Origin: Lachnospiraceae bacterium
Lineage (GTDB): Bacteria; Bacillota; Clostridia; Lachnospirales; Lachnospiraceae
Direction of reading: 5' to 3'
DNA length: 39,482 nucleotides
Assembly (NCBI GenBank): GCA_024692825.1
Contig: JAILMB010000129.1
Span: forward strand, 1 to 39,482
The first letter of the stretch is position 1. Each line of letters begins with the position of its first letter. A program made the translations under genes and the position numbers. Below are positions 1 through 39,482 of this stretch, one piece after another. The notes under the pieces are model-generated. The model was not told the origin of the DNA, did not search any database, and saw nothing but the letters and a program-made list of their open reading frames with translations.

Positions 1-1
1 A

Positions 2-328
2 GATGACTATGTTATTGCAACAGGAGATCAGCATACAGTACGTGAATTCGTAACTTTGGCTTTCTCTCATGTAGGAATTGAACTTGATTGGCAGGGAGAA
101 GGTATCAACGAAAAGGGTATTGATAAGGCAACAGGAAAGACTGTAGTTGCAGTATCAGAGGCCTTCTATCGTCCAACTGACGTAGTAGATTTATGGGGAG
201 ATCCAACAAAGGCAAAGACCGAACTTGGATGGGATCCACAGGAGACCACTTACGAAGAGCTTGTAAAGATTATGGCTGAGCATGACTGGAAACTTGCAAA
301 GCGTGAAAAGGCAATGAAGGAAGATTAA
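2..328 (+). CDS. gmd: GDP-mannose 4,6-dehydratase, C-terminal part (truncated by window start)
   Basis: Frame 2 is open from the window edge: DDYVIATGDQHTVREFV...FYRPTDVVDLWGDPTKAKTELGWDP, typical Gmd C-terminus. Confidence 0.93.
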   Translation, partial: DDYVIATGDQHTVREFVTLAFSHVGIELDWQGEGINEKGIDKATGKTVVAVSEAFYRPTDVVDLWGDPTKAKTELGWDPQETTYEELVKIMAEHDWKLAKREKAMKED

Positions 329-329
329 T

Positions 330-1046
330 ATGGGAATCAGTGTAGTTTTATTGGCATACAAGGAAGAAGAAAATCTTAGAATTTTGCTTCCGGAAATAAA
401 AAAGAATGTAGAAAAATGTGAGAGCAATTATGAGATTCTTGTAATTGATACCGAAGAACCCTTAGACAATACAAAAGGTGTTTGCGAAGAGTTTGGTGCA
501 AAATACATTAACCAGGAAGAGCCTGGATTTGGTGGAGCTTTCCGTACGGGAATTAAGTATGCGTCTCAGCAAAAGTTTTTAATTTTGGATTCAGATGGAT
601 CCCATCAGCCAAAATACATTCCTGACATTTATCGCAAGTTTAATCAGGATAAATGTGATGTGGTAATCGGAAGTCGATACTGTGAAGGCGGTGAAAGCAA
701 TGATGCGAAATCTTCTCAGATTATGAGTCATATTCTAAACTTTGCTTTCCGTGTAGCGCTCGGTTTAAAAGCTCATGATTTATCTACGGATTATCGTATG
801 TACCATACAAAGGCTCTTAAGAAGACCAATCTAAAATGCCAAAACTACGATGTATTAGAGGAAGTATTACTTCAGTTGAAGTTAAATAAGAAGCCAGAAA
901 AACTTGTTATTGGGGAAGTGCCGATTTCCTTTAGTAAGCGTATTTATGGAGAATCAAAGAGACAGTTAGTGAAGTTTATTATGAGTTATGCAAAGACTAT
1001 TTTTAGATTGTTTGGAATGAGAATAGCGTATAATTTTAAGAAATAA
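330..1046 (+). CDS. Glycosyltransferase family 2 (dolichyl-phosphate mannose synthase-like, no C-terminal TM domain)
   Basis: VVLLAYKEEENLRILLPEI, DSDGSHQP, SRYCEGG motifs; SD AAGGAAG upstream; next gene is gtrA-like. Confidence 0.88.
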   Translation: MGISVVLLAYKEEENLRILLPEIKKNVEKCESNYEILVIDTEEPLDNTKGVCEEFGAKYINQEEPGFGGAFRTGIKYASQQKFLILDSDGSHQPKYIPDIYRKFNQDKCDVVIGSRYCEGGESNDAKSSQIMSHILNFAFRVALGLKAHDLSTDYRMYHTKALKKTNLKCQNYDVLEEVLLQLKLNKKPEKLVIGEVPISFSKRIYGESKRQLVKFIMSYAKTIFRLFGMRIAYNFKK

Positions 1047-1056
1047 TAGGTGAACC

Positions 1057-1518
1057 ATGGATCAGAGCGTAGAAACAAAAGAAAAAACAGGAAAGCAGAA
1101 ATTAATCGATCAGATTTTAAAATTTGGAGTCGTTGGAGTCATCAGCTTCCTTGTAGATTTTGGTGTATACACCTTTATCTGTAATATTCTGGGTATTAGC
1201 TACATTATTGCCGGAATTTTTGGATTTGTCATTTCTGTTATTGTAAATTACCTTCTCAGTATGAAGTTCGTATTTGAAGGTAGGGATGATATTTCAAAGA
1301 CGAGAGAGTTTGTCACCTTTGTAATTCTCAGTGCATTTGGCCTGCTGTTAAACGAAGTGATTCTATATATTTGTGTAGATGGTATTTATTGGCATTGGTC
1401 CTGGCTTCAAAGCTGGTTAAGTATTAAGCTTATGAATATGGGGGCAAAGATTGTAGCTACAGGGGTAGTTATGGTGTATAACTTTGTTACCAGAAAGATT
1501 TTTCTTGAAAAAAAATAA
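1057..1518 (+). CDS. GtrA family membrane protein (putative polyprenyl-P-sugar flippase)
   Basis: ~150 aa, four TM segments, FGVVGVISFLVDFGVYTFI and NFVTRKIFLE motifs. Confidence 0.9.
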   Translation: MDQSVETKEKTGKQKLIDQILKFGVVGVISFLVDFGVYTFICNILGISYIIAGIFGFVISVIVNYLLSMKFVFEGRDDISKTREFVTFVILSAFGLLLNEVILYICVDGIYWHWSWLQSWLSIKLMNMGAKIVATGVVMVYNFVTRKIFLEKK

Positions 1519-1564
1519 GTTTTAATTTACGAAAGATTGTAGATTAAGAAGAAATATAGAAGAT

Positions 1565-2632
1565 ATGAATGAAAAAATACGGGGACTTGACGGATTAAAA
1601 GGGATAGCGGCAATCTTCATTGCCTATGTATATCATTACTGCATTTTATTTGCAGCAAATCCTTTTTCGTCCAATGTAGTCATGGATAAATTGTTTTGCG
1701 GTATAAACATTTATGCGGGCTATGGAGAAGCCGTATTTTTTTTAATGTCCGGATTTTTGATGTCTTATGTATATAAAAAAAGGATTAAAAAACAGGGGTG
1801 GAAGGAATTTTTCCTTCCTAGGATGAAACGAATTTATCCCTTGATGATTGCTACTGTTATGGTAGTGTTTGCATTTGAAAATCTAGGGAAATTATTACTA
1901 GGGGAATATCCACTCTATGGAGTCCATGGAGAAATTCAGTACGGATGGGGTTCACTTCTTCTTAGTGTTTTAGGTCTTCAAACAGGATATATTTCCGATG
2001 GTGATTTGCATTCTGTAAATGGTCCGGCCTGGTATATAAGCATTTTGTTTTTGTGCTATATGATTTCTTATGTTTTCATAAAAAAAATCAAAAATGAGAA
2101 ACACTTACTTTTTTCCATCTTTTTTATGTTTCTTTTAGGAGTGGTTATAGCAGCAAATCATGGATTTTCTGTACCGCTTTTCTATTCCTGCTGTGGAAGG
2201 GGATTTGTTGGATTTTTCCTTGGGATGTTAATGGAGTATTTTGTGGATGTGAAAAAACCCATTTCTCCTTTGGTATCCATACTGTTAATTGGAGAAATTG
2301 TGGGGATGCTTTATTTAATAGAAGCTCTGTGGAGCCCCCAGAAAATGGTATTAACAGAGCTATTTGTTTACCCTACCTCCCTTTATCTTGTGTTGAAGTC
2401 CCCTGGCATTCAGAATTTGTTGGATAAAAAAATCCCTCGCTATATTGGAAGGATTTCTTATCATATTTATTTATTAAATTTTCCCATTCTTGTTGGAATT
2501 GCTTTTATAAGTAAACTTATGAACGGCTCTTTAGATTATAACAATCCGTTGGTCTGGTTAGGAATAACGGCAGGATCACTTTTTATATCTAGTGTCGTTT
2601 ACCGAGGGAAGTTTTTATTTTTAAAATCTTAG
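1565..2632 (+). CDS. Acyltransferase 3 family membrane protein (OafA/YrhL-like)
   Basis: RGLDGLKGIAAIFIAYVYHY, FFLMSGFLMSYVYKKR, YIGRISYHIYLLNFP. Confidence 0.88.
   Translation: MNEKIRGLDGLKGIAAIFIAYVYHYCILFAANPFSSNVVMDKLFCGINIYAGYGEAVFFLMSGFLMSYVYKKRIKKQGWKEFFLPRMKRIYPLMIATVMVVFAFENLGKLLLGEYPLYGVHGEIQYGWGSLLLSVLGLQTGYISDGDLHSVNGPAWYISILFLCYMISYVFIKKIKNEKHLLFSIFFMFLLGVVIAANHGFSVPLFYSCCGRGFVGFFLGMLMEYFVDVKKPISPLVSILLIGEIVGMLYLIEALWSPQKMVLTELFVYPTSLYLVLKSPGIQNLLDKKIPRYIGRISYHIYLLNFPILVGIAFISKLMNGSLDYNNPLVWLGITAGSLFISSVVYRGKFLFLKS
2426..2456 (-). terminator. Intrinsic-terminator-like hairpin reading on the minus strand, inside the plus-strand acyltransferase CDS
   Basis: Minus strand AAATCCTTC-CAATATAGC-GAGGGATTT followed by TTTT (7 T in all); 9-bp stem with one G.U; about 130 nt past the GT2 stop at 2589. 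Confidence 0.5.
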
Positions 2633-3332
2633 CATTAATTCTATGGAAGTCAAAAATAAATTGAAATCCTATCTTTATGATGCTTCGCATATTGATACTG
2701 TTTTTTCCGCCACATCGAGGTTTAAATGTAATGGGGATATAGTGGAAGGCCTCAGAATCTTTGCAAAACAATGCGGAAAGAGCAACATTTATTAAAAAAT
2801 AATCTTCAGGAATTAGAGACAGATTTGTCTCTAATTTTTTTGCGTTCATAAGACGGTAGGGAACGTTAGCATCCATTACATTGGTGTGGTAAAGGAGTTT
2901 CACAAATATGCGTAATACTTCTGAGACAATGATTCTTGCCCTTCCGTCCTGCCTGTTTTTTCTCCATCCGGCAATAAAGGCATATTCATGTCTTAGGTTC
3001 CAAAACTCTTCGAATTCACTGGCTTTCGTTTGCCCATCGGAGTCTGTTTGGAATACATAGTCGGCACCATGGGAAATAGCGTAGTCGTATGCCATTCGAA
3101 CTGTATTACCGTGACCGGAATTCTCTTTGGAAATTGGAACAAACAGTGGATGGGTTTGTGCGAATTTTTCCAGAATCGATTTGGTATTATCGGTACTTCC
3201 ATCATTGAATACTACAAGTCTTGAGGCATTATCTCCATTATGTAATTCTATGATAGGATACCATTCTTCAAGTACAGATTGGATGTTATCCTGCTCATTA
3301 TAGGCAGGCATTACAATGTATAAAATATCCAT
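2589..3332 (-). CDS. Glycosyltransferase family 2
   Basis: MPAYNEQDNIQSVLEEW, VFNDGSTDNT, DSDGQT, PYRLMNAKKL, GGKNSIN. Confidence 0.9.
   Translation of the reverse strand: MDILYIVMPAYNEQDNIQSVLEEWYPIIELHNGDNASRLVVFNDGSTDNTKSILEKFAQTHPLFVPISKENSGHGNTVRMAYDYAISHGADYVFQTDSDGQTKASEFEEFWNLRHEYAFIAGWRKNRQDGRARIIVSEVLRIFVKLLYHTNVMDANVPYRLMNAKKLETNLSLIPEDYFLINVALSALFCKDSEAFHYIPITFKPRCGGKNSINMRSIIKIGFQFIFDFHRINAKILKIKTSLGKRH
2811..2841 (+). terminator. Intrinsic-terminator-like hairpin reading on the plus strand, inside the minus-strand GT2 CDS
   Basis: AATTAGAGACA-GATT-TGTCTCTAATT followed by TTTTT; perfect 11-bp stem; about 180 nt past the acyltransferase stop at 2632. Confidence 0.75.
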
Positions 3333-3348
3333 AGTGTCCCCTTATTAT

Positions 3349-5274
3349 TTAATCGTAAATTCGTTGGTATTCAACGTAAGAATAATCATTTAAAAGCTCT
3401 TCTAAGTGCTCATTATTCATTGTATCTAAATTGTAAGTGGAAACAAAGCCAGTGTCTGTCGTATAGATACCGGTGGTATTTAAAATCGGCAATTCTTTTC
3501 GTAATAAAACCATGTATTTGTCAAAGTCACTTAGTGGTAATCCTGCATAGTAACGGGCCATAATACCTAAGTAAGTAGGCGTAATCACATTGTAACCTAA
3601 AGAAGGTAATGTGACTGGAGTATAGGAGTTTACGCCATGGTTTTGGTTTGTCCAGATAATATAAGGTGTGATATAGCGCAATTGTTCATATTCTGCAGTA
3701 TTTGAAACATTAGCCCCGGAAAAGACCTTATCTAGAAATTCTTCGTTTAAGGATGGCTGATGGTCACCGTAGAAACAAAGATACACCGGACGGGAAATTT
3801 TCCTTAACTCCTCTAACAGATAGGACAGGGCTTCGTCGGATTTTTTCATATCACCTGCAAAGATACAGGCATCCTGGTAAGCATTGTATTCTTCTCCAAT
3901 ATCTAGGGCGATGTCCCCAAGTTCATCTTCATTGTATCCACCGTGATTTTGAATGGTTACATTAAAAAGAAAAAGGGGATCTTTTGTGGTTTCTATTTCC
4001 TCCACCAACCGTTTGTAATCAGAGAGATCGTTTAGATATCCACGGGAATCAGAGTTTTTTTCTGAAGCGTGAAAATCATCAATATCAAGGAATTTTGAAA
4101 ATCCCATACCTTCATACACGGTTTGGCGTCGCCAGTTTGTGGGAAACATAGGATGGGATGCCACAGTGGAAAATCCCAGGTCATTATAATCACTAACCAG
4201 TGAATCCAAGTGGAAAAAGTCAAACATCATATAGGGAATGGTGCCGGGAATATTTGCCATGGAGTTTCCCGTTAGGCATTCAAATTCCGATTTATAGGTA
4301 CCACCGCCGAATGTAGAAGTGTAACATCCGCCATATTCTAAGGTTCCCGGGTCTGTTTCTAGCGAATGGAAAAATGATAAATATTTTTCATTAGCAGAAA
4401 AGTCGCCAACCATATCGTAGTCTGTAAAGGATTCATTCATTACGATAAGAATAACAGGACTTTCACTAGAATCAGCCTGGGTGTAATCTATGGTTTCATC
4501 AAAGGATGCTGCGCCTTTATTTACAATGTCGGTTGCTGTTGCACTTTTATATCCCTCTGGCTTATTTGGAATCATTTCATGGAGCTGAGCGGAAAAACTG
4601 GTGGAAAAACCGTATTCTTTGTAGGTTTGAATCGGATCCCATTGATAGTCTTCCATACTGTAGGTCTCATAAAAATCAGTCTTAACAATCCATTGAGACA
4701 GGAAAATACAAATCATGACACTGCAAAGAATGCGGGAACCATAGATTCTTTTTGTGAAGAGTTTTTTATGTAGTTGTTTAAGGGTATCCTTTTGGAGACC
4801 AACAAATATGATGAATAAAAACAAAAAAAACAGGGTGATTCCAATTTGTTTATTGAAAAAGATGTGATAGCCTTCCACAACGGCTGCAGCTGTTCGCAGG
4901 GATAAAATATCCACAGGAGCAATAGGATAAAAGCGGAAGGTTACGACTTCTAAATTTGCAATACCTACAAAGGCTGCAAAGACAAAGGTGAAATATATCC
5001 CAAACTCAAATCGAGGGGAAAGAAAAGAAAGTATTACCATAATACATAAAAGAATAAGATAGTTTAATAATAAGTATTCTGGTGAAATATGGAGTAAATG
5101 ATCATTCCATGGAAATTCTAATAAAAAGAAAGCAAATAATGGGTATAGAAGAAAGCACCCATAGGAGAGCATGGATAACAGCTTTGAATTTTTTGTAGGG
5201 ATAGATGGACAGAACTTAATTACGAAAACTGAAACAATGATTCCTGCGATAAATGTTAATATAATCCAACTCAT
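3349..5274 (-). CDS. LTA synthase-like membrane sulfatase / phosphoglycerol transferase (MdoB/LtaS superfamily)
   Basis: N-terminal TM segments then VILIVMNESFTDYD, GGTYKSEFECLTG, TIQNHGGY, CFYGDHQPSL. Confidence 0.85.
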   Translation of the reverse strand: MSWIILTFIAGIIVSVFVIKFCPSIPTKNSKLLSMLSYGCFLLYPLFAFFLLEFPWNDHLLHISPEYLLLNYLILLCIMVILSFLSPRFEFGIYFTFVFAAFVGIANLEVVTFRFYPIAPVDILSLRTAAAVVEGYHIFFNKQIGITLFFLFLFIIFVGLQKDTLKQLHKKLFTKRIYGSRILCSVMICIFLSQWIVKTDFYETYSMEDYQWDPIQTYKEYGFSTSFSAQLHEMIPNKPEGYKSATATDIVNKGAASFDETIDYTQADSSESPVILIVMNESFTDYDMVGDFSANEKYLSFFHSLETDPGTLEYGGCYTSTFGGGTYKSEFECLTGNSMANIPGTIPYMMFDFFHLDSLVSDYNDLGFSTVASHPMFPTNWRRQTVYEGMGFSKFLDIDDFHASEKNSDSRGYLNDLSDYKRLVEEIETTKDPLFLFNVTIQNHGGYNEDELGDIALDIGEEYNAYQDACIFAGDMKKSDEALSYLLEELRKISRPVYLCFYGDHQPSLNEEFLDKVFSGANVSNTAEYEQLRYITPYIIWTNQNHGVNSYTPVTLPSLGYNVITPTYLGIMARYYAGLPLSDFDKYMVLLRKELPILNTTGIYTTDTGFVSTYNLDTMNNEHLEELLNDYSYVEYQRIYD

Positions 5275-5308
5275 ACTGCTACCCTTTCTAGTTACACATA
5301 CCCGTAAG

Positions 5309-5338
5309 ATTATACAAAAATATAGGTGGATTTGTCTA
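5309..5338 (-). promoter_or_regulatory. Putative sigma-A promoter of the sulfatase gene
   Basis: Minus strand TAGACA-N18-TATAAT, about 35 nt upstream of ATG at 5274. Confidence 0.5.
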
Positions 5339-5369
5339 TGTTTTCTTCCAGATAAGAAAGATACTAAAT

Positions 5370-6905
5370 TTAGTAATGTACATAGAATAAATAGGTTTCC
5401 ATTGGCATATCAGAAAGGTTATTAGAACTTAAGATGGGGGAGACAATTTTTTCCACCGTGTAGCCCATATTACAGAGGGCGTCTGTAATAGACGAAGGCC
5501 CATCTTCGGATCCTGCAATTAGATAGAAAGAATCGGAATTTGCAAGTTCTGTTTTAAGATGGTTTGTAATTTCCTCTTCTGTAAGATTTTCACAGTGATA
5601 GGTCCATTTTCCAAGTCCGGTAAATTCCAGAGAATCTTTCCTTGTGTAGTAGGAGGTTGGAATTATTTCTGTATAGGTCAGATATAGCGGCTCTGAGGTT
5701 AACGTAGGCCTATATTCCTGGATTACTTCTCGAATATTGTCCTTTTGCCAGGTAACAGTAAATAGGGAATATATCTGTGATAAAAGCAGTAAAAAAGAAA
5801 GAATATAACACAGGAAGGGAGTCTTTTTCCATAAAAGAAATAGGAGACAAAGGGCAAAAAACAACATCATTACGCCCATGGAAAGAGCCCAGTGATTTCC
5901 AAAACTTCCTCCCACAATGACATTTCCGTAAAAATTTGTTTTTACCGCAAAATAATAGAGGGTATAGGAAAGAAAACATCCTAGACCAACGTATTTCATA
6001 AATGAAAGGGAAGACTTTTTGTTCGCTATAAAGAAAAATATCATTAAAAAGAGGGCGGTTAGAATCATAAGTAATTTGCAAAGGGTTGGAAGATCCCTTA
6101 AAAAGAAATACGAAAATGTGGCCCAAAGAGAAAGGACATAGTCCCGGATTAAAGAGACAGATAGATTCAGACTGTGATCTGCGGGAGCAGAACCCTGGTT
6201 ATTCATTTGGGGAATAAGGAAAAAATAGATAAGAGGGAGAATAAATATCACAACGCTTCCGATTCCTAAAAAAAGAAAGCGCTTCAAATCCTCTTTTTTG
6301 TACCGTGCAATGTAGTATAACAGTACAAGGCCAAAACCAAATACTAAAAAAGAAGCACCGTATTGAGAATAAATAGACAGAATGGAAAAAATGAGAAAAC
6401 CTGTGAGAAACAAAGGGTTAGGGTCCTCTAAATAGGATAAAAAGAACACAAAAAGCCATATTACATTAGCAGCTAAAAGGTTATATTCTCCGCATTCTAG
6501 GGCAAAATATCGGGTTGGAAAAGCAGAGATATAGAGAAGAGTTAGAATAACTGACAAAAACAGGTTTTTCTTTTGAAAGTAAAAAAAGATTCCAAAACTT
6601 CCAAACATAGCAGTACAAACGCCAGCTAAGCGAAACCATAATTCAGAGTCACTGATATGAAGCCATACCCACATAAGGAGATTGTATAAGGGAGGCTGAG
6701 CAGTAAAACAGATGCGCTGGTACATGGTTGTGAATTCCGGAAATCCAGGAGTAGAGCCAAAGGCAATCTTTGAAAAATAGTATTCTACGCATTCGTCATA
6801 CCAAAGACCTGAGCTGGTAAGGTTATAGCAAAGAATGAAACAACCAGTAAGACCGGTAATAACAAGCCATAGATACTTATTTGAAAAATTTAAATGAGGT
6901 TTCAT
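5370..6905 (-). CDS. GT-C fold membrane glycosyltransferase (GT39/ArnT-like)
   Basis: LWYDECVEYYFSKIAFGS...QPPLYNLLMWVWL; multiple TMs. Start reset from 7046 to ATG 6905 (MKPHLNFSNKYLW) because the upstream extension is not domain-like. Confidence 0.78.
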   Translation of the reverse strand: MKPHLNFSNKYLWLVITGLTGCFILCYNLTSSGLWYDECVEYYFSKIAFGSTPGFPEFTTMYQRICFTAQPPLYNLLMWVWLHISDSELWFRLAGVCTAMFGSFGIFFYFQKKNLFLSVILTLLYISAFPTRYFALECGEYNLLAANVIWLFVFFLSYLEDPNPLFLTGFLIFSILSIYSQYGASFLVFGFGLVLLYYIARYKKEDLKRFLFLGIGSVVIFILPLIYFFLIPQMNNQGSAPADHSLNLSVSLIRDYVLSLWATFSYFFLRDLPTLCKLLMILTALFLMIFFFIANKKSSLSFMKYVGLGCFLSYTLYYFAVKTNFYGNVIVGGSFGNHWALSMGVMMLFFALCLLFLLWKKTPFLCYILSFLLLLSQIYSLFTVTWQKDNIREVIQEYRPTLTSEPLYLTYTEIIPTSYYTRKDSLEFTGLGKWTYHCENLTEEEITNHLKTELANSDSFYLIAGSEDGPSSITDALCNMGYTVEKIVSPILSSNNLSDMPMETYLFYVHY

Positions 6906-7019
6906 TATTATACTCCCGTAAATTGAATCGTAGACCAAACAGAAAATATGATTTATAATACATTCTGGGTTTTGATGCGTTAAAACTACGATTATAATTA
7001 TCACGGAATTTATACAGAA

Positions 7020-8105
7020 ATGCAAATTCAAAATAGCAATCGTCAATCAAATATTGAACTGTTAAGAATCCTTTTAATGATCGCAATTCTTAACTATCAT
7101 CTTATGCTATATAATGGTGTGTGGTTTCATGAATACAATACAAATACCCTTATAGGAATTATGATATCTGTTATTGGAGCAATACCGGCAGATTATTGTT
7201 TTATTGCTATGAGTAGTTATTTTTTGTTGAAGGAAAATGAGAAGCCCTGTGGACACTTATTTGGCAAACTCCCGGTTTATAAAAAAAGTATTCATCGGTT
7301 TTGGCGTTTTCTTACGCTGTGCCTTTCTATGTATGTAATTAAGGTTCTTGTTTTAAGAGGCTTATTTGGCTATAACAACAAAGAATACTTTGTAGATGTG
7401 TTTTTGATGAAGGGAGCCTGGTGGTACGTATATCCTTATCTTTGCTTATTACTGGCCTATCCTTATTTAAACAAACTTATGCAAAAAATTAATTCTATCA
7501 TCCATTTGATGCTTGTGGCATTTTTAGGCCTTGGGTTTATATGGATTAGTTATAGAAATGAAACAATCTTTGTTTACGATTTATGGGGCTTTCTATTTGA
7601 TTATGTTTTAGTGGCATATATTTTACGAAAGGATGGCGAATCCCTTTCCAGAAGATTTTATGGCGTTTGTAGCGGCATTTGTGCCGGATTTTTATTAGGT
7701 TGTTGTATTTTTGTTTGCGTGCCTTATCACAATGTGAGTCTGGAGCAGGGTCACTATGTAATTAGTCTTCTCGTGGGACGCTACAGTTTTCCCGCAGTTT
7801 TAATGGGAATCTTTACCTTTTTCTTTGTACTTAAGTCGAAGATTCCATATAAAAAATGGATTAATAAAATAGCTTCCATTACCATGTTTGTATTTTTGCT
7901 TCATGATACCTGGATGGGAGTATTTTGGTATTTGGGAAAATGTGATAATCAATATGTTTATTACTCAACGCCGACGTTTATTTTCTGGGGAGTAATGTTT
8001 GTAGCAACAGCATTTTTGGTATCAGGAATCATTGGCACTATATATAAGAGTAAAATTCAACCATTGTGGGAGAAAGCAATAAGAGATGAAAACGAAGTTG
8101 AATAA
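7020..8105 (+). CDS. Acyltransferase 3 family membrane protein
   Basis: RQSNIELLRILLMIAILNYHLML, SSYFLLKENEKP; ~10 TM segments. Confidence 0.85.
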   Translation: MQIQNSNRQSNIELLRILLMIAILNYHLMLYNGVWFHEYNTNTLIGIMISVIGAIPADYCFIAMSSYFLLKENEKPCGHLFGKLPVYKKSIHRFWRFLTLCLSMYVIKVLVLRGLFGYNNKEYFVDVFLMKGAWWYVYPYLCLLLAYPYLNKLMQKINSIIHLMLVAFLGLGFIWISYRNETIFVYDLWGFLFDYVLVAYILRKDGESLSRRFYGVCSGICAGFLLGCCIFVCVPYHNVSLEQGHYVISLLVGRYSFPAVLMGIFTFFFVLKSKIPYKKWINKIASITMFVFLLHDTWMGVFWYLGKCDNQYVYYSTPTFIFWGVMFVATAFLVSGIIGTIYKSKIQPLWEKAIRDENEVE

Positions 8106-9183
8106 GAATTATATGTTGTATTTTCTTCTGGCTTGTTTTGGTATGTTTCTATATACCTTTGATAATCATACGATTACATCCATACAAGACAGTTTGAGAA
8201 TCTCCTACGAAGATGGCCTTGTGTCAAGAGGTCTTATAGGAACAATTTATAATGGACTTGATGCACTTTTCCCATTTTCTTTATTCGAAGAAGGCGTGCA
8301 GGTGAGGACATTACTTATAGGGACTGTGGTTGTATATCTGCTTTTGGCCTTCATGGTGAAAAAATCCATGGCTGTTGTGGATGAGTCATTGAAGTCCTTT
8401 ATGGGATATTTTTTTATGGGATATGCCATGCTTTTTGTGGGGACCTTTTCAGCCAAGCGAAATTTTGGAGGCCTTCATCTTTTTATGATAGCAGTGACCA
8501 TACTTGGAATTATGGCCATTTTATTCTGGAATTGTAAGTGGCTATGTCTTCCCTTATCCATAGTAGGAGTGCTCATTGATGTTGACTATAGTCTGTTATA
8601 TTTTGGAATCCTTTTTTTCATTCTGTTGTATGAATACGAAGAAAGGAAAAGAAAGATGGATCTAGTACTCTTATGGATTACAACGGTCATTCAAGTGGGA
8701 GTATTTCTTTATTTTCAACTGGAGGAACATAGTGTTCTTGGAAAAGAAAATGAATATCGTATGCAAAACATTGTGGAGTTTCCCATATATCTTATGTTGA
8801 TTTCTCCATATTTATACATTGGAGGGAGATATTTAATAGAGGTATTTCGACAGATTCCAAAAGAGAAAAGGGGACGATATTTCGGTCTTGTCTTTGGAAG
8901 TATCCTTGTACTGCCATGTTTTTTATTTGAGAATCAATATGGCAGGTTTTTCTTTGCATTACTGACTTACTATGTATTGATATTTACGTACTTAGTTGTA
9001 AAAAAAGATGTGTATTTTGTTTCTGTGCTAAAGGCAGCAGTAGAAAAGAATAAAGGAAATCAGATTTATTTGATGGTATTTGCTGGAACGATATTGCTGG
9101 TTCCCTACTGGGATCGCCATATATCTTCAATCGTATATAGAATTTCAGATGTTTTAAATGGAGAGTGGCTACACTTATGGTAG
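8086..9183 (+). CDS. Multipass membrane protein, array member A (divergent)
   Basis: SYEDGLVSRGLIGTIYNGLDALFPFSLF aligns with the N-terminal motif of B-F; overlaps the preceding ORF by 20 bp. Confidence 0.8.
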   Translation: MKTKLNKNYMLYFLLACFGMFLYTFDNHTITSIQDSLRISYEDGLVSRGLIGTIYNGLDALFPFSLFEEGVQVRTLLIGTVVVYLLLAFMVKKSMAVVDESLKSFMGYFFMGYAMLFVGTFSAKRNFGGLHLFMIAVTILGIMAILFWNCKWLCLPLSIVGVLIDVDYSLLYFGILFFILLYEYEERKRKMDLVLLWITTVIQVGVFLYFQLEEHSVLGKENEYRMQNIVEFPIYLMLISPYLYIGGRYLIEVFRQIPKEKRGRYFGLVFGSILVLPCFLFENQYGRFFFALLTYYVLIFTYLVVKKDVYFVSVLKAAVEKNKGNQIYLMVFAGTILLVPYWDRHISSIVYRISDVLNGEWLHLW

Positions 9184-10397
9184 ATCGTATAGAAAAAAAG
9201 AAAAACCAAAGATTCTTAATCTGTATACTTCTATTTGCTTTGTTTTACTATTTGCGGTTTTTTGAGCATTGGATGTCACAGTACAATACCACCTTGTTTG
9301 CCCTTTCCTACAAATATGGATTTATTTCAAGGGGGTTGATTGGCACCCTGTGGTTGGGATTGGATAAACTATTGCCAGTATCCCTTATGACCTATAAGGC
9401 AGTGTATCTGTTTTCGGAACTTGCTACATGGATATTTGTGCTTTTGTTAGTAGCGGTATTTCGACAGGTCCTAGAACAAATTGATAAAAAACAACAACGA
9501 AATGCACGATACATTATTTTCTTCTTAAGCACCTTCGCTTTTCATGTGTTTTGGGGCGATGAGATGTTTGGTCGATTAGACGTGTATTTGTTTATACTGA
9601 CCTTACTATGTGTGCTTTTACTATTAAAGGGAAAATGGGAGTGGGCAATTGTTCCACTTTGTATTGTGGCAGTGTGCATTCATCAGGGATTTGTTTTTAC
9701 AAATTTTAATATTGTCCTGGTTTTGCTTTTTTATAAAATGATGAAAAAAAACGGAAGCAAGAAGAAATATGGACTGATTTTTCTTGTAACCTTTGTAAGC
9801 GTTTCTGTTTTGTTTTTGTATTTTGAATTATTTAGTCATAGCAATGGAACGGAAATCTATGGGGAAATCGTTAACGTTTCCAAAAGTCTTTCCTTTGATG
9901 GAGAAAGTTATAATGAATCCATTATTAATCATGAGATTTTAGGCAAAGACGTGTATGAAGATGAACTGATTTTTCATCAGGATAACTATAGGGAATTCCC
10001 GGCGGCATTAATTCTTTGGTCGCCTTATATTCTCATGGGATTGTGGTTTTTAAAGCAGTTATTGAAAAACGAGAAGAAGGAAGGACTCTTTGGTTATCTT
10101 GGAGTTGCCCTGGGCGGACTTACCATCGTACCGGAAATGATACTTAAGGTTGATTATGGAAGATACTTTCATTTAACTTTTTACTATTATATTTTAGTGG
10201 TACTGTGTTTAATGACTATGGGAGATACAAAGGTATGGGACACCTTAGATGAATTAAAGGAAAAGATTCGCGCAAGGTGTTTGGTACCATGGATTGTTTT
10301 AGTTTATCCCATGTTGTTAATGCCATTTTACGATATTTTGATTTCTCCAGCGGTAAAGAAACTATCCATATGGTTATTTGGAGAAGTATTACAGTAA
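9177..10397 (+). CDS. Multipass membrane protein, array member B (HQG subtype)
   Basis: YNTTLFALSYKYGFISRGLIGTL, FGRLDVYL, HQGFVFTN, LKVDYGRYF. Start taken as ATG 9177, 7-nt overlap with the stop of A. Confidence 0.85.
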   Translation: MVDRIEKKKNQRFLICILLFALFYYLRFFEHWMSQYNTTLFALSYKYGFISRGLIGTLWLGLDKLLPVSLMTYKAVYLFSELATWIFVLLLVAVFRQVLEQIDKKQQRNARYIIFFLSTFAFHVFWGDEMFGRLDVYLFILTLLCVLLLLKGKWEWAIVPLCIVAVCIHQGFVFTNFNIVLVLLFYKMMKKNGSKKKYGLIFLVTFVSVSVLFLYFELFSHSNGTEIYGEIVNVSKSLSFDGESYNESIINHEILGKDVYEDELIFHQDNYREFPAALILWSPYILMGLWFLKQLLKNEKKEGLFGYLGVALGGLTIVPEMILKVDYGRYFHLTFYYYILVVLCLMTMGDTKVWDTLDELKEKIRARCLVPWIVLVYPMLLMPFYDILISPAVKKLSIWLFGEVLQ

Positions 10398-10419
10398 TTT
10401 AAGACAGGTGAGGAAAAGA

Positions 10420-11340
10420 ATGAAAAAAATTGTAGCAGTAGCAATGACGGCAATTATGATTGTTGGTCTTTGTGGTTGTAGTAGCAAAGACTATTCTGAC
10501 ACAAAGCTATTAGATGGGGATGTGATTCGTGTTGGTGTGGATACGTCCTTAGAAGGAGAAGGTCTCTACAATGACTACTATGAAAATGTAGCAAAGACCT
10601 ATGACAATATAGAATTTGTAGAGCTTTCCAGGGAAGAGCAAATAGAGCAGTATTTACAGGGAGAAATAGATGTGGCATGGAATCTTCCGTTAAATGAAAA
10701 GAAGGAGATTCTTGAGGGAAATGAGGTAGAGCCGATAGATTTAGGCATGTATGTGGGAATCCGAATCAATCCACAGGCTGATTCTTTTTCTGATATAGAG
10801 TCTATGGAAAATCTATACAAAGGAATTTCTCTATGTCTGGATCGTGTCTATGGTCAGGAAAGAGTAGAAGGCATTGGAAATTCACCGGTGGCATCCACCT
10901 ATTTAGGAGAGAATGGCTACGATGCAAAGGAAAGCGGTGTTTTAAATATTGAGGATGGAATCGATTTATTGGAAACATGCGGATATGAATTTGAGATTGC
11001 CGGAGATGGTACCTACAATACAAATCCGGAAATAGAAATCCCATTTGAAGTTCTCCGTGGAGATGCAGAGGCCTATGCCTTAGCAGAAGTTGTACAATCT
11101 GATTTAGATGTGATTGGTATTACCATTGTTATCGAGGAATATGATTTAGAAGAATACAATAAGCTGTTAGAAAACAATGAGTATCACATAATTGCTAGTT
11201 GTGATGTGACAGAGGATGAAACCAGTGGATTTATTCCTCTTTGGGAAAAAACTTTTGTGACTCTTCAAAAGGAAAATGTGGAAATGGAATACAGTGTGTC
11301 AGATAAAACTTTGGTCTTAGAAAAGGGAACAAAGCAGTAA
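10420..11340 (+). CDS. Lipoprotein resembling the C-terminal part of SBP_bac_5 solute-binding proteins; no adjacent ABC transporter
   Basis: MKKIVAVAMTAIMIVGLCGCSSK lipobox-like signal; CLDRVYGQERVEGIG, LLETCGYEF, LAEVVQSDLDVIGITIVIEEYDLEEYNKLLENNEYHIIASC. Confidence 0.65.
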   Translation: MKKIVAVAMTAIMIVGLCGCSSKDYSDTKLLDGDVIRVGVDTSLEGEGLYNDYYENVAKTYDNIEFVELSREEQIEQYLQGEIDVAWNLPLNEKKEILEGNEVEPIDLGMYVGIRINPQADSFSDIESMENLYKGISLCLDRVYGQERVEGIGNSPVASTYLGENGYDAKESGVLNIEDGIDLLETCGYEFEIAGDGTYNTNPEIEIPFEVLRGDAEAYALAEVVQSDLDVIGITIVIEEYDLEEYNKLLENNEYHIIASCDVTEDETSGFIPLWEKTFVTLQKENVEMEYSVSDKTLVLEKGTKQ

Positions 11341-11362
11341 TTGATTAAAACGGAAGAGTATA

Positions 11363-12595
11363 GTGGAAGATATGGTACAAGGTACAGAGTATAAGAAAAA
11401 AGTTAATAAATTTATCGTAGGCCTAAGCTTTTTTTATCTAGCGGTGTTCTTTTTGACCTATGATGCAAAGCTAACGATTTACAATTCAACCCTTCTTTCC
11501 TTTTCTTATAAATACGGGTTTATTCCAAGAGCCTTTGTAGGAACAATATATGAAGGTCTGAATTGGATTTTGCCGGTGGATATGTATTCCTATGGAATGG
11601 CAATGCGATTTGTAGAGGTGTGTACAGCAATCTTTTTCCTTTTGATGATATGGATTGCCAGGAAAACATTGTTACTTGTCGGGGAAAAATACTTCAAAAC
11701 CATAGGTGTTGTGTGGATAATCTATGGGATTATGTTTGTTAGTATGTTCTCTTCGAAGTATAACTTCGGCAGAGTGGATTTATTTATGCTACTCATAGAT
11801 GCCATAGGCATTTGTCTTCTTATGAAAAGAAAAGGGGAGTGGCTATTAATTCCCCTATCGGTAATCGGAGTAATGGTACATGAAGGGTTTGTTTTTATGT
11901 ACTTTAGTACCATTCTTGTGATTTTAATTTATCGCTTTTTTATGACAGAGGAAAAAAAGAAGTATGGATGGATCTTTGCTTTATCACTTGTGGGAGCATC
12001 GGTGACGTTTTTGTACTTTATGTTTTTTAGGACCCCTGTGGATCGTGAGACCTATTTAAGTATTTATCGAATGGCCAGGGATTTGTCCTATGAAGGAAGA
12101 CCGCATATTTCGCTTCTTTCTGCGGAGCTGCTCTGCGTTAATTTGGGCGATATAGAAAAAGCCTTTCACAAGGAAAACTTTCTGCAGCTTCCATTTTTCG
12201 TATTGATGGTATCACCATTTTTGGTATTTTTATGCCGCCTGGGACGATCTCTTTATCTAAAGGCAAAGGGCATGAAAGAAAAGCTTGCCTATTTGGCCGT
12301 TATGATCGGGTGGATGACATTGATTCCAAATTTTGCCTTAAAGGTGGATTATGGTCGCTGGATTTTTGCAGCCTTTAGCTTCTTCTTTATTGTATTTATT
12401 ATGATGTATGTGGAGCAGGATAAGTATTTTATTCAAAGTTTTGAAATAGAGTGTAACCGGTACAGAAAGCATCCCGGAGTAGAAGAACTTATGATAATCT
12501 ATCTGATTGCTCTAGTGCCTTTACAGGATGTTTACATAAATGCAATGTTAAAGAAATTAAGCGACTTTATAAACGTATATTTGCAGTGGTATTAA
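11363..12595 (+). CDS. Multipass membrane protein, array member C (HEG subtype)
   Basis: YNSTLLSFSYKYGFIPRAFVGTIY, KYNFGRVDLFM, HEGFVFMYF, LKVDYGRW; start may be GTG 11363 or ATG 11372. Confidence 0.82.
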   Translation: MEDMVQGTEYKKKVNKFIVGLSFFYLAVFFLTYDAKLTIYNSTLLSFSYKYGFIPRAFVGTIYEGLNWILPVDMYSYGMAMRFVEVCTAIFFLLMIWIARKTLLLVGEKYFKTIGVVWIIYGIMFVSMFSSKYNFGRVDLFMLLIDAIGICLLMKRKGEWLLIPLSVIGVMVHEGFVFMYFSTILVILIYRFFMTEEKKKYGWIFALSLVGASVTFLYFMFFRTPVDRETYLSIYRMARDLSYEGRPHISLLSAELLCVNLGDIEKAFHKENFLQLPFFVLMVSPFLVFLCRLGRSLYLKAKGMKEKLAYLAVMIGWMTLIPNFALKVDYGRWIFAAFSFFFIVFIMMYVEQDKYFIQSFEIECNRYRKHPGVEELMIIYLIALVPLQDVYINAMLKKLSDFINVYLQWY

Positions 12596-12598
12596 TAG

Positions 12599-13798
12599 AT
12601 GAATATGAAAAAAGAAAAAACAAATTTATATTTTATGATGTTTTTGATCCTCTTTGGGGCAGTTTTGTCTTACAGGTATTTTGATCAGGGAGTATCACGA
12701 TACAATACAACCTTGTTCGCCTTGTCCTATAAATACGGCCCTATTTCAAGAGGACTTTTAGGAACCCTATATGCAGGATTAAATCATATCCTACCAATGA
12801 ATCTTATGAGTTATTCCTGGGTGTATTTCTTTTGCTTACTTTCAACGGCCTTTTTTGATTTTTTACTTCTTATATTTTTTACAAGAGTATTACAAAAATC
12901 GGTAGAAAATCAAAAGAATCAAATCTATCTCATCCTTTTAGTGGCAATCTTTACCTTTCCAATGTTTGTTACAAAGGAGATGTTGGGACGATTAGATATT
13001 TATTTGATGATACTAGTCATGCTTTGTTTGTTTTGTCTGATAGAGGACCGATGCCTATGGCTCATCCCTGTCTTTTGTGTCGTGGCTATGTTATTCCATC
13101 AGGGATTTGTTTTTACAAATATTAATCTGATTCTGGTACTTTTATTCTATAAGGGATTAAAAGAAGATGGAAACAGGAAGTATTTTGTTGTATTTGGTAT
13201 TACCTTACTTTTGTGTTCTGTGCTGTTTTTATACTTTGAATTTTTCAGTCATTCCAATGGTAGTGAGATTTTAGATGAGGTAGTTACTAATGCAAAGGCT
13301 CTTTCTGCCAGTGGAAGGGGATACAATCCATCCATTATAGATCATGAAATTCTCGGAAAAGATGTCTATGAGGCGGAGACGGAATATCGTGTGTTAGCTC
13401 ATCAGGAAACAGGAGTCTTTTTAGTGTTCTTCTGGCCATTTTTGATTTTGGGATTTGGTTTTATGAAGCATTTGCTCCAGGGCCAGAAAGGAAAAAATTT
13501 CCTGGCCTATCTTGGCATTTGTTTAGGTGGATTTACCATGATACCGGAAATCTTATTAAAAGTAGACTTCGGTAGATATGCTTATTATACATTTTGGTAC
13601 TATTTAGTAGCGGCCATGGTTTTAATTCTATGGAAAGACGAGGTTTGTATACAAGCCTTAGAATGGGTGAAATCCCTGATTAAAAAATGGCTTCCCATTC
13701 CACAGCTGGTATTTGCCTATCTACTGTTATTTGTTCCCTTCCACGACATTATCTATGGGGAACTGGTGGACAATATTAAAATCTTTATTTTTGGTTAA
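12599..13798 (+). CDS. Multipass membrane protein, array member D (HQG subtype)
   Basis: YNTTLFALSYKYGPISRGLLGTLY, LGRLDIYL, HQGFVFTN, FEFFSHSNGSEI, HEILGKDVYEAE, LKVDFGRY. Confidence 0.85.
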   Translation: MNMKKEKTNLYFMMFLILFGAVLSYRYFDQGVSRYNTTLFALSYKYGPISRGLLGTLYAGLNHILPMNLMSYSWVYFFCLLSTAFFDFLLLIFFTRVLQKSVENQKNQIYLILLVAIFTFPMFVTKEMLGRLDIYLMILVMLCLFCLIEDRCLWLIPVFCVVAMLFHQGFVFTNINLILVLLFYKGLKEDGNRKYFVVFGITLLLCSVLFLYFEFFSHSNGSEILDEVVTNAKALSASGRGYNPSIIDHEILGKDVYEAETEYRVLAHQETGVFLVFFWPFLILGFGFMKHLLQGQKGKNFLAYLGICLGGFTMIPEILLKVDFGRYAYYTFWYYLVAAMVLILWKDEVCIQALEWVKSLIKKWLPIPQLVFAYLLLFVPFHDIIYGELVDNIKIFIFG

Positions 13799-13801
13799 GA
13801 C

Positions 13802-15592
13802 TTAAGGTGTATAAACTTCACAGTTTTGAAGGGTGAGCTCCGTTCCCACAATATAGCCATCTATTAGGTAATAATTTAAATGAGACTGAGCGGAATCCGG
13901 AATATCAGAAAAATCAAAGAATATGTATATGATTTCCGGGTAGGATGCACCTTCTTTTCGGGTTTTGAAATGAGAAAGGGTTTTCCTGTCAGCGACGCTA
14001 CTCATATCACGGCTTAGATAAGAAATATTTAAGCTAAGGTCATAGTCAAGAGCATAGGTTTCGAAGACACAAGAAGTGTGAGGGTCGCACTCAATGCCAA
14101 ATTCCGTTGGAGGATAAAACATAATTTGTGTCGCATTTTCCCCTAGGATTTTCCAGGCGCTATCCTTAAGTTCCAAAGAGTATTCCGTTAACTCTTTATG
14201 ATAGGCTTCGTACTTATAGGTAAAGCTAGGCCATAAATCAACCATCTGCAACAAGGTGCAAAACAGAAGCACTACTAATATTTTTTTGGATTTAAATTTG
14301 TTGTAAAGATGGGCGCAACTGATTAATAAAAGTGAGAGAAGCCCATAATAAACCGGCCAGATAAAACGTCCGCAGGAACGGAAAATACTAAGCATGTAAT
14401 AGATATATTTTGGATATGAAATCTGACATAGCGTTTTACTTCCAAAGGTAATGGTGGGAGATAGAGCCAAAAAGGTAAATACAACGCCACATACCCAAAT
14501 TGCAATCTTTTGTGACAGATTAAAAATACCAGGGGTGTTAGAAGTCAATTTTCTATAAATACAATTAATAAGACATAGAACAAGCAGTAGAATGACACCC
14601 AGTCCCAGATAGGAAAAGCCCTCTTCCTGCCAACCGGACGCTAAGGGCAGGTTTGGTAAGAAAGTGGAATAGGACTGGGGAGTAAAGGTGTATTGATAGT
14701 CTGTGACATCACATAGGTAATTCATAGGGTTGAATAACTGTGTAAGGTTGAAGGAGAGGCGTTCTAATCCTCCTGTTGAAGCAGAAATATGACCATAAAA
14801 GAACCCAACAAAGTAGCTTACTAAATTCATAACAGCACAGATGATAAAAGTAAATCCTGCTATATAGAATAGAACCTTTTTTTTCTTTTTTGCTTCAAGA
14901 AGTTTTTGCAGACAAAAACACAAATAAATCCCTAGCACCATAGGGGCATAATAGGGATTGATAAGAGTAGAGCCGCTTAATAATAAGCACCAGAAAAAAC
15001 AGCACTTTTTGATAGAAAAAGTGTCGTGATACAACCAAAGACAAAAGGCCATAAGAATCAAAAAATGAGCTGAAAGAGCGGTATGATAAAACATGCGCTT
15101 TGTAAGCACAGGAGAGATACAAAAAAGGATGGCGGCAATGGCGGAAATAAAACAGGAAGATGAAAATTTTCGCACAATAAGGGCACCAAAACCACCCATG
15201 AACATATAGCAGATGAGACCAAACAATCCAAAATATTGAAAGGTTTCCGGAAGAATGGGAGAAAGGGCCTTAAAAATAATTGCAAATAATGGAATGGAAT
15301 CCGTATATACAATGGAAATAGGCGATGAGTATAAATGATCTAATAATCCAAAGGGAAAATGCCAGGGACTGTTGCGAAAATAAACCCATCCAAGGTAGTG
15401 TTGTGTCAAGTCCCATAGGCCTTCATTGTCAACGGAGTGAGTAAGCCAGTTTACATTTGTAACATCTAAGGGTGCAAACCCATAGAGTAAGAAAAAAATA
15501 ACTCCACCTAAAAGACATCCCAGGGCAAAGTGGGATGCGGGAGTAGAAGACATGTGAAGTTTTATCTTTTTATTTATGCTAAAATCGTTCAT
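13802..15592 (-). CDS. Large multipass membrane protein, DUF6311-like
   Basis: LTQHYLGWVYFRNSPWHFPFGLLDHLYSSPISIVYTDSIPLFAIIFKALSPILPETFQYFGLFG matches my recollection of DUF6311; not searched. Confidence 0.7.
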   Translation of the reverse strand: MNDFSINKKIKLHMSSTPASHFALGCLLGGVIFFLLYGFAPLDVTNVNWLTHSVDNEGLWDLTQHYLGWVYFRNSPWHFPFGLLDHLYSSPISIVYTDSIPLFAIIFKALSPILPETFQYFGLFGLICYMFMGGFGALIVRKFSSSCFISAIAAILFCISPVLTKRMFYHTALSAHFLILMAFCLWLYHDTFSIKKCCFFWCLLLSGSTLINPYYAPMVLGIYLCFCLQKLLEAKKKKKVLFYIAGFTFIICAVMNLVSYFVGFFYGHISASTGGLERLSFNLTQLFNPMNYLCDVTDYQYTFTPQSYSTFLPNLPLASGWQEEGFSYLGLGVILLLVLCLINCIYRKLTSNTPGIFNLSQKIAIWVCGVVFTFLALSPTITFGSKTLCQISYPKYIYYMLSIFRSCGRFIWPVYYGLLSLLLISCAHLYNKFKSKKILVVLLFCTLLQMVDLWPSFTYKYEAYHKELTEYSLELKDSAWKILGENATQIMFYPPTEFGIECDPHTSCVFETYALDYDLSLNISYLSRDMSSVADRKTLSHFKTRKEGASYPEIIYIFFDFSDIPDSAQSHLNYYLIDGYIVGTELTLQNCEVYTP

Positions 15593-15598
15593 GTGTAC

Positions 15599-15627
15599 AG
15601 TATATGAAATTTTAATCTTGGGGTAAA
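15599..15627 (-). promoter_or_regulatory. Putative sigma-A promoter placing +1 at or near the annotated ATG of the DUF6311-like gene
   Basis: Minus strand TTTACC-N17-TATACT-GTACAC-ATG. Confidence 0.4.
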
Positions 15628-15656
15628 TAGGATTTTATCCATAGGAAGTGTTTGAA

Positions 15657-16412
15657 ATGGAAATGAATCGTTTGGAAAAAGCAAAGTATTTTATATGGAT
15701 TTTGGTGGTAAGCTTTGGCGCCTTTTTATACGGAGTAGATGAAGAAATATCTCTAAAAGCACTGATGGGGACACTTCTATTTTTCCTTTATTATGTAGTA
15801 ACAATCCGAAATGGAATGGAGCTAGAAGTAAAAAGCTATGTCTTTTTATTTTTGACTGCTGTTTTTACGAGTACAATTTGGAATAGTGAATATGTAGCTT
15901 CTAAGGAGTTACACTATATTGGCGGCTTACTGGTTATTTTGTGTGGGGCAGAACTCATTACAAAAGAATCGATACGATTTTTGGTGATTTCCATTGGGAC
16001 AACCGTATTATTGATTATTCATTTTGGCCTGGAGGAACTGCCGGTTATTGGCCTAGAAGGATTTGGACCAAAGTTAATCGCTCTTTTCTTTTTCGCACCA
16101 CTGGTTTATCTCTCAAGAAAGGGATTACAAAGTGAGTGGGAGAGATGGATACACTTAGCTGTAGTTATGATTCACGGAGCATACGTGGTTTTGGTGACAA
16201 CTCACACCTATTGGATTCTTTCAGAAGTATTCTATTTGGCCGGTTGCTTTATGCTCTATGGAAAAAAAGAAGAGTTAAAAAAAGAGCCTCCTATGTTATG
16301 GATTTTAATTGGAGTCTGTGGCCTTGGACTTACCATGCTTCGAGGAGATAATGTGAATTACTACTGTGGAGGAATATGGAATATGATGCAAAGGATAGTA
16401 GGAGTATTATGA
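15657..16412 (+). CDS. Membrane protein of unknown function
   Basis: About 250 aa, several TM segments, AGGAA upstream, coupled by ATGA to the next gene; start may be GTG 15648. Confidence 0.65.
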   Translation: MEMNRLEKAKYFIWILVVSFGAFLYGVDEEISLKALMGTLLFFLYYVVTIRNGMELEVKSYVFLFLTAVFTSTIWNSEYVASKELHYIGGLLVILCGAELITKESIRFLVISIGTTVLLIIHFGLEELPVIGLEGFGPKLIALFFFAPLVYLSRKGLQSEWERWIHLAVVMIHGAYVVLVTTHTYWILSEVFYLAGCFMLYGKKEELKKEPPMLWILIGVCGLGLTMLRGDNVNYYCGGIWNMMQRIVGVL

Positions 16413-17617
16413 TGATAGAGACAAAAAAACAAAAACAGTACTTCATCCTTGGGTATCTGATTGTTGCAGGCATCTATTTTGGCCGATATTTTGAATACTA
16501 TATGACAGGGTATAATACCACATTGTTTGCCATGTCCTATAAGTATGGATTTATTTCCAGAGGGCTTTTGGGTAGTTTCTGGCTGGCACTAGATGGGATT
16601 ACGCCTTTTTCACTTATGAATTATCAGGCAGTGTATGTGTTTACTTTGATTATGACCATATTTTATCTATGGTTACAGTTGTATTTTTGCCTGCGATGTC
16701 TGGATAAAGTGGCAAATGATCATAGAAGAACCATGGTGCAATGCGTGCTGTTTTTACTGGCCGTAGTGCTGCCTATGTATATAGGAAGTCAGATGTTAGG
16801 AAGATTGGATTTGTACCTTTATATTCTAACATTGTTGGCATTGTTGCTATTACTAGAGGAAAAGTGGGAGTGGCTGATTATACCAATTGGTATTGTGGCC
16901 ATGTTGATTCATCAAGGGTTTGTTTTTACCAATGCAAATTTGATTTTGGTACCAATGTTTTTTGTGATTCTTACCACTAAAAGTGCGAAGAAGAGAAAAA
17001 AATATCTTTGGATTGGAATCCTATTTTTTGTATCCATTTCAGTATTGTTTTTGTATTTTGAATTCTTTAGCCATTCTGCTGGCATGGAAAACTATGAAGA
17101 GATATTAATGAATGCCAAGGCATTGTCTTATGATGGAGAAAGTTATAATGTATCTTTGATTCATCATGAGATTTTAGGAGAGGACGTCTATGAGGCTGAG
17201 GCAGTTTACAGAGCCTATAACAGGATTGAATTTCCGGCAGCCGTAGCGTTGTTTTCACCATATATATTTATTTGCATTCACTATTTTTCGCTTTTATTAA
17301 AAGGGAAAAAGAAATGGGAGTTACTTGCTTATGGAGCAATTCCACTTGGAATGATTACCATTCTACCGGAAATGATTTTAAAGGTAGACTATGGAAGATA
17401 TGCTTTTGGAACTATCTTTTATATTTTTACCATGTTAATCTTTTTTTTGGCAAAAAAGGATAAGGACATAGAGGAAACAATGGAGGCGGAAAAGAGGTTT
17501 ATTAAAAAGTGGAATCCAATTCCATATTCCTTACTTGTATATGTTTTATTTTTAATCCCTTTTTGGGATAATCTAATTTCCATCGAAGTACATAAATTGG
17601 CTACATGGATATTCTAG
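16409..17617 (+). CDS. Multipass membrane protein, array member E (HQG subtype)
   Basis: YNTTLFAMSYKYGFISRGLLGSFW, LGRLDLYL, HQGFVFTN, HEILGEDVYEAE, LKVDYGRY. ATG 16409 overlaps the upstream TGA; AGGAG upstream. Confidence 0.85.
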   Translation: MMIETKKQKQYFILGYLIVAGIYFGRYFEYYMTGYNTTLFAMSYKYGFISRGLLGSFWLALDGITPFSLMNYQAVYVFTLIMTIFYLWLQLYFCLRCLDKVANDHRRTMVQCVLFLLAVVLPMYIGSQMLGRLDLYLYILTLLALLLLLEEKWEWLIIPIGIVAMLIHQGFVFTNANLILVPMFFVILTTKSAKKRKKYLWIGILFFVSISVLFLYFEFFSHSAGMENYEEILMNAKALSYDGESYNVSLIHHEILGEDVYEAEAVYRAYNRIEFPAAVALFSPYIFICIHYFSLLLKGKKKWELLAYGAIPLGMITILPEMILKVDYGRYAFGTIFYIFTMLIFFLAKKDKDIEETMEAEKRFIKKWNPIPYSLLVYVLFLIPFWDNLISIEVHKLATWIF

Positions 17618-17625
17618 GAGTAATT

Positions 17626-18843
17626 ATGAATCAGGAAAAGAAGAGACAACAACAGTTTATATTTGCTACCCTTTTGCTAACTGGGATACTCTTTGTGGCA
17701 AATTATGCCGGGGTGGTGAATAAGTATAATGCAACGATTTTGTCTTTAAATTATAATTATGGGTTTATTTGCAGAGGACTGATTGGAACGTTATATCACG
17801 GACTGGATGTAATACTACCTATGGATTTGTTGAATTATAATATGGTGATCCGTTTCTACTTTGTAACTACCTTATTGTTTTTTGCATTAATGCTTTATTT
17901 TGGAGTGAGTTGCTATAAAGATTCTACTGCAGAAAGCAGAAATCGAGTGGTCTTTTTGGTATTGCTTTTATTTTGCGTGATTGCCCCAAGTTTTAGTGCA
18001 GAATATAACTTTGGGCGAATCGACATGTTTATGATTATCTGCAGTATTTTAGGTGTATTATGTATTTTAAAAAGAAAACTGGAGTTTTTGGTTGTTCCAC
18101 TTGGAATGGCGGGAGTGATGTTCCACGAAGGATATGTGCTTATGTATTTAAACATTATCCTAGTGCTTTTGTTCTATCGCTGGATGAGTGGAGAAAAGAA
18201 ATACGCTTTTCTTTTTGGAGCAACTTTACTAGGAGCTTCGGTTTTGTTTTTGTACTTCCACTTTTTTAGTTTTTCCGAAGGAGAGGATATCCTTAGAGAA
18301 GTAACCTTAAATGCAAGACGACTGTGTGATAAAGGCACCTATCATATCTCTTTGGTTCAGGCGGAAATTTTAGGAGTGGATCTAGGAGAAACAGAGGTGA
18401 TTTATCATCTTAGAAACTTAATTGAGTTTCCGTGTTTTGTCATTTTTACCATTCCTCTATGGTTTCCCTTGGTAAGATTTTTTATAAAGCTTTTAAAGCG
18501 GGGAAGAACCATACAGGATAAACTAAAATATCTGGCCTTGGCAGTGGGTTCTTTCACCCTGTTGCCGGATTTCTTATTCAAAGTGGATTATGGTCGATGG
18601 ATCTTGGCAATGATTGTTTATTACATTGTTGTGCTGTTATTTATACATGGACAAAAAGATGAATTGGCCCTTAAGTGTTTAAATGAAGTAGAACCAAAAG
18701 GCAGTTATCGTTATCTGTACTGGATATTTGCCATGGGCTATATGCTTTGTCTGACTCCCTTTGCGGATGTTAGTATTGATATTCTCATGGGAAGAACCAG
18801 TGGCATTTTAAACAAATACATCTTCCATTTTTGGATAGAATAA
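17626..18843 (+). CDS. Multipass membrane protein, array member F (HEG subtype)
   Basis: YNATILSLNYNYGFICRGLIGTLY, EYNFGRIDMFM, HEGYVLMYLN, FKVDYGRW. The stop TAG of E lies inside the SD TAGGAG of F. Confidence 0.84.
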   Translation: MNQEKKRQQQFIFATLLLTGILFVANYAGVVNKYNATILSLNYNYGFICRGLIGTLYHGLDVILPMDLLNYNMVIRFYFVTTLLFFALMLYFGVSCYKDSTAESRNRVVFLVLLLFCVIAPSFSAEYNFGRIDMFMIICSILGVLCILKRKLEFLVVPLGMAGVMFHEGYVLMYLNIILVLLFYRWMSGEKKYAFLFGATLLGASVLFLYFHFFSFSEGEDILREVTLNARRLCDKGTYHISLVQAEILGVDLGETEVIYHLRNLIEFPCFVIFTIPLWFPLVRFFIKLLKRGRTIQDKLKYLALAVGSFTLLPDFLFKVDYGRWILAMIVYYIVVLLFIHGQKDELALKCLNEVEPKGSYRYLYWIFAMGYMLCLTPFADVSIDILMGRTSGILNKYIFHFWIE

Positions 18844-18855
18844 TAGGAGAAAAAC

Positions 18856-19953
18856 GTGGACATTAAAGAGAGTAAAAAGAAGGAACTACTGTTTTTTTTA
18901 TGTATAATCGCCTTTGGGTTTCTATATGATTGGAAATGGTTCGGAAGCAGAATCTCAGAGGAAAATCTAGCCTACTATACCATTAATTACAAAGCAGGAT
19001 TTTGCCCCGGTGGCTTTATGGGAACATTCATTGGGGCACTTCATCGTATCCATCCTTTAGGGGATTATATGATGAGCGTTTATTTTTGGGCAAAGGTAGG
19101 ATTATTCTTATATCTTTTTCTCGGAATCCTTTTTCTTTGGATGGTGTATCAAAAGGGAAAAGAAAAGGGGTATAAGGATGTGCCGGCAGCAATCTTAGGC
19201 ATGTGCGTGGTGTTAATCCCCATGTTTCAATTGGAGTCTAACTTTGGATCTATGGATATGTATCTGATGATTGTGACACTACTATCCTTTATTCTTTTAC
19301 TTTGGGAAAGATTTGAATGGTTAGTACCTCTATTAGCAGTGATAGGAGTGTGTATTCATCCAGCCTTTATCTATCGATTACTGCCTCTTTTGTGTTACTT
19401 TATTTTGCAAAAAAAGGACCGTTTCAAAATCGGTGTTGCTACTGTAGTTGGATCTGTGGCAGTATTTATTGTTTCCCAGATAAAGGCAAGTGTCCTTATG
19501 GAGCATAGAGATTATTTTTATCTTTTTTGCCTAGATGGGAATGACCAAAAACTACGAATTATAAATATGGTGCTATTCGTATTCTTCATGCTTCCTCTAA
19601 TTTCCATGGGATGCTCCATATTGAAAAGAAAAAATGAGAAGGTTTTTCGATTCCTGATCTGTGCCAGTGTGGTGTTAGTATTTTTTGATGTTGGATTAAA
19701 GAATAATCCCGGCTTGGCAGCTTATTACCTTTTGGTGCAAGGATCATTTTTGGTACTTATGGAGGTGATTTTAACAGAGGAAGGTGCTTTTTCCTTCCGG
19801 AAATCCATGAAGCTTCATGCATGGGCGTTGGAGGGAAAACAGAATTACTTTTGGCTGATTTATCCCCTTTTATTTATGCCGTTTAAAACCCATAGCATTT
19901 GTATTTTCCTGGATAAATTAATTAGATTATTTACAGGGGCATTAGGAGTATAA
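18856..19953 (+). CDS. Multipass membrane protein, array member G (divergent)
   Basis: YYTINYKAGFCPGGFMGTFIGAL, SNFGSMDMYLMI, CIHPAFIY align with the family motifs; GTG start with AGGAG. Confidence 0.75.
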   Translation: MDIKESKKKELLFFLCIIAFGFLYDWKWFGSRISEENLAYYTINYKAGFCPGGFMGTFIGALHRIHPLGDYMMSVYFWAKVGLFLYLFLGILFLWMVYQKGKEKGYKDVPAAILGMCVVLIPMFQLESNFGSMDMYLMIVTLLSFILLLWERFEWLVPLLAVIGVCIHPAFIYRLLPLLCYFILQKKDRFKIGVATVVGSVAVFIVSQIKASVLMEHRDYFYLFCLDGNDQKLRIINMVLFVFFMLPLISMGCSILKRKNEKVFRFLICASVVLVFFDVGLKNNPGLAAYYLLVQGSFLVLMEVILTEEGAFSFRKSMKLHAWALEGKQNYFWLIYPLLFMPFKTHSICIFLDKLIRLFTGALGV

Positions 19954-19954
19954 A

Positions 19955-21547
19955 ATGGAAAAATTGACAGGGATTTTTTCAAAAATAATAGCATGTTTGG
20001 TTTTCTTTTCATTTGCTGTAATTCTTGGAATCATAATAATTTTAGATCGAAGTCATTTGGATTGGTTTAATTATCGAATTGCAATCCGAAATGTTTTTTT
20101 ACTGGTAGGATGGGCAGTTGTATTTGGTTTTATCTTTGCATTTCGAGGAAAACTAAAGCCATGGGCGAAAAAAAGCGGAAGTCTTTTGCAATGGAAAAAG
20201 ACTCTGCTTTTTTGCAGTGTTATCTTATTTATCGTTGAAATAATCATTGTAAAGGCAATCCATTTTCAGGTAGGTTGGGATGTTTATTATATGAAGGATA
20301 TGGCACAGCAGTTTTTGCAGGGCGGGTTATCCTCTTTTTATAAAGATTATATGGTAACAAATCCCAATAATATTTTTATTTTTGGACTGAATGTTTTCTT
20401 TTTGTGGTTGGGAAATTTAATTCATGTGGATGGCTATATACTCTTCATTATTTTCGGAGTCTTATGTACGAATATCAGCTGTTATCTTGTGGGAGTTGTA
20501 ACCTATCGCATGACGAAAAAGATGCTTCCAGCATGGATTGCATATGGAATCGCAGTAGTGCTTTTAGGCTTGTCTCCATGGATGTCCGTTCCTTATACAG
20601 ATACCATATCCTTGTGGATTTCCGTATTAAGCATCGACATTTATTTCATACTAAAAGAGAGAATGGCACACCCAGCATGGATGGCACTTTTGATTTTTGC
20701 CTTAGGAGGTATTACCTACTATTTAAAGCCGATTAATATTTTTGTGGGATTGTCTATTCTTATTGTTGAAATAATTCATTTTACAAAAGAGAAGTTTCAG
20801 TTGAAAAAAATTTTGGTATGCATTTTGGTGGCAGTGGTATCTCTGTTTTGTGTCAAAGGTTTTCAACAGCTGGTGTGGACGGGGTTAGATTATACGCCGG
20901 ATAGCCGCTATGAAAAGCCAATGGTCTATTATTTAATGTTAGGAAATGACCCCTTACTGGGAGGTGTTTATAACACGGTAGACGACGACTATATTAGTGG
21001 CTTTTACAGTCTGGAAGAAAAAAAGGAAGCATCTCTTTCCCTGTTGAAAACAAGGATGTCCCAAATGGGAGTGTCGGGTTATCTTTCTCTTTTGGTACGA
21101 AAAATGGATGTGGATTTTAATTCCGGATTATTTGGCTGGGGAAAAGAAGCAGACTTCGTATATGAATTGTACGATACAGATAGTGGCTTTGATCATAGCA
21201 TAAGAAATTTTTATTACGTAGGACAGGGGTCTGGTGTTTATTCCTGGCTGGATCAAAAGGAGTTGTGTTTTCTGGAGGACGGAAAAAATTTCCAGTTTCT
21301 GGCTGTAGTGACTCAAGGAGTTTGGCTCTTTGTTCTAATGATGTGTCTTGTTTTTGGAATCCATGGTTGGAAGAAAACCAGGAAGAACCCTGTGGAGGAT
21401 GTGATTTCTGTTGCAGTGCTAGGGATGATTCTTTACTTAGTATTGTTTGAAACAAATGCGAGATATTTGATTAGTATGTTACCGGTATTTTTTGTAATGG
21501 CTGGTGTGGGCTGTTCAAAAATGATAGAAAAGATTGTGGGAGAATAG
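19955..21547 (+). CDS. GT-C-like membrane glycosyltransferase
   Basis: VGWDVYYMKDMAQQFLQG...NPNNIFIFGLNVFFLWLG...VPYTDTISLWISVL...YYLKPINIFV; many TMs; paralogue at 24027-25670. Confidence 0.75.
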   Translation: MEKLTGIFSKIIACLVFFSFAVILGIIIILDRSHLDWFNYRIAIRNVFLLVGWAVVFGFIFAFRGKLKPWAKKSGSLLQWKKTLLFCSVILFIVEIIIVKAIHFQVGWDVYYMKDMAQQFLQGGLSSFYKDYMVTNPNNIFIFGLNVFFLWLGNLIHVDGYILFIIFGVLCTNISCYLVGVVTYRMTKKMLPAWIAYGIAVVLLGLSPWMSVPYTDTISLWISVLSIDIYFILKERMAHPAWMALLIFALGGITYYLKPINIFVGLSILIVEIIHFTKEKFQLKKILVCILVAVVSLFCVKGFQQLVWTGLDYTPDSRYEKPMVYYLMLGNDPLLGGVYNTVDDDYISGFYSLEEKKEASLSLLKTRMSQMGVSGYLSLLVRKMDVDFNSGLFGWGKEADFVYELYDTDSGFDHSIRNFYYVGQGSGVYSWLDQKELCFLEDGKNFQFLAVVTQGVWLFVLMMCLVFGIHGWKKTRKNPVEDVISVAVLGMILYLVLFETNARYLISMLPVFFVMAGVGCSKMIEKIVGE

Positions 21548-21548
21548 G

Positions 21549-22553
21549 TTGAGTATAACAAAGGATCAAGGAGAAAAAATACAAATCATGAGAGGTCTGT
21601 GCATCGTGGCTGTTGTATTCATTCACGTATGCTTTGGAAGTGCATATGACCTGTATATTAGTGCCTTGGGAAATTATTGCGTAGGAAGTTTTTTGTTTTT
21701 AAGTGGTTTTTTTACGTATGAAAAGAGAGTATTTCCTGTAGGAAAGTTTTATAAAAAAAGAGGACTAAGAATTCTTGTACCCTACCTTCTATGGTCTCTT
21801 ATTTACACGGCTTACAGTGGAGATTTTTCCGGATTCTTTTATAAATTGTTAACAGGCCAATGTTGCAGTATTTATTACTACATCATTGTGTATCTACAGC
21901 TTATTTTGCTTACTCCTCTATTGGTAAAAATCATGAAAACAAAGCTTTGGTGGATAATACTTTGCATTTCGCCTTTTGGAATATTAGGGGAATATATGAT
22001 TGCTTTAAAGACAGACTATTTGTTGATTTATCCATGGAATATTAATAACTTTGTAGTCTGGATCAGTTACTACTATATTGGAGTGTTAATAGTTAACAAA
22101 AGCCTAGAAAAAAAGGTGACATCCATTTCGTGGATGGGTGTGATTGGAATGATTGTTGTGGCAGGAGGACTTTCTGTTTTTGAGGCAAGATGGTGGCTTG
22201 ATTTTGGACGAGAGGATTTTGCTACCACTCCGGCAAAATTATCGGTATTCTTATGGACCCTTAGTGTGCTTTTGGTACTTTTAAAGTGGATGAGTACAAA
22301 GAATCCTAAAGAGATAAACTTTGGCTGGAAAGTGTTGAAATATATTGGAGATGCATCCTTTGGCATTTATCTCGTTCATCAGCTTATCATTCAAGTATTA
22401 GGACAATGGGGAGTTTTAAGATTCCATCGGATGATAAATTATCTTTTGGTAATGGGGGTTTCTTTTTGTATTGTGTGGGGACTAAAAAGCTTTCTGGTTG
22501 GAATTTGGAAAGATAAGGGAAAACAATGGGCACAGTGGATTGGTTGTATGTAA
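21549..22553 (+). CDS. Acyltransferase family membrane protein
   Basis: IQIMRGLCIVAVVFIHVCFG, FLFLSGFFTYEKR, DASFGIYLVHQLII; proposed TTG start (ORF track gives 21534), ATG 21588 also possible. Confidence 0.78.
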   Translation: MSITKDQGEKIQIMRGLCIVAVVFIHVCFGSAYDLYISALGNYCVGSFLFLSGFFTYEKRVFPVGKFYKKRGLRILVPYLLWSLIYTAYSGDFSGFFYKLLTGQCCSIYYYIIVYLQLILLTPLLVKIMKTKLWWIILCISPFGILGEYMIALKTDYLLIYPWNINNFVVWISYYYIGVLIVNKSLEKKVTSISWMGVIGMIVVAGGLSVFEARWWLDFGREDFATTPAKLSVFLWTLSVLLVLLKWMSTKNPKEINFGWKVLKYIGDASFGIYLVHQLIIQVLGQWGVLRFHRMINYLLVMGVSFCIVWGLKSFLVGIWKDKGKQWAQWIGCM

Positions 22554-24037
22554 TAAAAGAGAATATAGTTTTTTTATTTGCAATAGGTCTAATAGGAATC
22601 GTCTTTGGTCTTTTTACAAGACGAGAGAGAGATTTTTTTAAGTTCTCTGTTTTGAAATTATGGCCATTGGCATTGTATCCTGGCTTAGGTCTTCTTTGGA
22701 TTGTTATAAATCAAAGAGGGACAGGGAACGTGGTTTCAATTTTATGGTCCTTGTTCTATGGAAGTATAGAAGGAAATGAGGGGGCCATGGCATTTTATGG
22801 GGTTGGACTTATTGCCGTGATTCCTATGTTGTTTTTTGGGGAAGCAATGCGATTTTTCTTTAAGGGAAAAATAGGGTTTTGTCTGGAGACGCTATTTGCT
22901 TTAGCTTCTTTATATTCTCTAAGATGGGTGGAGCTGCCTCTTGGGATTCAATACAGTGGTGTAGTATCCTTAGGAATTCGTTTTGGTATTTTTTTATCTG
23001 AAACCACAGGTGGTCTTAAACCCCTTAGAAATATTTTCTGGACAAAAGATACTGACAAACCATGGGCTTTAATAAACGAAGATCGGGATCTAACAATGGA
23101 TATGGCAAAGGGATTGGCCATACTTCTTATGATTTACGATCATGTGAAAATGACAGGTGCGTTTATTACGTCCTTTCACATGCCTCTGTTTTTTATTGTC
23201 AGTGGATATTTCTTAAAAGATGGACTGTCCATAGACATAGTGAAAAAAAGAACAAAAGGACTGTTGGTTCCTTACGTAAAGTATTCCATGGTATCTTGGA
23301 GCGCTACCTGCTTTTACAGTTTTTATTTTGAACATCATAGCCTTGAAAAGGTGGGGAACCTTTTGATGGAACAGATTAAGGATACCCTACTTGGTCAAAA
23401 CCTTTATTTATTGTGGTTTTTGGTAGCCTTATATTTGGCAGAATTGTTCTACAGTGGACTTTTATTTTTGCTTCGAAATCACCATCTTTTGTTATGGGCT
23501 GCGGTTATTTTATCAGCTGTTTTCGGATACGAATTATATCGCTATGATTCAAATGTAATCTGGTATTGTGATCTGGCTTTTGTAGGAGTCTTTTTCCTTC
23601 ATGTGGGAAAGATGTATCACCCGTTTGAAAAACAAGAAAGATGGAAGCGCTATGGATGGCTTTGCCTCTTTGCTGTTCTTTGGTATTTTGGCATTCGAAA
23701 CGGCGGAATTGTAATGGGGCTTCGACTATATCCCTATTTTCCTTACTGCGTGATTTCCGCTGTGGCAGGAACTTTTGTTGTGATAGAGTGTTGCAGGTAT
23801 TTAAAAGTGATTCCATATGTAAAGGAAGTTGTGGTATATTGCGGTCAGCATACATTACAGATTTTGTGTATTACCAATGTGATTCGAAAACTGGTAGACT
23901 GGCAGAGCTACTGTAATGGAGTAAGTGTTTGGAAGCAGTTTTTCCTTCAGATTTTGGTAGTGGCATTTTATTTAATCCTCATGGAGACAGGCAGTTTCTA
24001 TATGGGCAAAAAGAAAGGACACATCTTTGCTAAATAG
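22526..24037 (+). CDS. Membrane acyltransferase (fucose 4-O-acetylase-like) with an extra N-terminal membrane domain
   Basis: About 170 aa N-terminal TM region, then RDLTMDMAKGLAILLMIYDHVKM...ITSFHMPLFFIVSGYFLKDG. Confidence 0.8.
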   Translation: MGTVDWLYVIKENIVFLFAIGLIGIVFGLFTRRERDFFKFSVLKLWPLALYPGLGLLWIVINQRGTGNVVSILWSLFYGSIEGNEGAMAFYGVGLIAVIPMLFFGEAMRFFFKGKIGFCLETLFALASLYSLRWVELPLGIQYSGVVSLGIRFGIFLSETTGGLKPLRNIFWTKDTDKPWALINEDRDLTMDMAKGLAILLMIYDHVKMTGAFITSFHMPLFFIVSGYFLKDGLSIDIVKKRTKGLLVPYVKYSMVSWSATCFYSFYFEHHSLEKVGNLLMEQIKDTLLGQNLYLLWFLVALYLAELFYSGLLFLLRNHHLLLWAAVILSAVFGYELYRYDSNVIWYCDLAFVGVFFLHVGKMYHPFEKQERWKRYGWLCLFAVLWYFGIRNGGIVMGLRLYPYFPYCVISAVAGTFVVIECCRYLKVIPYVKEVVVYCGQHTLQILCITNVIRKLVDWQSYCNGVSVWKQFFLQILVVAFYLILMETGSFYMGKKKGHIFAK

Positions 24038-25670
24038 AATATTAAAAAAATGTGTAAACTTCATATTTTCGGGGATACTGCTTTGGATTTGGGTATGTCT
24101 GTTATTTGGCCATATTTCTTCCGGAGAGGAGTATACGTACTATTCCATAGCAGGGAAGGACTTTATTTCTTATCACATTCCAAATCTAGTTTTTTTGCTT
24201 TGCTGGATAGGGATTTTTCTTCTGATTTGGCTGAGGAGATTTCATTTCTTATCACAGGAAAAAAGGAAATTCCTGCCCTGGAAAAAAGAACTTTTCATCT
24301 GGATGGCAGTCTTTGGTGTAGTGGAAATTTTTTATACTGTAAATGTGTTTTTTTACGGAGGACTTGATACCCAGTCTGCGATGATTGATGCATCAGAGTT
24401 TATTAAGGGAAATCTGGATCCTATCTATCATATCCATTATCTGGGTCAGTGCCCAAACAATCTCTATTTGCATTTTTTATACGTGGTAGCTTACGAAGTA
24501 GGAAGCTTAATAGGAATTGATGGTTATGTGATTATGGTTGCAGTAACTGTGATTGGAAACATCCTTTCTGTAGTGTTAGCAGGAGATGTACTGCATCGAT
24601 TGTTTCATAACAGACTATTGTGTCGATTGGCTATGATTCTTGGAGGGTTGCTTTTATTTTTCACACCTTTTTCCATTATGCCCTATACGGACATTCTTTC
24701 GGTTTGGATTCCCATACTGATTTTTGATGTCTATGTATGGGTTGAGCAGGAGCAAAAAAGTGATGTAGTAAAGTGGCTTCTCATAGGGTTGTTAGCCTTC
24801 CATTTTTATTATTTGAAAGCATTGAATGTGATTATATTCCTTGGAATCGTAGCGTGTCATATTATCAGTGCCAAAAGAATTGACGTAAAAAAGATTCTTA
24901 TATTTCTACTTTCTATGGTAGTTGTGTTTGGTAGCGTTTCCTTGGCACATAAAGGTGTTTCTTCTTTTATGAAGTACGAACCAAATGAAGAAACCGCTTT
25001 ACCTATGGGCTATTATTTAATTACAGGAATGGATGTTTATACCTACGGTGGATTTTCATTTGAATCTGTAAACCGTATGGAGGAATTTGATTCTCAAGAA
25101 AAGAAAAATAAAGAGGCGTTTCGAATCCTTCAGGAGAGGATAGATGAATTTGGACTTTTGGGATATGGAAAGCATTTTAAAAATAAAACCATTTTGTTCT
25201 TTGGGGACGGTTCTTATGGATGGGGTTACAATGTATCCATGTTGGGTAAGGTTTTAGATAGTGATTCAAAGATTACCCTATTTATGCGGAATTTATTTTA
25301 TCCCTCTGAAAAGTACCTCTTTTCTGAAACGGGAAGTGGATATGGAAAATACTTTTTGATCTATTGCGGAGTGGCCCAGTTTATTCTAATAGGGTTGTGG
25401 TTTTTTATGTCCATTTATGGATTCTCTAAAAAAAGAGAGGACAATCCATTTGGCTTGGTTTTAGAGATGACTTTTATTGGCGTGTTTCTCTTTTGCATGT
25501 TATTTGAAATGAGTACGAGACTCCTGTTAAGCTATTTGCCACTTTTTGTGGTACTAGGAGCTTTGGGTCTGAATGTGTTCCAAAATAATTTGAAGAGAGC
25601 TACCGGTATGGCAGAAACAAGAAGGGTAGCTGCCACAAGACAAAAGGTAGATGGAATAACTCCAATGTAG
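24027..25670 (+). CDS. GT-C-like membrane glycosyltransferase, paralogue of 19955-21547
   Basis: LDTQSAMIDASEFIKGN...CPNNLYLHFLYVVAYEVGSLIGIDGYVI...MPYTDILSVWIPIL...YYLKALNVI; TTG start. Confidence 0.77.
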   Translation: MLNRILKKCVNFIFSGILLWIWVCLLFGHISSGEEYTYYSIAGKDFISYHIPNLVFLLCWIGIFLLIWLRRFHFLSQEKRKFLPWKKELFIWMAVFGVVEIFYTVNVFFYGGLDTQSAMIDASEFIKGNLDPIYHIHYLGQCPNNLYLHFLYVVAYEVGSLIGIDGYVIMVAVTVIGNILSVVLAGDVLHRLFHNRLLCRLAMILGGLLLFFTPFSIMPYTDILSVWIPILIFDVYVWVEQEQKSDVVKWLLIGLLAFHFYYLKALNVIIFLGIVACHIISAKRIDVKKILIFLLSMVVVFGSVSLAHKGVSSFMKYEPNEETALPMGYYLITGMDVYTYGGFSFESVNRMEEFDSQEKKNKEAFRILQERIDEFGLLGYGKHFKNKTILFFGDGSYGWGYNVSMLGKVLDSDSKITLFMRNLFYPSEKYLFSETGSGYGKYFLIYCGVAQFILIGLWFFMSIYGFSKKREDNPFGLVLEMTFIGVFLFCMLFEMSTRLLLSYLPLFVVLGALGLNVFQNNLKRATGMAETRRVAATRQKVDGITPM

Positions 25671-26620
25671 GGATGGAAAAAAGTAAATACAGGCGTTAGG
25701 CTTTCACGTATGGGAGTTTCAATTAAATAAACTCCAAAAACAAGGGAGGAAGCCTTCCATAGAAGCAGTGCTCTTTTTTCGGAAAGGGTGCTGTTTGTTT
25801 TTTTACAACGAAATAGCACAAAGATAAAAATCACAAAGAGACTCATAAGAGAACTTTGGAAGATACCTTTGTTAAAGGAGGTAAATTCCTCTGGTGGCAA
25901 AGCGTAGATTTTTGTAAAGAGATAGGTCAAACAAAGACCAATCATTCCTGAGATTGCCAAAGGAGTTCTATACTTTTCTTTTAAATCCTGGAAGGAAAGC
26001 AAAGTCCCGAAGTAATATCCCATAAGTGGATAGAAGATAATGTTTTCTAAAAATGGGATAGAAAAACTGCCATTAAGACTAAACCCTTTGATCCAAAGTG
26101 AAATGACGTTTGGAAGGGTTCCAAGAATGAGATACAAAAGAAAAAGATAGATATAGTGAACTGGTTTCATACCGCTTACAAGAATTCGCAATAAAGGCAG
26201 ACATAGTAAATATGCCAAATAGGCATAGAGATACCAGTAGGATGGTAGAATCTGAGCTGAAAAAAAGGTGGAAAAAAATTCTGAAAGGGAGTAGTGATAG
26301 GTTCCTGTTCCACTTTTATATAGATACATAGCAATGGAAAAGACGACTAAAATCAAAGTCATTTTAAAAATGCGTTTTGAAAAAAGCTCCTTTAGAGATT
26401 CGTTGCGACCTAATAAAAGAGCCCCGGATATCATGAAAAATAAAGGAACGGGAAGTTCACTTGTAATAATCGAAAGAAGGTATCCAAAGAATTTTTCCAT
26501 GGAGGACTGTGTATAGGCATAGACTAAAACTCCATGTTTTCCAGTGTGATTATAAATAACGCAAAAGATTGCGAGTATACGTAAAAAATCGAAATAGGAT
26601 TGGCGAGTACTTTTTTGCAA
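25532..26620 (-). CDS. Acyltransferase 3 family membrane protein
   Basis: YFDFLRILAIFCVIYNHTGKHG, PLFFMISGALLLGRNESL. TTG start at 26620 preferred: preceded by AAAGGAG at about 8 nt. Confidence 0.83.
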   Translation of the reverse strand: MQKSTRQSYFDFLRILAIFCVIYNHTGKHGVLVYAYTQSSMEKFFGYLLSIITSELPVPLFFMISGALLLGRNESLKELFSKRIFKMTLILVVFSIAMYLYKSGTGTYHYSLSEFFSTFFSAQILPSYWYLYAYLAYLLCLPLLRILVSGMKPVHYIYLFLLYLILGTLPNVISLWIKGFSLNGSFSIPFLENIIFYPLMGYYFGTLLSFQDLKEKYRTPLAISGMIGLCLTYLFTKIYALPPEEFTSFNKGIFQSSLMSLFVIFIFVLFRCKKTNSTLSEKRALLLWKASSLVFGVYLIETPIRESLTPVFTFFHPYIGVIPSTFCLVAATLLVSAIPVALFKLFWNTFRPKAPSTTKSGK

Positions 26621-26653
26621 AATAGAATCTCCTTTGTGCCTCAAACTTTTTTT

Positions 26654-26662
26654 ATTATAGCA
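26654..26662 (-). promoter_or_regulatory. Extended -10 promoter element for the minus-strand acyltransferase
   Basis: Minus strand TGCTATAAT; no clear -35; consistent with the TTG start at 26620. Confidence 0.5.
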
Positions 26663-26696
26663 TAGGAAAATGGCAATTTCCTTTTTATCATATCCG

Positions 26697-26725
26697 TTGG
26701 ATATATTTTAAAAATATGATATAAA
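26697..26725 (+). promoter_or_regulatory. Putative sigma-A promoter of the phosphoglucomutase gene
   Basis: TTGGAT-N17-TATAAA with TGA extended -10. Confidence 0.5.
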
Positions 26726-26762
26726 TATATAGTGGATTTAATAAAACAAAAAGGAGATTATT

Positions 26763-28484
26763 ATGTCATATAAAGAGATTTACAATCAGTGGTGCACAGA
26801 TGAGTATTTTGATGAAAAGACAAGAGAAGAGTTAAAGGCTCTTACAGATGAAAAAGAAATCGAAGATCGTTTTTATCGTTCTTTGGAATTTGGTACCGGT
26901 GGACTTCGTGGTGTAATTGGAGCAGGTACAAACCGTATGAATATTTACACCGTTCGCCAGGCTACACAGGGTCTTGCTAATTATATTATTTCTCAGGGAG
27001 GACAGGATAAGGGTGTCGCTATTGCTTATGATAGCCGAATCATGTCTCCTGAATTTTCAAAAGAAGCAGCACTTTGCTTAAATGCAAATGGAATTAAGAC
27101 TTATCGTTTTGAATCTCTTCGCCCTACACCAGAACTTTCATTTGCTGTTAGGGAATTAGGTTGTATCGCAGGTATTGTTGTTACAGCCAGTCATAATCCT
27201 CGTGAATATAATGGATACAAAGTTTATTGGGAGGATGGAGCACAGATTACACCTCCTCACGATAAAAATATCTTAGCAGAGGTAGCAAAGGTTACAGATT
27301 TACATACCTGTAAAACTATGAGCCGTGAGGAAGCTAGAGAAAAAGGCCTATATGTAAATATCGGAGAGAAAATTGATGATTTATACATGAAGGAATTAAA
27401 GAAACAGTCCATCCATCCAGATGTAATCCGCGAGATGGCAAAAGACTTTACCATTGTTTATACACCATTAAATGGTACTGGAAACAAGCCAGTTCGTCGT
27501 GTATTAAAGGAACTTGGTTTCGAGAAAGTTTATGTTGTACGTGAGCAGGAAGCTCCAGATGGAAACTTCCCTACCTTACCTTATCCAAATCCAGAAGATC
27601 CAAATGCATACAAGTTGGCATTAGAGCTTGCAAAGGAAGTAGATGCAGATATTATTTTGGCAACAGATCCTGATGCAGATCGTCTAGGAGTTTATTGTAA
27701 GGATACAAAGACCGGGGAATATGTTTCCTTTACAGGAAATATGTCAGGTATGTTAATTGCTGAGTACATCTTAAGAGAACGTACCTTAGAAAAGACAATG
27801 CCACCTCATCCAGCATTGGTTGAGACTATTGTTACAACAGATATGGCAAAGGTCATTGCAGCTGATTATAACGTTCATCTTATTGAAGTATTAACAGGAT
27901 TTAAGTTCATTGGTGAGCAGATTAAATTCTTCGAAGAAAACCAGAGTTATCACTATGTATTTGGTTTGGAAGAATCTTATGGCTGCCTGGCAGGAACCTA
28001 TGCAAGAGATAAGGATGCCTGTGTTGCTGTTATGTTGCTTTGCGAAGTTGCAGCATTTTATAAAAAGCAGGGAAAGACTCTTTGGGATGCTATGCTTGAT
28101 ATGTATGAAAAGTATGGATATTTCAAAGAAGGACTTCATACTATTACCTTAAAGGGTATGGATGGAGCTAATCAGATTAAAGCTATGATGGACAAGGCTC
28201 GTCAGAATCCTCCAATGGAATTGGCAGGTCTTAAGGTAGAAGCTGTAAGAGACTATACAAAGGATGAAAGAAAAGACTGTAAGACCGGAGCGGTTACAGC
28301 TACAGGATTGCCAAATTCCAATGTATTGTACTATGAGCTTTCAAATAATTCATGGTGCTGTATTCGTCCTTCTGGAACAGAGCCAAAGATTAAGTTCTAC
28401 TTCGGTGTGAAGGGTGAGTCTCTAGAAGACAGCGAAAAGAAATTGGATGCATTAAGAGATGCATTAATTCAGTTTATGGAGTAA
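26763..28484 (+). CDS. pgcA: Phosphoglucomutase / phosphomannomutase (alpha-D-phosphohexomutase)
   Basis: GTGGLRGVIGAGTNRMN, TASHNPREYNGYKVYW, DPDADRLGV, IRPSGTEPKIKFY. Confidence 0.95.
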   Translation: MSYKEIYNQWCTDEYFDEKTREELKALTDEKEIEDRFYRSLEFGTGGLRGVIGAGTNRMNIYTVRQATQGLANYIISQGGQDKGVAIAYDSRIMSPEFSKEAALCLNANGIKTYRFESLRPTPELSFAVRELGCIAGIVVTASHNPREYNGYKVYWEDGAQITPPHDKNILAEVAKVTDLHTCKTMSREEAREKGLYVNIGEKIDDLYMKELKKQSIHPDVIREMAKDFTIVYTPLNGTGNKPVRRVLKELGFEKVYVVREQEAPDGNFPTLPYPNPEDPNAYKLALELAKEVDADIILATDPDADRLGVYCKDTKTGEYVSFTGNMSGMLIAEYILRERTLEKTMPPHPALVETIVTTDMAKVIAADYNVHLIEVLTGFKFIGEQIKFFEENQSYHYVFGLEESYGCLAGTYARDKDACVAVMLLCEVAAFYKKQGKTLWDAMLDMYEKYGYFKEGLHTITLKGMDGANQIKAMMDKARQNPPMELAGLKVEAVRDYTKDERKDCKTGAVTATGLPNSNVLYYELSNNSWCCIRPSGTEPKIKFYFGVKGESLEDSEKKLDALRDALIQFME

Positions 28485-28486
28485 TC

Positions 28487-29443
28487 ATGAAAAAAACACT
28501 AACCTTAGTGGTACCAGCTTATAATGAACAAGAGGCGTTACCGATTTTCTACGATGAGGCAATGCGAGTATATGAGACATCTCTTAAGGATAAAGTGGAA
28601 TTAGAATTTTTATTCATTGATGATGGATCAAAAGACGATACAATGGCAGTGATTCATAAGCTTAATGAATCAGATCATCGAGTGCACTATGTTTCCTTTT
28701 CCAGAAACTTTGGGAAGGAAGCAGCAATCTATGCCGGTCTTGAGAATGCAGCCGGAGAATATGTAGCGATTTTAGATGCGGATTTACAGGATCCGCCGGC
28801 ACTACTTCCGGAAATGCTTCGCATTGTAGAAGAAGAACACTATGACTGTGTAGGTTCCCGTAGAGTAACAAGAAAGGGAGAACCACCCATTCGTTCGTTC
28901 TTTGCCAGACAGTTTTATAAGTTGATGGGAAAGATATCTCAAACTGAAATTGTAGACGGCGCTAGAGATTTTCAGCTTATGAATAAAAAAGTAGTAAATG
29001 CGATTTTATCCATGGGAGAATACAATCGATTCTCCAAAGGAATCTTTGGTTGGATCGGGTTTAAAAAGAAATGGTTAGAATATGAAAATATTGAGCGTGC
29101 AGCTGGAGAGACCAAATGGTCTTTTTGGAAACTGTTTATTTACGCTTTAGATGGAATTATTGCTTTTTCAACAGCTCCACTAATTGTCTCATCTGTTATG
29201 GGTGTGGTGATGTGTCTGGTAGCGTTTTTGGCAATCATATTCATTATTGTTCGAACCCTTATTTTTGGTGATCCCACTTCAGGCTGGCCATCTATGGTTT
29301 GTATTATTGTATTAATAGCGGGTATTCAGCTTTTAAGCATTGGTATTTTAGGACAGTATATGGCAAAGACCTATTTGGAAACAAAGAATCGTCCAAAGTA
29401 TCTTATTGAGGAAGCAAAGTTAAAAGACAAAGAGGTTTTATAA
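28487..29443 (+). CDS. Glycosyltransferase family 2 with two C-terminal TMs (GtrB/ArnC-like)
   Basis: LVVPAYNEQEALPIFYDE, FIDDGSKDDT, LDADLQDPP, two C-terminal TM helices. Confidence 0.93.
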   Translation: MKKTLTLVVPAYNEQEALPIFYDEAMRVYETSLKDKVELEFLFIDDGSKDDTMAVIHKLNESDHRVHYVSFSRNFGKEAAIYAGLENAAGEYVAILDADLQDPPALLPEMLRIVEEEHYDCVGSRRVTRKGEPPIRSFFARQFYKLMGKISQTEIVDGARDFQLMNKKVVNAILSMGEYNRFSKGIFGWIGFKKKWLEYENIERAAGETKWSFWKLFIYALDGIIAFSTAPLIVSSVMGVVMCLVAFLAIIFIIVRTLIFGDPTSGWPSMVCIIVLIAGIQLLSIGILGQYMAKTYLETKNRPKYLIEEAKLKDKEVL

Positions 29444-29455
29444 AGGAGGCGTTAT

Positions 29456-30799
29456 ATGCCAATTCCGAAAATCGATATAGAAAAATCGAAAGAAGCGCTA
29501 CAAAAGGCAGCAGGGACTGTTAGCGAAAAAGTGTCAGAGGCAGCAGGAACAGTTTCCGGGAAGGTAAGTGAGACTTTAGAAAGCGTTGGAAATGATAATG
29601 GATTTAACCATCCAGACGAGTTCCGCGATGGCTTTATGCTACATGGAGCCCTGGCAAAAGAAGGATACGATTGGTGGTGGCATTCATTTACCGGTCACAA
29701 TGTAAAAACTGGAGAAGAGAAGGCTTTCTTTATTGAGTTTTTTACCATTAATCCGGAATTAGGCGGAGACGAGCCTGTTTTTGGTCAAATGCCGGGAAAC
29801 AAGGAAGCAGGGATTCGCCCAAGCTATATGATGGTAAAGGCTGGAGCCTGGGGCGAAGATGCAGCTCAGTTACATCGATTCTTTGGTTGGGACCATGTAA
29901 CGGTAAAAGATGAAGTTCCTTTTATGATTAGTGCAGATGAGTGCTTCTGTTCGGAAACCAGAACCATGGGACGAATTGAACTCTCCGATGTGGATGTGAA
30001 GAATCATCCAGAGTATTTATCCGATGCAGGAAAGATGTTCTGGGATTTACAGATTGATAAAAAGATTGCCTTTAATGTTGGATATGGTGCTGGTTGGGCA
30101 CTTCGTGAAATGGAAGCGTTCCAAATGTTTTGGCATGCCCAAGGAATGAAGACGGCATATTCTGGAACAGTTATTTGGAATGGCGAAGAATACAAGGTTA
30201 CCCCGGAAGATTGCTATGGATATGCGGATAAGAATTGGGGAAGTGATTTCACCAGCCCTTGGATTTGGCTTACTTCGAACAATATGGTTAGTAAACTAAC
30301 AGGAAAACGACTAGAGAATTCCGTAATTGATATTGGAGGAGGTCGTCCGAAGGTTGGCCCATTTGCCATTGAAGGAAAATTACTATCTGCTTTATGGTAT
30401 GAGGGACAGCCACTAGAGTTTAATTTCTCAAAGTTTTGGACTCTTACAAAGACAAAGTTTAAGATTCAGGATAAAAAAGAGCGTATTGTTTGGCATGTAG
30501 ATCAGGAAACACCTATGCATAAGATTAAGGTGGAAATCTCCTGCCAGAAAAAAGATATGCTTAAGATTCGTTATGAATCACCAGACGGAGGATTTCGACA
30601 TACAGATCTTTGGAATGGTGGAAATGGTGAAGGAACCATTCAGTTATACAAGAAGAACATCTCAGTTAAGAATAAATGGGAATGGGAACTTGTAGATGAT
30701 ATTGAAGTAAAAAATGTGGGCTGTGAATATGGTGAGTATCCGAAAGGAACGGTTGAACCGGAGGTGCCCAAAGAATTAAAAGATAAATTTAAAAAATAA
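29456..30799 (+). CDS. Tocopherol cyclase-like family protein
   Basis: YDWWWHSFTGHNVKTGEEKAFFIEFF, YGYADKNWGSDFTSPWIWLTSNNM; N-terminal repeat AAGTVSEKVSEAAGTVSGKVSE; strong SD AAAGGAGG. Confidence 0.65.
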   Translation: MPIPKIDIEKSKEALQKAAGTVSEKVSEAAGTVSGKVSETLESVGNDNGFNHPDEFRDGFMLHGALAKEGYDWWWHSFTGHNVKTGEEKAFFIEFFTINPELGGDEPVFGQMPGNKEAGIRPSYMMVKAGAWGEDAAQLHRFFGWDHVTVKDEVPFMISADECFCSETRTMGRIELSDVDVKNHPEYLSDAGKMFWDLQIDKKIAFNVGYGAGWALREMEAFQMFWHAQGMKTAYSGTVIWNGEEYKVTPEDCYGYADKNWGSDFTSPWIWLTSNNMVSKLTGKRLENSVIDIGGGRPKVGPFAIEGKLLSALWYEGQPLEFNFSKFWTLTKTKFKIQDKKERIVWHVDQETPMHKIKVEISCQKKDMLKIRYESPDGGFRHTDLWNGGNGEGTIQLYKKNISVKNKWEWELVDDIEVKNVGCEYGEYPKGTVEPEVPKELKDKFKK

Positions 30800-30803
30800 A
30801 ATG

Positions 30804-30830
30804 AAGAGGAGGCTATTTTAGCTTCCTCTT
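30804..30830 (+). terminator. Hairpin, possible intrinsic terminator or attenuator
   Basis: AAGAGGAGGCT-ATTTT-AGCTTCCTCTT, 11-bp stem with one G.U; weak T-tract downstream. Confidence 0.5.
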
Positions 30831-30851
30831 TAGAACTTTAAAGGAGAACAC

Positions 30852-32300
30852 ATGGACGTATTAAATTTAGAACCAAAGGAAGTATTTCGTTATTTTAAGG
30901 AGATGTCTGATATCCCCAGACCATCCTATAAAGAAAAGGCAATCAGTGATTATTTGGTAGCTTTTGCAAAAGAGCATCAGTTGGAATATTACCAGGATAA
31001 GCTGTTTAATGTCATTATGATTAAGGAAGCAAGTGTTGGATATGAAGATAAGCCGGCAATCATTTTACAGGGCCATATGGATATGGTCTGTGAAACAGCT
31101 CCAGATTGTACCAAGGACATGGACAAAGAGGGATTAGATCTAGAGGTGGAAGGAGACTTTTTATCTGCAAAGGGAACTACTCTTGGAGCAGATGATGGTA
31201 TTGCAGTAGCTTATGCATTAGCTCTCTTATCTGATGAGACACTAAAACATCCTCGCCTTGAGTTTGTTTGTACGGTATCTGAAGAAGTGGGCATGGATGG
31301 AGCAAGAGAAATTGATTGTTCTATGTTAAAGGGAAAACTTCTTTTAAACATGGATAATGAAAAAGAAGGACAGGTATTAGCTAGTTGTGCCGGCGGTGGT
31401 ACTGCTCGTATTACCTTCCCGGTTTCAAGAGAAAAGAGTCTTTCTGGCGATGAAGTTGCAGTAGAGATTTCACTGCTTGGTGGACGTGGTGGACACTCTG
31501 GAGATGAGATTGATAAAGGTAGAGGAAATGCTTCTATCTTAATGGGAAGAATTCTTCGCCACGTTGCTACAGTTTCAGACTTTAAGCTTATATCTGTTAC
31601 AGGAGGAAGCAAGGATAATGCCATTCCTCGTGAGGCAAGAGTACAAATTGCTCTTTCCAAAGCAAATGTGGAAGCAGTGAAAAAGGCAGTGGCAACCTCT
31701 TCAGAAGAAATCGCTTTAGAATTTGCAAAAACAGATAGTGGATTACATGCCACCTGCGAAGAGACAGAAGCAAAATTTGCACCATTTACGAAAGAAGTCA
31801 GTGATCAGTATATGTTATTACTTGCTTCATTACCAAATGGTATCCGAAGAATGTCTAGAGATATTGAGGGATTGGTAGAGACTTCTTTAAATTTAGGTAT
31901 TAACAATACAGAAGAAGATAAGGTAGTGATTGGATATTCTGTAAGAAGTTCTGTTGGCAGCTCCTATACAGCCCTTGTAGAAAAACTAAAGTTTATCTGT
32001 GAAGGTATGGGCTGCAAGGTAGAGATGTACGGCGAATACCCGGCATGGGAATTTGTTGAGGGGTCAAAATTCCGCGAAAAATTACAGAAGGTATATAAAG
32101 ATATGTTTGGTGAAGAATTAAAGATTTGTGCCATTCATGCAGGAGTAGAATGTGGTCTTTTGTCTGCGAAGATCGAAGGATTAGATGCAATCTCTATGGG
32201 ACCAAACATCTATGACATCCATACTCCAGATGAGCGTTTATCCATTTCTTCAGCAAAGCGCGGCTATGAGTTCGTTCGAAAAGTAATTGAGGAGATTTAG
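30852..32300 (+). CDS. pepD: Aminoacyl-histidine dipeptidase (M20 family)
   Basis: IPRPSYKEKAISDYL, LQGHMDMVCE, GTTLGADDGIAVAYAL, GGRGGHSGDEI. Confidence 0.94.
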   Translation: MDVLNLEPKEVFRYFKEMSDIPRPSYKEKAISDYLVAFAKEHQLEYYQDKLFNVIMIKEASVGYEDKPAIILQGHMDMVCETAPDCTKDMDKEGLDLEVEGDFLSAKGTTLGADDGIAVAYALALLSDETLKHPRLEFVCTVSEEVGMDGAREIDCSMLKGKLLLNMDNEKEGQVLASCAGGGTARITFPVSREKSLSGDEVAVEISLLGGRGGHSGDEIDKGRGNASILMGRILRHVATVSDFKLISVTGGSKDNAIPREARVQIALSKANVEAVKKAVATSSEEIALEFAKTDSGLHATCEETEAKFAPFTKEVSDQYMLLLASLPNGIRRMSRDIEGLVETSLNLGINNTEEDKVVIGYSVRSSVGSSYTALVEKLKFICEGMGCKVEMYGEYPAWEFVEGSKFREKLQKVYKDMFGEELKICAIHAGVECGLLSAKIEGLDAISMGPNIYDIHTPDERLSISSAKRGYEFVRKVIEEI

Positions 32301-32315
32301 GATTTCCTTTATACT
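32287..32315 (+). promoter_or_regulatory. Putative sigma-A promoter of pfkA
   Basis: TTGAGG-N17-TATACT overlapping the end of pepD. Confidence 0.45.
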
Positions 32316-32358
32316 TTAAGTGATATGAAAAAGAAGGTAATGTTGGGAGGTATTTTCT

Positions 32359-33432
32359 ATGAGAATTGGACTTTTAACTAGTGGAGGGGATTGTCAGGCA
32401 TTAAACGCTGCTATGCGTGGTGTTGTAAAAGGTCTGGCAAACAATATTGAAAATTTGGAAGTATATGGCTTTTTCAATGGATATAAAGGCCTAATCTACA
32501 GTGATTATCGCTTACTTACAAGTAAGGATTTCTCTGGAATTTTAACAAAGGGTGGTACGATTTTAGGATCCTCACGTTGTCCATTTAAGGAAATGCGAAT
32601 ACCCGATGAAAATGGCCTGGATAAGGTAGAAGCTATGAAGTCTACCTACTACAAGTTAAACCTGGATTGTTTAGTAGTTCTTGGTGGAAACGGTTCTCAA
32701 AAATCTGCGAATTTACTTCGTGAAGAAGGATTAAATGTGATTCATCTTCCGAAGACAATTGATAACGATATTTATGGAACAGATATGACCTTTGGTTTTT
32801 ACAGTGCTATTGATGTAGCCTGTGATGCCATCGATCGTATTCATACAACAGCCGCATCTCACAACCGAGTATTCATTGTGGAAGTTATGGGTCATAAGGT
32901 TGGATGGTTAACCTTGTATTCCGGCGTGGCTTCAGGTGCAGATATTATTTTGTTACCTGAGATTCCATACGATGAAAAATACATCATTGACGCCATTAAC
33001 CGTCGTCACAAAGATGGTAAGGGATTTACCATTATTGCTGTTGCGGAAGGTGCAATTTCCAAAAAAGAAGCAGAACTTACCAAGAAGGAATTAAAGAAAA
33101 AGCGTGAGAAGGAAGTACATCCATCAGCCGCTTATCGTATTGCAAAGCTGGTAGAAGAAAAGACCGGAGCAGAAGCAAGAGTAACAGTACCGGGACACAC
33201 TCAGCGTGGTGGAAGTCCCTGTCCTTATGATCGAGCCTTATGTACCAGACTTGGATCAGCTGCAGCAAAAGCCATCATGGATCAAAAATATGGAAATATG
33301 GTTGCCATTATTAATGGTGAGACCAAGTTAGTTCCATTAGAAGAAGTTGCTGGTAAGTTAAAGGGTGTAGATCCAAAATGTAAGATGATTAAAGAAGCCA
33401 AATTTATGGGAATCAGCTTCGGTGATGAATAA
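32359..33432 (+). CDS. pfkA: 6-phosphofructokinase (PfkA superfamily, atypical active-site motif)
   Basis: MRIGLLTSGGDCQALNAAMRG, GGNGSQKSANLL, PKTIDNDIYGTDMTFGF, PGHTQRGGSPCPYDR. Confidence 0.93.
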   Translation: MRIGLLTSGGDCQALNAAMRGVVKGLANNIENLEVYGFFNGYKGLIYSDYRLLTSKDFSGILTKGGTILGSSRCPFKEMRIPDENGLDKVEAMKSTYYKLNLDCLVVLGGNGSQKSANLLREEGLNVIHLPKTIDNDIYGTDMTFGFYSAIDVACDAIDRIHTTAASHNRVFIVEVMGHKVGWLTLYSGVASGADIILLPEIPYDEKYIIDAINRRHKDGKGFTIIAVAEGAISKKEAELTKKELKKKREKEVHPSAAYRIAKLVEEKTGAEARVTVPGHTQRGGSPCPYDRALCTRLGSAAAKAIMDQKYGNMVAIINGETKLVPLEEVAGKLKGVDPKCKMIKEAKFMGISFGDE

Positions 33433-33478
33433 TTGGCTTTCATCTAAAAAATAAAAACAGACGGAAAAGAGGAATCCC

Positions 33479-35068
33479 ATGTCTTATATGGCATTGTATC
33501 GAAAATTCCGACCTCAGGAATTTTCAGAAGTAAAAGGTCAGGATCATATCGTGACCACATTGAAAAATCAAATAAAAACAAACCGTATTGGACATGCGTA
33601 TTTATTTACAGGGACCCGTGGAACGGGAAAGACCACCATGGCAAAACTGTTTGCAAAAGCAGTAAACTGTGAAAATCCTCTAGAGGACGGCAGTCCTTGT
33701 GGAGAATGTGCCTGTTGCAAAGCAGCCAATGATGGAAATTCCTTAAATGTGATCGAGTTAGATGCAGCTGCTCATAACGGTGTAGATGATATCCGTCAGA
33801 TTATTGAAGAGGTTGCTTATCCGCCATCTCAGGGAAAATACAAAGTATACATCGTAGATGAGGTTCACGAGTTGTCCGGTTCAGCATTTAATGCGTTTTT
33901 AAAAACTCTTGAAGAACCACCATCATATGTAATTTTTATTTTAGCCACAACAGAAGTCCATAAGATTCCAATTACCATTATGTCTCGTGTGCAGCGCTAT
34001 GATTTTCGTCGAATCTCTATAGAGACAATTTCTGCCAGACTTCGGGAATTATGTGATGCAGAAGAAATCACAGTGGAGGATAAAGCATTAAATTACATCG
34101 CCAAAGTGGGAGATGGATCTATGCGAGATTCGATTTCTCTTTTGGATCAATGTATTGCTTTTTACATTGGAGAAGATCTGACCTACGACAAAGTATTAAA
34201 AACCTTAGGGGCTGTGGATACGGAGATCTTTTCCAAATTACTTCGAGCAGTGATTCATCACAATGCCAATGAGGCTATTTCTATTGTAGAAGAAGTGGTA
34301 ATACTTGGGCGAGAACTAGAGCAATTTGTTATGGATTTCATATGGTATTTAAGAAATCTTATGCTCTTGTCTGGTGGAGAACATATGGAGGATGCCCTTG
34401 ATATGTCCTCTGAAAATTTAGCTCTTTTAAAAGAGGAATCCGCTATGGTAGAATTGGACGTGATTCTTCGTTATATTCGAGTAATGTCAGAGCTTTTAGG
34501 CCAGATGAAATACTCTTCTCAAAAGAGAGTGTTGTTAGAGATTGCCATAGTAAAGCTTTGTTCACCACAGACAGAAGAGGATTTTGGCTCTATCTTAGAT
34601 CGTCTAAATGCATTAGAAGACAAGATGGAGGAAGGAATTCCTATGGCAGTGGCACCACAGAGTGGAGCAGGAATGCCGCAGGCGACAGAGCCAATTAAGA
34701 AAAAGGAATTCCCAAAGGCTGTACCGGAGGAAGTGAAAAAGACACTGCAGGAGTGGAAACACTTTTTGGCGGAATTGGATAGTGGCCTGGTAAGGGCTGC
34801 ACTTCAAAAGGCAAAGCCAACGGTAGAAGAGGACGGATCATTTATTATTGTTTTTGACGCGCATGACAGTGTACAAAAAACGAACTATGATACCTGCTCG
34901 AATTTCGAAGGATATCTAAAATCCAGATTAAACGATTTTATGCAACTTCAAATTCCATTAAAGCTGGTATTGAATAATTCCGGTGTGAGTAGCGATCGAA
35001 TTTATCCAGATGCACTCTCACATTTTGCAGAGGAAAATGACGTTAAAATAGATGTAGAAGATTTTTAA
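33479..35068 (+). CDS. dnaX: DNA polymerase III subunit gamma/tau
   Basis: [62 protein letters not shown]. Confidence 0.97.
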
Positions 35069-35082
35069 GGAGGATGAAAAAA

Positions 35083-35427
35083 ATGGCAAAAAGAGGAGGA
35101 TTTCCCGGAGGAATGGGAATGCCCGGAAATATGAATAATCTGATGAAACAGGCACAGAAGATGCAGCGTCAGATGGAAGAAAGCCAGAAAGAATTAGAAA
35201 CAAAAGAAGTGACTGCTGCAGCAGGTGGCGGCGCAGTTAAGGTAACAGTTTCAGGAAAGAAAGAAGTTACCAAAGTAGAGTTACAGGAAGAAGTAGTAGA
35301 TCCGGAGGATATCGAAATGCTTCAGGATCTTATTATGGCAGCGACCAACGAAGCACTTCGTCAGATTGAAGAAATGTCTCAGGCACAGATGTCTCAGATT
35401 ACTGGCGGACTTGGCGGCTTAATGTAA
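35083..35427 (+). CDS. ybaB: YbaB/EbfC family nucleoid-associated protein
   Basis: [39 protein letters not shown]; between dnaX and recR; start after AAGGAGG. Confidence 0.95.
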
Positions 35428-35437
35428 GGAGTTTTTT

Positions 35438-36034
35438 GTGGAATATTATAGTGAGCAAATTTCACAACTAATTGCAGAGTTATCTTCATTACCAAGTATC
35501 GGTTCAAAATCAGCTCAGCGCCTGGCATTTCATATTTTGCATATGCCTCATGCTGATGTAAAACGTCTTTCAGAAACGATTTTATCCGCAAGGGAGAATG
35601 TCCGTTTTTGTAAAGAGTGTTTTACCTTAACGGATCAGGATATTTGTCCGATTTGTGCAGATGAAAAAAGAGATCATCACACCATTATGGTGGTGGAAGA
35701 TTCTAGGGATATGGCGGCATATGAGCATACGAAGGAGTATAAGGGCGTATACCATGTACTTCATGGAGCTATCTCACCGATGCAAGGCATTGGACCGGAT
35801 GATATTCGTTTAAAAGAGCTGATGGCGCGATTACAATCGGATGTGGATGAAGTCATTATTGCTACCAATTCATCCTTAGAGGGTGAAACTACAGCAATGT
35901 ATATCAGCAAGCTGGTAAAACCTACAGGTATTAAGGTGAGTCGTATTGCCAGCGGAGTTCCGGTAGGTGGCGATTTGGAAAACACTGATGAGATTACGTT
36001 GCTACGAGCGTTAGAAGGTCGTACAGAATTATAA
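35438..36034 (+). CDS. recR: Recombination protein RecR (GTG start)
   Basis: LPSIGSKSAQRLAFHIL, four-Cys zinc motif CKECFTLTDQDICPIC, VVEDSRDMAAYEHT, TNSSLEGETTAMYI. Confidence 0.96.
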   Translation: MEYYSEQISQLIAELSSLPSIGSKSAQRLAFHILHMPHADVKRLSETILSARENVRFCKECFTLTDQDICPICADEKRDHHTIMVVEDSRDMAAYEHTKEYKGVYHVLHGAISPMQGIGPDDIRLKELMARLQSDVDEVIIATNSSLEGETTAMYISKLVKPTGIKVSRIASGVPVGGDLENTDEITLLRALEGRTEL

Positions 36035-36056
36035 TAATCTGAACGCTCTTCGGGGC

Positions 36057-36084
36057 TAAAGAAAAATAAGAAAGTTTCCGAAAC
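36057..36084 (+). promoter_or_regulatory. Putative sigma-28 (SigD/FliA) promoter
   Basis: TAAA-N16-TCCGAAAC compared with consensus TAAA-N15/16-GCCGATAT. Confidence 0.45.
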
Positions 36085-36132
36085 ATATTACAGAAATGGT
36101 GAGTTTGACTTGCCTACAGAGAGTAATTGGCG

Positions 36133-36168
36133 GAAACGGATTTCAAAAGAGCCAAGGCATGGATGCTT
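36133..36168 (+). promoter_or_regulatory. Leader with two GGA-loop hairpins (candidate CsrA sites)
   Basis: GAAA-CGGA-TTTC (36133-36144) and AGGCA-TGGA-TGCTT (36155-36168, contains CATGGATG); SD GCGGAGG also carries GGA. Confidence 0.5.
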
Positions 36169-36190
36169 CCATTTGCGGAGGTTCTTTTTT

Positions 36191-39154
36191 ATGCAAATAA
36201 ATGAATTAAAAAATCTTATGTTGGCTGGAGCCAACAATCAAATAAATCAGCAGATTTCCCCAATGGGAAATACTCAGAGTGAAGAGGAGGTAAAAGGAAA
36301 TACTCCTCTTAGAAGCATATCTTTAAAAAATCCATTTTACGAAAAAAATGATATAGAGCAGAATAATGCAGCGAAGGATTTTGAAGACGCAAAAAACAGC
36401 GGGCTTAACGCAAAAGAAATAAAAAACAAAATGGTGTTGAATTCGGAACATATGACCCATGGAGAGTATTCTACCTTAGAGGAGGATGGATATCATCCTA
36501 TGGATATGGATGAAAAAGAGTTTGTAACTATTGCGGATAAAATACGTGTGCAACTGGCAAAAGGCGGCATGGATGTTTCTGTTACAGGTGGGTTGTCAGA
36601 AGCGGCAGTGGAAGATCCCATGATGGAAAAGGCAATTGATAATGCAATGAAAAAAGCAGGAGAATTATCGAATCTGTCTGAGGATAACATGCTTTATCTA
36701 GTAAAAAATGAGATGGAGCCAACCATTGACAATTTGTTTCAGGCAGAGTATTCACAGGGACAAGGAGCAGTAAATCCTGCAGAGGCAGTGACGATTGATT
36801 TTACAAAGCCAGAAATGTCAGGACTTTTAGAGCAGGTATCTTCCGTTATAACGGAGGCAGGATTTGAGGCAGATAGCATGCAGCTTCAGAATGCTGCTTT
36901 ATTAATTGAAAATGATATTCCCGTGACAGAGGGATCGATTTCTTATTTAAACCAGTTACAAACCACAGATTTACTTTTAGATCCGGCACAGGTCTCTCAA
37001 GCAATTTTAACTTCTATTGAAGAGGGACAGATGCCAAAGGATGCCTATTTGATGGAGGGATATTCTCTTTATGATCAGGCAGTAGAAGCAGATGTGTATT
37101 TCAAAGAAACTTCTGCAGAAGAAATCGCTACAGCTTCTATTATGGAGGATAATGTGGCAGCGCTACGCAAGGTAGAAGAAATTCGCTTAATGATGACGGT
37201 AGAGGCGAATTACTCTATGTTAAAACAGGGGATAATCATCGATACTATGGATTTAGAGACCTTAGTAGAAAACTTAAAAACTCAGGAAGCAGAGAGTGCT
37301 ACAGAGGTCAAGGCAGCAAATGTTCTTGAAATAAAGAATGAGATTCAATCTTATCCTGTTGATTTATTAGGGGGATTTCGGACTAAAGATAGTATTGATT
37401 CGGCCACCTTATCAGATATGCAGACTTCTGGTGCGATTCTTCAAGCAAAATATCAAACAGCAGGTCAGCACTACGAAACTATGCAGACCCAGGTGCGTAG
37501 GGATTTAGGAGATTCTATCTCTAAAGCGTTCCAAAATGTTGATGATATTTTAAAAGATTTAGGATTGGATACTACAGAGGCAAATGAACGGGCCGTTCGA
37601 ATTTTAGGGTACAATTCCTTAGAGATAACAGAAGAAAATGTGGCTCTTATGAAGTACGGGGATGAAACAGTTCAAACTGCGTTTAAGGCTTTAACGCCAA
37701 AGACAGTGACTTCTATGATTAAAGAAGGCTATAATCCTTTGGATATGAGTCTTTCTGATTTGATTCAAAAAGCAAAAGAACTTTCCTCTGAGGAAGGAAG
37801 TACATCTGGAAATAATAATCAAAACGCTTCTGAAAAAGATGCAGAGAATTTTGCAGCGTTTTTATGGAAATTAGAGCGTCAGAATGGAATTACAGAAGAG
37901 CAACGACAGAGCTACATCGGAGTATACCGACTCCTGCATCAGGTAGAAGCAACGGATGGAGCAGTGATAGGTCAACTCCTTCATCAAGGGGCAGATTTGA
38001 CACTTCGAAATATGATGGGGGCAGTACGAACAAAAAAGAATACCAATATGGATTACACCGTAGACGATGATTTTGGTGGAGTAGATAGCATTACCTCTTC
38101 TTTATCAATTACGCAACAAATTGAAACGGCCTTTATGACCATGCGTACCTCTGATGCGAAAGATGTGATCTCGCCAGAGAAGATGATGCAATTTGATAAT
38201 GAAGCAGATTATATGAATATGAATCCGGATCAGTTTGCCTCTGCTTTGGAGCAAATGGAGGATAATGAAGAAGAAAAGGCTTATCAACAGGAGCAAATTA
38301 CTCGTATGCAACAGGCGGTTACATCTGAAGAAAAGGTATATCAGATGTTACATCAGATGGATTTTCCAACAACGCCGGCATATCTTGAAGCCTGGTCCCA
38401 GTATATGAATAATCGAAATCAGATGTTTAAAAATCTGGCAAAGAATTTAAATTCAGAGCGAGAGGTATTTTCTGAAATAGGAGACAGTATCGATTTTGAT
38501 GATTTAGATATGGCCTTACAGACAACCATGGAAGATATTATTGAAGCCATGGGAGAGGCGTCAAAGACACCGGAAGAAATGGCTGAAGCCCAGGAGAAAT
38601 TGGCAGAAACAGCAGAAAATGTCATGAGAAACATGATGGTGGAAAAGAATGTTACATCTATTGATGTTCGTGGAATGAAAATTTCTGTAAAACAGCTTCA
38701 AATGTTAGGAAAACGAGCAAGAGAAACGGAGCAGTTTGCCATTCCTATTATGGTTGCCGATGAATATGGAAATATGTCTTTAAAAATCGTTCGTGGAAAA
38801 GAGGAAGATAAGGGGCAGGTAGACATTACCTTGGATATGGAAACAACAGGTGCAGTTTCAGCCACATTTAAGTATGAAGGAAACTCATTGGATGGTTCCA
38901 TTACCACCTCATCTCAAAATACAAGAGAGCTTTTATCACAGAGAATGGCTGAAATTGCATCAGCAATGCAAAAAGCAGCAGAGATGCCGGTGTCCTTAAG
39001 CTTTGGTTGGGATGAAACTACAGATGCCAATGAAATCGACGAAGAAGGAGATTACGATTTTGAAACGACAACAGAGAAAAGATCGATCCAGACCACAAAA
39101 TTATATGGCATAGCAAGAGCTTTTATTACCAGTTTTGGAGAGATTACGGCATAA
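36191..39154 (+). CDS. Large flagellar-associated protein, DUF6240-like; C-terminus reminiscent of the FliK hook-length domain
   Basis: Start reset to ATG 36191 (MQINELKNLMLAGANN) with SD GCGGAGG; located just before flagellin; C-terminal GQVDITLDMETTGAVSATFKYE...TRELLSQRMAEIASAMQ. Confidence 0.65.
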   Translation: MQINELKNLMLAGANNQINQQISPMGNTQSEEEVKGNTPLRSISLKNPFYEKNDIEQNNAAKDFEDAKNSGLNAKEIKNKMVLNSEHMTHGEYSTLEEDGYHPMDMDEKEFVTIADKIRVQLAKGGMDVSVTGGLSEAAVEDPMMEKAIDNAMKKAGELSNLSEDNMLYLVKNEMEPTIDNLFQAEYSQGQGAVNPAEAVTIDFTKPEMSGLLEQVSSVITEAGFEADSMQLQNAALLIENDIPVTEGSISYLNQLQTTDLLLDPAQVSQAILTSIEEGQMPKDAYLMEGYSLYDQAVEADVYFKETSAEEIATASIMEDNVAALRKVEEIRLMMTVEANYSMLKQGIIIDTMDLETLVENLKTQEAESATEVKAANVLEIKNEIQSYPVDLLGGFRTKDSIDSATLSDMQTSGAILQAKYQTAGQHYETMQTQVRRDLGDSISKAFQNVDDILKDLGLDTTEANERAVRILGYNSLEITEENVALMKYGDETVQTAFKALTPKTVTSMIKEGYNPLDMSLSDLIQKAKELSSEEGSTSGNNNQNASEKDAENFAAFLWKLERQNGITEEQRQSYIGVYRLLHQVEATDGAVIGQLLHQGADLTLRNMMGAVRTKKNTNMDYTVDDDFGGVDSITSSLSITQQIETAFMTMRTSDAKDVISPEKMMQFDNEADYMNMNPDQFASALEQMEDNEEEKAYQQEQITRMQQAVTSEEKVYQMLHQMDFPTTPAYLEAWSQYMNNRNQMFKNLAKNLNSEREVFSEIGDSIDFDDLDMALQTTMEDIIEAMGEASKTPEEMAEAQEKLAETAENVMRNMMVEKNVTSIDVRGMKISVKQLQMLGKRARETEQFAIPIMVADEYGNMSLKIVRGKEEDKGQVDITLDMETTGAVSATFKYEGNSLDGSITTSSQNTRELLSQRMAEIASAMQKAAEMPVSLSFGWDETTDANEIDEEGDYDFETTTEKRSIQTTKLYGIARAFITSFGEITA

Positions 39155-39173
39155 AAAGGATTGGATTTTTCCC

Positions 39174-39200
39174 TTAAGTTTTGAGGGAAGTTTCCGATAT
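39174..39200 (+). promoter_or_regulatory. Putative sigma-28 promoter of flagellin
   Basis: TTAAGTTT-N11-TCCGATAT compared with TAAAGTTT-N11-GCCGATAA. Confidence 0.7.
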
Positions 39201-39210
39201 ATACAATAGA

Positions 39211-39244
39211 GACAAGGATTGTCAAAAGAATGCATGGAAGCATT
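39211..39244 (+). promoter_or_regulatory. Flagellin mRNA leader with tandem GGA-loop hairpins (candidate CsrA sites)
   Basis: GACAA-GGA-TTGTC (39211-39223) and AATGC-ATGGAA-GCATT (39229-39244). Confidence 0.6.
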
Positions 39245-39294
39245 TTGGTTTCACGCTACTTTTGGCAATTTTTTTATGATAGAGAGGTACACTT

Positions 39295-39482
39295 ATGAAG
39301 GTAAACAATAATATTTCGGCAGTAATTACAAACAATCAGTTACTTCGTACAGAGGATTCTTTGGCTCAGTCCATGGAGCGACTTTCCTCAGGTCTTAAAA
39401 TAAATCATGCAAAGGACAATCCGTCAGGAATGGCCATTTCTAATAAAATGCAGGCTCAGATTAACGGTTTGGATCAGGCATC
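39295..39482 (+). CDS. hag: Flagellin N-terminus (truncated by window end)
   Basis: MKVNNNISAVITNNQLLRTEDSLAQSMERLSSGLKINHAKDNPSGMAISNKMQAQINGLDQA; SD AGAGAGG. Confidence 0.95.
   Translation, partial: MKVNNNISAVITNNQLLRTEDSLAQSMERLSSGLKINHAKDNPSGMAISNKMQAQINGLDQA

Follow-up and report, generated by a model that had tools for sequence, protein, structure and literature searches.

What are seven homologous multipass membrane proteins doing close together in the genome of one gut- or rumen-type member of the Lachnospiraceae? The window analyzed here (the whole stretch of 39,482 nucleotides, from contig JAILMB010000129.1) encodes, on translation of its open reading frames, such a set, all on the plus strand and designated A to G (Table 1). 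We think it likely that B to F form a new family of extracytoplasmic glycosyltransferases with a GT-C_A-like fold, working in a three-component system whose GT-C component has been multiplied and in which A and G would probably be non-catalytic partners or have changed function.

An interrupted array and its relatives

A genome search with B as the query matched the other six paralogs at 6e-112 to 5e-18, with no match beyond them, and MAFFT aligned all seven from end to end. This bears out an earlier description (the sequence-only reading) of seven paralogous multipass proteins. That reading also called them a tandem array. There are indeed seven plus-strand copies, but the run is not uninterrupted: genes for an SBP-like lipoprotein, a minus-strand DUF6311 protein, and a 254-amino-acid membrane protein intervene, leaving two plus-strand runs, 7020-13798 and 15648-25670. 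Pairwise identity within the array is 19 to 48%, and the copies are therefore old. Do they belong to a known family? In Pfam and NCBIfam scans of the family, more divergent homologs included, no match over a cut-off was seen, and the four members scanned against PHROGs gave no match. The claim that they fall in no recognised family holds at the family level.

Table 1. Array paralogs and neighboring genes in the window
Feature	Coordinates	Strand	Remarks
GDP-mannose 4,6-dehydratase (GMD), C-terminal part	2..328	+	named from sequence
GT2, probable polyprenyl-P-sugar synthase	330..1046	+	
GtrA, probable lipid-P-sugar flippase	1057..1518	+	PF04138, 2.9e-25
Acyltransferase-3-like	7020..8105	+	directly upstream of A; named from sequence
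Paralog A	8086..9183	+	predicted fold same as E; signature residues largely lost; clade II
Paralog B	9165..10397	+	canonical, clade I; ATG 9177 is the likely start
Orphan SBP_bac_5-like lipoprotein	10423..11340	+	directly upstream of C; PF00496, 2.1e-11
Paralog C	11363..12595	+	canonical, clade II
Paralog D	12599..13798	+	canonical, clade I
DUF6311 membrane protein	13802..15592	-	PF19830, 5.1e-26
254-aa membrane protein	15648..16412	+	no Pfam/NCBIfam family
Paralog E	16412..17617 (start 16409 or 16412)	+	canonical, clade I; AlphaFold pLDDT 95.1
Paralog F	17626..18843	+	canonical, clade II; sub-threshold GT87 match, 3.2e-4
Paralog G	18856..19953	+	degenerate "GS" type: R131S, outer loop truncated, D326/R329 lost
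TIGR03766-like (XrtG-associated glycosyltransferase) membrane protein	19955..21547	+	1.2e-41, 143 bits (cut-off 500)
Second TIGR03766-like membrane protein	24027..25670	+	8e-20, below cut-off
Second GT2, GtrB/PgfS-like (polyprenyl-P-sugar synthase type)	28487..29443	+	NF047588, 4.4e-97, below cut-off

The survey for other multi-copy clusters that had been suggested found them: arrays of three to seven copies recur in several other Lachnospiraceae genera, sister genera included. When the family sample of 299 genomes is split at five or more copies (a threshold set after the fact), an ortholog of the first GT2 gene is present in 4/4 genomes with at least five copies versus 6/295 others, the four being related. 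In the array-free genomes examined, this ortholog still adjoins putative sugar-nucleotide and membrane-protein genes. The contig of one congener (G034) begins 79 bases upstream of a PGM-like gene. The canonical copies, which retain the signature described below, form two clades (B, D, and E in clade I; C and F in clade II), and a cluster with multiple canonical members usually contains both. Adjacent pairs are often mixed, but this alternation of clades is not counted as evidence because the clusters share ancestry.

Conserved residues and degenerate copies

The ordered motif set that the sequence-only reading ascribed to all seven proteins is complete only in B to F; in the alignment it is mostly lost from A and G. 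In A, FGGLH replaces GRLD, IDVDYS replaces HQGFVF, and ENQYGR replaces KVDYGR, while G carries YKAGFCPGGFMG, FGSMD, HPAF, and KNNPGL; an outer loop is truncated in each. Across the family, 78 of the 89 aligned members keep the signature. Nine positions (R50, R131, D133, H167, E253, E263, K324, D326, and R329) keep their charge class in 97% or more of these canonical members, and the predicted topology places every one of them on the outer (extracytoplasmic) side. Judged by these residues, the active site appears to be lost in both A and G, and A is probably a pseudoenzyme.

Could the array simply be a store of decaying tandem duplicates, with one or two active copies and no division of labor? 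The losses in A and G would suit such a history, as would further degenerate or short copies found outside this array. Decay fits poorly with the retention of the signature by most of the family, with the joint presence of both canonical clades in most multi-member clusters, and with the age of the copies. Moreover, one degenerate subfamily is maintained in four genomes, adjoining the same canonical subclade. We regard decay without division of labor as distinctly improbable.

Predicted fold and the case for GT-C transferases

High-confidence AlphaFold models of E (pLDDT 95.1) and A (pLDDT 93.3) share one fold: in both, TM1 is followed by two juxtamembrane helices and then TM2, and the later helices also come in matching order. 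Both show the GT-C_A arrangement of TM1, an outer loop with juxtamembrane helices, and a multi-TM core. The density of Lys plus Arg, 0.14 to 0.31 in predicted inner loops versus 0.00 to 0.13 in outer loops, agrees with the assigned topology. In a Foldseek search of the PDB (350,542 chains), E matched PglB (probability 0.92), EmbA-EmbB (0.66), and OST (STT3; 0.60), and A matched ALG6 (0.94), PglB (0.91), and OST (0.47); among the matches listed for the two, only GT-C enzymes exceed a probability of 0.4. These GT-C matches have E-values of 0.05 to 0.9, none of them significant and with no Foldseek match below 0.05, and TM-scores of 0.34 to 0.43. A search of a viral structure library gave no match. 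A role as multipass transporters, flippases, or sensors is very improbable: GPCRs and transporters appear in the Foldseek lists for E at similar E-values, but such listed matches reach TM-scores of at most 0.24 and probabilities of at most 0.30, well apart from the GT-C set, and neither the conserved charged residues on the outer face nor the two predicted juxtamembrane helices after TM1 favor that role.

Pfam GT87 (PF09594) matches 4/89 family members at E ≤ 0.01, the best being F at 21.0 bits (E 3.2e-4), below the gathering cut-off of 25. Glucos_trans_II (PF14264) matches 2/89 members (best E 4.3e-5; hhalign probability against the family, 11%) and none of the seven window paralogs. In hhalign, the array family matches a GT87-like neighbor family at P 2.8e-4, and that neighbor matches Pfam GT87 at 2.6e-5. 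Against GT-C families the hhalign matches are weak, with no probability above 41%, and against GT87 built from three sequences only, P is 0.13. A PDB sequence search with the 89-row family profile found no credible match.

The sequence-only reading had left the choice between EpsG/Wzy polymerases and GT-C enzymes undecided. Both models point to GT-C, as do the predicted topology and the neighboring genes of the operon, and we favor extracytoplasmic transferases with putative lipid-linked donors. EpsG/Wzy-type polymerases or ligases, which couple lipid-PP-linked repeat units, are also multipass envelope-glycan proteins, and several conserved Arg and His residues of the array family lie on the outer side. 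G, alone among the window members, matches Pfam EpsG (PF14897), at 12.9 bits against a cut-off of 30.1 (E 0.059). However, an EpsG profile built here aligns with the family at an hhalign probability of only 2.7% (P 0.017), more weakly than the GT87-like neighbor, polymerase structures are absent among the PDB matches listed for E and A, and TM1 is followed by two juxtamembrane helices, as in GT-C_A. A pathway normally has one polymerase, and three to seven copies per cluster fit that role poorly. A polymerase identity is, in our view, very unlikely.

Where, then, would catalysis take place in a GT-C enzyme of this kind? Characterized GT-C_A enzymes carry a catalytic Asp, acting as base, in the first outer loop (EL1), after TM1. 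No conserved Asp was found at the start of EL1 in the alignment columns of the array family; no EL1 column is more than 59% acidic, and position 28 is at most 50% acidic. In the GT87-like neighbor family, by contrast, 85% or more of the rows carry D30. Farther along, the array motif is GRxD followed by His 34 residues after the Asp, resembling GQxD and a Lys 33 residues later in that neighbor. PimE, a polyprenyl-P-mannose-dependent GT-C_A mannosyltransferase of GT87, has a similar D160/Q163...K195 layout (PMC12041525). The likeness to GT87/PimE covers the predicted fold type, the outer-face layout with an acid/Gln after TM3 and a basic residue about 32 to 35 residues later, and the sub-threshold Pfam matches. 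The array family differs in falling below the Pfam cut-off, in its multi-copy arrays, in lacking a conserved EL1 Asp (PimE D58), and in having His in place of Lys.

A proposed route to envelope glycosylation

What might supply such enzymes? GT2, GtrA, GMD, and acyltransferase genes share the locus with the array; a related cluster (L043) has an intact gmd (7925-8995; TIGR01472, 518 bits), and homologs of the acyltransferase-3-like gene lie upstream of arrays in other genera. In the proposed route, (i) the first cytoplasmic GT2, possibly with the second, would attach a sugar to polyprenyl phosphate, mannose or a 6-deoxyhexose made from GDP-mannose being the probable candidates; (ii) GtrA would flip the polyprenyl-P-sugar; (iii) each canonical paralog would add that sugar at its own site on an envelope glycan; and (iv) acyltransferases would complete the product. 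A and G, both still recognizably family members and A with the predicted fold as well, would probably be non-catalytic partners or have changed function. The route recalls three-component O-antigen and teichoic acid glycosylation (GtrA-GtrB-Gtr; GT136 system, PMC11127046), in which a GT2 polyprenyl-P-sugar synthase-like protein and GtrA accompany GT-C proteins, an identity that is putative here. Many paralogous transferases occupy this locus, whereas those systems have one or a few.

Other neighbors may contribute. The DUF6311 protein, with homologs in related clusters, is likely another GT-C-type enzyme, and the TIGR03766-like and GT87-like proteins, large multipass products of the same clusters, probably are also; all belong to separate families with N-terminal conserved Asp residues that the array family lacks. 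The pairing of the SBP-like lipoprotein with C recurs in another cluster (L058), and no ABC transporter genes were seen near the lipoprotein and C. Mycobacterial AftA/AftB similarly involve orphan SBP-like lipoproteins, LpqZ/FecB (PMC12802301). The coupling here is genetic, the SBP family differs, and the transferases show no sequence relationship.

The earlier suggestion of a combinatorial envelope-glycan machine is a reasonable hypothesis, and the retention of degenerate paralogs beside canonical ones lends indirect support to a multi-subunit one. A bolder version, unlikely as it stands, is that catalytic acids have been relocated to D133/D326 in a new GT-C family whose outer loop lacks the customary Asp, that dead paralogs (A, G, and a short "GT/CP" subfamily) form obligate heteromers with active copies, and that SBP-like lipoproteins are acceptor-binding partners.

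Overall, the unconserved EL1 Asp, the degenerate paralogs recurring beside canonical copies, and the orphan lipoprotein paired with C are unusual. If the preferred GT-C reading is true, the enzymes that build surface glycans in gut and rumen bacteria would include one more, previously undescribed, glycosyltransferase family, and three to seven related enzymes per genome would offer a natural series for the diversification of acceptor specificity. Where is the catalytic base in GT-C-like enzymes that lack the outer-loop Asp, and do the retained pseudo-glycosyltransferases serve as partners? The family raises both questions.

Distribution and Relationships of the Paralogs

The ORF list places all seven genes of the array (A to G; see table) at the positions assigned to them by the sequence-only reading, and their paralogy is borne out by an end-to-end alignment of all seven. 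A search of the window's own 2.38-Mb draft genome with gene B returned the other six and no further match. Only B to F carry the whole motif set reported as common to all; A and G differ at most key sites.

How widespread is the family? At 1e-8, it is matched in 10 of 299 sampled genomes of the same bacterial family. Four of these (the window's own genome, G139, G252, and G275) carry 5 to 7 copies, while the remaining six hold a single, more distant copy each. The order-level sample gave matches in 7 of 392 genomes, every one in the same bacterial family, and a scan of a species-level collection gave 22 loci, all titled Lachnospiraceae. The related named records are all labeled Lachnospiraceae, Pseudobutyrivibrio, Roseburia, or Faecalicatena. 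Outside the bacterial family, an 89-row profile found one distant singleton (L125) in the phylum-level sample. The survey for other multicopy clusters that had been proposed did uncover more arrays: 100 family ORFs were read from the fetched loci, with 3 to 6 copies in many stretches, array copy numbers being lower bounds wherever few candidates were scored.

Rapid maximum-likelihood analysis of 89 members puts B, D, and E in a clade of 30 rows (support 94) and A, C, and F in one of 43 rows (support 99), though the tree program warns that its positions for long branches (A, G, and others) are uncertain. Because both clades are present in most clusters having several canonical members (those that keep the signature residues), the array is mostly old paralogs rather than recent duplicates. 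The signature is departed from in 11 of the 89 aligned members, and additional short degenerate members exist. Four short degenerate paralogs (294 to 332 aa; see table) form one subfamily with 27 to 35% identity, and each lies next to a canonical copy from a single well-supported subclade. Retention of this subfamily in four genomes counts against simple decay, and we hypothesize that degenerate paralogs are partners of canonical copies.

Coordinates of array genes, relatives, and neighboring features
Feature	Position	Strand	Remarks
A	8086-9183	+	degenerate
B	9165/9177-10397	+	canonical
C	11363-12595	+	canonical
D	12599-13798	+	canonical
E	16409/16412-17617	+	canonical
F	17626-18843	+	canonical
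G	18856-19953	+	degenerate
LTA-synthase-like membrane protein	3349-5274	-	Pfam sulfatase domain; near array
SBP_bac_5-like orphan lipoprotein	10423-11340		upstream of C
Membrane protein without any family	15648-16412		254 aa; overlaps E start
Tocopherol-cyclase match (Pfam)	29456-30799		8.5e-8; host presumably anaerobic
Large DUF6240 protein	36110-39154		FliK-like C-terminal domain
Short degenerate paralog	L038:15017-15901
Short degenerate paralog	L045:4411-5376
Short degenerate paralog	L069:9765-10748
Short degenerate paralog	L070:11276-12274
Distant singleton	L125:1264-2844		526 aa; additional N-terminal region; GFVKRGIVG and DVGRY kept
GT87-like membrane protein	L040:8019-9389		with relatives, 11 sequences; conserved D30, GQxD, K188; in several array-bearing clusters
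Lipoprotein homolog	L058:18838-19482		lacks part of N-terminal region

Predicted Fold and Candidate Active Site

In keeping with the earlier description of no recognized family, A to G gave nothing over cutoff in Pfam or NCBIfam, the four members scanned against PHROGs had no match there, and no description of the family was found in the open-access literature. Weak matches among the 89 members (GT87, best 3.2e-4; GtrII, 4.3e-5) may point to GT-C glycosyltransferases but carry little weight, since TgpA_N and histidine-kinase transmembrane regions match equally weakly and such scores mean little for membrane proteins.

The AlphaFold models of E (89 sequences; pLDDT 95.1) and A (71 sequences; pLDDT 93.3) agree in helix order. 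In the Foldseek comparison suggested by the sequence-only reading, the only listed matches with probability >0.4 are GT-C enzymes for both models, but neither model gave a significant E value against the PDB. For E, the three listed matches with probability >0.5 are PglB, EmbA-EmbB, and STT3; the list for A is headed by PglB, ALG6, and OST and has ALG3 in fifth place. GPCRs and transporters appear in both lists with TM-scores of ≤0.24 only. A divergent GT-C_A fold is thus twice supported, short of proof, by models that overlap in most of their alignment and are not fully independent.

Where might catalysis occur? R50, R131, D133, H167, E253, E263, K324, D326, and R329 are 97 to 100% conserved in 78 canonical members, partly by construction, as eight of the nine define “canonical”; across all 89 rows, R131, D133, H167, D326, and R329 stand at 89 to 93%. 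By positive-inside counting, all nine map to outer loops. The D133-to-H167 spacing of 34 resembles both the GQxD-to-K spacing of 33 in the GT87-like neighbor family and the D160/Q163-to-K195 layout of PimE (PMC12041525). The catalytic Asp after TM1 in PimE is D58, whereas the array family has no conserved counterpart there, so D133 and D326 are taken as candidates for the catalytic base.

Genomic Context

To the left of the array lie a GDP-mannose 4,6-dehydratase end and GT2, GtrA, and acyltransferase-like genes; inside it, the SBP-like lipoprotein and a DUF6311 protein; and its right flank encodes TIGR03766-like proteins, a phosphohexomutase-like product, and another GT2, this one PgfS-like. 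The first GT2 shares 70 to 77% identity with its orthologs in G139, G252, and G275; the array proteins of those three genomes have diverged far more. At 1e-80, 10 of 299 genomes hold an ortholog of this GT2, among them all four with arrays, a co-occurrence with a hypergeometric probability of about 6e-7 (calculated by hand, uncorrected for relatedness or for a threshold chosen afterwards). In the array-free genomes examined, genes near the ortholog include putative ones for GDP-mannose/6-deoxyhexose enzymes and membrane proteins, named from sequence.

What about the lipoprotein? Its L058 homolog (46% over 169 aa) sits directly upstream of C's closest relative (60%). A suggestive parallel to the lipoprotein and C comes from mycobacteria, where the GT-C enzymes AftA and AftB have SBP-like lipoproteins lacking transporters as binding partners (PMC12802301).

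Overall, the array family is real and recurrent, apparently undescribed, and most likely one of GT-C-like surface glycosyltransferases.
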